DNA of 64,000 bases from Lunularia cruciata. Its lineage: Eukaryota; Streptophyta; Marchantiopsida; Lunulariales; Lunulariaceae. How positions within the stretch are numbered: position 1 is the first letter of the stretch; each line of letters begins with the position of its first letter. The translations under genes and the position numbers were made by a program. Where the stretch lies: assembly GCA_948567375.1 (NCBI GenBank), contig OX419755.1, positions 25,064,517-25,128,516 on the forward strand. Reading direction: 5' to 3'. Shown piece after piece: positions 1 to 64,000 of the stretch. The notes beneath the pieces were generated by a model. It saw nothing but the letters and a program-made list of their open reading frames with translations. It made no database searches and had not been told where the DNA came from.

Positions 1-1150
1 GGAAATTTTGACACTACCACGTTGGTAGGAGGTTGAGAGAAGAAAGGACAAGACATGAGTTAGACATAGGAAATGAAATTTAGAGTTGATGTCAAAATCT
101 ATTTCTGGAGAAAGGGATTTTGACATCACAAATCCTTCTTGGTGCACATTAAAAATTGGTTACTATGGGCTGATAGTTCTAATTGGCCTTTCAACAAAGA
201 GCCACCAGATTTTTGATGAATAGCATTGATTTTTGATGAATACCATTGTAGCATCACAATAGGCATAACTACTTCTGGAGCTTGTCAAAGTGCCAATTGT
301 ACAGATCCAATTTGCATGTTGATGACCTGAAAGATAATTTTTCATTTTCTCTTGTACTGAAGCTCTGCTCCCAATGCATCTTTTGGCAGATTTCTTCTTC
401 CTACTGTTTTATCTCTTGAGAGTGTTTAGCATTTTAAATACTACTAACTGTTCCATGACTTAGATGCATAGCCTAATGGACAAAGCTCTTCATATTGATC
501 CAGAATAGATGCAAAGCCGGCCCAGTACTATGACACTGCACCTTTGCCTATAATAGAATTGTTTTGGTTTTTTTTTGAATTCTAGCTAGAAAAAATACAG
601 GAATAGTCATTGGTAAACAAACAGGAAAAAATGGTCAGCCAGTACAGCCTTTGGCAAGGGAGCCATTTTCCTTGAAGACAGGCCTACATCTTGAGAAGAC
701 CTTTGGCCAGAAATATCATTCACACTTGAAACCCCTTGGCTTGAAGTGACCTGCATAAGGATTGTGATAATAGATCAAGAACCATAATTAAGACCATTGG
801 ATTGTGCTATCTGCTCACATGTGCAAGTAGTGATGCTGCTCACCCAAGAGTGTGCTTACCAAAAGCTTGTAATGGTTCAACCAACAAGATAAATATTTTT
901 CTGGAGCCTGGAACCTTTTCACTTTTTACAAAATTCACTACGTAAGATCAGCCATACTACCTTCTCCCTTGGTGAGAAAACTCTGCTGATCCTTTTGTTT
1001 TGAGAGAGAATGACTATGAAAAGGAGGGAAGTAAAAGGGTACACAAGAGTGTGGAATGATGAGAGTACAGAAAGGAAAAGGAGTAGCTACCCTATATGCT
1101 CTCCACAATGATGCGCAAGGCCCCAAAGTCCATAATCAAGTCCCTAGGAT
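1..1150. other. No recognisable gene
   Basis: I see no coding region, RNA gene or terminal repeat here. A short direct repeat of the phrase TTTTTGATGAATA occurs near 208-245. The small reading frames on the minus strand have no recognisable domain. Confidence 0.5.
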
Positions 1151-3441
1151 TTATTAAGTGCGGCTGTTAATGTAAATAGGAACTTTTTTGTAGCAAGAAG
1201 CTGGATTCTTCCTATGGAATTGGGAATTGAATGATCATGCTATGTTGCATGAAATTCAAGATAATCAAGACCCTGAATTGATAAATTTGAGAGGGAACCT
1301 TTTTGCCTGGATAGAGAAACATTGGCAAAAAGTGCTTGGGCCTAGCAATTCACCCCAGAAAACATGACTCTGGACAATATGTGGACTCAACCAAATGTGA
1401 TCTTTGAGTCCAAATTCAAGTCTTCTTTTTATGATAGGAAGAGCAACAATGATTGGTCTTCCCAGAATTAAGGATCCTTTGAGAAGGATCTTTAGTAGAA
1501 TCAATCATGAAGTTGTTCAATTCCAAACAAACAACCTACATGAATAATAGCCAAGATATCTCTTTGAGAACTTGTACCAAGGAAGACTTGTGAATTGGGC
1601 TAGGGCAAGAGAGCTTGATGGGTCAATGAAAAAATAAGGCAGAGTAGCTCTAGTCTCCCCCTTTGTCATCTATTTCTACATAGGCATGGGATTGCTGACT
1701 GCAAAAGAGAAGAAGAAGTACCCCAATCACTTCTTCCCAGAAAGACATTTTGATGAGCCTTACAAGAGAGTGCTAATGGTATGCAAATATAGAGGTGGAT
1801 GTGTGTATATTTCCCAAATACTAGGATAATACTAGGAGGTGAAGGAAGCCTACAACACCCAAGTTTTGAGAAGCAGAGGCAAGAGGAAATTGCTATGGAA
1901 TAGATACTTAGGATGCAACCCGCTACCCCTACCAAGCTGAAGGCAAAGGCAATCAAGAGGATGAGGAGAATCCTCTTAGAGGAGGAAGAAGAGGATGAAG
2001 AAGAAGAATTCCAAGAAGAAGAAGATGCAAGATCATAGCCAGATCCCACACCTATGACAAGCAAGCAGTCCTTTACCAAGATCATCATCTTGTTCAACAA
2101 AAATGTAGCAAAAGATCATTAAGGTGGAGAAGTACACTCCACCCCACCTCCAACTCCTCTCCAAATGACCAATTTTCAAGAGGAAGAATGAACACCCACC
2201 CTATGATCACAAAGCCAGAACTTCCAACCCAAAGAAAAGCATGGCAGAGGGTTTGAGGCTAACAAAATCACCTTTATTCCCAACCATAGGGGAAGTAGAG
2301 TTAAGAGAGGAAGGAATCATTTGTGCATAAGAAGTACTTGAGGTGGAAGATGCAAGTTTGTTTCAAGATGATACCAATCTCAAGGCCAAAGACAAGCTTC
2401 ACCAAAACAATCAAAGGGAGAACAAAGGATCGTCCAGGATAGAGACACCCATCCCAACCAAATTGACATTTGAGCAATAGGAGCCAATTATGTTTGTAAA
2501 GATTGAAAGAGAGGAGAGTATGCCCTTGGCCTCATTCAAGACCAGGAGAGGAGAAAGATCAAGCACGAAGGAGATTAGGCAAATTGTAGTAGTGCCACTG
2601 TCCAGCTAGTAGTGTACAAGGGGAGCGGCTCTAAAATTGACAAAGCAACTTCTCCACATCTATGCAAAATCCAACAAGGGAATCATTGACTATGTGATCC
2701 TTGTCCAAAATCTTCACCAACTCACACAAGGAAGATCTGAAGAAAAGATGAAAGCAAGGAAGAATTGCAAGACATTTGGGTCCAGCTTTGGAGATGGGGA
2801 AACAAAGTAACAGCTTGGAGTAGGAGGCAGCCAAACTCATGGAAGAAAGTCAGGCCTTGAGGAAAGAGATTGATGGAGAATGAGCATTGAGGAAGAAGAA
2901 ATCTGACTTTCAGGAGGAAGAAATGCATCTACACCTCAAGCTAGAAGAACAGGTAAAAGTGCAAGAGGAAGAGATTGATTCACTTAAGAAAGAAATAGAG
3001 AAGGTAGGGGTGTCTCTCATGGCAACAAAATTTTGCCATTAGGAGGAGCTGCAATGAGCAAACACCCAGGTAAAGAAGCTTGCATAGACCTTGTAGAAGA
3101 AGGAAGACAACCACAAGATGGAGAAGGCCACCATTTAAGAGGAAATTATAGCTGAAATGAAGGAGCAAAGGGATCCAGTTCAATTTGGAGAAGATAGCTA
3201 CTTTGGAAAGATGGAGATGGCACAAGACCATCTGGAGGAGATCACAAAGGAGATAGTGGAAGTCTCCTTGGAGAAATTGAAGTCTCAGGATTCACAATCC
3301 CAAGCACATGCTCTAGCTGTAAAGACCTACTCGGATGAGAAGTTGAAGCAATTGGCCAACAACTTCATGAAACACACTTCAAAGAAGTTTGAAGAAGCCA
3401 CAAAAGTGCTACTATTGGAAATCATGGGGCATCAGGAATGA
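1150..3441 (+). pseudogene. Decayed coding-like region with acidic stretch and coiled-coil end
   Basis: Plus-strand translation reads like a protein broken by many stops. Several stops (TAG or TGA) sit where TGG (Trp) would fit the surrounding composition, as expected from C-to-T decay of methylated repeats. Around 1,980-2,030 a Glu-rich stretch is encoded. From about 2,700 to 3,441 the translation is rich in Glu, Lys and Leu with heptad-like spacing, and the last 94 codons (3,157-3,441) are fully open, ending in a stop at 3,439. The layout (globular part, acidic linker, coiled coil) resembles the unclassified element at 51-55 kb. I do not recognise the family. An ORF of a plant transposon is the likeliest source, but a dead host gene is possible. 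Confidence 0.4.
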
Positions 3442-3526
3442 GTTGAACTGCTTATCAACATTTGCAAAGGCAAAATTAGCTAATGAGTTGAACTGCTTAT
3501 TAAGATTTGCAAAGGTAAAGGTAGCT
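3437..3526. repeat. 45-bp tandem duplication
   Basis: Two adjacent units, 3,437-3,481 and 3,482-3,526, begin with AATGAGTTGAACTGCTTAT and differ at a few bases. The first unit spans the stop codon of the upstream coiled-coil frame, so the duplication covers the end of that frame. Confidence 0.8.
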
Positions 3527-4870
3527 CTTTGCAGTAGATTTTAGGAAAAAGATTATTGTTAGTAAAAGGGAAACAGGTAGAAATTGGTTAAATATAGAAT
3601 GCATCTCAGCCTGAAATTCCCTTTGGCCTCAAACTCTACCCTCATCCCCATGTACATCTTTGTCTACAAATAATTTTTGACTTAGGACCAGTTTTATAGT
3701 CTATGATTGCAGCAATGTAATTACTTGTATAGTAAATGACAAGGAGTAATTACAATTAGTTGCAATTGTGCAAATGCATCTTAATTTCAATTAGGATAAC
3801 ATCAGTAGGTAGGATTATTGATAAGTGGAGTAGCATTAGTTAGGAAATTGTGTGCATCCTAAAACATTCATCTTCTTCAGTCAATAGTTCTAAGACTTTA
3901 TATGTAGATTGCAACCCATAGAAACTATGTCCACTTCTTTCATAAACAACACATTCAGCTCAAATATCTCTCTTGAATCTCTTTATGTTGAATGGATTTT
4001 GCTGACATCTTTGATTGCATACTTGGTCTAGTAGAGGTGAGGAATCTTGTAGTGGGAGTGTGTGTTTAAGTACCTGCTTATGAAATTCACACTGAATTGA
4101 AGAAGTTATTCACTCATTCCGTAGGAATGAGTGATCGTGTACTTAGGCAAGAAATTCAGACATTATCAAGAAAGTTACCTTTGACATTTTGAACAAGCAA
4201 GTCAATGTGAGGAAGGATTCAAGGAAAGATGGAGCATTGAGAGTATCACGGAATAGAGAATTCAAGTAGACAATTGATTTTGGTTTTCATAGGGATTGTA
4301 TTTCTGGGACGAGATGTGCACAATCAACAGAGGCCTCATGGGGAAAGAACCTTTGACGTAAAAAGCAACCATAACGGTGAAATATATCTATAGGAAGGGA
4401 TTAGCCGTCAGGATAAAAGAGACTCTTTGGGAGGAAAAGTCTTTGGCATGAAATGTACCATCATTATCAAAAGACTTGTTAGATTTAATCTTTCCAAATG
4501 AATGATTTTTAATTTATTTTTATTTAAAATGTCATAATGGATATTACAATATTTGTGTAAAAATGATTATCCAAAAATTTCAACACGCAAAAATAAACAA
4601 TTGATAATATTTAATTTTTATTTTAATCAATTTTATCCTGTATCCATGAGTACTTATCTATTTTTATTATAAATATGTCAACATCGGGTTGCACAAGTAC
4701 TTCTACACTCAGGGACCTTAAGTAAATTCTGTGCCAATACTTTTTATATGTTCACCTGTTCACAAGTGATTACACCAGTAGCACAATTTATTTGAGTGCG
4801 AGACCCATTACACAGAACTTCGGAATACTCGCTCTCCTATGCTCATCATCATTAGTTGTACTCAGAGAGT
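3527..4870. other. AT-rich spacer, no gene seen
   Basis: No supported gene. A small perfect inverted repeat of 11 bp with a 3-base spacer lies at 4,110-4,134. The rest is AT-rich, with no terminal repeats I can pair. Confidence 0.5.
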
Positions 4871-5211
4871 GAAAGTACTGGAGGAAAGTGTCTTTATAAG
4901 TCCTAGTAGTCATAACAATAAACGCATTGGAACAAAGTGACTTAAAGACTCGTGGTAGTCATAGTGAATTTGAATGCATTGGAAACAAAGTGTTTTGACA
5001 TTTGTGATGTGATCTTCGTATTCGGAAACACTATTCCTACTTCGATATACTGGACCACTTTTGTAATCGGTAGCACACTCAAGTAAATGAGTTCTACATC
5101 TCATAAAATGGCGCATGATTGCAGCGTCCTTGGCCGATATCAAGATCGTATTAATATAACTGGTGTACGAAAGCAAGGGGATTCAAGAGGACTGAACACC
5201 TTGCTGCAGAT

Positions 5212-5667
5212 TTATGATTTATGCCCAGAGTAGCAAACTAAGCTGTCATAAATTTTCTTATCTCCGCAAGTGAAACTGACTCTATCATGAGAATCGTTCC
5301 AGTAGCAATCACCTTGGGACTCTCCCGCAGCACCGTGGAGCTTCCCAAAAAAATTGATTGACACAAGCTGGTCGAATTGTGACTTCCCTCCACCCACATT
5401 CTCCATCGGTGATGTGAACCTATCGCAGATACAGTCTGGGTATGTCCAATGAGCAGAATCCTTAGTCTCCATATTGTTTTACGAAATTACAAAAATGACA
5501 CTAGATGATTTCGCCAAACACATTGACTGTAACGATTCATACTTCAAAGTTTCGGATTCACCGTTCCCTTTACATAGCCAAATCATAACATACTGACGGC
5601 AGCAGCATGCTCTACCACAAAACTCGCTATTGGTGCACGCTTTTGGGAATTCAAAGCAACTTTCCAT
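5212..5667 (-). pseudogene. Cys-rich hypothetical reading frame with one internal stop
   Basis: Reading on the minus strand from the ATG at 5,667, the frame is open for 62 codons, meets one stop at about 5,479-5,481, resumes in the same frame two codons later with an ATG at 5,472, and stays open for 86 more codons to 5,212. Together this is about 150 codons with a single stop. The first part has a dense Cys cluster (C-x7-C-x3-CCC) and the second part five more Cys. No signal peptide is evident and I recognise no family. It abuts the 3' end of the MULE transposase and could be captured or transposon-flanking sequence. Chance openness cannot be excluded. Confidence 0.3.
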
Positions 5668-5931
5668 AATTACCTCGGTCAGTTACATTCTAAAAATTGA
5701 AAAGAACTAGATAGGATGTTTGCAATTCTTTCGGTTATTCCCAACATAAAACACAGGAGTAACATCTAAAGCATAGTGGTCTCTTCTCCCGCTCTTCATT
5801 CTCTCTATGAATTTGCATTTTCTTTGGGTGTCCGGGAGGACGACACATTTTTGGAGGAAGGAGAAGAAGATTCTCATCGCTGCTCTCAGTGTCATCGGCA
5901 TCATTATTGTCGTGAGCTATATCATTAACAC

Positions 5932-5972
5932 CAAGGAAAGGAGGTCCGCACTTCACGGACCTCCTTTCCTTG
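5932..5972. repeat. 17-bp perfect inverted repeat in the MULE tail
   Basis: Arms 5,932-5,948 and 5,956-5,972 are exact reverse complements around the 7-base loop CACTTCA. The structure sits inside the decayed 3' coding part of the MULE transposase, where coding sequence alone gives no reason for a palindrome. Confidence 0.9.
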
Positions 5973-7305
5973 ATCCTCTCCCCACAAAGACTTATGAGGG
6001 ATTGGGGACATCCTTTTTGAGTATGCTTTGTGGTATGCCTCAGATGTGAAGCACTCATTTGCAAAGAACCTAAAATTCTGGCGACTGAAAATTAGAGAGC
6101 ACATGCTGCATGAGCACCCTGCATGAGCACATGGCAACCCAGAGGACTGCCATATACAGCAAGTACATGTTTGGGTAGCGATGTGTATTATCTGCATTGT
6201 GGTCTCCAGTCATGTACTCAAACTAGGTTTCTGTTGAAGGGAGAATGCAGTAGCATGGGGAATGACTCAAAGAGTTTGAGATCTGGCTCTCTGCAGATGG
6301 CACGAGAAGATGGATTGAACATTTTATGCTTTCTCTCTGCGATCAACGAACCACTTCATGAGCTGTCGACAACATATCATAAACAAGAAGCTCTCTTGCA
6401 TCCATAAGCCATAAATTGAGGGACTCAGCAATGTTGCCTGTGAAGTGTCCAAAGCGTGCACCCGTGAAGTAGGCCTTTGCCCAGTACCTGATCCACGACT
6501 CACAAATCCACACAAAAACCTCAAGCAAAATCTTGTTGATTCTTCTGAGATGTTCTTCAAAGATAACAGTTGATGGTGTGTATGCTGCTTTACATAAAAG
6601 ACTGATAAGCTTGACATTCTTGAAGCGCCACTTGAAATTTGCAAAGGTATCATCGATGCCTTCAATAAGGCCTTTTTGTTGATCAGACAGAAATGTAATT
6701 ATGTGGGAAGTTCAGCTCCATCCAAGTAACATTCAAAGGTGTTCTGGAGAGATTGGAGGAACCACTTCTAGTTCTCATCATTTTTAGAGTTGGCAACAGC
6801 AATTGCAAAAGGAAAAAGACAACCTTCCGTGTCAATTCTGGTGGTGGTGAGAAGGATTCCAAGATATTTCAATTTCAGATGTATCCCATCTATACCAAGC
6901 AGGCATTGGCATGCAGACAGGAAACTTACAATAGACGCCCCAAAGCTCACAAACATATGTGAAAACCTGCCACCCTCCGATTCCACAAATGCCGTACTGC
7001 CAAGGTTTACCTTTTTTAGCTCCTTGCAATACTCACACAGCAATTGATATCCTTCCTCATATGAGCCTCGAATTGAGTCCATTGCTTTCTCTTTTGCTCT
7101 CCATGCTTGAGTATAGGTGACTGTCACACCAATATCCCAGCGCAAATAGTGGATAATTTCATGTGGCTTGTACTCAAGCGTGTCCCTTAACTTCTCCCTG
7201 ATGTATTTTGATAACCAATTTACAGAAGCTTGTAGGTTTCTGAGATGATGAACAACACTGCATGTGTGGATAGTGTTAATGGTATGGAGCGTGAAAGCCG
7301 CTGCA

Positions 7306-7710
7306 TCTGTAACCTTTGCTCTGAGTAAGCGCCAAGTGCAATCATCCGCATTGCCTTGCCGGCCTCTACACTTCACCATGTACAGTAATTTTGCAGACTT
7401 GACAACTTCAATTTTGAAATGCTCCTCAATAGCAGTCTGTGCAACAGCATTGCTTAGAGCCAACACATTCTCAAAGCATGCACCAACGACAAGTTTTGTG
7501 GTAGAGCATGTCTGCAACCTTTGCTCCGTATAAGTGCCAAGTGCAATCATCGGCACCTTCCCCGGCCTCTGCACTTCACCATGTACCGCAGTTTTGCGGA
7601 CTTGACCATTTCAATTTTGAAATTCTCCACAATAGCAGTCTGTGCAACAGCATTGCGTAGAGCCAAAGCATTCTCAAAAGTGGGCACCAACAGCGAGTTT
7701 TGTGATACAC
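7306..7710. repeat. 205-bp tandem duplication inside MULE transposase
   Basis: Units 7,306-7,510 and 7,511-about 7,710 share the same order of bases with roughly 85 percent identity by eye. Both encode on the minus strand the same block of the N-terminal transposase domain, ending in a YMVKCRG-type motif. The duplication alone would wreck the reading frame. The divergence of the units shows it is not recent. Confidence 0.85.
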
Positions 7711-7744
7711 ATATTGCCACTATCAATATGTTGTGGTTTAGCTA

Positions 7745-10050
7745 TGTAAGGGGAAAGGTGAACGCAAAATAAGAAACAGTGACGTCAGTGTGATTGGCAG
7801 GTCATTATCATAATTATCAAAATTTGAATGTCATTTCAGTATTTTAGTAAAACTACAAGGTCATTTTTTATATTTTCCCTAGTTACTGTTGGGCAGCAGC
7901 GTAATATAGTCACTTCCATGTAGATTAACATTGACCATGTGAAATTTGGCCTATGCAACCGTCACGTACATGGCGACCAACAGTACTACCGGTAGCAGAC
8001 TAGATTGCAAGCTCCTCAGAGAAGTCATGCTTTAGTCGAAGTGCCGGACCTATCGAAATGTATGTAGAATGATTTGTTGACTTTGTCCACAATGTACGCA
8101 GAGGATCTTAATTATGAAATTACAACGACAAATCCACAGGTCAAAAGCAGTACGGCAAGGTTTGCAAGTAAAGATGAGGAACGCTCAACGGAAATGCTCT
8201 GTCATTTGACTCGAGAGTAGAGCTATTTAGATTCAGGTTTTAACCAATAGAGATAATATTGCTCCTCGCCTTATATTAATCATATTAAATGATTAAGGTG
8301 GACCAGTTCTGATCTTTTATCTGTGCGGGAAACCTGTGCAGATGTGTTAATTGAGTCACATTGTCATGACTATTTCTTATCCGCATCGGTCCAACTCGAA
8401 GCTAGGATGTGCTTAATCCAAGGCACCCCGTCAGCGAATCGACAGTAACAGTATGCAATAATTGGTCAAATACCACTTGGACAACATGAACTGGATACCT
8501 CTTAGTTGCTCGACGAGTAAATGTCTACTTCCATCGACATTCCTTGAATTCGTTACTTGAGGGACAACATACTTGAAAATTATTGGCCTCTAGGCTGGGA
8601 GGAGAGAAGGATGGAGGAGGCCATAGTACAGACATTAAAAGTTGACCTCGATTTTATCTGGGGAAGGTTGTGTTGAAGTAACTTTATGTACCGGGAATCT
8701 GCAATAGCAAGGTCTCTTTCGATCCCTTATTGCATGATCAACTGCTCAGTTCCGGCTTTTATATCTAAATCTATATGATGAGTATTAGAGACTCATGAAT
8801 GGAAATAGAATAGTGTCCGAGCGTCCGTACATGAATTGACGGTAGGACAGAAAACAATGGCTTCCTGGAAGTCTTTGTCATTAGTGGTGGCCATAAGACT
8901 GTTCGCAAGGAGCCGAGGGAGGAAGTTCTCAGGTCCGGGATACGAAATCAAAATGACAACAGTTTACTGTTCTGCCTTCTCCATTAATGAGACGTCCACA
9001 TCGAGAACCGTTAAAGAGCTTTGAACACGTTATAATGCACCCTCCCTGTGCAAACACTGCAAAACAAACACTGCAAGGCCATCCTCTGTGATTTGGATCT
9101 CTCTTCATGGCTAACGGTAACCTTGACGGGCTGATATGAGTCGTACCACGGTGTGCTGCACCACCGATTCCGACATGGCAATGCGAAGAATGCAAAATTC
9201 CAAGAAATCCCAGCATCATACCTCAAGCAGAACTTATATACGAGCTGGAAACTATAGGATAGGAAGATACGCCTCATGCTGATCAGAGGCAGAGGATCAA
9301 ACCATCAGTTGAAATTATGCTGAACTCCTATAGTTTTCTTTTAGTTAATGGTTTTATCTTAGGTGGGTCTAGATGTCTTGTGCACGAGCTTTACTTATCT
9401 TTTGTGGTAGATAAACGAATTTGAATGCTTACATGTTCCATTAAGGGAGAAACACTCCAATGATTTTACCCTAGAGCTCTGGCCTCTCTCTCTCTCATAT
9501 TACGTATGAATGGTAAGCATAAGGCGACGTGTGCAAAGCATGGTTCTCACAAAGCAGATGGCATTGCCCATCATGATTCTGGGTTCAAGTGCAAGAATCA
9601 CCTCTTGCACTTGAACCAAGAATCTTCCGCTTGCATTTGCTTGTGGTCCACTAGCAGCGATCGGTCAAGTGCCTAACATATGAATTCCATTAGATCTGTT
9701 ATTAGTATTTGAACTTGTCACTAGGGAGCTTCCAAGGGTTTTAGCTTATTTTAAATTTCTTCATTTTGAGATGAATGATTGCGTATACGAGCTATGTTTA
9801 TCAACCAAACCAACCGATAATGGCTTTCGACATATTATTATTTAGATGTTTATATTTGGCTTGGAAAGGACACTATGATTTAATCTTGATAACATAAGAA
9901 TTTATTATTAAATATTATACTTGAATATTATATTTTATCATATACTATCTAGAAAAGCTAAAAATTTCTTTATTAGAGATTAGATTGTGTAATAAAGCAT
10001 ACACATATACGTTTTATTAATTGGAATACAAGGTCTTGAGTAAATAAATG
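7745..10050. other. Intergenic, unassigned
   Basis: Moderate-GC DNA with short reading frames on both strands (for example minus 9,011-9,277 and plus 8,836-9,024), none with a recognisable domain. The stretch near 7,800-7,890 (low complexity, ending TTTTCCCTAG) might be a terminal region of the adjacent MULE, but I found no partner at the other end. Confidence 0.4.
9575..9624. repeat. 22-bp inverted repeat with 6-base loop
   Basis: Arms 9,575-9,596 and 9,603-9,624 pair at 21 of 22 positions around the loop ATCACC. The transcript of either strand would fold into a tight hairpin. No gene was recognised around it. Confidence 0.9.
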
Positions 10051-10080
10051 TCTATTTCAAGTATAAATAAGGAGAAATTT

Positions 10081-10083
<3 letters not shown>

Positions 10084-10118
<35 letters not shown>
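10084..10118. repeat. (TA)n microsatellite
   Basis: An uninterrupted alternating TA run of about 35 bases, followed by a T-rich, TTTATA-rich tract to about 10,200. The short frame that runs through it is low-complexity only. Confidence 0.95.
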
Positions 10119-10917
10119 TTTAACCTTTTGGTCTCTTTTTATATTTATATTATGTTTATATTTATATTTATATTTATTATATTATCTCTTTTTATATTCT
10201 CTACCTACTTTTTGGATTTTGGTCCTCTGAAGTAATAACATAGGAGAATTATGGTTGTGGTCTATAGTCTTGAATGATTAGCTTTCAATCATTAGAGTTT
10301 GAAGATATAGATCATGTCTTATTGCCATGTTCATTTATTTAAATATTTGACTTTGGTCAAATTTTTATTAAATAATATCCTTTCCTTACATAAATTTTCA
10401 TGAAAAGTAATTTTGGTTGATTCCTTAATGTAAGAATGGATGTATTTATCATTCACATTTTTATTAGACTTTGATAATGATAGAAATAATAATTGAGAAG
10501 GTAATGAACCTTGTGATTGAGGACCTTAATTGCCTGTTAGAATACCATCCTCAACCACCTTGGTAAAATCATAGTTAGGAAAATCATTTGGAGAAGATAA
10601 AGTATAGATAAAGATTATCCTATCACTTCTGGATTGACCAACTATACAAAAATTTATTGTATCAATTCAGCTTTTTGGACAAGTCTTACTTGGCAAGAAC
10701 TAGCTAATGAAAAATATAAAAGGAAATTTTATCCAGATAAGATAAATATATGATTGCATCAATGATTAGAATATGCTCCTTGATAGGAGTTTTTTTTTTA
10801 AATCATATTCAAAAGAGTATCAAGAAGCAACGTTTAAGACACATGAAGTTTGTGAGCAAGTTGAATGAATATGTAAAGATTGTAGGGTATGAGTAATGAT
10901 ATGAATATTTCAAAGAT

Positions 10918-10992
10918 GAAAAAGGTGACCACATAGAACACATGAAGGATGGGAAGACCCCATCAACCCCTACAAGGGAGAGACAAAAGAGG
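10918..10992 (-). mobile_element. 3' end fragment of the non-LTR element family
   Basis: About 75 bp match, in the same orientation, the 3' terminal segment of non-LTR copy 2 (starting 22,591) and, as reverse complement, that of copy 3 (near 46,137-46,200). All share the core CATGAAGGATGGGAAG or its complement. Similarity stops abruptly on the inner side, so this is a severely 5'-truncated copy or a leftover 3' end. Confidence 0.65.
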
Positions 10993-12890
10993 TCTACAAT
11001 ATTTAGTGAGCAGATTAAAGTCTAGAATGTTTGAAAGGAACTTACCCATTTATGGTAAGCTTAATCTTACAATATTTGAAAGGCTCTTACCGTTTTATGG
11101 TAACCTTAATCTTGAAGAGGAGGCCGGAGTCTTTGACAGTGCATCAACCCACAAACTTCTATTAACATTTGGAACTTATGGTGGGACATAAATAGGAGAG
11201 ATACAATAAGAAATGCTTATGAACATATATAAGTTCCATAAGGTATTGCAAAAATTATATGATCTTGATTTCCAAAAAAAATCCAACATGGAGGAAATCA
11301 ATGGTATAATTTATGCAAGCCCTCACCTAGCAACCTTTCAGACATCAAATCAAGACAACAAAGTTAGGATAGAAATGTATGAGACTTAGCAAATTGTGAA
11401 TGTACGTATTAGAGAGGCTGAAGATTCTAGCCAAAGGGGGTTCGAGGCCTATTTGTAGACCTCAATTCCACCATACAAAAGAACACAAATGGTTTTGAGT
11501 TGCAAGATTCTCATGCTATTTTCCCCCTGATAACTAATAATTAAGGGAGATCTTTCAAAGTTGCACTATGACCAGTTAATTATCCCAAATTTATGAGAAA
11601 TTCCTTGCATTCCTCCACACTCTATACAATGATGCCACAAAGTAATCAGTTCTATGTCTAGAGTCCCACAATTTTCATTCGATGATCCTAAAAATCCATT
11701 CTTACACTACTATCAAAAGCCCAAGTGTCATAATAATAATTTTGATAGATTAGCTACTATATCTTCCCTTATTTTTCTCCGACCCTACTTGTCCTTGTCT
11801 ATTCTACCCCCTTTGGAGCAGCTTCATTTAATCTCCATCGCATTTTACTTTGAGAACAAAATCGAACGAAATGTAATCATTTCAGATGATCTGACATATG
11901 AACGACAACCTTGATTGATTTATTTTTATTTTCTTTTTATATAAAATTAATGATTTTCAAGAAAAAATTTAATATAAAGTCTTTTTTTAATAACAAAATT
12001 GAATCAGATGATCTGACCGAATATCTAAATATATGAACAATAAACTAAATTATCGTTTTCCTTATATATCATATTTAGGTAACTTTGATAAATATTGTTG
12101 TAATTTTCATTATTTTGAAACATGCCCATGTAAATGTGTAAATATACACTCGGTTCCCTCCCTGTAGGACGCACTTCCTAAGCCACACATTCATGTACGT
12201 ATTAAGGTTTCTGGATCATGGTTTACGTTTACGATTCCTTATGAATTGCGTCTTTTGGTTTCTCGCGTGGTCTTCGTGCTTTAGATAGATGAATTCATAT
12301 TACCAGTGAGGTTCAAGACCTTCAACCAACTCTCCTCCAGGATGCAGTGAGTAATATATATATACACAAAAAGGCAGAGAACGAAAGTCTTATTCACGAT
12401 TTAAAGAGACGGGGGTACAATGTGACACGAATTTCTCTGTTGTTACCTCAGCTATAATTTCCTCTTACCGTGCATTTAGTCGATTATATGTAATCATGAT
12501 ATGTAGGGGCCTCTACTTGACACATCAATTTATGATTCTTGAGCCGTTTATGATTCTCGAGGGAGGAAAAGAGTCGGATTTAGACCTAACGCTATAATCA
12601 GAGGTGAGCTATGGCAAGCATTCAAAAAGAATTAAAATGGGACGCGTGGAGGGTTTTAAGAGCTCGTTCTACCAAGGAGCATGGGTTGACTGCAACTTGA
12701 CACTCACAAAATGGAAGAAACAAAACTGTTCCCAGAACATAGGATTCACTGTAAACACATACAACAACAGGAACGATTTTATCGGGAAGAGGGTGCATCG
12801 TTACTATACGAGGGGTATATTTCCAGTTATACTAATTCTAAGGTATATTTCAAAATAATGAAAAGTACATGTACATTTATCAAATTGTCC
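10993..12890. other. AT-rich intergenic DNA, no gene seen
   Basis: Short frames only (for example plus 11,654-11,914 and 12,604-12,858) and no recognisable domain. A repeated phrase, AACTTACCCATTTATGGTAA versus CTCTTACCGTTTTATGGTAA, near 11,039 and 11,082 marks a local imperfect duplication of about 45 bp. Confidence 0.4.
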
Positions 12891-12891
12891 C

Positions 12892-12913
12892 TATATATAT
12901 ATATATATATATA
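12892..12913. repeat. (TA)n microsatellite
   Basis: A run of 22 alternating T and A bases directly upstream of a moderate-GC block. Confidence 0.9.
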
Positions 12914-14090
12914 CTAGTTTGGATACCCATGCGATGTGTATCCAACTCTTAGAAGGCTAGGAAGAGTGTTCACAGCGAGTTAGTTAGATGAGATTGTAAA
13001 AGATTCATTCATACTTGCACAGCTCGGTAATGTAATTTAACAGATTCGTAGGTGTCCACTTCATTCCACTCCATGCCATGCTCGTCTCTAGGCAAATTGA
13101 GCGGGATGGACCCTGTAGAAGGATGAATCTACATTGTTAATCCACCCCGCTCAATTTGGCTCGAAACCTCGATTTCGACCAAAATGGACACTGTTCCATG
13201 TCGGGGCGAAATCAAGAACTCGACCCGACTCTCAGTTTTCGTCCACCTGAACCAAAATGTGTCCTTCTTCTCCTTTTGATGTGCAATCGATGGCATAAGA
13301 CATGGGGATTTCAAAGTCCGATTGAGCATATGCTAAGATCGATAAGGACGACGTCGCGAAAGGTGATTGCACCTTCAGTATGTGATCAACGTTCAACGCA
13401 TGCAAACAATGGTTCACTTTTATCAAAATTCGTCATGCTGCTGCCAGCAATTTGACAGAGTCAAAGTCGAAGCTCAACTTGTTCGGGTAGGATGATCGAC
13501 GGACTCGCCCGTATCTCGATAAGAATCTATGATGTCGTTGTTTCCCAGACTTTCAGCCGGGGTCACAACTTCAAATTTGGATGGACCGAATATGATCTTT
13601 TGAGGTTGTCAAGGAGATCATGACGAGTTTCATGACTTGCATTGGAGATGAGGGACAATCGAAGTGACTTGCATTACACACAAAACTCGAAATGGACTCA
13701 GGTTTGGCCCGAAGTGGACTCTCCCCGAAGGAACTCAAAAATTCTTTGACTTTCTTATAGTTGAGAGACAAGAACATTGCGTGCCTTTATCACCCCGTGT
13801 GCTGTCAGCTGCGACAGAGATGCATCACGTCGATCCATACGACACCAAACTTCAGCTAAGTCTTTTGGTCATCTTAGGTAGCGATCAAGTTTTTCTATTC
13901 TATCTTCTCACTGATAGTTACAACGGAAGGCCTGCCTTAGATCTCATTCCCATTCTTTCAAGAGTGTTTCTACTCCTCTACTATTCTTGGTCTGAAGGGT
14001 GCCATGAATACCCAGAGCTCTCTTATCCAAGCCGAACCTTCTCTTCCACCAGGGAGAAAGCTAAAGCTTAGAAGAAGAAGCTTTGAAGAC
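12914..14090. other. Moderate-GC block without recognisable gene
   Basis: This block is richer in G and C than its surroundings and has overlapping frames of 60-135 codons on both strands (longest plus 13,664-14,071). None shows a known domain, and the two-strand openness argues that they are incidental. Confidence 0.4.
13093..13158. repeat. 18-bp inverted repeat with 30-base spacer
   Basis: Arms 13,093-13,110 and 13,141-13,158 match at 17 of 18 positions as reverse complements. It lies at the left side of the moderate-GC block. It could be a fold-back remnant or the terminus of a small element, but there is no partner or target duplication to decide. Confidence 0.75.
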
Positions 14091-17000
14091 CTCTAGGTTC
14101 TATGTGTGAAGTTGTTCTTGAATGGCACATCTAGCAATGAATAGACGTTAGCATTAATTTTCAGGGTTATATATTTTAATATTATAAATTTTACTAGAGG
14201 TTCCATACGATATTCACAGCCAGATGCCTTCAATAATTATTTCCATTTTTTTCTATTTTTAATATTGGTATTATGCTTTCTTAGTTTCAATTTTTGACTA
14301 TGAATCAATATTTTTAAATTATTTCCAACACGGTGAAACTAGTCTATACTTTCAGAATTCTTTCAGGGGGTGAAACTCTTTTAGATTCTTGATTTGCATA
14401 TTTAGGTTAATCATCCCTAAAAAATCTAGAATAAACTAAATTCTAAATTAAACTAGTGAAACATATGAAGCTTTGAACAACAAGTTAAGTATATATAGTT
14501 GTTTCAGTACTTTGATGTCTTGTGTGACAAGGCATGTACTCTTTTATAGATCGAGTACTTAGCTTTATAACCTACATCTACAAGTTAACTCTTTTTTTTT
14601 TAAATTCACATCTGGTTGTATATGACCATATCTCCAATTTGAGTCGGTTATTTAGCTTGCACTTTTTCGACTGAATGAAGCTCCCGTAAAACGAAAAATA
14701 AAAATGATTAGGATGCAGCTTGAGAGCAGCACCTCCATACACTTGGTCTGAACACAATTTATCAGTACATGTCAGAATCCATTCTAGAAATACACATTTG
14801 CCAATCATTTTTTGTTTAAGAGGATCAAGAGAAGGGAGACCAAGGAGGAAAGAGAGAAATTGAGATGAGAGAGGAATTCATTATTTACGAGTGTTTGTTA
14901 TAAATTAAGTTAATTCTCTTTGCTTTAATTTGGGTTCCATTGATATCCTAATTTGCAGTAGACTGAAGGTTATGAGACTTTTTATAAAAGATATAAGTAT
15001 AATTAGAATTTTAGTGCTTTGTTAGATTATTTCAGTACATGAGTGATAAATTGAGTTCTATTGTTTTAACTATTTTGGTTTTTATGCCGAGGTACAATGA
15101 GACCTAATTTGGAAATTATAGAGATGGAAAATAAATATTATGAGTATAGTCTTCAGGTCCAGAAGTTAAACACAACAACAACAACTAAAAACTAAATCGC
15201 CATTTAAAATTTTAACAACTAAAAAAAATAACAACCAATAAAAAATATTAAATATTAAATATTAAATATTTAAGAAATAAATTAATATTTAAGAAATAAA
15301 TCAATATTTAATTTTTCAACAACTACAGAAAAATAAAAACCAAGAACTAAATTATTATTCTTGCTTGCTAAATATAATTTCTCATTTATGCAGATTTTAT
15401 TAGGAATCATATTTAAACATCAATTTTCAGCAAATCTATATTTTATAAGATAGTTTTAAATGATAGGCTTCAATGAAATATTTTTTTAAGAATATTTATC
15501 TTCAAATAAAAAATTTAAAATAAAAAAATTTCTGAGAAATATATTGGTGTTAAGTACATACCTCTCCATATATATTTGCATAAAAAATTTCCTAAAAGAA
15601 AAAGATTTATATAAAATCCTCAAATTGAGAATTCTTAATTTTTTATAAATATTCTAAAAAACCTAGTCAAAAATTTTATTTTATAAAATTTATCTTTATA
15701 AAATGCATGGCTTTCAACAATGTCAAGATAAAGGAAATGTCTTAAAACCTCAATTTGAGTATTTTTTATGTTACCAAAGAAGAAGAAAAAAAGTTTTATA
15801 TTAAGGTATGATGTGCATTGCTCTCCCTCGAACTTATTCTTCATAGAATAGAACTTTTAGATTTATTGTACACGTAGCAAAATAAAGATGTTTCTACTAA
15901 ACCCATGCAAAGCTAAGTGGACACTTATACATCGTGAATCTAAGTGCACATCTATGCATAGGAAACCTTGGTGCCTACTTATGCATTGCAGACCTATGCA
16001 CCTACATAATGCAGTTACGGTTCCTTCAAAACTAAAGTCAGTAGATATGGAAAGGAAGATGCATATTTTTATAGCTTTATTTCTTCCTTTTTAACATCAA
16101 ATAATAAAACTGGGCGTCTTAGATCAATTTGTGCTTGGAAATGGTTAAATATTTGAAGAAAGCATTATTTTTATATATATGAACATAATATCTTTGGTTA
16201 TCATCCAAAGGTCATTGAAATTCCATAATTTACTATAAAGGTAGCAATTTTATATAGCAACATAATATCAAAAAGCAAGCACACAAGAGAGGCATAAAAG
16301 CAATATATTATGCCTTATTTATACTTATATTTAAATTATTAAATATCAAATATATTTACAACAAAAACTATTAAAATTTTGACTTTGACTTTATGTGTTT
16401 TCCTTATAAAAGTTTAATTTCTTTCAATATAAACATAAAAATTACACAAGAAATGATCAAGATTAAAGAAAAAATTTAAAAGTACTAATTACTCCAGAAA
16501 GAGAAGTAGATGAGAATATTAAAGGGGGGAAGATCTAGGTTTGACTATATAGAAGGAAATGTTGTAGAAAGTCTTAATTATATATAAGAGTAGATGTGCA
16601 TGTACTCAACATGCATTATGGACTATTGATGTAAACTTTTACAATTATGTTGATATGAGTTAAAAAAGAACATTGAAGAAGAATTCCTCTACAAGTAGAA
16701 ATGGATACTCAAATAGTCAGTCAAACCTAGATTTGAAACTTTAAAAGGAAGTTTAGTAAAGGTTACTTGTGAAGTGCTTTCTAGTTGTGGGTGTATATTG
16801 CATGACTTATAACATGCAAACCTTGACAAGCTTGATTGGTATGCAATGTTTTTTTCTTATGAATATTCTCATTTTTAAAGAGATATTTAATTGAAACTTA
16901 ATGTTCTTATACAAGAATATTTTAATATGACCTATAAAGCATAAACCTTAGCAAGGTGTATTAACATAACGTTTGATAAAAAATGGATAAATTTATCCAA

Positions 17001-17339
17001 GATTAGACACAAAGAGTTTGATAGTGGGTTTTTTTGTATTATTTTTGCTATAATCTAGTTTTAAATTTACAATATTATATAATTTAAAATCCTAAATTGA
17101 AATCATTTTTGGGCTAAAAATAGTACAAGAATTGAAATTAGAAGATAAAATTTTGAAAGTAGTACTCTTGGGATATTTTATGGCATTGTTATACCAATAC
17201 ATGATATTTGATATTTTAGTATTTAAACAGAAAAAAGACTAAAAACAAGTTGGTAAAAATCAACAAAGAGTCTTATATGTTAATTTGTTTTCTTATTTAT
17301 TATTTATGAGTGATTGTTGTTAGCATTTAATGATTTGAA
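14091..17339. other. Very AT-rich spacer, no gene seen
   Basis: Low-complexity AT-rich DNA with short repeats such as the AAATATTAAATATT cluster near 15,245-15,310. No frame exceeds about 76 codons and none shows a domain. The right end may include the decayed 5' leader of non-LTR copy 1. Confidence 0.5.
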
Positions 17340-20010
17340 GTGAATTGCAATTTTCTCAAGTTTTTGGAGGTACATGATAGAACATCTAGTGTTAATATTA
17401 TTTCTGTTTGTTTGGCTATGCCTTAATTACCATGTCTAGCTACTTAGAGTGGCATAATATACAACACAAATTTTGTATCAGACTTTTTACCTTACACTGA
17501 GTAAAGACTCATATGAGAAAGATGCACAATGACTATGATTGGATTATTGTGGGATGCTCATATGAGGCAAGAAACTACATTGAGTTCATTGATATCCAAG
17601 ATTACCAATGCTATGTTGATCTCTTGGTTGATTATTTGGGTATAACAATTGAGCCATGGAGAGATTACCATTCCAAGCAAGTTTTATTTTGGTGTAATTT
17701 GAAAACTAATTTTCCATTCCATGCTTGTTCCATCACTTTCCTTTTGTATTCTATGATGAGCATGGAAAATATTTTTTCTTACTACTTTATTAATTGACAC
17801 ATGATTCATGAATGAGGTAACATGTCTCATTTTCTCTAACTCCTAGGATGGTGTCTTGGTTATCCTAGAGATGGTCAATAGGGTTTGGATATTTTGGACT
17901 AAGGATTGGGTTACTTCACAAGAGGAGTAAGTTTGGACTACCCATATAAGGAGATAATTTCAGTCACAAGATATTATAGATTTTCTGTATTAAAATTTTG
18001 CAAGATCATAGGTCAACTTGAGGCATATAGCAAAGGGGCACAAGCTCTGTATCCTTTATATATTGCTAGTTCCACTAGCAAGATTATATATTTTACATCT
18101 TCCACTAGGAGAAGGAATATTATTAAAGGTTTCAAAGAGTGAGAACAAAGAACAATTATGTCTTGACAGATTTCTTTTTGTTCAAGTATTGCACATGTTT
18201 TGAACATGAACTCAAAGGACTCGTTAAATATGGTTTATGTGTATCTTAGATACTACTTCCAAGTAGATAATCTCTCTAATAGTTTCATTTTCTATATGGC
18301 TATAATAGTAGCAAGGGGGAGATTTTTACATTGGTTAGTCAATTACTAGGTATGAGTTGAATTTTTGTGATGGAGAAGGACAAAAGAGACATTAGATCAA
18401 ATTGCTATCAAGGAGATCTTATTATGCCTTGTTAGATGTACCCTTAGACTTTAGCATTATTCTCACTTCAAATATTACCTTACTCTATATTATTTGAGAG
18501 TTACTACACCAAGAGATTGTGAGGTTATATCTCTTGGTATTGGGCATTCTTAGATATCCTCCACAATTCAGTTCTCTTGTAAGTGTACATTAAGAATGCA
18601 TTTAATAGCATATCATGTGCATCCATCTTAAGAGAGATTTGAGAGGTTTGTGTATCCTTAGCAATCTAATTCCATTTCTTCAATTCTTCTATGTTCTTCT
18701 TCTTGTTTGTTCCTACTAGCACGGCTTCTCTTAGGAAGGAGTCATTGTTTTTCAATTAATTATTAGTACATGATATGGATATCCTTAAAGGAAGCTTATC
18801 TTGTCTCATTCTTGAGCTATTTTATCTAATAATTATGCATGGCAATATTTTTCCTTCCTTGACAGATAATACACATATTTTGTGCCTTCTAGACTAGATT
18901 AGGCAACCCTTTGACCAATTGACCTCCTAAAATTTATATTGTAAGCTTGAGAGTCAAGATGTTAAAGTGTAGAATGTGGTCCTTTTTGGTAATCCCATTG
19001 AATTCTAGCTTCTATAAGTGTGTTCGACATCTTGTATTCTTGAGTGTTTGCTAGGTCCAAGTCTTGTATCACATGCTATTAAGATATTGCACTTGCAAAG
19101 TATATATTTCATTTGAATGAAGTTTTTGTACAAGGAGATCCATAAATGAAGTTTTGTATAATTTCATTGTGTATTTCTTGTGTAACCTACCAATTTTCAT
19201 TTTTCTCCTTTCTCCTACATTACTACCATATATTAAGAGCCTTTGATAAGAGGATAATGGGAGTTTTTAGTGATATTAGTGGACCAATGAGTTTTGGGTA
19301 TGTGGTCAGAGACTTGGTGCAAAGTCAAACATCTCTACCCATTTTATGTGGAGGTAAGTCAACTATCTATGGAGGAGAGTACACATATATCATTCTAGGT
19401 AGTTGAGTACTCTTGGAAAAAAAATTTTACTTGATTTGTAAATTTTGATGGCATAGTGTTAGAATCTTATATGATGGAGGTGGAGGAATAATCATTTCTT
19501 TACAAGAAAAAGTTACTATTATGATAGAAAAGATATATATAATCCAGTCAGGTGAAAAATGATCTTCCAACTTTTGCCTAGTTTCCTTTTTCTTTATTAT
19601 ACTAGAGTTTTGCAATCTTCCTTGGTGGATTAAAAACTACAACAAGCTCTTCATTTTCTTCTAGTTGACCTATCCATTCCTTGATGTTACTTTTGCATGA
19701 AGTTACTTTTGCATGTCTTTGATCTTCCTTTGGAAAAGGAACAAGACCTTGGATTCTAGCTCAAGCATGCATTAGTATACTTGGAGCTGTACAAACTAGT
19801 TTTTCTAAAATGATAAGATTTTGCCTTGGTTTTTGTCCACCAATGTACATCCTTTGTTATTTTGGTGAGTGAGGTTTTACTTTAGATGTAGTAGAGGTCC
19901 ACATGACCTATTGTACTTTTGGAGGATAAAGAATCTATCCTCAATGTCATCAAAGATATAGTGTTTGCAATTTCATAAGAGAATGGATGCTTCACTTGGA
20001 GTATTAATAA
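17340..20010 (+). mobile_element. Non-LTR retroelement copy 1 (truncated, dead)
   Basis: This stretch is collinear with copies 2 and 3. The finger region near 17,459-17,535 keeps the KTH...MH half but has lost the Cys pair. An RT region follows at about 18,420-18,890 with a decayed catalytic box (LTDNTH at about 18,858), then the piece equivalent to VLGVPIGS near 18,990, and a later segment with LRAFDKRIMGVF around 19,226. Homology continues through the phrase GATGTAGTAGAGGTCCACATGACC near 19,880 and stops around 20,010, before the endonuclease-like part. A to G and C to T changes have made it AT-rich and full of stops. It shows the empty site for the LTR inserted in copy 3 (near 19,836). The left limit is approximate. 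Confidence 0.75.
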
Positions 20011-22590
20011 TATTACAACTACACAAATTCAGGTGAACTTGTATATGGTAAACTTGTATAAATTTTGAGATAATTAAGTGATAGTACACATGTTTTGATT
20101 ATGGTCCTTACATGTGTGACAACTCAATCAACACACAATTGGAGTATTTTAGTAAGTAACAAGTTGATCCCACAAGGATATGGGTCAAAAATGATTGAAT
20201 ACAAAGGGAAATGCCATTGTCCTTTACTATTTAATCTCTATTAGGTAGACATAACTCCTAGATAAGGAAAATGACACCAAGAAGGCACACTATAGAAATA
20301 ATAAAGGATAATCATTTGCTCAAAAGTATATAATTTCAATGAATTTGGAGAAGTGACGGTTCAGAACGAGCAGTGCTCCTCTTCTCCAAAGGCCTCTTGA
20401 AGATTTTTTGAAGATACTTTCTCTACCTTTCCATAGACAAGGGATATGGTCTTCCAAAGAGAGGCCCTTCTTTGGAAGGTGCTTACCTTCCCCAAAGATC
20501 TTTGCTCCTTCCAAAGACCGGAATCTCTGGTGTTCCAAAGATTATATGCATCTCCTTTCAAAGGTACATCATATTGTGGAGTCAATTTACTTCCCTTGCA
20601 AAGGCAAAATGTTCACCAAAGATAATGTACTGCCTTCCAAAGGCCCCGTCCTCAACAAACTGCAATGTTCTACCCTTAAGGCACCATCTTCTTCCAAGAC
20701 CAATGTTCTACCCCTCCGCAAGGCCCTGCCCTTTCCTGAAACCAAATGTGCTACCCTTTGGAAGGCACTATCATCCTGAAACAGTGTTCTACTCTTCACA
20801 AGGCAATGTCTTCACCAAAAACCCAATTTTCTATCCTTCTGAAGGCATAATCTTCATGACAATCTATCCATTTTGGTCTTCACCCTTTAGTTACTTAAAA
20901 CACTATAGCTCAAGGTCATCAAGGCATTTTATCAAGAAATTGCACCAAAGCTAGTGATTAGACACACCAAATCTTGTAATGTTTATTGATCTTCACCAAA
21001 GTGAAAACACAAATCAAGAAAATTTCATGAGAGAGTTTGAGAAGAGCAACAAAGAGCATAAAACCTCTTTAACTTTATTCACCAATTTTTTCTGCACAAT
21101 GTAGCACTTTGAATGCCATGCTTAAATAGCTATAGACACTTGGAACTAAGAACTACAACAAAATCTAACAAATGGTCATAGCTTAATGGACAATCATGAC
21201 CACAACTAGGTGCAATGCTAGGTGGGTATGGAGATGGTATGGCCAAGACATTGTGATGCTCCACTACCTCCTCAATTGGCACTACAAGCTTTGATACCTC
21301 CTCAATTGGCACTACCTCCTCAATTGGCACTACAAGCTTTGATACTAAGAAAGCTCACTCTCAACCTCTACAATGTCACTCTTTGGGCAGCCATTTCTCA
21401 CGGATCAACAGTTGGGATCTTCAAGTTAAGAGCATTCCTAGCAACCCAAGATGCAGTGATCTTCACCATTGTTCTAGCAATTGATGTTCCTCACAAATCT
21501 GCTCTAGATTACCCTCTACTCATTCGGATGCAATAAAATCAATTTTTTGAGGAATGCAAGAATAAAGAAATCTGAAGACCTCTTCATCGTGGCAACTTAC
21601 AGTTTATAGTGGGTTTCTACTCCTTCCTTGCAATGGCCTTCAGTCCCCATCACTTTTTACTCATGTGAGCCATCTTGGAGGTGTTCTTTGCATGTTCTGA
21701 AACGTATATACCGTTGGTCTCTTCACTGAAGACTCTTCTTGCTCTTCCAAAGATAGCCCATCCCATATTCAGAAGACATGATCTTGTCTTCACTTAAGAT
21801 CGTGACCACTATTTTGAAGATACCATTATGGTGAAGAAACTATTCTTCCAAAGACAAGGTCTTCACTCAAAATCCAGTTTTGTGTGATTCTTCCCTAAAG
21901 GTAGATATTTCCTTTATTCTAAAAAAAGGAAAAACATAAAAAAGTAAGAAAATTTCAAATTTCCCAACACTAAAACATGCAATTCAAATCTTGGAGTGGA
22001 TGATTAACCATCCTCTTGGATGTGGTACAAATAAAGCTGATAGCCAAGGTCTCCAAGTAGAGAAGTATCCAACAAAGTTACCTCCTTGTTCTTTTAGACC
22101 AATGAATTTAAAATTGGACAAGAACATAACATACTATATGATGATTGTCTTGTCATTTAGTGTATTAATTTCAGTTTCTATTTTATAATTTTCTTAAGAG
22201 AATGAAATTACATTACTATATAAAAAAAATTAAATATTGCAATCCATAAAAGAGCAAACACATTAAATAATACTTCTTTATATACTATATTGATATTGGT
22301 ATGTAAAATATTCAATTCACATAGTTTTGACATTTGACCTGAATAAGAAGATAGAGTTCTCATTATGATTCCAATGCATTGGGCCTTAGTTCCATTTTAC
22401 TTACTAGGTTTTATCCTTTTAAAAGTGCTGGATGGGGTCTTTTCATCATCCTTATATACTGTGCATCACGTCTCTCATTTCTTGCTACACATTGCCATAC
22501 TCCAATAAAATAGAATGTGACTAAAAAATGGAAATAATTTGCAAAAAACTTACTATTGTTCATTGCTTGCCTGCATGGCGACTTGGTTCT
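20011..22590. repeat. Minisatellite-like arrays between two non-LTR copies
   Basis: No gene is supported. From about 20,360 to 20,850 and again 21,740-21,900 the motif CTTCCAAAG (variants CTTTCAAAG, CTTGCAAAGG, CACCAAAG) recurs every 20-40 bases, mostly in one orientation. At 21,263-21,345 the phrase CCTCAATTGGCACTAC repeats three times with an interposed AAGCTTTGATA. Reading frames of up to 160 codons across these arrays follow the repeat period and show no domain. This may be the inside or the subterminal part of an unclassified transposon. Confidence 0.55.
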
Positions 22591-25500
22591 GAAAAAGACA
22601 ACCATGTAGAACACATGAAGGATGGGAAGACCCATCAAGCCATACAAAGGAGAGACCAAAGAGGCAAAAGAGTGCTAGGCCCCAATAGTATTGATATGAG
22701 AAATCTACCCTATTGTAACTAAGATATCCAAGCTATGCAAGTCATAAGGTTTATAAAATACTTGAGCATCCAAAGAAGCATCACCTAGTGTGATTGCTCT
22801 CTTATGGATTGCACCATCCAATGAGCAATGGACACCCATTGTCTAAAGTATAGTATAAAGTATGAGAGAAAGTGGTACCCCTTGACGCATAATATGATAA
22901 GCTCTCATGCACTCCTTGATAAATGTGTCAAACACCATGTCCTTACTTCATATAAATCCAAAGCTAGAGGAACAAAGAGGTGACCTTGCAACATACCCCT
23001 ATACTTGGAGACCATGTGTGTTGCTACTTTGCTTGCCACCCAGCTAGGAGGATGATCAATCACTCCCTCCAAAACTACATCATGCATACAGTCTGTAACC
23101 ACAACATCCTCCACTATCACCTGATCATCTGGACCAAGTATAAGTTTACTTTGACACATGTTGTTTACAAAGCATACAAATGCTCCATCCAAGCAAGGTA
23201 TCCACTCTCTTGTGCCATAGCAAACATTATATCCTTGATGGCATCATGGGAAGCTATCTTCTGTCATCTAGAAGGACACCATGTCATATGGACCGCTGCT
23301 ACATCTAGTGTAAAATCACACTCATAAGTGAGTAATGAAGATATAAATAGGTGGACCAAACCTAGGTGGAATCTCATTGCTACAAAGAAGGTAACTCATG
23401 CAAGTCAAAATGCCCTAATGCATGGTTGAGCTAGGATCCAAGATCCTACATCCTTGCCATAGTAAAAGCAAAGGCGTGCTCAAGTGGCCCAAGGAATGGA
23501 TGAGTCAACTAAGAGAGAATGTAGCATATGTTGACATTGTTGCTCCATCAAAGAAGACTACAAACTTTTGGTCCAATCTAGTGGTAGTGAAGCAAATGAT
23601 GGAAGGTCATCTCGTGCTCATGGGGATAGATCATCTCTTGTCTATTGCAAGAACACTTGGAGAGAAAGGCATCCCTCCTCCACCTTGGTGACATATGGCT
23701 CCAAAATTGGCTACTCAACAACCATAAAATGGGAGGAAAGTAGGGGTACCAAGAAAGCCCAACTACCCAAAAATGCTATAGGTGTTGTCTCTTCCATAGA
23801 TAATAGGCATACACCTATACAAGATTGGTAGAGATGTATGTCTCGTGCCAGACTCCTCGTCACATACTCAAATGTCATTGGTCCAATGACACCAAAGACT
23901 CTATAATCCTCCTATCAAAAGCTCTCAGATGGGATAAGAAAGTCAAGGAAGGAAGTATTTTGTAGAGAAGGTAAGTTGGTCGATGTGGAATGCAAGAGGA
24001 GAGTATACAAAATGCCACTAGTGGATCTCCTATTAGAGGAAGGTCTTCCACATGGAGAATATCCTCTGCAAGGGTAGAGTATAAGAAGCATATGACAAAA
24101 TCCTTGGATCCTATTGGCACTCCAAGAATACATAGTCCACCTATAGATGTGACACACCTCTCTAGAAGCTCAATTTGGGGAGGGATACTTGAAAGGAACC
24201 ATACTTTGCTCTTTGACACCTTGACTCTCAAGCCTACAAGGGTAGTCAAGTGATCAAAGGCTTGCCTAATCTGATCTACAAGATCCAGAATGTGTGTATT
24301 GTCTGCCAAGAGGGAAAAACATAACCTAGCATGGCCAAAGTAGAAGATAAGAGACCTCTGAAGTGAGCCATGGCAAACAAGGGTCCTCCTAAAGGATCTC
24401 CCTATTGTGTACCAACAACTAACTCCAAGATGGTGACTCCCTCTTGTGACCAACCATGCTGGTAGTGAAGGGAAGCAAGAGATTCATAGAACAACTACAC
24501 AAAAGGAATGAGACTCATCAAGGATCCACTAGCCTCCCTAATCTCTCTAGAGATGGATGCCAAAGAGATGTTATTAAAAGTGTTCTTAATATGCACCGGT
24601 TGGACAACCCACTCTAAATGGATATCTAGGAGTGCATTGATGCCTAGAGATATAACCTCACAACCTCTATGTGTAGCTACTACAAACTGATGTGGACTGA
24701 GGTGCTCTTGAAAGTGAGAACGATGTTGAATGAAAATGGTGAGGCTAATCAAGCACAAAAAGATCTCTCTATTAACAATTGACCTCATGCACCTTATATC
24801 CTTCTCCATTTCAAGAAGTCAACTAGCACGTGACACTTGATTAACTTATGTAGGAATATATCCTCTTGCTACTACCATAATCACTTGAAACAGCTTGGTA
24901 AATTCACTAGAAAGATCATCTACCTAAATGTAATCTCTAGGATGTTCATATACCATTCTTGACAAGCCTCTTGAGGAGATTCAAGGGGTAGTGCACAATG
25001 CCTATGCAAAAAGCACCCTATCAAGACATAAAAGCTACTTGGGTTGATAATCTAAGACCTCTAATGGTATTTCCTATCCTGCCATAGGATATAGTGAGCA
25101 TAAGGAAGAGATATTCTAATCTATGGGACTAGCCATAAACAAAGGATGTAGTGCTCATGCTGCTCTACTAAACTCTCATGCTTGACCCAATGTCCTACAC
25201 TATCATAATTGAGTGGACTCTATGGTATCATGTGGTAGAACTTGTCTCATAAGACGTTTAGCCCTAACCGACTCCTCCTATAGGGAAGCCCAATCTCCCA
25301 CTCAGAATCAACAAATCTAACAGCCACCTCTCTATGCCCTACACATCCTCCTCTAGCATCCCAAGGCACCATCAAGGGAGTAAGAGGAATAAGAACCATG
25401 TTAACTCGTCCAAGGGATCATGTGCCAAACTATCAAATGGTAGGCAAAAGCCTATCTAGCCTCATCATGGAGTATAGGGGGTAGCCTGTGGAATAGATGT

Positions 25501-26295
25501 GGATATGGTAAACTAGTCTCAAATAACCTCAAGATATAAGCCTACTGAGATGCTCACCACTCCCATGACTTGATTGGTATTCCTAGAATGGTCAACAAAG
25601 AAATAGAAGAATCATGCACAATCTTGAGTGTAATCTCTATCAATGTGATCGATCACTTGAGCATCCAAGTGGTCCAATCATATTCCTTGTGCATCCTTCA
25701 CACATGGATCTTTACCCCTTGTGAGGTAAAGCTCAATGATTCACCAGGCATGGTGTATCCCAAGTTGATCTAGGCACCCCACATGGGAAAGTGTAGTCAT
25801 GGCTAGTACAAGAATAAGAATAATAACACACGATACTCCTCTCCATATCTCCCTATATTTGCAAAACTACAACCATTAACATCCCAACTCACATGAGTAA
25901 ATGTTATCTCTCCAAACCCTAAAAACTATAAACACTTATGACCTTCAATTCTCATCTCCAAAAAAATTTAATTAGGCATTGGAACTTAAGCATAAATACC
26001 AAAAGATAAGGAATGAAATTTTACTACCCATCAATCTCAGTGTGAAATTTTCCATGTGAAGTACTCACTCTAAACCTAAGAAGAGCCTAAGTCTTCATAA
26101 TTTTCTATTCAATTTTTAATAGCCTTCAATCCAGGTACCAATGGAGCCTAAATTGAAAAACAAAAAACAGAATAGACTATTCACTCACATACTATATGCA
26201 AGGGAGCTCTTTAAAACTTGATAATATCTTTTCTCTCATTTCTCCCTGTCTCTCTCTAGGGTGGCCGCCTCTCTATTCTCCCTCCTCTTTAAGAG
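22591..26295 (-). mobile_element. Non-LTR retroelement copy 2 (near full length, dead)
   Basis: Read on the minus strand it is collinear with copy 3 from the leader (about 26,240) to the 3' end (22,591). Visible parts in order: the former finger near 25,690 (only the KIH...MH half remains); the RT block A region (LDIHLEW...NTF, about 24,600); the catalytic box as LADN instead of LADD near 24,300; VLGVPIGS-type motif near 24,115; and LRAFDRRI near 23,910. The endonuclease-like segment at 23,192-22,905 reads ILEGVIDHPP-like, with KYRGM after it. Many stops and the lost Asp make it dead. Its 3' end is neither polyadenylated nor A-rich. It gives an empty site for the LTR present in copy 3, and also extends the 5' leader slightly further than copy 3. 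Confidence 0.8.
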
Positions 26296-28200
26296 GAGAG
26301 TTACCAGACAAAGTGAAAAAGTCATGAAATGGAATTATATGCTGTCATGTTATGGATTTATATTGCCATTTGATTCCTAGTGTGTGAGAGCTGGAAACGG
26401 AGCATACCGTAGCCGCTGATTGTAGCAGGTTCAAAAGCTCACCGATCTTTAACATGTTACACACAAACTTTCTTGCCGACCCCGATGCATGAAGGAGAAC
26501 TCTTCTTGTCTTACTAACAATATCCTTTTGTCGGCCTGTTACAGCTGGTTATGATGGCTGGCTATGATGGCCTGTTACAATTGGTCTATGACGGCTCTAT
26601 GAGTAAAAGTCTTGATTGAGCAAGTACCTGGGGTGCGGACCAGATGGTATCTGTTCAACTCAAATCCATGTTAGCTCGTACAGCGTTACGTGAACCCCAA
26701 CGCTTATGTCCAGGAAGTTTTATTGATCCATTTCCTGCCCACTCATGTGCCAAAATGAACAAATGAAAAAGATAGCTAATCTGAAGAACCAGAAAACAGA
26801 AATGAGCAGTACACGAGATGATTAGAGAAATATCTTCTTCATGTCTTTCACAGCACATGTCCCGATTTGCCAAAAGTTCCGTGCCCGCAAGTTTGCATAC
26901 TGCATAAAATGCCCGAGGCAACTGTTCAACGAGAGAAATAGGCAGCCGGGGGCGTAGAATGGCACTTACCCACACATGTCTAGCCCCAACGCGAATCCGG
27001 CAAACAGGCCCCATAAAATACCCCGCAGTAAAAGAATACAGGGAATACTAGCGCGCCAAAAAGCGCAAATAGAAAAGAATAAGCGACTCTGCAAAAAGGG
27101 GAACACAGACATAAGACATAGAGAACAAAAAAATAAAGGGAGAAACCAACCCCAGAAACTCTAAAAGGGTGTAACCAACGTGGTCAAGGTAGAGGTTCTG
27201 AAAATTATATATGATACTGCACTAGTAGCTATGTATGGACTGAGGGTTTTGATATAGAGCATTATTTGGTTTTTGATTCAGAGCAGTATTTGGGGCAACT
27301 CTGGCCATGGTGTGGGTCCCCAACATATTTCTAGTGTGTCGTTCCGAGCGATTGAAAATATTATCGTTTCTCACACTTGAGGATTGGAGGATTGGAGGAT
27401 TGTAGACATTGCAATATCCTAGCCAGCCAAGAGGTGGTTGATAAATAGTGAGCTGTAGCAACTCAAATCCAACCTATCTAAAAGAGCTAAACTTGAAAAG
27501 TTCGTACGGGGAATCGAATGTATGTGCAGTAACCTTACAAGGGACAGCCCCATCCGCCAAGACCAAAAGCATATGATACCTCAAGCAGGTAAATCAAGTG
27601 CTTAAGGTGACGGCCGTCTGGAATCTGCAGTAGTACTGGGTTTATCTCCACGATTAGGATCTTTCGGTAGATGTAAGATATTCTGGATAACAAATATATG
27701 CAGTTGGAACTCTATAGATGATCGATGTAGGCTAGATCAATGCCAACAATACTGCACACGGACAACCACAAGTCTCCAACGTACGTACGGGAGTTTGCCT
27801 CCTTATTCAGTGCTGTAAATATCTCAAATGAGTACTGATCGCTGGTCTGGATTTGGCGACCTACTGAGATTCTCTTACTCAGCTGGAGAGAAGTTCTGTG
27901 TTTGCACTTGGCGTTTTTGCGAAACCGATTCGAACTATACTCCGTGTCTTCTTAAGTTCCTTCAGCAAATAACAGTGCACTTTCAGTCCTTGAACTAATT
28001 CCCAATCACAAAAGCAATTGAATCGAAGGACAATTAGTGATCATCTTGGCAGAAAAAGACATGCATGTGCGTGACATAAGTTCTAAAAATGGCAATGTCC
28101 CCGGAGTTTGTTTCTTGTTGAACTGCATTATTGCGAGTTATTGGATTCGACCATCGGAAGGGAGATCCAGACACCCTTGAATGTATGTCATTATTCTGGC
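26296..28200. other. Low-repeat intergenic region upstream of the germin-like gene
   Basis: DNA of ordinary composition. One candidate internal exon is listed separately. The interval 27,100-28,200 shows no gene and presumably holds the upstream control region of the germin-like gene, but I cannot name a bound factor. Confidence 0.45.
26970..27088 (-). other. Candidate internal exon of an unknown membrane-protein gene
   Basis: On the minus strand a pyrimidine-rich tract ending TTTTTGCAG (acceptor just before 27,088) is followed by 119 bp that is open in one frame and hydrophobic (for example GILWGLFAGFALGLDMC near the end). It ends at a strong donor, GG/GTAAGT, at 26,970. A second frame is also open for most of the length, so the frame is uncertain. 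I found no convincing flanking exons and do not recognise the protein. It could be a chance pairing of splice-like sites. Confidence 0.22.
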
Positions 28201-28203
28201 ACG

Positions 28204-28218
28204 CCTTATAAGTAAATA
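28204..28218 (+). promoter_or_regulatory. Probable TATA box of the germin-like gene
   Basis: The sequence CTTATAAGTAAATA lies about 200 bp before the start codon, giving a predicted transcription start near 28,240 and a 5' leader of about 170 bases. A second AT-rich stretch (TTTATATATTTATATATA) immediately before the ATG is too close to serve as the TATA box unless the leader is absent. Confidence 0.5.
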
Positions 28219-28408
28219 CGCCTCAATGTATTCCCTCATCACTTGCTTACACAGCTCTACTCATCCAGTTTGAGCTGAGCTACAACTTCAATTGATCTCA
28301 AGCAGCTGAGCTTGGAATCAGCTAAGAGCTCCCAATCTTTTAGAGTGGAAAGTAGGGAGTTTAGGCTTGTAGTTTCGGGTCTCTAATTTATATATTTATA
28401 TATACACG

Positions 28409-29095
28409 ATGGGTCAGAGTATGAAGATGTTCGCTCTTCTCTTTGTAGGGTTTTCGATTGTAGAAGTGATTCAAGCATCAGATCCAGACCCGCTGCAGGA
28501 CTTCTGTGTAGCCGATTTGAATCAGCCACTATTTGTGAACGGATTCCCTTGCAAGGACCCGTTAACGGTCACTGCGGATGATTTCTCATTCGCAGGCATA
28601 GCTGAAGCGGCGAATCTTACGGGCAATCCAGTTGGTGCTGCAGCCACGTTCGGGTTTGTGCGTGACTGGCCTGCACTAAATGCCCTTGGACTCTCTATAG
28701 CTCGTCTGGACTTTGCCCCAGGAGGTGTGATCATGCCTCACACACACAATTTGGCAACTGAAATTTTGTTCGTTCTGGAAGGAGAAGTGTATACTGGTTT
28801 CGTGACGAACAGCGACAATTCGGACCTTCAGAACAAGTTGTATGCCAAGACTGTGAAGAAAGGCGAGGCGTTCATCTTCCCCAGAGGCCTTCTGCATTTC
28901 CAGATTAACAAGGGAACCGTAAATGCTGCTACCGTGAACATGCTGAATGGTCAGAATCCAGGCATTCAACTCATTAGCATTGCAATGTTCGGCACTGGCA
29001 TCGATCCGGAAGTGTTGATCAAGTCGACCTTCATGCCGCCTGAGCAAGTGGCTAACGTCTCAGCCATCTTATCACAATTCGTAGAATTATTCTGA
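28409..29095 (+). CDS. Germin-like protein (cupin), single exon
   Basis: A 228-residue germin-like protein of the cell wall and apoplast. The first in-frame ATG (28,409) is followed by a hydrophobic signal peptide (residues about 5-24, cleavage likely after Ser24). The mature start has the paired Cys33 and Cys48 of germin box A. Box B carries the metal ligands His111, His113 and Glu118, and box C carries His163, so all four Mn ligands of the family are present. Box C has KGE rather than RGD. N-glycosylation sequons are at Asn69 (NLT) and Asn216 (NVS). Length and the absence of an intron in the coding part fit the family. Known members form very stable oligomers and some have oxalate oxidase or superoxide dismutase activity, but the sequence does not decide which. 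The position after His-Thr-His is Asn rather than the usual Pro. The gene appears intact and stands alone in a low-repeat island. Confidence 0.95.
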   Translation: MGQSMKMFALLFVGFSIVEVIQASDPDPLQDFCVADLNQPLFVNGFPCKDPLTVTADDFSFAGIAEAANLTGNPVGAAATFGFVRDWPALNALGLSIARLDFAPGGVIMPHTHNLATEILFVLEGEVYTGFVTNSDNSDLQNKLYAKTVKKGEAFIFPRGLLHFQINKGTVNAATVNMLNGQNPGIQLISIAMFGTGIDPEVLIKSTFMPPEQVANVSAILSQFVELF

Positions 29096-31400
29096 TCTCA
29101 CGGAAAGCATTTCGATGTGTGGCCTTTTTAACGAATCTTCAAGGAGTCTACAGTTAGTTTGCGTGATACTATATGATGTAACAGTTACATCTGGATTTAC
29201 TCGCTAACTTATTTGGACTCAACTTTCTTTTTCATGGTGTGATGCCCCAAACGTACAATGGATGGTCGATCTTGTAGACAAGTTAATGTTCTATATATTG
29301 CCCCTGTCGTGCATGAGATCTATATATTGAGGCCTTCAGCATTTTACTGGCTGCAGTTGAGCTCATAATGAGTTCGTTGACTTCCTCAGTGGCATTTAGA
29401 ACTTCATTACTTACAGCGCTGTATGGTTTTCGCATATTTGCTTTCCAGATAATGATCTGATGCAATTGGACCTGATTCGTCTGACAGAATTGGAAAACCT
29501 TCTAATGAACTTGGAGATTAATTTGAAGACCATGGAGATAATGAGATCAATGAAAGCATTAACAGTTAGAACAGTCTACCGTATTCAAGCTCTGGTATGC
29601 TAGAGGAAGCGAAACGCAAACCAGTTGCGAATCCGCAATCTCCACACCAAAGGACTGGTGATATTGTGCCCTGTGGCTTTTACTTTTGACCAGATTGGCA
29701 GAGAGCACGCAGATGAATCCCAAAACAGCTACGAAAGCCCGACACTCCCCGTTTTGGTGTAAATTTTGTGCTCTGGGTTTAGAATTTCCGATGGCAAAGT
29801 CTGAATAGTTGCAATACAAAAGCCCTGACTCTGCGAGGCAACTGTCCGTATGTATCTGGGAGAACCAACGCGCACAGATATTCCTCCACACCAAAAGTGA
29901 TGGGATCCAGTTGTCCATTATAAAATATTCAAGAATTTTGTCTTCTTTCCCATGTCCCTTTGTCCCTTGCTTGATGTGCACTTAAATCTTCAGTCCTGGG
30001 CATTCCCGCATTGCTAATGAAGGGCTGGAAGCAGTGACTACAATGATCATGAGTGATCGGATGGATTCAAGTAACGAAATCTCATATTCCACGAGACAAA
30101 GGACTATTTCGGGGGAGGGCTGAAAGGAAAGAATCATCACTCCTTCCATGCCGCTTTACTCCGAGCAGTCTCCTCCATATGAATCCGATCCACCACGGAC
30201 AAAGCTAAGCCAAAATGGTGATGTTTGCATTCGTGATCATGGGTACTCAGGAATCACCAAATATGTGCTGATACCTACCTACCTAACTACCTGTCTATCA
30301 AGAACTGGACTTCATCTTCATCAAAACGAGCCTACATTGATATCCCAACAAGTTGATGTTAACTCGTGTTGTGGCCGTATTTTCATGCCTATTTTCACGC
30401 TCACAACGGCGAGTGAAATTTATATACATATAGGTTCATTCATCCATGAAATAGTGAAGTTCCCTTTCCGCTCGATTTAGTATCTTAATATGTCATTAGG
30501 TACCAAGAGCAATATGTCTAATGCATGAGGTCACGAAGTCGACTGCAATTTGAAGGTGAGTCAATTGACCCAGAAACTTGAATTCCGAAACGGTCAGATT
30601 GTTACAGGTTAATATTACTTCTTTTCACCATCCTATTGATCATTTTAGTTAGTTCGTGTATCGTTTATGGACAAATACATCAGAAACGAAACCTTGAAGC
30701 TTAAACCATTACCGTAGCCGGGCAAATCTTAACGCGCAAATTAATTATTGTGCCACCTTATTGCAAATTAACTTTGCAAGATGGCATCACAATAATAGTA
30801 GCAGCTGCACCAAGTAAGAAACTATGTTCATCCAAATCAAAACGACGCGCAGATATTGGGGCATTTCGAGATTCGAGAACCGTCTAACTCATCTTCTGCT
30901 TCACGAGTGGAAGAGTCAGAGATTTCAATGTAAATACCATCCACTGGCTGAAACCCCTTGATAATGGGGATTTTTAGCCCTAAATTTATACAGTAATAAC
31001 AGTACTGGGGTGAGTATTCAAAAAAAATATAAATAGAAGAATATTTCATAAAGTTGATTTGTTCGAAAGGTCCACACAGTTTTTTAAAGAGATTCCAAGA
31101 ATGTAAGAAAGGATGAATGAAAAAGAAAATCATTGGATTTATGATTACGAATACAAACCAAACCAATTTAACAATCAAACTGTGTACCACCAAACACACT
31201 CCTTATCAGTTTTATAGACCACCCAGAGATCATTTTTATGAAATGACTGCAAAAATCCATAAACACAAAATTGAAACTCCTAATGTTTTTAAATTTGCAC
31301 TCTGATGCAAGTCATTTTTAGTTCATAACAAGTTATATCATTTGGATACACTCTACTAACAACCTCAGATAAGTTCAGTCCAGAGTATTGAGATTACCAA
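29096..31400. other. Downstream intergenic region, no firm gene
   Basis: Contains the 3' flank of the germin-like gene. On the minus strand, 29,981-29,559 is open for 140 codons but begins at GTG and includes one hydrophobic run (AFVAVLGFICVLSANLV). I recognise no family, and no coherent exon set was found. A plus frame at 30,148-30,480 (110 codons, ATG) also has no recognisable domain. Confidence 0.4.
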
Positions 31401-31697
31401 AAATTCTTGATTGATCTTTAAATTATATCATTTTGACCTAGATCCAATGGTGCTTAATGAAGGATAATGTGTGAATGTCATGTCAAAGGCTCAAATGAAG
31501 CAACTAGGATCTCAGAATCCACAATCCGCACCTTTCTTCATAAGCAAAAAGTCAAGCCTGCAAGAATTCGATGAAAGTTTCTCTAAACATGCAAGTATTA
31601 AAATTGACCATTTTTATGAAAGTCATTCCTATGAAGTGTAATAAAGAACAATAGTTGCTTTTGGGTAGAACTTGGAATTGGTAATCTCATTGGAAGA

Positions 31698-31965
31698 CCA
31701 ATCAGATTACCATTCATGCTCAAGGTAAGAAAAATAGGCTAACCATCAACCAAGGTTGACCCTTACACAACTTCAATGACTCACAAAGGGAGACAGACCA
31801 AATCACCACATATGCTCAAAGTAAGGAAGCTAGGCTAGCCAACAACCAAGGTCAACACCAGCTCAACTTCAATTTTTTACAAGTAGGAGAACAAAAAAAT
31901 CATCGTTCGTACTCAAGGCAAGGAATTTAGGCTAGCCATCAATAAAGACCAATACCTACCTAACA
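31698..31965. repeat. Three tandem units of about 95 bp
   Basis: Units start near 31,698, 31,798 and 31,893. Each contains the order ATGCTCAAGGTAAG / TAGGCTAGCCA / CAACCAAGGTCAA with variation, and the third is shorter. The units are diverged, so the array is old. It lies just left of the ndhH fragment. Confidence 0.8.
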
Positions 31966-32126
31966 ATAACCGTGAGACTCTCGCGGGCTCATTGATCAAA
32001 AGAGGATTAATTCTTGCCTGATTATGTAGCACTTATTGCCATTTCTATGGTAGATTTCAACCAGTATGTCTTAAACTCTATGTCCTACCCCCAATGAACT
32101 GATTCATCCCAAAGCTTATTACGTTT

Positions 32127-32192
32127 AACACCTATACGTTCTACTCGTATAAAAAATCCCATTTTTTATAACGAGTACAAGGTATAGGTGTT
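32127..32192. repeat. Fold-back inverted repeat at the edge of the plastid fragment
   Basis: Left arm 32,127-32,157 and right arm 32,161-32,192 pair over about 31 bases with two mismatches and one single-base indel, around the loop CCC. The right arm is the start of the ndhH-like sequence, so the left arm is an inverted copy of the first part of the plastid fragment. Confidence 0.85.
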
Positions 32193-32285
32193 ATTAATAG
32201 AGAAGAACCGATTAATGGGGGATTATCTGGACTTATGTTACGAGCTTCAGGAGTTCAATGGGATCTTCGCAAAGTAGATCATACA
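32155..32285 (+). pseudogene. Plastid-derived fragment of ndhH (nuclear plastid DNA)
   Basis: In the frame beginning at 32,172 the sequence reads RVQGIGVI, then [14 protein letters not shown] and [10 protein letters not shown]. This is the conserved segment of NADH-plastoquinone oxidoreductase subunit 7 (ndhH) that normally reads close to INWGLSGPMLRASG and [11 protein letters not shown]. Just before it, AATCCCATTTTTTAT would give NPIF(Y), also as in ndhH, but one base is missing around 32,170, shifting the frame. The match ends after VDH near 32,282. At about 130 bp, with Trp-to-Gly and Pro-to-Leu changes and a frameshift, it is a non-functional transfer from the plastid. Confidence 0.85.
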
Positions 32286-33695
32286 ATCACCACCGAGCTC
32301 ATCAACTCCTCAATTATACCCAAGGTAAGTAAATATAATATATTTTTTGATAACCTTTAATATGCAAAGAACTAGCAAATTGAGTTGCAAAAAACAATCT
32401 TATCCTTCTTTGCTCTCAAAATATGGAAAAGAAAATTAAGGATATCAACTTGGACATAGAAAATCTGTCTAGAAAGATATGTATCAATATTACCTCCAAG
32501 GGTCTTGAGTTCAAGGAAGCTCTTATTTAAAATCTTTATAAGTAAAAGGATGTCTTTGCTTGTCATTATTTACAAATGAAGAGAATTAGTTTTAAAAGTC
32601 TATGAGTATCATAATGACCTTTAGCTAGATAACAAACACTTTCAAATTATCATCTTTTAAATCAATCCAAACCAAGAAAATAAAGGTAAAAGATTATATT
32701 GAGAAGTTCCTTAGGGGAAGATTTATCTATTGGGTCAAAACTATGGCACTTGTAGGTTAACCAAGAATAACATTAAGCTATGTGTTTGATCATAAACAAG
32801 ATATTATCCCTGATATTGATGTCTTCTCCTTAAGATACAAACTTATGCTCAATGTAATGCAAGACATAAGATATTCTATTTTTAAAAGTTCTTGAAGTAC
32901 AACCTATTTTGAGTAGTTAAAAAAGATAGGAAAAAAGCTTTATAAATCATAGAATGGGTACACTTTGCTTATAAATTATTCCAATTTGGCTTCAAGAATA
33001 CTCCTTTGAAATTTAAATTGATGATTTTAGCCCGCACTGACCAAACACTTGGCAAAGTTATGGGAGAATATGTCTACAATTATATAGTTTTTGTGTCAAC
33101 ATACTACACATAACATCACCTTTAAGGTTGCTTTATTGAATATCAAAAATTCTAAATTTCACTGACTTTTAGCTAAAGTGAAGAATTCATAAGACTTGAA
33201 AATTTTCAATTGCAAATGCAAACTTTGTAGTAATTGCAGAAAATTTAAGAACTTTGGTTGTTCACACTATCTATGGAAGATCAAGCAACAAGATTCATTT
33301 CAATTGATCAATATGACAATCTTGCAAGCAAGTCCAAGCAAGACAACAAAGACCCAAGGAGATAAGTGAACCACCATCTTTAAAAGATCAAAAAGCAAGC
33401 ATCAAGTGAATTGAAAAAAATGAAAATCTAGCAAGCAACTCAAAGCAAGACAAGAATAACCCTAAGGAAATAGGAGTGTCCAACAAGAAATCTTGCCTAG
33501 CAAACCTCCTATAGCAATTCATGCCAATAGGAAGCAGAAAAGGAATTCTCAAGCTGCAAATATCCTACAAAAAATTTTAAATAATGGTAGAAAATAAAAA
33601 ATACAATGCTAGTTTGAAGAATTAGGTTGATCAAACTTCAATGCTTTACTTATCTAGATAAAAAGATATTGCTAAGGTATATGACAACACTATAA

Positions 33696-33747
33696 AAGAA
33701 AAGTATCAAAGCCTAAGAACACGTTCTTAGGCTTTGATACTTTTCTT
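33696..33747. repeat. 25-bp perfect palindrome with 2-base centre
   Basis: Arms 33,696-33,720 and 33,723-33,747 are exact reverse complements separated by AC. The 52-bp structure stands in decayed AT-rich DNA with no gene on either side. Confidence 0.95.
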
Positions 33748-36250
33748 ACAAACTTTGATACAAACAAAACAACCTCTACCATTACCATTATTGCAAGACT
33801 TTACAATAAAAAACAGTGATTCTATTGATTTTTTAAGAAGTCCAACTACCTACCCATGGATAAGTCCCTAACTAGGTCAACCCTATGAAATATGGTAACA
33901 TTAAGAATAATAAACCAGATTATTCATAAGATAAGTAAAACATAAGTACATTCTTAGGCAATTGGTGAAATATATGATGATTCAATCCAATGTCAAAACT
34001 ATCATAGTGAGAAGACCATTCATCAACATTCCAATGACACTCATTAGATCAAAGTCCCAAAATAACATATAACATAAGCACTTTTTTTGGTAATTATGAA
34101 GACACATGACAATACTGAACTTGGATACTTGAACAGCACTCAATTAACTCTCTAAGGATTCTATAAACTACTTCGATGTCATAAACAAGAAGCAAATGAG
34201 AGTTTGGTATCATTAGCTCAAATCGTCATTGTGGAATTATAAAGTAATGCTAATTAGTATATAAAATGTGTGCAATATACAATATAACAAAAATTTGCCT
34301 ATAGAAAAATCATTTTTCTATTGCAACCACATAATTAAGGGAAAGATGAGTTGAGCTATCAATTGAGCAACTTGTAGTAATAACTACCATAGATATTTAA
34401 GTGCCTTTAGCAAAATTTAGCAAAAAGAGAACTCTTGGAAATATCCTTGCTTATGGTAAGAGTGATCTGATTCTAATTCAAAGTCTATGAGAGATCTAAA
34501 ACCACAATATTGCCTTGGACTCCAAATATCCTTTACAATGAATGGCATGAGAGATGAGATAGACAATGTGAAAGAGTGAAGAGCTAGTGGTAAATTTAGT
34601 CTTATAATCTTTTGGAAATTGAACTGGAGTAGAGCAAGGATGAGGTAAGCAATAAAGTAGAAATATTGGAGGAAGAAACAGCTGACATCAAAGAAAGGAG
34701 AGAATGGCCATGCTAGCTATCAATTTTGTATGCTCTCATGAAAAAGGAAAATACAACCTAGGACTCCAACCAACATCCAAAGAAGAAGAGAAAGTTAATA
34801 AAAATTTATGATTGTGCATCCAACCCAAAAGGATGACTCTACAACTATTGAAGTACTATTTGACCTTGAAGCATGGAAATAGGAAGTACATGGAGCTCTA
34901 TCTCCACCAAAGAGATCAAAGAGGATAGCTCAAACCACAAGCTTCATCTAACTCTGATCAAGGTCAATTTGACAAAAATTTGGAAGTAGTGGAAGATAAG
35001 GAAACTATGGTACTTATGTCTTCTTAGTCACATTAGATGATGCCTTGCATACAATTTTGCAAGTGATTAGAAATCCTAGAAATATACTTGAAGAATATAT
35101 TGGATCAGGTTCAACAAAAAAAAATTAGGTAAGAAAAAATGCATACTTCTGCAAGGATGGGTGAATTTTAGCATTATAATTTGGAGGAGCCATAAAAGTA
35201 AATACAATTTGGTCAAAATTTTATCCATATCACTTCTTAATTGACTACCTATATAAATTGAATCTCATCATGTCAACACTAGGATAAGTTTGGCCTTGCA
35301 TGCGTTAACTAGTTGATGATAAATCTATAAGATAAGTTTGACATGCACAAAATGGCTAATGACAATGAAAGAAGGGAAATTTAGATCTAAATAAGATAGA
35401 TGAATGATTGTATCAATGATTTGAAGTGACGGCACTTTTTGAACAAATGAATAATAAAGATCTTTACCTAAGAAGGAAAATTGTACTAGAGAAGAATTTA
35501 TAGACTCTATGTGGAATATAAAAGAAATACCTATTTGTCAAGGGTGTTAAGAATCTATATCTAAGCACAATGGAGTGTGTGAGAAAGTTCAATTAATATG
35601 GAGAAATTTTCAGGAATGAATAATGAAGTGAATAGTAGAGACGAGCCTAATACTTGAATGTCAACTCTACCTTGAAAGGAGAATATCAAGGCATTGAGTT
35701 TATATCAATTCACAAGTATCTACTAACAATAACTATGGAAAGGGAATATATTTGAGAATATAGATTCACATATATTCTACTAGGAAAAACTATCCAAAAT
35801 TACTATATAAGTACTAGAGAATTTTTAGTATGCCATTTGTATTTCTGATGTAATGGTATGCCATTATAAGGTACTATATTTTTTATAATAGAATTATAGA
35901 TATATTCTCTTTAGCAACAACTATTCAATTGCATGGATACTAGAGAATTCGTGGTGGGATTTTTGCCATATTTTCATACATCGAACAATATTATCTTTTT
36001 CAGCTTTGACCTCGAGCCATCAGAGTTCTACTTTGTTCTCCGTCTATCTATTTCCTTCTAACCCTTTACTAGCTCTCTCAAATTCTGCTCCTTTACAACT
36101 TTTGCTTCATTCCTAGTAATTTTCTCTTGCTCAAAATATACTCATTTCAAAAATAATGAAAAAGATAGATCTATATATTAGAGAATCAAGTTTCTGAAGA
36201 ATTTTAGACCGTGAATTTAAATAAAATAAAAATTTCTTTACATTATAAAA

Positions 36251-37070
36251 GAGAGTTTACTTGAAAAGACCTAGGCATGTTTTTTATAAAGATTGGTCAA
36301 GCACTTTGGTCTTGGCCTGCTTTGATGCGGTTTTCGAGGGTAAGGTATCAAATAACGTTGTGTAGAAGCTTGGGTTCAGCAGGATCCAAAGAAGAGGACA
36401 AGAATCTGCAGGTGAATTTTTCTCCGACTTACCAAACCCATTGTCTTTACGGCACGGTTCACACGCCTATTCAACAAACTTATGGAAAAGCTAACACGTC
36501 AATTTTTTCATTCAACCCCCTCCTTCTGACCACCTTCCTCTTGACGGGGAATTGTGGCGAAAGGTCAAAACTCAAAATAGGTTACTCCGAATGAGAAAGA
36601 GAAAAGAAATACAAAAACACCAAGTGCAAATGGGAAACACGATCTCGAAGTCCAAGCAAAAAGGGCTAAAAGTCGAGGAGAAATTGCAACATGGGAAAGA
36701 AACGAAATAATGTACCAAGTTGTACAAAGTACGGAGTGATACTCAAAAGTATTCAACAAATATGGCTCAAGACTTTATCGGTACTTTCAAGTTTCCAACG
36801 GCTACATAAAATAATACGAATTCACGGGTAGTTGGAGCAAGGGAATTGAGGAAGACTGGAAGGAGATAACTACACTCTGAAATCTTACGTTCACGTTTGA
36901 TGAAAAATTTCATACCCATTTTTTAAAAAATTCGAAACACACTTTCATTAAGCCACGATCTAGTGGCTACTGCATTACGTTCCAAAACATTTTTCATGGC
37001 GCAAGCGATCAGAGCAGGTGACATATAATGAGAGTAGAAGCGGTTCGCAGAACAAGGGATCCAAAACCCA
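36251..37070. other. Moderate-GC flank of the Copia element, no gene recognised
   Basis: A frame at 36,277-36,594 (105 codons, ATG) has no recognisable domain or signal peptide. This DNA is the left flank into which the Copia element inserted. It may contain an exon of an unknown gene, but I see no clear splice pair. Confidence 0.35.
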
Positions 37071-37075
37071 TTTAG

Positions 37076-37386
37076 TGTAGAATATCAACTAGTGTGAACA
37101 TTGATAATATAGAGTAGGCCAAGGCTTCCGGAAGGGTGCAAAGGGGTTGACACCCCTTGGCCCTCAGCCCCCTCTTCGGGTATAGATCACTTTGTATCTC
37201 ATTCCTTATTCATTCATTCTTATTATTATTATTATTCACTTTGAGTCTTTGGCAATTCTCTCTCTCCTTCTTGAGGCTCACACACACACTCTTGTCCATG
37301 ATCTCTCTAGTCGACTTTGTCTAGCTTTCCCTTCATGGTATCTTGTCCATGATCTCTCTAGTCTACTTTGTCTAACTTTCCCTTCA
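37076..37386 (+). repeat. Copia 5' LTR (311 bp)
   Basis: Begins TGTAGAATATC and ends TTCA directly before the primer binding site. It is longer than the 3' LTR (249 bp), mainly because a 51-bp unit near its end is duplicated (37,291-37,341 and 37,342-37,392). It contains a TTA-repeat microsatellite. Confidence 0.92.
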
Positions 37387-37392
37387 TGGTAT
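37291..37392. repeat. 51-bp tandem duplication across the LTR/primer-site boundary
   Basis: The unit starts CTTGTCCATGATCTCTCTAG and ends CTTCATGGTAT, so it includes the last part of the LTR plus the first six bases (TGGTAT) of the primer site. The 3' LTR has only one copy. Confidence 0.9.
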
Positions 37393-37398
37393 CAGAGC
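37387..37398 (+). other. Primer binding site, initiator tRNA-Met type
   Basis: TGGTATCAGAGC, immediately after the 5' LTR, is the standard plant Copia primer site complementary to the 3' end of initiator methionine tRNA. Confidence 0.93.
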
Positions 37399-37539
37399 AT
37401 GGGTTGTTAGAACTAGCATGCCAATAATATAGGTGATAGTTAGAAGTAGACTGCGATCAAGGAGCCCCCTGATTGCATGTGTGGAACGCTCCTCGCACAA
37501 TAGACTGCAGTGCTAAAAGAGCAAGCTTATGCTCAAGCA

Positions 37540-38376
37540 ATAAAACTGTACAAGATGATGGCCCCATTCAATGCCAAAGGCTGTGCAATCTTTGTTGGGA
37601 CATTCTTTATGTTCTGGAAACATAAAATAACTCTCCGCCTTAATGCGGAAGACCTTGATATAGTCAATGGAACAACACCCTGTCCTTGAGCAGCAACACC
37701 AAGTGGTACAGCGACACCCGCTGCCACCGGTATTGGTCTTGGGAGTGTCACGGAATGGGACAAGAGAAATAAAAATGCTCTCACTGTGATCAATGGATGT
37801 TATGACAACTTGGTTGTCGTGCACATCCTCATGTGCAAAACAGTGCACGATGCATGGACAACTCTAACCAACAACTTTGCTGGCCAGGACACGGTAACAC
37901 AGATGCATCTCCATGAAAAGTTCAGGCTTTTGCTTTTAAAACCCAATGAGACCACTACTTTGCATATCAACAATTTCAAAGTGCTGGTCCAACAGCTAGC
38001 CTCATCAGGTGTTATTGTCAGCGACAAAGAGCAGATCCTTACTTTAATGGGCAGCATGCCACCAAATAACCAGACATTCTTACATGCTATGCGTACTAAG
38101 CCCGCCCTCACACTACCAGATCTCATCTGTTTCTTGGTCAAAGAAGAAACCATGTCCAGGAAAATGTCCATGGAACCCTCCACAGCGCTATTTGCTAATC
38201 AAAGGCAGCAAGGGCATGGCAGATCAAACAACCGTACATATTTTCAACCACCTCTCAAATGCCCGCTTGATGCAAGTGAACATTGTTTCAATTGCAGTAA
38301 GACAGGTCTCCGCATTGCAGACTGTCTCAACCACACCAGTAGCAGAAACCAACAACAAAATTCCCATAACCGCTAA
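37540..38376 (+). pseudogene. Copia gag (UBN2-type) with zinc knuckle
   Basis: The frame from about 37,546 to 38,376 has one TGA near 37,687. The part 37,786-38,376 (196 codons) is open and resembles the UBN2 gag domain, with a DAWTTLTNNFAG-like stretch near residue 25, followed by a C-terminal knuckle CFNC...DC in which the His of the CCHC pattern is replaced. Gag would package the element RNA in cytoplasmic particles. The lost His and the stop mean it is not functional. Confidence 0.85.
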
Positions 38377-38451
38377 CCAGAAGGCCGCTCAAATAACTCA
38401 GAGCGTGGCAGACAACCGTGCAACAACAACAATAGTGCATGACGCATCCTC

Positions 38452-38919
38452 ATGACCATGCAATCAATGGAGATGAGCACATTGTTGCCAGCTGATCCTA
38501 TATGGTATGTGGACACTGGTGCCACCCACCACATGGCACATAATAAGCGTCAATTTATTAATTACACGCCATACAACAAAGAGAATCAACAAAACAACAA
38601 AATCCTCCTCAGTGATAACACCATTGCCTACATTGATGGCACCTTCACAATGGAAATCAAGCTCCTGAATGGCAAATGCATACACATCCAAGATGTGCTA
38701 CATGTGCTAGTGCTACACAAGAATCTCTTCTCCGCAAGGCAATTTCACGCAAAAGGCGGTTGGTGTCTCATCGGCAACCGCATCTGCTACCTTGAAGATA
38801 AGTATGGACATAGCCTATGCTCTTGTTCACTTTCTAAAAATCTGTATTTGCTAGGCAACTCCATGTTCCCCATGCACACACAGCCTTGTTTCACACCACT
38901 GCCACCTCTAACAACATAG
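38452..38919 (+). pseudogene. Copia protease region
   Basis: The frame has the retropepsin active site WYVDTGATHHM near 38,503 and the typical downstream strand order (LHVLVLHKNLFSARQF, where a hydrophobic box matching LLFSVSQL of other elements is expected). Upstream the frame is not continuous with gag, and downstream it stops at 38,919 before a long GC-rich linker. The protease would cut the gag-pol polyprotein. Confidence 0.85.
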
Positions 38920-39343
38920 ACGCGCTACCTCCTAATTGTGCCCCGTAGCCACGCGTCCGTCAAATCTCCAAGTGCACCAACTTTGTGCTTCCCAATCACA
39001 CTGTCACTCACTCTCCAGCCAAACACTCCTAAGTGAAGTCCCTCAGCCCTCATCCGATTCCTTGTTGCCCTCCCAGACAAATGAACCATAATTCTCACTT
39101 TCTTAAAGTCCACCCCTCCTTGCAGCCTGAATAGACACAAGACGCCATTTAATCAAGAATTCATTGAAATTTTTCCCACGATTGGATCCACCCATGATCC
39201 TCCATACAGATTTCCTCCCCTGGCACCACCAAGCATCATGCCCCTAGACTTACAAGATGGCCTTCCCAACAGACGTTGGGAGGGTGACCCCCCGGCTCAC
39301 CTCTTCCCTATGACGCCTCCTCACGCGATTGGCCTCCTCACCA

Positions 39344-39382
<39 letters not shown>

Positions 39383-39740
39383 GGCCTTTGCCTCCTTCTG
39401 AGTGTGTCCCTCTATGGGCCTAGTGCCATGTGGGCATCTGGGCCCTTGTCCCCTTGTTCTGCCCAAGGGGGAAGCACGCCCCCCTATGGGCACATTACCA
39501 TGGGGCAGCGGGGCCCATCCCCCCTCCCTCTGGACCCACTGCTCCAATGGCCACAAGACCCTCTCCCTCTCTCATTGGCTCTGATCTTGCGGGACTTCCC
39601 CTTTTTGCCACATGTCCTCCCACTTGGCAAGAGTGCTCTCCCTCCACTCATGTGCCTCTCTCATCTCGACACACAATGCTTTGATTTGGGAATCACCTCC
39701 TTGACAGTGTCCCTCCCGCACCCACTTACGCTGCTTGCTT
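38920..39740 (+). other. GC-rich Pro/Ser linker of the Copia pol with G34 run
   Basis: Between protease and the pre-integrase zinc region lies about 820 bp that encodes no known domain. Its translation is rich in Pro, Ser and Leu in all three plus frames. A run of 34 G residues occupies 39,348-39,381. GC content here is far above the rest of the element. It may be an element-specific spacer or a small captured fragment. Confidence 0.6.
39348..39381 (+). repeat. Homopolymer of 34 G
   Basis: An uninterrupted run of 34 guanines inside the Copia linker. Such a run can form a G-quadruplex and is prone to length error in both replication and sequencing. Confidence 0.97.
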
Positions 39741-40919
39741 AGCTTCTGTGCACAATCTCAACACCCCTTGGCATCATCACTTATGCCATCTCAGCATGCA
39801 ATGCCTTGACCATCTCCACGTCCAAAATTCTATAATGGCCTGAACTTGAAGCTTGTACATGACCATATTTGCCCTAATTGTCAACATGGCAAACAGCCTT
39901 GCACAAAATTCCCATGCATAGCAACAACTTGGGCCACCGCACCACTAGAGCTTGTCCACACCAATATTAGTGGCCGCATTTCACCTTGCACCTTCTTGGG
40001 CTATGAATACTTGCTGACATTTATTGATGATTACTCTTGACATACCGTTGTCTGGTTATTCCACTATAAGAGCACTTGCTTCCAAGCTTTCAAGGAATTC
40101 CATGTCTTTGCCGGTGGCAAATTGGACACAAGCTGAAAACCCTTTGCTCTAACAATGGTGGTGAGTATTGCTCCATGGCGTTTGATGCCTACTATCTCCA
40201 ATTTGGCATTCAGCATCAATTGACAATTCCGCATTTCCCTCAACAAAATGGCATTGCAGAGCAAAGGATCACACTTTACTAAATTTCATTCACTCCATAC
40301 TCCACACATCTGGCCTCCCCAAACCATGTTGGGTGAGGCCATCACTTTTGCCAACTACATGCAAAACCGATGTCCCACCAAGGCCTTTGAGCCTCACATG
40401 ACCCCCTTCCAATTGTGGCATAATTGTAAACCCAACATTTCTCACTTACATGTTTTTGGGTGCATTGCCTATTCCCAAGTTGTTGGCCATCTCCAATCCA
40501 AACTGGATGATCATTCCCATGCATGCATCATGTTAGGGTATAGTGCACATAGTAAGACTTATCACCTTCAGCAAAAATCTGACAGTCATACTTTTGTCGC
40601 TTGTGATGTCGTCTTTGACAAGTCCCCTCTAGCTCTTGCTCATTTCTCTTCTTTTCACAATCCATCCATGCTTCTTGAAGACCTCTCTTTGAACAGCATA
40701 CAATTCTACAACCACACTCTTGTTCCAACTGTTTCTCGACTACACGTCCCTCCAGTTTCAATGGGAGCTTTGCTCCCTCCCATTGTTGCGCTTTCCATTG
40801 TTCTTCTAGTTCTTGTTCCACCCATATATCACATACTTACTTCTAGTTCTGGAGGAGGAGGCGCTACATTGACCTTGACTCCATCAATTCCTTTGAGCCT
40901 ACTCTCTAGTAGGAGTTGA
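39740..40919 (+). pseudogene. Copia GAG-pre-integrase and integrase
   Basis: The pre-integrase segment has HxxxCHLS near 39,785 and CPNCQHGKQ near 39,870, completing the HHCC finger. The catalytic core follows with FIDDYS near 40,025, then NNGGEY near 40,150, where the second catalytic Asp of D-N-G-G-E-Y is replaced by Asn, and NGIAE near 40,250. There is a stop after FIDDYS, a frameshift around 40,262 and a final stop at 40,917. The C-terminal part (40,340-40,620) keeps VFGCIAYSQV and LGYS motifs. Integrase would insert the cDNA into the genome; this copy is inactive. Confidence 0.9.
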
Positions 40920-41737
40920 AGACCGGAACATGTGACTCCTTTGACCATACCAAGGTCACCAACATCTCCATCTAGTTCTTGGTAACAATATTCTCTTGAA
41001 GCTCAGAACATCAGCAAATTCCATCCTTACTTGAAGAGAACATTGCCAAGCATTCAATAACATTGGCCACCAACAGAGATCCAAGCACTAGAAACAACAA
41101 GCGTTGAATCTCCGCATGCTCCACATGAAGAGATCCCCTTCACCAACATTGACTTCAGATCCTCCAGTACTTTGATGTTCAACTTGACAATCATTGCCTC
41201 CAAGGCGCAACCCTACAAAAGGTTATGACCTCCTTCCTGGTGGTTCTAAATAGAAGAAACCTAAGAAACCAAAGGACACCTTGCTGGTAACATTAAACCA
41301 ATTTGGGACATTTGGAAGAATGTGGAGATGGGAGAGGAAAGATCTATACTTTCTGAGAGTTATCTTGCACATAGCACTTGAGTGAATAGTTGATTTTGTT
41401 TGTTTTTTGATTTTGGTTCCATTGATACTTAAAGTGAAGACTATGGAGAATTGAGTAGAAAGTTAGAAGTTCTTTAGGTTTTATAGGGTTTAGAGTGATC
41501 ATTACACATTGACAGTGATGGGTTAGGAATTTTCATTTCTAATCTCTTGATTTTCATGATTAAGTTCCATGGGAATTTAGTTTGAAAATTTTGGGGATGG
41601 AAATTGAGAGTTATGAGAGTTTATAATTTTCTAGGTTAAGAGAGATTGTATTTTCTTATGTGAGTTGGGATGTGAAGGGTTGTGGTTTGGCAGGTATGGG
41701 GAGATAGAAAGGAGCATGTGTTACTATCATTATTCTT

Positions 41738-42103
41738 GTGCTAGCCATGGCTATACCTCCCCATGTAGGGCCGCTTAGAGCGGTTAGGGATACATCATGC
41801 TCGGTGTGTCACCAATGCTTTACCTCGCAATGGGTAAAGACCCATGTGGGAAGGATGCACAAGGACTGTGATTGGACCGCTTGGAATGCCCACATGAGGC
41901 AAGCAACCATATCAATGGTAGTGACACTTGGGATTACGTATGCTTTTTCTATTCCATCGTTGACCGTTCTAGGGATATCGCTCAAGTCTTGTGAGTGGTT
42001 AGCTTCTCCTGCGGGTTGCATTTTGGGGTTATTTGAGACTAGTTTTCCATGTCCACATCTATTTTTTAGGCTATCCCGCACACTCCATGATGAGGCTAGA
42101 TAA
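41738..42103 (+). pseudogene. Zinc-finger N-terminal ORF piece of non-LTR copy 3
   Basis: An open frame of 121 codons beginning at an ATG. Residues around 21-41 hold C-x2-C (plus an extra Cys), then after 11 residues H-x4-H, a fair C2H2 finger. Downstream of it DCDWTAWNAHMRQ is shared with copy 1 as DYDW. The finger presumably bound DNA or the element RNA. The frame ends at a stop where copy 2 appears to continue, so the protein was originally longer. Confidence 0.6.
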
Positions 42104-42634
42104 GCTTTTTGCCCACCACTTGATCATTTGGAACGTGATCCCTTGGACGAGTTAGCATGGTTCCTATTCCTCTTACTCCCTTGATGGTGTCTTTGTTATA
42201 ATAGAGCGTAACGTGTAGGGCATAGAGAGGTGATTGCTAGATTTTATCTATTTTGAGCATAGGATTGGACGGCCCTTCAGGAACAGTCTGTTAGGGCTAC
42301 ATGTTTTAGGAGACAAGTTTCACCATAGGATACCATAGAGTCCATTTGATTATGATGGTGTAAAACATTGGGTCAAGCGGGAGAGTTTAGTAGAGCAGCA
42401 CGGGCGCTACACCCTTTGTTTATGGCAAGTCCTATTGATGAGACTATCTCCTACGCTTACTACATCCTATAGCAATAGAAGGACTACCACTTGAGGTCTT
42501 AGATTATCAACCTAAGCAGTTTTTATGTACTGATAGGTCACTTTTTGCACAAGCATTGTGCATTGCTCCTTGGCTTTCTTCAAGAGGCTTGTTAGGGATG
42601 GTTTATGAGCACCTTAAAGATTGCTTCCAGGTAG

Positions 42635-43672
42635 ATGATCCTTCTATATGAGGCTATATCTCTAGGCTTTAGGGCACTCTTAGATATCCATCCAGAGTGG
42701 GTCGTCCTACAAGTGGATGTTGAGAACACTTTTATAGTGTCTCATGTGCATCCATCTTCAAAGAGCTTAGGGAGGCTTGTGGATCCTTGGCAAGTCTTAT
42801 TCTTTTTGTGTGGTCTTTTTATGGCTCTTCTACTTCTCTTTACTACTAGCACTGTGATTTGCGAGAGAGAGTCAACATCTTGGAGTCAATTGTGGCTACA
42901 TGTCAAGGAGATCCTTTAGGGAGACCCTTATTTGCCATGGCTCACTTTAAACCTCTCCTATCTACTACTTTGGCCATGCTAGGTTGTGCATTTCTCATTG
43001 GTAGATGATACACACATCATGGGCCCTGTAGATCAGATTAGACAGGCCTTTGACCACTTGACTACTAAGCTACATCTAGTAGGCTTGAGAGTCAAGGTGT
43101 CAAAGTGTCCACTATAGGTATTCCTCCCAACCCTGAGCTTCCAAAGGGGTGTGTCACATCTATTGATGTACTATGTGTTCTTGGAGTGCCAATTGGATCC
43201 AAGGAGTTTGTCACATGCTTCCTAGATGTTGCTCTTGCAGAGGATGTTCTCGATATGGATGATCTTTTGTTACTAGGATATCTTCAGGTGGCATTTGGTA
43301 TACTCTCCTCTAGTATTTCTCATCGACCTTCTTACTTCATCCATATAGTTCCTCCATCCATGTCCTTCTTATCACATAAGAGCCTTTGATAGGATGATTA
43401 TGGGAGTCTTTGGTGATAATATTGCACCAAGGACATTTGAGTCTATGATAAGGGATTTGGCACAAAGACAAATGGCTCTATCAATCTCATGTAGAGGGGT
43501 TGGCTTGATTTATATGGAGGAGATTGCACCTATAGCATTTTTGGGTAGTTGGGCTCTCTTGGCACTCCTACTTTCCTCTCATTTTGTGGTTGTTGATAGG
43601 CTGGTCTTGGAGATTTATGTAATAGAGATGGAGGGAGATCCTTTTCTTTCTAGATGTTATTGCAACATATGA
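42635..43672 (+). pseudogene. Reverse transcriptase region of non-LTR copy 3
   Basis: Three frames are needed to follow it: 42,635-42,919 (block A, then shifted), the shifted part with QGDPL and LVDDTHI up to 43,080, 43,105-43,389 (VLGVPIGS and the thumb-side region) and 43,394-43,672. The order of blocks is that of non-LTR reverse transcriptases. The catalytic box is L-V-D-D, where most LINEs have F-A-D-D. It would copy the element RNA at the nicked target site. At least two frameshifts and internal stops are visible. Confidence 0.75.
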
Positions 43673-44321
43673 GAGATAGTCTATCCCCATAGGCACAAGA
43701 AGACTTTCCATCTTTTGCTTCATTATTGTTAGATTGGACTAGATGTTTATAGTCTTCCTTGATGGAGCAATAGTGTGAGCATACACTACATTCTCTCTTA
43801 ATTGACTCATCCATTCCTCAAGCTACTAGACCACATCTTTGCTCTTGCTTTGGCAAGGGTGCAGGCTCTTGGATCATAGCTTGACCATGCATTAGAGCAT
43901 TCCAACTCGCACTAGCTACTTTCTCTACAACAATGAGGTTTCACTTAGGTTTGGTTTGAAACACCCATTTGTGCATGTATGGGGTATTGTGATATTTAGC
44001 TTATATAAAAATTATTTGAGAGATATTATTTATGTAGATAAAGGATGGTTGTACATTAGTCATGGTTAGCTAAAGTTAGTCATAGTTAAGATAGTGGAGA
44101 CCTTACTTTAGTGGAAGTGGAAAAGATGAGCACCACTATTTTGGATTCTAGTGTGTTGACTTGGTATTATTCCTAGGTGTTTGGCTTTGAGGAAAGAGTT
44201 TAGAACTATAATGCTCCAAGGACAAGAGAAGAGAGAAAACACAAATTTCACACTCAATCATCCAATGCTCCAAAGGAGCACCTTCTCTTTATTATATAGA
44301 CAAGAGGATCTCCTCCAAGGA

Positions 44322-44360
44322 AGCTCCATAAGAAGCACCATAAGAAGCACCATAAGAATA
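44322..44360. repeat. 12-bp minisatellite
   Basis: CCATAAGAAGCA occurs three times in a row within the solo LTR, the last unit partial. Confidence 0.85.
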
Positions 44361-44645
44361 GGCACACAGATAGGTGACATGTCAGCAAGCTCCACCCTTG
44401 TATTACTTACTTGGATGGGTGACATGTCAGTCCTGGTCCTATCTGGTTGGTCAAACAAGTTTTGACCAGAGGGAATCTTTTAGAGAATCTTCTTATAAGA
44501 ATCTCAAAATCACATGGGTGAGATATCATTGGAAAGCTCTCGATGAAACAAACTAGGGGGAGGAAAGGCCATCCTTTCTTCTATTGGGGGTAAAAGTACA
44601 CAATTTTGAGGCCTAATTCATCCGTTTAGGCTTCCAAAATTGCCT

Positions 44646-44968
44646 TCAAAGATTTCAAGCATATTTTGGTTCCTACTCTATTAGTAGAAGTCTCCTTTTG
44701 GTGATATCTCTTTCTGATCTGTTTAGTCCATCATGTGTAACATCCTTCCATATGTTACCAAACCAATTCTCACATTTAATTCATATGTCTAGCTATTTGT
44801 TCTAAGGTTTTCAAGTCTATTTTGGTTTTTGCTCTATTAGTAGAAGTACTCTTTTGGTGATACTTCTATCTGATCTGTTTTGACCATCATGTATGACATC
44901 ATGTATGACATCATTCCAGATGTTACCAAACCAAATTTCACATCTAAATCATATGGTTAGCTCTTGGT
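44646..44968. repeat. Two tandem units of about 155 bp in the solo LTR
   Basis: Units starting near 44,646 and 44,801 share TTTCAAG...ATTTTGGTT, CTATTAGTAGAAGT and ATGTTACCAAACCAA in the same order. The second also contains a 14-base local repeat (CATCATGTATGACA). Repeated units in an LTR upstream of its TATA box often correspond to enhancer modules, which is only an inference here. Confidence 0.8.
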
Positions 44969-45578
44969 ATTACAAGAACTCTTGGACGCACAAGCCCTTT
45001 TGTTTTGGATTCTTCTATAGTCCAAGAATAGCCCATGTGAAGGAATCCTTGACTTAGTGGTCGGTTCAAGATAAGATCACATACTTAGTAGAATATTCCC
45101 ATGTGGATGGATATTCCTTTATAATTTTTTACTTTACTTGACTTTTAGCCTAGTAACTTGAGTTACTTTGATAAATAGTAACTTTAGTGCATAACTATTT
45201 CATCAGTATATAAACAAAGGATGAGGAGGTACTTAATGTCCTTTCATTTGCAACTATCTCTCTTTCATTGAGTTCTCTAGTGATCAATGTCTTGAGTCTT
45301 GGAGTGTTAGCCTTGGAGGAGTATGATGGAGTTAGGGTTCCTTGCCTTTTAAGTCCATGGTGTGCTACCATAATAGCCATCAGAGGTTCATCCTAAGTGA
45401 GAGACATGCCGGCTCATAGGTCCACCTATTTGTATCTTCATTACTCACTTCTGAGTATGGTTCTACACTAGATGCAGCAGCGGTCCATATGACATGGTGT
45501 CCTTTTGGAGGACAAAGGATAGCTCCTCATGATGCTATTAGGGACATAGTGTTTGCTATGGCATGAGAGAGTGGATAC

Positions 45579-46115
45579 TTGGCTTGGAGGGAGCATTTGT
45601 ATGCTTTGCAAAAAACACCTATTAAAGAAGACTTATACTTGGTCCGAGATGATCAAGTGACAATACCGGATGTCATGGTTATAGACCCTACACAAGATAT
45701 AGTTTTGGAAGGAGTGATTACCCATCCCCCTAGATGGGTGGCAAGTGCAGCAGTAGGTCGCAAGGTCTCCAAGTATAGGGTCATGCAATAAGGTCACCTC
45801 TTTGTTCCTCTAGCCTTGGAGTTATATGGAGCAATGGACACAATGCTCAACACATTTGTCAAGGAGTGCACAAGAGCTTATCATGTTAGGCACCAAGGAG
45901 TACCACTCTCTCTCTCAAACTTTGTAGTATATTTTAGGCAGCGTGTGTCCATTACTCTACAGAGGGCAATGGCTGGTGCAATCCATAGGAGAGCAATCAC
46001 ACTAGGTGATGCTTCCTCGGATGCTCTAGTTGTTTGTATACCACACAACTTGCATAGCTCTAATATCTTAGGTGCAGTGGGGCAGATTTCTCATATAAAC
46101 TCTATTGGGGCTTAG
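45579..46115 (+). pseudogene. Endonuclease-like C-terminal segment of non-LTR copy 3
   Basis: Two frames (45,579-45,791 and 45,816-46,115) in the same register are separated by a single stop. The first has P-D-V-M-V-I-D, then IVLEGVI and KVSKYR, an order compatible with a PD-(D/E)xK nuclease. The second reads LALELYGAMD and FRQRVSITLQRA, and matches the minus strand of copy 2 at 23,192-22,905 in its first part. Restriction-like endonucleases of R2-type elements nick the target DNA at this position in the protein. The assignment rests on motif order only. Confidence 0.5.
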
Positions 46116-46219
46116 CCCTATTTTACCATTTTCATCTCTCCCTTGTACAACTTGATGGGGCCTTCCCATCCTTCATTTTTTCTACACGGTCATCCTTCTC
46201 TCATTAAACCAGTGCCTAT

Positions 46220-47790
46220 GGAACCTATATCATATAAAGATGCATTGTCTGCTCCTAATGCTAAAACAGTGGGAGAAGGCCATACATGAGGAACTCAAGT
46301 CTCATGATGCTAACAAAACATGGATGTTTGTTGACTTGCCAAAAGATTGACGTCCAATAACAAATAAATGGACATTCAAGTTGAAGTTGAACTCAGAAGG
46401 CTCCATCTCACGCTATAAAGCATGATTGGTAGCATGAGGTTTCACTCAAATCTACAGACTGGACTACACGGATACATTCTCTCTAGTGGTAAGAGTTCAG
46501 TCAATACATTTGATTTTAGCAATTTCAGCCCAACACAACATTCATGTTCACCAAATGGACGTGAAGACTGCTTTCCTGAATGGTACTTTAAATGAGGAGA
46601 TATACATGAACATTCTTGAAGGAGTGACTCCACCAAAAGATGGTCAAGTGTGTAAACTATTCTGCATGCTACATGGCATAAAAAAATCCTCATGAGAATG
46701 TTACTTAATCATCAACAACTTCCTCACATCTCTTGGCTTTGCTAAGTCTGGAGCCAATGGGAACGTCTACTATTTTTATAAGGGAAATAAGTTTGTAATC
46801 TTAGCCTTGTATGTGGATGACACCAGTATTGCAAGTAGCCACATAGAGTTGTTGAATTATGTCAAAGAACAACTTAGCTCCAAATTCCAGATGATAGACA
46901 TCGGGCCAGTTCATCATTGTCTAAGTATCGAGATTGATAAAGATAGGTCACGTGGATGGTTTAGACTAAGTCAATCCTTATACCTGACCTAAAATTTATA
47001 TCAATTTGGTCTCAAGAACTGTAAACCAACCAGTACGCCCATGACTCCTAATGAGAAGCTACTAGTCGACGACCCCCAATCAACGAGGAGGAGAAGGTCC
47101 AATGCACCACTTACCCATATCAGAGTGCAGCGGGATCAATCAACTGGGCAGCAGTGTGTACCCGCCCAGACTTGGCGTATACAATAAGTGTGTTGTCACA
47201 ACACATGGTAAATCCAAGACCGACACACATCAAAGCAATGAAAAGAGCTTGTAGATACATCAAAGGAACTCTCAACTATTGTATTGAATACAGGTATACC
47301 TCTCAGCCACACTCCCTCTTCAGCTATTGTGATGCTTATTGGGGAGGTGACATTCAGTCAAGACGCTATACATCTGGAAACTAATTTATTTATTCAAATG
47401 GAGCAATAAGCTAGTTTTCCAAGCGACAATAATCAGTAGCATTGTCAAGTACAGAAGATGAGTATGTAGTGCCAAGCACTAGCTCTTCCGAGGCTATCTG
47501 GCTCCATCAACTCCTCGCAGACCTCAGATTGAAAGATCAAGAACCAACTATTATATTCTGTGATAACCAAAGTGCTATCGCACTTGTGGATACTTCAAAG
47601 TTTCATGATTGAACAAAGCACATCAATATTAAATATCACTTTATAAAAGATCAGGTTGCTCAAAATATCATAACAGTATAGTACTGCCCAACAGCAGACA
47701 TGGCAGCTGATATATGCACTAAGAGTTTACTAGCTCCCAAAATAGAACATTTATTACAAGAGCTAGGACTGCTTAGAAATAATCACTGAG
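46220..47790 (+). pseudogene. Copia reverse transcriptase and RNase H
   Basis: After the nested element the Copia coding resumes. The RT shows KWTFKLKLN (46,370), QMDVKTAFLNG (46,553), where the first catalytic Asp lies, and LYVDDTSIA (46,808) with the Asp pair. TRPDLAY (47,158) and an RNase H end with FCDNQSAIAL (about 47,560), TKHI and ADICTKSL (about 47,707) follow. Stops interrupt the frame at several places (for example near 46,349, 46,425, 46,694, 46,992 and 47,384). It would synthesise the element cDNA in virus-like particles. Family assignment is secure; function is lost. Confidence 0.93.
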
Positions 47791-47796
47791 TGGGAG
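47787..47796 (+). other. Polypurine tract of the Copia element
   Basis: The purine-rich GAGTGGGAG directly precedes the 3' LTR and is the usual start site of plus-strand DNA in plant Copia elements. Confidence 0.85.
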
Positions 47797-48045
47797 TGTA
47801 GAATATCAACTAGTGTGAACAGTGATAATATAGAGTAGGCCAAGGCTTCCAAAAGGGTGCAAAGGGGTTGCAGCCCCTTGGCCCTCAACCCCTCTTGGGG
47901 TATAGATCACTTTGTCTCTCATTCCTTATTCATTATTATTATTATTCACTTTGAGTCTTTGGCAATTCTCTCTCTCCCTCTTGAGTCTCACGTACACACT
48001 CTTGTGCATGATCTCTCTAGTCTACTTAGTTTAGTTTTTCCTTCA
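47797..48045 (+). repeat. Copia 3' LTR (249 bp)
   Basis: Starts TGTAGAATATC and ends CTTCA, followed by the TTTAG duplication. It has one copy of the unit that is doubled in the 5' LTR and differs from that LTR at about 14 alignable positions by eye. Confidence 0.93.
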
Positions 48046-48050
48046 TTTAG

Positions 48051-48707
48051 TACCAAACCGACAAGAACCAAAACATGCAAATGGAAGCAATGAAATGCAC
48101 AAAGAAGCACAACAAAAGAGGAAGACATAGTCGGGGATGCTCTTTCCAAGTCATTTCACCTTTCTGATGCAGGCCATCCTGTTCAACGCATTTTCATGGC
48201 AAAATGCACCTTGTTGACCAGAGCTAAGAGCTTCACAAATGTAGTGACAAGGACTTTCCATGTTGTCTCAAGAAGCAGGTGTTTCAGCTTGATATCCCCT
48301 AAGCATGTTCCAAGGTTTTCCAATGTTGTCCATGGTGTATAAAATATAGACAGCGCTCATGCTAATAGCCCTCCAACTCAGGTTTTCTGCTGCGTATTGG
48401 GGTTTTTAGATTTAGCTTTTCCCATACTCGTAGAATCCATAAATGAATTTATGAGTAATCTGTAAGTTGTGCAAGCTCATGAGCATTGACGTGCTTGAGC
48501 CATCTCGGTTACAAAGGCTGATCATTTGTTCCATAAAAAGTTCATCTCAGTGTTCTTTCATGAGTGCACTTGATGGCCATATGTGCACTTAGAAGAGAAC
48601 AATAGAGGGTTTCAGAAATAGTTATACGAAGTTTCATAACTTTTCATGTAGATTGTTACGAAGCATTGACTAAATATGTATGGTGTGTGACCGGGAGGTA
48701 GAAAAGG
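48051..48707. other. Short intergenic spacer between Copia and Harbinger
   Basis: No coding domain recognised. The region represents the original right flank of the Copia insertion. Confidence 0.5.
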
Positions 48708-48710
48708 TAT

Positions 48711-48727
48711 TGTTACGGAGTTTGGGC
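48711..48727 (+). repeat. Left terminal inverted repeat of the Harbinger element
   Basis: Seventeen bases that pair with 57,573-57,590 with one single-base gap. Confidence 0.75.
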
Positions 48728-49399
48728 CAATTTCCTTATTATTAGCACACCCCGTATGAGGTGGTTCATAGAAATTAAGGGATAAGGAATTTTTGCTATC
48801 ATTCCATAGTGCATTGATTGCACATTAGGGTTAATAAAGTTATTGTTTAGGGTTAGAGTGAAAGTGGAAGGCCACCAAAAGGAGCATCCAGGATGTTCAA
48901 GAACACCCATTGTAATGAAATGACAAGTGGCAACTCGGCAAATTTTTACCACCAAGGAAGATTGGAGGAGCATGAGTGGAAAGATTTGAGGTCATGCAAA
49001 AATTGACCGCCCAATGAAGATTTGAGAGACCCATAGCCAGAGGTGGAAGGGAGAGTGAATTCGTTTGGAGTGGGAAGATTTAAGTGCAAGTAGTGTGAAG
49101 GTTAGAAGGAGGAGTGATTTTTTTTGAAGTGTTACTTTTGATTTCATTATTTAAAAAAATTATCTCTTGTACAAGTATGAAATGTATACCCTTCTTCCCC
49201 CTTGAGTGATGAAATGAAATTCATGAACTTGTTTTCTTGTGACAAAATGAATTGATGAGATGGTTTTTTTGTGCGCATAGAGAATAGAGATGCCCCTTTG
49301 CTGAAATTTCACCGGGAAGAGAGATGCCCCTTTTTCGAGAAGAGAGATGCCCCTTTGTTAATAAGGAGTTATCCGTGGTGATTAAAAATTAAGTTAAGT

Positions 49400-50675
49400 C
49401 ATGCCAAGGGGGATCAATTGTTTAGAACTAACCAGAAATATTAGAAAATGTATTCAATGGATGATTTGGTTAGATTTAGAGATATCGCTACAAGGATTAG
49501 AAGATGAAGACGAGGAATTAAGAGGAGATTTAGATATGCTAGAATGTTTTATTAGTGGATGGGAGTATGCACATACACATCAATACTTGGAACCCCGTGT
49601 TACTTACCCTTGTAGCAATAGTGGATTTGATTAAGACACACAATTTTTGTGAAATGGTACCAAAGAGAGCAAGCACTTGTGTGGATCCAAGTTGCCCTAG
49701 CATTGGATAGATTTGGGCATCACGGCAATGGAGCTTGTGTTGCACGGGGTTTAAATATTTGGAGCATTAGTGCTGGTTCAACAATTACTTGTACTGATAG
49801 AGTTATGACAGCCATATTAGATATGATGAGGATTCAAGTTGCTTGGCCCAAACTTGAGGAGAGGAGGAGGATGTCCACTATTTTTGCACAGAAAGGTTTT
49901 CCCGGTTGTGTTGGTTTGGTAGATGGAAAAATGTTTCCTCTTGCAGCCCGACCAACTGTAGATGGGGAAATATATTTCAGCTGCAAGGGTTCATATTCTA
50001 TAAATGGCCAAGTTATTTGTGATCATAAAAGGAGAATTATACATTTTTCCAAAGGTATGTTTTATGTTATGTGTTGTTTTGTTAGGTATTTTTTTAATGC
50101 ATTGGTGATCCTTTTTGTATAGTTTACTAAAATTATGGCCTGATTTTTTATTTGCAAGACTGCCAGAATCATGTCATGACATGACTTGTTTGAAAAAATT
50201 GTCATTATGGAATGATTTGAACCTAAGAGGGAGATGTCTCACTTTTGAGGCAAAGGAGTACCTTTTAGGTGATTCGGGTTATGTACCCATGCATCACCTA
50301 GTCCCCGCTTTCAAGCAGGCTCAATTATAGGACAAGCAAGAGTTTAATAAATATTTAGCAAAGGCAAGAGTGATAAATGAGCATTGTATATGAGTATTGA
50401 AAGCTAGATGGCATTCTCTTTGTGAGCTAAGAGTGCAACTAAAAGACAATAGTAGAAATGCTTATTTGTTAAAGTGGATATCGGTGTATATTATTTTACA
50501 TAATTTTTTAATCAATAGGTCTGACCTTTGGTCAGAGGATGATGGCGGATTTACAGATGAAACTCAAATAGATTCAGAAATGTCCTTTTATGGTATAGAA
50601 CTTGGTAGAGAAGGAAGTAGATCAAGGGTGATGCAACATTACCTTGATTATAACAATGATGATATACTAGATTGA
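49400..50675 (+). pseudogene. PIF/Harbinger transposase pseudogene (DDE_Tnp_4 type)
   Basis: Frames 49,649-50,055 and 50,115-50,675 carry the domain in order: an N-terminal helix-rich part, GLVDGKMF with the first catalytic Asp (about 49,916), GSYSINGQV, DHKRRI, then SCHDMTCLKK (D-S-type loop, about 50,170), LLGDSGY with the second Asp (about 50,270), INEHCI with the Glu (about 50,380) followed at once by TGA, where Gly is expected, and LKARWHSL then ILHNFLI. A possible intron (donor AAAG/GTATGT near 50,059, acceptor near 50,120-50,158) could join the frames, but the phase does not close neatly. The transposase cuts and joins the element ends in the nucleus. Frameshift and nonsense mutations make it dead. 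Confidence 0.88.
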
Positions 50676-52133
50676 TTGAGATTCCATATAATGAAATATA
50701 TATTTTTCAGTTATTCATCTCATATCTCATAGTCTGGTAACTTAGACCATGAGTCTTTATCTTAGACCATGAGTGTATCTTGATGTAATATTGGGATAAG
50801 AATTCAAAGGATGCAAAAAGAATTCTATGAAGCTTAATTTGCACATTTGTAAGGCCTCCGTTTACACTTACAAGGTGTGTTGTTTAGCAAGTTTACACTT
50901 GAAAGTCACTTGTCAAATGTTGTTGGAAAAAAGTGTGCCGATGTTGCAGACACCGTGAGATGGCACTCATACACGCTTGTACACGTTGGAGGCCGCTCAC
51001 AAACTTAAAAAATGCTTCCGGGTCATCAAGTGGCGCCTGCCGGTGCCACTCGATGGCACTTGTAGACGTTGGCGGACATTGGAGACCGCACTCCAATATG
51101 CACAAATATTAATGCACTTGTTGGCACTGGTAGATGTTGGTAGGCGCTGGTAGGTACTGCGTGAAATATGCAACACTTGCTTGCACCAATTGGTGATGTG
51201 GAGTGCCGCATGTTGCCGCTTGAGATTTGAGTTCTTTTGGTTGAAAAATGAAATTTTTCCCCCAAAGTGTACATTTAGGATGTTTGGTATTGACTTTTTT
51301 TTTGCAACTACCTAGGTTATATAAACCTTCTTCTTTTCAATTCATGTCATTCCCATGGGTGTGGAGGTGTTAGAAAGCCTTATTTGCGAGTGTGTGGGGT
51401 GTTGGAATGAGAAAGGGTCATTTCATGAGGGTGTGTGTGGGTGTGTGAGTTGTTTGAAGGAGAAAGAGCTATTTTGAGAGTGGGGTTTTCAGAAGGAAAC
51501 ATACTCACTCGAATGAGGCAAACTGGCTGAAGCCCAACTTGAAGGAGACCAACTCAAAGGACACTAACTCGCTGTAGAGGGCCTGGGAGTGTTGGGAATT
51601 TGTGACCAGAGAGTTGGAATTTTGAGAGTTTAGTTGAGAGGAAGAATTCCAATCACATTTCTAATTGAAGGAGTGCTTTGGAGACTCTAGAGAAACGACA
51701 AGGAGAGATTGAGAAGAGAGATAAGGAGAGCATTTGAGAGATTGAGAGCAGATTCAATTTGAACCATGGCAGAAATCTGGGGATACAAAAAGATAGTTGA
51801 CAGGCCCAACATGGAAGGAGAAATACTCAAGAAGAAAGATTGGCTCATAGTATTCCATAGCATTCAACACCTAGCCAATTTCATCAAGTGGTGCTGGATG
51901 GACAAACATCAGATTTGAACTATTGTTTTCTGGATTTAGGAGATTGATTTAGATGTAATGGGGCTCAAAATAACTCTTGGACTTCACTATCCACAGCCAG
52001 AGGTATTCTTCAAACCTTCTTCATTGTTTTCTCTTCATTCAACCTCAAGATTTTCATTTAATTCATGTTTATTACTTCCAAATCATCAGCACCTCCCAGC
52101 TTGGCATGCAATGCTTCCCAGCATCCTTTCGCG

Positions 52134-52443
52134 CCATCCAATGCCATCTAGCACCATCTCCAAACCCTAAACCCCTACGCGCAACCGCCTTCCTGTGACC
52201 CTGCACGGCACCTAGCATTTCTGTGGGCTGTGCGGACCTCCTTGCGTCTCCCTACCTGTCCCGCAGTGCCTACCAACGTCCTCCCGTGCCATCTAGCGCC
52301 GTCCAATGCCATCCCCAAACCCTAAACCCCTATGCGCAAGTGCCTTCCCGTGACCCGCATGGCACCTAGTGCTTCCGTGGGGCTGCACGTGGCTCCTAGC
52401 ATCTCCATCACTGTCCCGCAGCGCCATCCAACGCAGCTGCGCC
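52134..52443. repeat. 155-bp tandem duplication with teloboxes
   Basis: Units from 52,134 and 52,289 share CAAACCCTAAACCCCTA, GTGACCC, GGCACCTAG and CTGTCCCGCAG in the same order. Each holds one AAACCCTAA telobox (52,162 and 52,317). The units have diverged by substitutions and small indels. Confidence 0.8.
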
Positions 52444-52666
52444 TACGGGTAGTGTCCACAGGCACCTATGCACGGTGTCGGCTGCTCCTTGGGCACCGCA
52501 CGGGGGGCACTAGGGTCAAGAGGGCCCCCAAGTGGCTCCTAATCACGGCAACCCGTGGCGCTTTTGATGTTTATACTATATGTGGGCGTCTTTGAGCGGC
52601 ATCGAGTGGCACCCCCTGAGCTTGAGTCCTTGGAAGATAAGTTTGAGCTGATTTTTTTGGTGGGTT

Positions 52667-53323
52667 TTGCAGGTCCTTCCATGTACAGAGTTTGTGAGTT
52701 CATGGGACAAGGTCTCTTGCATAGGTTTGGTAAAAGGTATGCAGTTTCAATTGACTGCAGATATAGTTAGAGATGCACTTGCTATGCCAAGGAGGAGAAC
52801 ACCAAGATGGAGGATAGTTCCTTACACAATTGTTTCAGACTGGTTTCCACAAAGTGCCAGGGTTGCAAAAAGATATCTTGCAAGGCAATGTGTATATCTT
52901 GCATTCTGAGCTTTCTTCCAATTGATGGGTGCACTTGTTGCACCCACTATTAGGCCCAAGATTGTACATGGGCATTTGGTACTCAACACCAAGACCAAGT
53001 TGAGTAGATTTGGTGTGGAGGATTATGATTAAGGAGAGTTAGCTTTTAGAGCTATTATTATAGAGGTGGGGAGTTTGCAAAGCCAATTGAGGAGTCCTAA
53101 GGGGCGTAGGTTCAGAGTCACCTTCCTTGGATAGATACTCATGCATCTCTTTGTGGAGAGAGGTTTCATTCCAGAGGAGGACTTGATGTACCTGAGTGAT
53201 GGAGAGGAGGAGATTATACACAAGGAAGAGCATGATGATGATCATGAGGATGCAGATAGCTCGGATGAGGACGAGACTACTGATGATAGGGAGGATGAGG
53301 GAGAGGATGAGGATGGTGAGTGA
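52667..53323 (+). pseudogene. Unknown transposon-like protein with acidic tail
   Basis: Plus-strand frames 52,667-52,909 and 53,141-53,323, joined by a similarly composed stretch with a few stops, encode a helix-rich protein of about 220 residues. It contains FQLTADIVRDALAMP and VSDWFPQSARVAKRYLARQ-like stretches and ends in about 40 residues almost wholly Asp, Glu and Ser. I do not recognise it. Its architecture is like the 1-3.4 kb remnant, which suggests a shared class of plant mobile-element protein. Confidence 0.4.
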
Positions 53324-53742
53324 TTGATTGATTAGGTTTGAGTTTTTTCATTTATTTATTTAATTTATTTTTATTTTATTTTATTTTATTTTTTGTATGT
53401 TGGAAAACATACAAACTTCTTTTGTATATACCATTACCAAATTTAATAAATGAGTCCATTTAAAAAGCTTGAATTAATGAACTTGTGAACTTGTATATTT
53501 TTAAGTTAAATATGAATTTGTATTTGATGGATAACTAAATGTACCACTTGTGAACAAGTGTTCAACAGATTTGTGTTGAGACATAGCCCTTACCCTTTGT
53601 TGAGATAGCTCCTTTTCACTCTTCTTCCCCTTCACCACTTTCTCCGTCTATGGAGGGGGTTAGTGACCCCATGCATTTCAGAGTACCTTCACCTCCTTCT
53701 TGTTCAGTTGACATCACTCGCATTTTAGATGATTATGTTTGA

Positions 53743-54207
53743 GTGGCTGAGTGTAGAGAGAGAAATCTCCTTGAGCGTGAGAGTAGACTGGAGAGTGTAG
53801 AGGAAAGAGAGAGATTAGTGCTTGAGCGTGAGAGTAGATTAAAGAGTGTAGAGGAGAGAGAAAGATTAGTGCTAGAGCGAGAGAGACTCCTTTGTGAGCG
53901 AGAGGATTTACTTGTTACAAAGGAGGAGAGGCATCTGACCTTGCTTACTTCTGAGATGGAGAGAGAGCAGAGATTAAGTGACTTGGACATGGACATATTA
54001 GGTGCCGCTGCCATGGCGGAGGGTTACAAGCTCCAGTTACAAAATCAGGCACAAGAGTTAGCATATGCTATAGAGAGGTGTGAGAGTGCACATGTTCAGG
54101 TAGAGGGGAGCGAGAGTAGTCTAGCTCATTTGAGGGCTTGTGTGGCTTATCTTGGGCTGAGACTACATACTATTGCTCACAAGACCCATACTCATCATGA
54201 GATGTAG
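53743..54207 (+). pseudogene. Coiled-coil coding piece of the unclassified element
   Basis: An open frame of 154 codons. Residues about 5-50 repeat the pattern L-E-R-E-S-R-L-(E/K)-S-V-E-E-R-E-R-L-V three times, a clear repeat-built coiled coil. The rest is also helical with charged heptads. It follows the acidic protein by about 400 bp of T-rich, possibly intronic DNA. It has no assigned function. Confidence 0.45.
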
Positions 54208-54808
54208 ACCCAAACTGATGTCACCTATGTGTTACCTCATAGTGTGGAGACCCAGGGCACTCAGACTTAGTTTAAAGAGAAGATTCATCTATCAGGAGGG
54301 TATATTCCACATATCTTCTTCCCCGGCTTCCTACAGAAGAAGACTATTGTGGATGTTACTTGTATGTGTTCATTATGGATTTGTGGTGCTATTGGTTTCC
54401 ATGCATGGGAGAGCGGGACAACTAGGCATGGTTGGTGCCCTCACACACAGTCCGGGCCTATAGGGTGGGTAGCCCATCCTGGTGTTAGCCATTTCATCCA
54501 ATTCTGTTTGCTATGCTTTGAGGTTATCTTGTGGATATATCTTACTCCAAATGGAGTGGAGTGGTTGCTACGGAGCATGTGGTAGTGGTCTGAACTCTCG
54601 GAGGGAGTTCACACCAGGTCTTGCTTCATGGCCTGTTTGTGTTCTAGAGATATCCAGCGAGATTCTAAGTTCAAAGTACTTAGAGTTAGATCATATGAGC
54701 ATCTTACTTCATTAGGTTTACCTCTTTGTGATCTTTTGATCATAGATAGTTATGCACTCTCTTATTATAGGAACTATCCACATGGTGCTATCCACCCTAC
54801 CCATTTCC

Positions 54809-54840
54809 GTCCTTATAGGGTACATAGACCCTATAAGGAC
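54809..54840. repeat. 13-bp perfect inverted repeat with 6-base loop
   Basis: Arms 54,809-54,821 and 54,828-54,840 are exact reverse complements. The sequence codes for two similar Pro-Tyr-(Arg/Lys) phrases on the plus strand, so a coding origin of the symmetry is possible. Confidence 0.85.
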
Positions 54841-55941
54841 CCTTTGATGAGTGCTTTGGACAGATTTTTCTATGACGATAGGCCTGCTATTAGTTAGGCA
54901 AAAGAGGAGTGGACATCAGGTTGATTGAGTTCTTATAGTTGTGACTCATATTCTCTTCTTGCTAGCAATATCATGCATTGAGACTTGGATGAGAGCACGT
55001 GGCTCCTATGGTAGTCATTGAGTCCATTTACGATTCAACATCATGTATATCGTCATAGACTTGAGGATGCAATAGTAGCACTTAGACACCATAGTGCATC
55101 TCCCTCTTCTTCTTCACCTCCTCGACCTCCATAGTTATAGGTTTAGGTTCTATTGGCTCCCCATTTATATACATATTACGTTCATTTCTCCTCATGTATA
55201 CATTTATGTTTTAGTTTACACTTGTGAACTCTCATATTGTTGTCTAACTCTTGTATTTTCATGTGCTACATACTCAATTGTGCCTTGTGTATCAAACGTG
55301 TCATCACCTTGTAAATATGTGTGCCATTTCCATCAAGAGCAACCACCCTAAACCCATCACGAGCGGCCCTCAATGCCAATGCGTGCCATTGAGCGTCTAC
55401 AAGTGTCTTCAAGCCATGATTTTCATTGACGAGCACCAACGAGCGCCTACCAAATTTACGAGAACCTCCCAGCGTCTGCGAGCTCCTACCAAATTTATGA
55501 GTACCTCCCAGCGTCTACAAGCACCTCCCAGGCGGCCACAAGCGTCAACTAGTGCCTACCAGAATTACACTACAAGCACCTACTAGCACCCACTAGCTTC
55601 AACAAGCGCATATGAGCACCTACGAGCGCCGACAAGCACTAGCTGGTCTTTATTCAAGGAAGTGTTGCATTGAGTTGCAACTAGCGGCCGCAGGAAAGAC
55701 TTTTGGATGGCTATGAGTGCCAACTCGTGGCATCTTGGGCTTACTGTGCTACTAGCAGCTGCAAGAAAGACTTTATAGGCGGCTATGAGTGCCAACTCAT
55801 GCGCTTACTATGTATGGTCAAGGAAAAACATGAGAGGAACGGAGTGGTAACAAGCTGCATCAGGCGGATACTAGAAGCATTTATCAAGTTTCCATAACTC
55901 ATCTTTATTTATAATCATAATAAAGGTTACATGGTGTTATA

Positions 55942-57190
55942 CTATTCATTATTAGTAGAGTATGATGGACGTTGAACCTGAGTGAGCACTTTAAAATAGT
56001 TACTTATTTCCTCGTGAGTTTTCCCTGCTTCTATGAGACTCATTTTGATTTCATGAGTGCACTTTGATTCTAAATTCTTCTCCTTAAATTTTTGTTTGTC
56101 TATCCTAGCTTTACTTTTATCTATGCTCAATTTTTTCTCAATTTCAATTTTCATCTTCTTTATCTCTAATCTAACATGCTCTACTTCCATTCTCATCATT
56201 GTTTCTCTCTCTTCCTCATGTTGGGGCTTCTAGTTCAGCTAGTCGTAACCTCTCTCTAGATTCTATAGTATCTACGTTCAACATGGTAATTTTTGCTAAA
56301 TCATGAGACAATGACATACTAGGTGACAACTTGGGTACCTTACTTGTAGATATTCCACCTTTCCTCTTCTTTGGGTCATGTTCTCCTTCTTGGTCGGCAA
56401 AAGCACAATCTGATCCATCTCTTGTAGAAATTAAAAGTGGTGGTGTAATGAAAGGCAAGTCCTCAATCAGTGGAACAAATAGAGACTCATCCTCATGTGA
56501 TAGGATTTCATTGTCCATACCACTTGGTAAACTTTCCATCCCTTTGGTGTTTGCGACCAACTCGAGGCCCGAGTTAGGGAGCACCACCTCTGGAGGTGAT
56601 GAGAATTGGGAGCACTCCTGCCCACCTTCATGGACCTCCTCCTTGCAAGCCTCACAAATCTCACTCGAATTAGGATTACAATCTCCTAAACTTACCATTG
56701 CCTATGGACTTATGTTTGCTCTAGTCCCAACCATGGCTTCCATTCTTGCAAAATGCGGGCACATTCCATTCAATTTATCTTCTATAGTTCTCCACCCGTT
56801 GCCATATTCCTTCTCAGTGAGACCTTCCCGTAGACTTGTTCTTAAGCTCCCGAGTTTCTTTGTACTGTTTCATGTACCGCAACCATTTCTTGTAAAGTCT
56901 GTCACCTGTCATAGAAGTATGAAATCCTTGACCCTCCCTAATCAAAAAGGTTGCCATGAAACTAAATGTTGTCGATTTCTGAATGGACTTTTTGCAATTC
57001 CCACCATGAATCTGTGCAAAATGCTCAGGGTCCTCCAAATAATCCAGTATTTGGCTATAATGGTGTGTTGCCATGCAAAATCGTTCATCCTCCTTGGTTT
57101 TGCCCGGCACGGAAGAAGTCATCCTCAACAAGTCTCCAAATTTCCCTAATGGTTGTTGAGGTTGCGAATCCAAAGATTACTCTATAGGTC
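55942..57190 (-). pseudogene. Harbinger ORF1: Myb/SANT-like DNA-binding protein, broken
   Basis: On the minus strand the frame starts upstream of 57,173 (no ATG there; the first ATG in frame is near 57,120) and encodes a helical domain of about 130 residues with HHYSQILDYL, FHTSMTGDRLYKKWLRYMKQ and a downstream WRTIEDKLNG, the pattern of trihelix/Myb-SANT proteins that accompany Harbinger transposases. A frameshift near 56,817 and a stop near 56,700 lead into an acidic linker (56,698-56,216), and another single-base shift near 56,210 leads into a Lys/Glu-rich coiled coil (56,199-55,942) ending at a stop. ORF1 proteins help import the transposase and bind the ends. This copy has at least three lesions. 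Confidence 0.65.
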
Positions 57191-57572
57191 CCGGATCAGC
57201 GTCGACAAGTGAGTCTTCTACACTAAAACAAGGTACTTGATCTCCCATTGCAAAAAATTTGTTGCACTCCTAGCGTAAGAATTGTCAGAATCGTCGACCT
57301 CTAATCAATTTCTTGGTTGCCACACGGTGGCGCTGACCATTTCCCACACCAATGCAAAACTACAAAACTGCCATTAGTTGCTTGACAACTCGCACATTTG
57401 CTCCATAGGGTGGTGAATTTGAGTTTAGAAATTTGAATTGTTGGGCGAGGCCATTTTGGATCTTGAACACGGAAACCAAATCATCAATCATAAGTGACTC
57501 AACTGACCATGTGGTCACCCTCTTGAGGAAACACATCACGCTATATGACAATCATTTATTTAGTTACGGCAT

Positions 57573-57590
57573 GCCCAAACATCCGTAACA
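57573..57590 (-). repeat. Right terminal inverted repeat of the Harbinger element
   Basis: Pairs with 48,711-48,727 and is followed by the TAT duplication at 57,591-57,593. Confidence 0.75.
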
Positions 57591-57593
57591 TAT

Positions 57594-58686
57594 GATTTGA
57601 TTTTTATAAATAAATGTAATTTGCAAAATATATCCCTTAACTGAAGTTAAATGAAGTTACATGGCGTTCAGTTATTACAATCTAGTATAGTTACAGAGTT
57701 CACTAAAAATTATTATGAAGTTTATTATTTATCTCGGCGTTGACATCTGTCGAACCTATTTTTGGAACCCCCTAATGAAACAAACTTTTCAGGCCACGAA
57801 ATTCGGTGATAGGATCCACCGTACATATGTCTTTTCCAAGTTAGAGAAACGAATATGTGTTTTTCTTCAAATGATTGCGGATTCATCTTAATGTTAAATC
57901 ACAAGTTCAGATTGTTTTCTGAAACTCCCCAACAGTTGCTGCACATGCTCGGAAGATAGATAAACAACATATCCTTTTTTACTGATATGATTCCTAGCTA
58001 TCACATATGCTTCCTCTAATCTTGTGGAAGTGATAAACAAACCCTTAACCCGACCACCGGCAACTGAACCGACGTTTCCTACTCCGTGTAGATTGGGTCA
58101 GTTAAGATATCTGTACACTAATGTCATCCGTAAAATAGAAGCGTTTGAGAAAAACTCGCTTGAAATTGACAAGCGGAAAATAAAAAATTTGAATTAAACT
58201 TCGGTCAAACTCGAGGGTGCAATGGACTACTCAAAGGAATATGATAAGAACTGATGTGCAGATTTTAAAATGTGGACGGTGGCATATCAATTTGATTGGA
58301 TGAGAAGTATGCTCTGGATCTATTTCAAGGAATATAAGAAGACTTGATGGCGGATTTAAAAATGCGGACGATGGTGATGGATTTGACTTGGATGAGAAAT
58401 TTACTCTAAACATGGAGAAGTTTTCCGAGCAAACTCCTTGAAAACTCCAAATTGAAATTGGAGTGTGATTGGCGGGACGCGCGGAATAACTTCCCCACGC
58501 GTGTGAGATAAATAAACACCCCCGAGTTTAATGCCAGTTTTTCCATTTTTCGGACTACATATTCCGAAACGAATATGTACGAGCGAATCTGCTGTCGGCT
58601 GGAAAACAATATGCTACAGACAATCGAGACCTAAATTAATGTACAGATTCTTCGTCATCGTCGATAGATCTTAACAGTAGTGATAT
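57594..58686. other. 3' flank of the phosphatase gene
   Basis: No gene recognised. A tandem duplication occupies part of it (listed separately). It probably contains the transcript end of the phosphatase gene, but no clear polyadenylation signal was picked out. Confidence 0.45.
58232..58415. repeat. 94-bp tandem duplication
   Basis: Units from 58,232 and 58,326 share AAGGAATAT, GATTT(T)AAAA(A)TG(T/C)GGACG and TGGATGAGAA in order, with substitutions. It is located 270-450 bp downstream of the phosphatase stop codon. Confidence 0.85.
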
Positions 58687-61460
58687 TTATTCTGGAGGCT
58701 GATTGTGGCAGATCCCAGGTTGCCTGACAATATACAACTGATCACCAGCACCTGAGAACATGTCCTGGTTTCGATGCCATGTCCACAGTAGGTGAGTTGC
58801 GTTTTTCACCTGTCATCATCACAGCAGCAAGTCAGCTATACTGATAGGCATTAAAGTACATACGACATATGGCTTCCCCGACTGAGAACTTACTCCTCTT
58901 GCACCAGACTTACCTTTCAGCTTATCTAAAGATGGAAGTCAGCGAACACTCCAGAGTTCTGAATACCTCAATGATGCCGTGACCAAAACTAGCTTCTCTA
59001 TATGCGCTCCACTCAGGTTGCCAGTTCCAACAGAACTGTCCTGCTGCGGGCCCAGAATCGAAGGTGAATCCACAGTAGCCAAATTCATCACCGGAGGTGC
59101 TTGGTTCAGGACAAAATTCAGGTCCATCGTCGGCGTGCGTTCTTGCCACCTTTTCATGGTTTCCACCATCACCGATGATGATATGGACTGGGCCACAATT
59201 ATCCAATGTATAATTGTAAACCCTGTTCATTCTCTCATATGCATGAACCTGCTCAGCAAAGGCAACACAAACAATATCAACTTTTGTCTACTGAAAATAG
59301 CTCTAATAAGAAATGGTGCATAGAATCCTCTATCTCGCCTGCGGGGCTGAATTAATTTTCACGAATGGACCGCCCCATAAGCTGACAATGCGTAACGGCT
59401 CGTAGCATGTTCTGCCTCAGCGTCCTACCAGTTCTTGAAAAGTTGATGACTGAAACAACGTACTTATTCAGTTTAACATATAAACGGGAGAACATATAAA
59501 CTAATAGAATACGAAAAAGGATTGCGTGGAACGTACGTGGCCATTGAGGATCAAATCAACTCCATTTGCGTACAAGATTTTCTCCATGGATAAGCGCATG
59601 CACTCGACTTCTCGGTAATGAGCATTGTAGCTGTTGTACCATGGTGGGTGCCATGTGGCAACGATCCAAGGTGTCAAACTGCGATCAACTTTCGCCAGGT
59701 CTTGCTCGAGCCAAGCATACTGTTCACCTGAAAATGAAAAAGAGAGCCACCAAGTTATCAAGACAAAAGCAGACTGAAATCTAGATCTTCTCAAACATCA
59801 ATTCTTTCAGTGCACTAATCCAATGCATAGACTCCAGCGTAGGAGTTTCCAGTGAACCATAGTAGTTCCAGAGTGGCACTCCATCCACAAGATCCAAACT
59901 GATGATTACTTACTGGTTTTGCTGTAGTCAATGTAAGCACCAAGCATCAGAAAATGTACACCACCGGCATTGAATGAGTAGTAGAAACTGTTGGGTGATC
60001 CACTTTCCTTGTGAGGTACAGCAAAGCGTGCCTGATAAGATGCATATGTTTTATTATCAACCTGGGGCTCCTTTTCATGGTTACCCTCGATTACCATGAA
60101 AGGGACTCGAGATGTTAATGGTTCCATAAACCTGCGATGATCGTCTTTCACTGTAAGAAACGTGAAATTGGTGTTTACTTGAAGCTAGAAACAATGATTA
60201 GAGAGGTAATTTCAGAGACATTTCCATGGCATAATATCATATAACGTGCTGTTTTGTACAGCTCTGATTCAGCAGCTAAGTTCCAACGGCAAGAAATGCG
60301 TGACCCGACTCACCTGCCCCATAAATCCCATCTCGGCTGATAAGTCTCATGAATAGGGGTGTCCGGAAATGTCTGACTGTAAGATGATGAGCCCGTCCCA
60401 TTCGTGACGTAAAGATCAGCGTAGGTCAAATCTCCAACCATAAGAACCAGATCCGGTTGATTTAGCACTAGATGGTCGAATGTGGAAGTAGAATTGTGTG
60501 TCAACCCTATATCTCCAATGACACCAATACGAGTTGGGAAAGAAGCAGGTCCAGGAGCTGGCATTGTTTTAAAAAAGCGCTCATCGCTCATGACTCCTAT
60601 ATAAGGATCTCCTACTCTGTAAAAGTACGTTGTAGCTGGCTGCAGTCCTGCGACAGGTAACTAAGTCTTGAGATGGAGTCACCGAACAAGCTACCAGTTG
60701 CAAATACTTCGAAGACCTGATCGCAAATACCATCGATGACCTCGAAAATCTTACTCCTAAAAGAAAGCCAAAAGGCCACATATGCTCGCACCTCCTTTGA
60801 ACAGATGAATGTGACTTAGAATACTCAAATTCTCACTGCAACATTGATGTGGAAGTTCAGGGTGGATGCTAGTAACTACTCCCTTATACTTACCAGTAAC
60901 TCGGACGTGGTGAATGATACCGGATGTGTAGTTATCCAGCCCCTCAAAAGGATACAGCTGGTTGTATACTTCAGCGTTTCCACTCACAAAATCTGTGTAT
61001 CTCTCACTCTCGATTCCATACACAACCACGCTGGCCACAGAGCTTGGATCCAGAGGTTCCACCTTCTGCCCAATTTGTGCTTCCCCTGCACATCGTACAA
61101 ACTCAGCTCACAGAACCCGCCATTCTCAGCCTCCCTGCAAGCAAAGAAATGATGGTAAAACCACCTCTACATACCTGTGACCCACGAAAACCACATAGCA
61201 TCCGGAGTAGAGAGCGCTATGAAAATCTGCTCTGGCTCCACACCGACCACTTGTCTTGCAACACGAGGATTACTATCGTTAAGATCCTGGCTTCCCAACG
61301 ACAAAGACGTGTCAAAAGGTATTGTCTTCGGTACAAATGGCCCCTGAAGTGTGGTCGGGATATTGATATCGCCATTCGCCTGCTCCACCGCACAAGAAAT
61401 CAGCATTGCGAATACAAAAAGTGTAGATTGTGCAGATCCATTGTGCTCTCCCATTTTCAT
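58687..61460 (-). CDS. Purple acid phosphatase, PAP15/phytase-like, seven exons
   Basis: Exons (minus strand) 61,460-61,175; 61,085-60,894; 60,647-60,314; 60,131-59,914; 59,727-59,537; 59,248-58,967; 58,809-58,687. All six introns are GT-AG, phases close, and the joined frame is 541 residues. A signal peptide (about 1-31) precedes an N-terminal fibronectin-like domain starting IPTTLQGPF. The five metallophosphatase motifs are complete: GDIG (Asp205), GDLTY (Asp232, Tyr235), GNHE (Asn288), WH (His370) and GHVH (His407, His409), which hold the Fe-Me centre. Length and sequence flow match Arabidopsis PAP15, so phytate or other phosphate esters outside the cell or in the vacuole are plausible substrates. 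This is inferred from the family. The ATG at 61,460 is the first in frame, although the frame is open upstream to 61,604. The gene looks intact. Confidence 0.95.
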
Positions 61461-61784
61461 AACTCGTGATGCCTGCTCTGGACCACGACCAATAGTCAGT
61501 CGCCTTTGTCGCTTCCACTCATCTACTACTCTTGCTGAAACACTACGGAAAGGGAATCGGTACGAAATCTCAGTTACATCGAAAAATAACCTGTCCCATT
61601 CCAACTTATAATTGCAGGCAGATATTACAAGGCTAGGACAAGAGAAACCATGAATATGTGCTGCATGAACTAGGATTCTACGTCATTTTCGACGACCAAT
61701 ACCACACCCTTTTGTTCCGCGTTCTTCTGCTCCTTGTACGCAGTGTTTGTGAAGGCCGTTAAGGGAAAGAAGAGTAATGCGTAC

Positions 61785-61985
61785 CTGGCTTAGCTCGGGT
61801 GTTCCTGATGTTGGGAAGAATAGTTTGCGCAATCCGCAACTAACCAGCATGAGGCCCAGCAGCAGCCCAGCCAAGGTCAGTGCCAGGTTTCTTGTACGTG
61901 CAATTCGACCACCCTCGCCATTATCTAATCGCTGGTAACTGCTCATTTTCGAAATCAGTTCCTCGTCCACTCCATTCCCGTTCAT
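61785..61985 (-). CDS. Possible first exon encoding a membrane-anchor N-terminus (partial)
   Basis: From an ATG at 61,985 the minus strand is open for 67 codons: about 32 polar residues, then a hydrophobic run (LALTLAGLLLGLMLVSCGL), then LRKLFFPTSGTPELSQ, ending in phase 0 at a strong donor CAG/GTACGC (61,785). A GA-rich stretch upstream (about 61,990-62,045) looks like a plant 5' leader. Only 320 bp separate it from the phosphatase start. It could be an alternative first exon of that gene (the frame upstream of its ATG is open back to 61,604, and a weak acceptor ATAAG lies just before that), or the remaining end of a different gene. I do not recognise the protein. Confidence 0.4.
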
Positions 61986-62045
61986 CCAGCAGCAATTACT
62001 TCCCCTCAATCTTCTTTTTTCTCTCCTCCTCCTTCTTCCTCTTCT

Positions 62046-62457
62046 AATTTACCTTGCCCTCTCCACGCACAAGCATCACCAGCCTCCGATCTCGTCAATT
62101 TCCTCTTCAATTTCTTGCTCAATTTCCCCACGTACCCAAATTTTTGAATTACATTGACTGCTGTTCGCCAGAAATTGCTCCTCTTCGCGTGAGGAGCAGC
62201 AGTAGAATGGAATCTTCCGCAGAGGCGGGACTCTTTACACTACGTCCACAGCAGTGCCCATCAGAATCATAAATGACGTATTTTTTCTTCCAGACTAACT
62301 GTTTTGATAGAATATGTCCCCGTTTATCCGCATATTCTGTTTTGTCCTCGACACGCGGACAAAACACCGTTAACTTGAGGTCGAATCTCCAAGTTCCCTG
62401 TATATTCGGCTTTCTTGTCTCATGCAGGCCATCTCGTGCATCTACTTTACTCATTAC
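62046..62457. other. Upstream flank of the phosphatase locus, no gene recognised
   Basis: Reading frames of 70-104 codons on both strands overlap each other and have no domain. The region probably holds promoter DNA for the gene(s) on the minus strand. No clear TATA box was identified. Confidence 0.4.
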
Positions 62458-62690
62458 AAACAAACAATGGACAAGCGATGAAGCTTGATCAGCTTACTGT
62501 AACATCTTAGTCTTCTATAATCTGATGGAAAATAAAAAGGATTTTGTCACTAACACTTTGATTCCTAATTAGAAACAACACAATGGACAAGTGATGAACT
62601 TCATCAGCTTATCGCAACTTCTTATTTTTCATAATCTAAAGGAACGTCAAAGGCTTTTGTCACTAACACTTTGATTCTTATTTTCTAAAA
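62458..62690. repeat. 115-bp tandem duplication
   Basis: Units from 62,458 and 62,573 share CAATGGACAAG(C/T)GATGAA, ATCAGCTTA and TTTTGTCACTAACACTTTGATTC in the same order. The 3' ends of the units are better conserved than the middles. Confidence 0.88.
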
Positions 62691-63585
62691 CCTGGAATTT
62701 GGTATAACAAAGAAACCTGAACAACTCAACCTAAGGATTAATAAATCTTAAATTTAAAGATGTCTGATGTACCCCCTGTACCACTCCCGAGTAGAACTAT
62801 ATTCAATTTGAAGCGAGACTCATTAGCACTATCGATATAGAATTTACAATCTTTTAATGCTAATTGCGTCCTGGATTGTAATTGCCGTTATAGCTTAAAC
62901 GATATAACAGCGAGAATTCTATATAATTATATTCATCCAAAGTTCTCGATTAATTAATCATCAAGAGATGACTGCTAGCTCTAAAGACTGCTCTAACTAA
63001 ATAACTGCTAGCTCTAAAGACCGCTAAATTTACAAGAGCATGTGTAAGAGGAAGGTCGACACTTTCAATGACTGACTAAAGGGAAAATGTTGATCCGGAA
63101 AACTTCCGGATTAATATTATATATATGTAGCGCAATTAGATGTAAATATTATTATTTATTATAGCATAAATGTACATTACATATATAGTTATGTTTTTAA
63201 AATCCATGTGCATTATATCGAGTTCTAAAGTCATAATTCTAACCTATGGATTATACTTTATTTTATGTCTATAGCTATGATAATTCTATATATTTGCAAT
63301 ACGCAGGCAATAATAATGTAAGAATTTAATCTGAAAATGGTGGGTTAGTGCTCGTTTTCTTTGTCATTGATTTTGTCTATGCTAGAATATTACACTTCTG
63401 CTCTCTACTCTCATCATGTTAACATAATATTATTCAGTTACCTAGTTGAGTGTACATGGGCTATTGGGCTAAATAAATAAACTTTGGGACTTATCACCTT
63501 TCACCTTTCGAGAATATTATTGTTTAGTTCTTTACAAAGGTATCATTTACAAATATAAATTTAACATGAATACCTAATAAGATAC

Positions 63586-63589
<4 letters not shown>
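62691..63589. other. AT-rich spacer, no gene seen
   Basis: No coding domain. A 34-bp imperfect duplication (ACTGCTAGCTCTAAAGAC) lies at 62,969-63,026. Confidence 0.5.

Positions 63590-63657
<68 letters not shown>
63590..63657. repeat. (TA)34 microsatellite
   Basis: An uninterrupted run of 68 alternating T and A bases. Long pure TA runs extrude cruciforms and vary in length. Confidence 0.97.
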
Positions 63658-63658
<1 letters not shown>

Positions 63659-64000
63659 TTTACGTATGGATATGATTTTATTCATAATAGGGCTAGTGAA
63701 GAGAATATTTTTTTATCATAAAATTACATTTTAGATTATGCCAAATAAGGTTAATGATAAGCCACATATGTCTTGATCTCTTTATTTGAGAAAGAATTTC
63801 ACTCTCAAATATGATGAATAAATATGAAATTTCCATGGAAATATCGATAACTTACTATTGAATTAATGTGGAATTTTATTAGTATAAGCAGTTCAACTTA
63901 GGTTAATTCCGATGTTTATGTCGTAACTTTTTGTTTGTATTATACGGAGTAATCTTGGTTTTTCTTGAGAGCTAAATAAAACTGGTAATTTTGAAATTGA
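63658..64000. other. AT-rich end of window, nothing recognised
   Basis: No gene, repeat pair or regulatory site recognised. Confidence 0.5.

Follow-up and report, generated by a model that had tools for sequence, protein, structure and literature searches.

Copies in the window

The window, by which is meant the whole 64-kb stretch of DNA that was analysed, holds three copies (A, B, and C) of a LINE-type retrotransposon and the 3'-end stub of a truncated copy. These copies and the recognizable parts of copy A are given below, with residue numbers referring to L022, a better copy elsewhere in the same genome.

41301..46201, + strand: copy A, a decayed full-length element interrupted by a nested 1.46-kb insert; homologous to copy B and loci L010-L038, and flanked on both sides by a 10-bp target-site duplication
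41291..41300, + strand: 5' target-site duplication of copy A (CATTAAACCA)
46202..46211, + strand: 3' target-site duplication of copy A (CATTAAACCA)
41795..41860, + strand: C2H2 finger in copy A (residues 39-60 of the L022 frame, in which Pfam gives zf-C2H2_4 at E 0.028)
42650..43190, + strand: reverse transcriptase (RT) in copy A, frame-shifted, with about 245 bp deleted
42998..43009, + strand: LVDD, the RT active-site motif in copy A
about 43956..45418, no strand given: unrelated, probably LTR-like insert inside copy A, seen as a gap against copy B
45450..45500, + strand: zinc-knuckle position in copy A, the first two Cys lost here
45630..45776, + strand: core of the copy A restriction-like endonuclease, reading E-D-x12-D ... 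K-x2-K-Y (L022 residues 917-965)
46113..46201, + strand: copy A 3' untranslated end, which contains the hairpin GATGGG-GCCTT-CCCATC and finishes in pyrimidines
about 22590..26245, - strand: copy B, also decayed, homologous to copy A over 22601-26245, its 3' end placed by eye at about 22590
17486..20001, + strand: copy C, homologous to copy A in pieces
10917..10992, - strand: 3'-end stub of a truncated copy (BLASTN)

The three copies and the stub, first noticed in a sequence-only reading, are real. When positions 41001-46600 were compared with the window by BLASTN, copy B was 76-80% identical to copy A at 26245-22601 (minus strand), and copy C was 65-75% identical in pieces within 17486-20001 (plus strand). 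The stub matched the copy A query at 10983-10922 (minus strand, 83%) and a copy B query at 10992-10917 (87%). The copies had been called collinear, which is valid only for the order inside each copy, since copy B lies on the minus strand; no target-site duplication was found beside it. Copy C is the oldest and most diverged of the window copies. Its standing as a separate live family was ruled out, since all 40 other genome matches that were scored are at 71% or less.

None of the three copies has an intact frame, and better copies are present elsewhere in the genome. Of the motifs that the copies were said to share, LQVDVENTF, QGDPL, LVDD, and the finger can be read in copy A, though they fall in separate frames with stops between them, and copies B and C are degraded. 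The RT blocks of copy B read PVHIKNTF, GDPLGG, and LADN, and those of copy C are worse preserved. The RT segment lost from copy A is retained in copy B at about 24663-24907. The differences between copies A and B, taken block by block, have no consistent codon periodicity. The window copies are too decayed for their fragment peptides to give a Pfam match to an RT, and copy A pieces joined with X reach RVT_1 at 9e-4 only, below the curated Pfam cut-off; the joined pieces were likewise too decayed for the structure library. The domain plan is instead proved by copies elsewhere in the genome.

Domain plan of the best open frame

The longest open frame among 29 loci, that of L022, has 1077 residues and contains, in order, a C2H2 finger, an RT, a Cys-Cys-His-Cys knuckle, and a C-terminal restriction-like endonuclease (RLE), the last assigned by sequence match. 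The RT is recognized by Pfam RVT_1 (2.1e-15), and its D526 and D527 are each kept in 27 of the 29 loci other than copy B. The finger has the spacing C-x2-C-x11-H-x4-H and a weak match to zf-C2H2_4 (0.028); an unrelated family, DUF2225, also falls over it in Pfam at 0.033. The knuckle is C-x-C-x9-H-x3-C, and the published RLE spacing is C-x2-3-C-x7-8-H-x4-C. Roughly 0.46 kb of the element lies upstream of the first Met of the frame.

An RT lying within L1, or an AP endonuclease upstream with no nuclease fold at the C-terminus, had been named beforehand as observations that would speak against such a plan; in the L022 frame, no AP endonuclease family matched in Pfam at E<=10, nor was there a Pfam match to a protease, RNase H, or Myb. 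Compared with solved structures, the frame gave three matches at E<=1, all of them R2 retrotransposon proteins (best 9nl2, 7.5e-7); in each, a second and weak stretch, collinear with the first, spans the knuckle and nuclease of L022. A profile search brought up these three proteins again, the strongest of them at 1e-8. Among solved structures the RT matches R2 and not L1, so that neither of the contrary results named beforehand was obtained. The proposed plan of finger, RT, and C-terminal RLE is supported, being present in one frame in L022 with key residues kept in most of the 29 loci. No relative was found in two collections that are not of plants, viral_contigs (searched with copy A pieces and the L022 frame) and genome_contigs (searched with the L022 frame).

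The C-terminal nuclease

In Smith-Waterman alignments, L022 residues 840-1077 score 63 and 58 against two R2 stretches, compared with a shuffle mean of about 25.5 (sd 4); none of 2000 shuffles reaches either score, and seven other windows, whose first residues range from 1 to 601 in the frame, give 22-29. The core consists of R-x-D-x12-D and K-x2-K-Y at residues 917-965. Among the 29 loci other than copy B, residue 917 is D in 27 (N in one, missing in one), D930 is present in all, residue 961 is K in 28 (missing in one), and residue 965 is Y in 27 (N in one, missing in one). In R2Bm, the catalytic residues are given as Asp996, Asp1009, and Lys1026 (PMC10499050), and the catalytic Lys of R2 is described as the first K of K-x2-K-Y (PMC5678591). 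By this computation, the knuckle and nuclease region is homologous to that of R2.

A nuclease-like segment is thus present where the sequence-only reading placed a C-terminal P-D-x4-D...E...K, but its register was one strand too far downstream. The equivalent of the K-P-D of R2 is R/K-x-D at L022 residue 917 (about 45630 in copy A), and the P-D of that reading is the second acid, residue 930. The register that equates this P-D with K-P-D was ruled out, with an alignment score of 3 versus 32. D930 and K961 are 31 residues apart, versus 17 in R2Bm, so an insertion has to be assumed unless E943 serves as the acid. E943 is present in 29 of 29 loci and its D-x12-E spacing also fits; it may be the nuclease acid in place of D930, in the register that scores 3. 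The C-terminal part alone found no nuclease in the structure library, and single-sequence structure prediction of the copy A nuclease gave no usable fold (mean pLDDT 33).

Genomic copies, insertion sites, and the 3' end

The genome contains at least 45 matches to copy B (40 of 11,661 first-look candidates were scored); besides copy B itself, at least 22 span 3.4 kb or more of the 3.65-kb copy B query. The 45 matches listed are spread over eight contigs, and some copies are 5'-truncated. A 24-base word from the 3' end has 3,068 genomic matches and the reversed word has none. The family is therefore one of thousands of whole or partial copies, dispersed through the chromosomes of a land-plant genome. 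That the host is a land plant is shown by its LEAFY gene, seen as a single LEAFY SAM match for which Ginkgo LEAFY is the only solved relative at E<=0.001. The other loci (n=29) are 92.4-97.5% identical to L022 over the main match, which suggests recent activity.

Of the 28 loci that have a 3' end, 16 are flanked by target-site duplications of at least 9 bp, versus 6 of 756 mismatched control pairs; the remaining 12 loci include L011, whose 3' end is misplaced. Tabulating the bases beside the 3' ends, a check proposed with a possible target site in mind, revealed no clear shared target, and insertion is dispersed rather than site-specific as in R2. Among 17 sites, all columns stay below the 99% null (0.52 bits); the 95% null of 0.37 is exceeded by T at +4, with 0.49 bits, and equalled by one further column. 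At gathering scores, Rfam has no match anywhere in the window, which therefore holds neither an rRNA nor a U2 gene. The claim that the 3' end lacks poly(A) held, an oligo-T or pyrimidine end being found instead. A second hairpin (GGGGCTTAGCCCT) stands at the start of the copy A 3' untranslated end and overlaps the stop codon. The 3' hairpins appear in folds, with total fold energies that are unremarkable (z -0.2 to -1.8).

Interpretation and alternatives

The window copies are very probably dead copies of a single-ORF RLE LINE with the body plan of the R2 group, which has multiplied in a land-plant genome. The computed features behind this reading are the domain order, the homology of the RT and of the knuckle and nuclease to R2, the conservation of catalytic residues, the common 3' end, the short duplications, the 5' truncation of some copies, and the large number of 3' ends. 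By the mechanism proposed, the protein would bind the 3' end of its own RNA, the finger region would contact the target DNA, and the C-terminal nuclease (R-x-D-x12-D ... K-x2-K-Y) would nick one strand. The RT could then copy the RNA from the nick by target-primed reverse transcription, and a cut in the second strand about 9-13 bp away would produce the short duplications. Targeting is likely to be relaxed, which would lead to dispersed copies. RNA recognition, nicking, priming, and recent activity are inferred.

An ordinary plant L1 or RTE LINE, with a C-terminal zinc-binding region merely resembling the R2 nuclease, has a high prior because a 2024 tree divides plant LINEs between an L1 and an RTE clade (PMC11288735), and the unusual knuckle spacing is in keeping with it. 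Yet the 1077-residue frame already begins with a finger and has no AP endonuclease, the only solved RTs that it matches are R2 proteins, and its C-terminal part scores above all shuffles against R2, which leaves this explanation scarcely credible. Dualen elements are known in green algae, the closest group to search, and an element of the Dualen/RandI type, with both endonucleases, could have lost its AP domain or encoded it apart. This is highly improbable, as the L022 frame has no AP endonuclease match and the roughly 0.46 kb before its first Met could not accommodate one.

An R2 or NeSL/Utopia element that is site-specific for an overlooked repeated sequence might be expected from the published account that target specificity prevails in four of the five RLE clades (PMC4640811), and the T at +4 and the column equal to the 95% null point the same way. 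It is very unlikely, however, given that no column passes the 99% null, that the listed matches lie on eight contigs, and that the window has neither an rRNA nor a U2 gene. Beyond the RLE LINE reading itself, it is possible, though on balance doubtful, that the family represents a land-plant RLE LINE clade outside the five named RLE clades. Such a clade would have lost site specificity, amplified to thousands of whole and partial copies, and acquired an oligo-T rather than poly-A end, a shifted knuckle, and a nuclease insertion between the second acid and the lysine. Its origin would then lie either in survival from an ancient RLE stage of plant LINE evolution or in horizontal transfer.

Comparison with known elements and significance

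R2 elements (R2Bm, R2Tg) share with the plant family a single frame, an N-terminal finger, an RT, a knuckle (of shifted spacing in the plant family), and a C-terminal nuclease with D-x12-D and K-x2-K-Y, and theirs are the only solved RTs that the L022 frame matches. They differ in inserting at one 28S rDNA site, whereas the plant family is dispersed with short target-site duplications; it also has one finger and no Myb match, an A, E, or V for the P of K-P-D, and a longer D-to-K spacing. Plant L1 and RTE LINEs resemble it in being dispersed, with 5' truncation and short duplications. Unlike it, they carry an AP endonuclease at the N terminus and end in poly(A) or simple 3' repeats rather than oligo-T. 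Dualen/RandI elements have both an AP endonuclease and an RLE, and the L022 frame has the RLE only.

By their published descriptions, CRE, R4, and NeSL/Utopia elements have the RLE body plan, and CRE and R4 are reported to have target-site duplications (PMC3636483). They are mostly target-specific, in contrast to the dispersed plant family, whose L022 frame has no protease or RNase H match. HERO elements, as described, are RLE elements of which many families are not site-specific (PMC4640811).

No earlier report of a land-plant RLE LINE was found in searches of an open-access library, and a recent plant LINE tree includes L1 and RTE only (PMC11288735). RLE LINEs are regarded in one account as older than AP-endonuclease LINEs (PMC4640811). 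If a land plant does carry an RLE family of high copy number and recent activity, this would show that an old type of LINE persists or has entered there. The many natural insertions of the family are material for learning how RLE elements operate when no target is fixed, and it would supply a plant-adapted relative of the R2 proteins, which are described as under development for DNA insertion (PMC12222951). Since the copies are so numerous, similar families should be easily found in other plant genomes, which would make vertical descent versus horizontal transfer directly testable.

Copies in the window and in the genome

The repeated family in this DNA is a LINE of the restriction-like endonuclease (RLE) type in a land plant, and it is dispersed rather than site-specific. 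The host's place among land plants follows from the LEAFY SAM exon, which has one match in the genome and, at E<=0.001, Ginkgo LEAFY as its only solved relative. The window copies were found by a BLASTN search of the window with 41001-46600 as the query.

Copies of the family in the window
41301-46201, plus strand: copy A
41291-41300 and 46202-46211: duplication CATTAAACCA flanking copy A
~43956-45418: unrelated 1.46-kb insert in copy A
26245-22601, minus strand: copy B, match to 41001-46600
Within 17486-20001, plus strand: copy C, match to 41001-46600
10983-10922 (query 41001-46600) or 10992-10917 (query copy B), minus strand: 3' stub

The presence of CATTAAACCA on both sides marks copy A as a full-length insertion of ~4.9 kb with its insert counted. 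None of the window copies has an intact reading frame, and the differences between copies A and B show no codon periodicity that holds across blocks, the pattern expected if decay came after insertion. The insert in copy A (43956-45418) begins TGAAACACCCATTTGTGCATG, and a closely similar start, TGTAACACCCATTTGTGCATG, comes after the broken 3' end of a genomic locus, L032. By this resemblance the insert probably represents a repeated element's LTR or solo LTR.

Better copies are present elsewhere in the genome (565.8 Mb, 74 contigs). Copy B as a DNA query gave at least 45 matches on eight contigs, a lower bound because scoring covered 40 of the 11,661 first-look candidates. The long matches are 77-81% identical to copy B, and at least 22 besides copy B itself span 3.4 kb or more of the query's 3.65 kb. 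The excised loci number 30, namely copy B (L009) and 29 others (L010-L038), most of the latter near full length at ~3.7 kb. All 29 are 92.4-97.5% identical in their main match to L022, the locus used for residue numbering, to which copy A is 85-87% identical. The uninterrupted frame of L022 has 1077 residues (1055 counted from the first Met), and those of L017 and L038 have 936 and 852. In 28 loci compared with L022, 3.8, 3.1 and 4.4% of codon positions 1, 2 and 3 differ; since the third-position excess is mild, most differences among the loci probably date from after insertion. The family was probably mobile until recently. For a 24-base word from the 3' end shared by copy B and the stub, the genome holds 1,502 + 1,566 matches with at most two mismatches, and none for the reversed word. 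This counts 3' ends rather than RT-bearing copies, and many of the matches may be 5'-truncated copies or shorter tail-sharing elements.

Domains of the encoded protein

In the L022 frame, a C2H2 finger lies at residues 39-60 (zf-C2H2_4, E 0.028, under the family cut-off), overlapped by a DUF2225 match (E 0.033), and the reverse transcriptase (RT) is found at residues 357-591 (RVT_1, E 2.1e-15). No AP endonuclease appears among domain families up to E 10. Against solved structures at E<=1, the whole frame has three matches, all R2 retrotransposon proteins (9nl2, 7.5e-7; 9nl3, 1e-5; 9dou, 1.6e-5), and each adds a weak collinear second stretch across the knuckle and nuclease. A profile of 14 stretches finds the same three structures at 1e-8 to 6e-8, plus one unrelated chain at 0.55.

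The C-terminal part alone has no relevant match among solved structures, so the second R2 stretch was tested directly, with residues 840-1077 compared with two R2 stretches and the query shuffled 2000 times. The scores were 63 and 58 against ~25.5 (sd 4) for the shuffles, none of which (0/2000) reached either value, and seven windows of the same frame with starts between residues 1 and 601 scored 22-29. Within this region RADLYLVRDDQVTVADVVV aligns ungapped with R2 KPDLIFVKEEMALVVDVTV, scoring 32 over 22 residues. The sequence-only reading had set the nuclease on a P-D-x4-D motif; that register scores 3 against R2, versus 32, and was rejected. The nuclease acids of R2Bm are Asp996 and Asp1009 (PMC10499050), and by the ungapped alignment D917 and D930 of L022 are their counterparts. 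In R2 the lysine opens K-x2-K-Y and sits on a helix (PMC5678591); the L022 equivalent is K961-V-S-K-Y965. The spacing from D930 to K961 is 31 residues, compared to 17 from acid to lysine in R2Bm, which could mean either an insertion or the participation of E943. The knuckle, C-x-C-x9-H-x3-C at residues 857-873, differs in spacing from the published C-x2-3-C-x7-8-H-x4-C (PMC5678591).

These residues are well kept in the 29 loci other than copy B. The RT aspartates D526 and D527 are each present in 27; in the knuckle, C857 is found in 28, C859 in 27, H869 in 29 and C873 in 28. D930 and E943 are present in all 29, K961 in 28 (one missing), D917 in 27 (one N, one missing) and Y965 in 27 (one N, one missing). 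In the pieces of copy B that were read, D917, K961 and one of the RT aspartates are gone. A single-sequence fold prediction of the copy A nuclease had a mean pLDDT of 33 and no usable fold. Judged by anatomy, the family would work like R2.

Insertion sites and 3' ends

For 28 of the 30 loci, copy B included, the 5' flank was compared with the sequence within ~10 bases of the 3' end; L031 and L032 were excluded because their main match ends before the 3' end. Exact repeats of 9-13 bp stand at both ends in 16 of the 28, two of which (L017 and L035) are 5' truncated and carry duplications even so, and mismatched flank pairs gave a repeat of 9 bp or more in 6 of 756. Such a duplication was not seen in the other 12, among them L011, whose 3' end was misplaced by hand.

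A target motif was sought in 17 sites, the 16 loci and copy A. No column carries information above the 99% one-column null, hence a fixed target is not apparent. Measured against the 95% null (0.37 bits), T at +4 is higher at 0.49 bits and A at -1 is level, roughly what 17 columns would yield by themselves.

Several 5' junctions have extra bases between duplication and element, some of them target repeats; in L025 and L035 these are short tandem repeats of target sequence. The RT of R2 jumps from one template to another. In L037, the stretch between duplication and element start (1390-1442) holds 19 bases that match the 3' end of the element itself, which in this one case looks like an RT template jump, and a second 3'-end piece lies ~200 bases further upstream.

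The oligo-T 3' end of the element reads ...GGTCGCCTTTTTT(C) and is followed by the duplication. Of two short hairpins near it, one lies across the stop codon; in the folds of L022 and copy A both appear, and the second appears in those of copy B and of the stub as well. Total fold energies of the 3' ends are nothing unusual, and no Rfam family is found in the window at gathering scores.

Place among known elements

Searches of the open-access literature in PMC, with PMC5348765, PMC4640811 and PMC10499050 among the papers, found no RLE LINE described in a land plant, and no paper that pairs a restriction-like endonuclease with conifers or gymnosperms; Repbase and preprints lie outside this scope, and an earlier preprint or database-only description is possible. 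Target specificity is a feature of R2 that is absent from the Lunularia family; the likeness to the R2 clade is anatomical and not a clade assignment. In behavior, HERO comes closest among the named clades.

Other features of the window

Copy A is nested in a Copia-like LTR retrotransposon.

Parts of the Copia-like element (37074-48046)
~37074-37336 and 47795-48046: LTR-like pair, 88.6% identical with gaps
37690-40919: Gag-like and integrase-like frames, by eye
46438-46992: RT-like frame, by eye

By eye, TTTAG adjoins both ends of this element. Also by eye, an intact-looking 240-aa frame at 28373-29095 has a germin-like (cupin) resemblance, and a frame at 49631-50122 resembles a piece of a Harbinger-type (HARBI1-like) transposase. 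At 7359-7678 and 52093-52356 there are direct duplications whose copies lie close together, 117 nt (90%) and 109 nt (75%) in turn.
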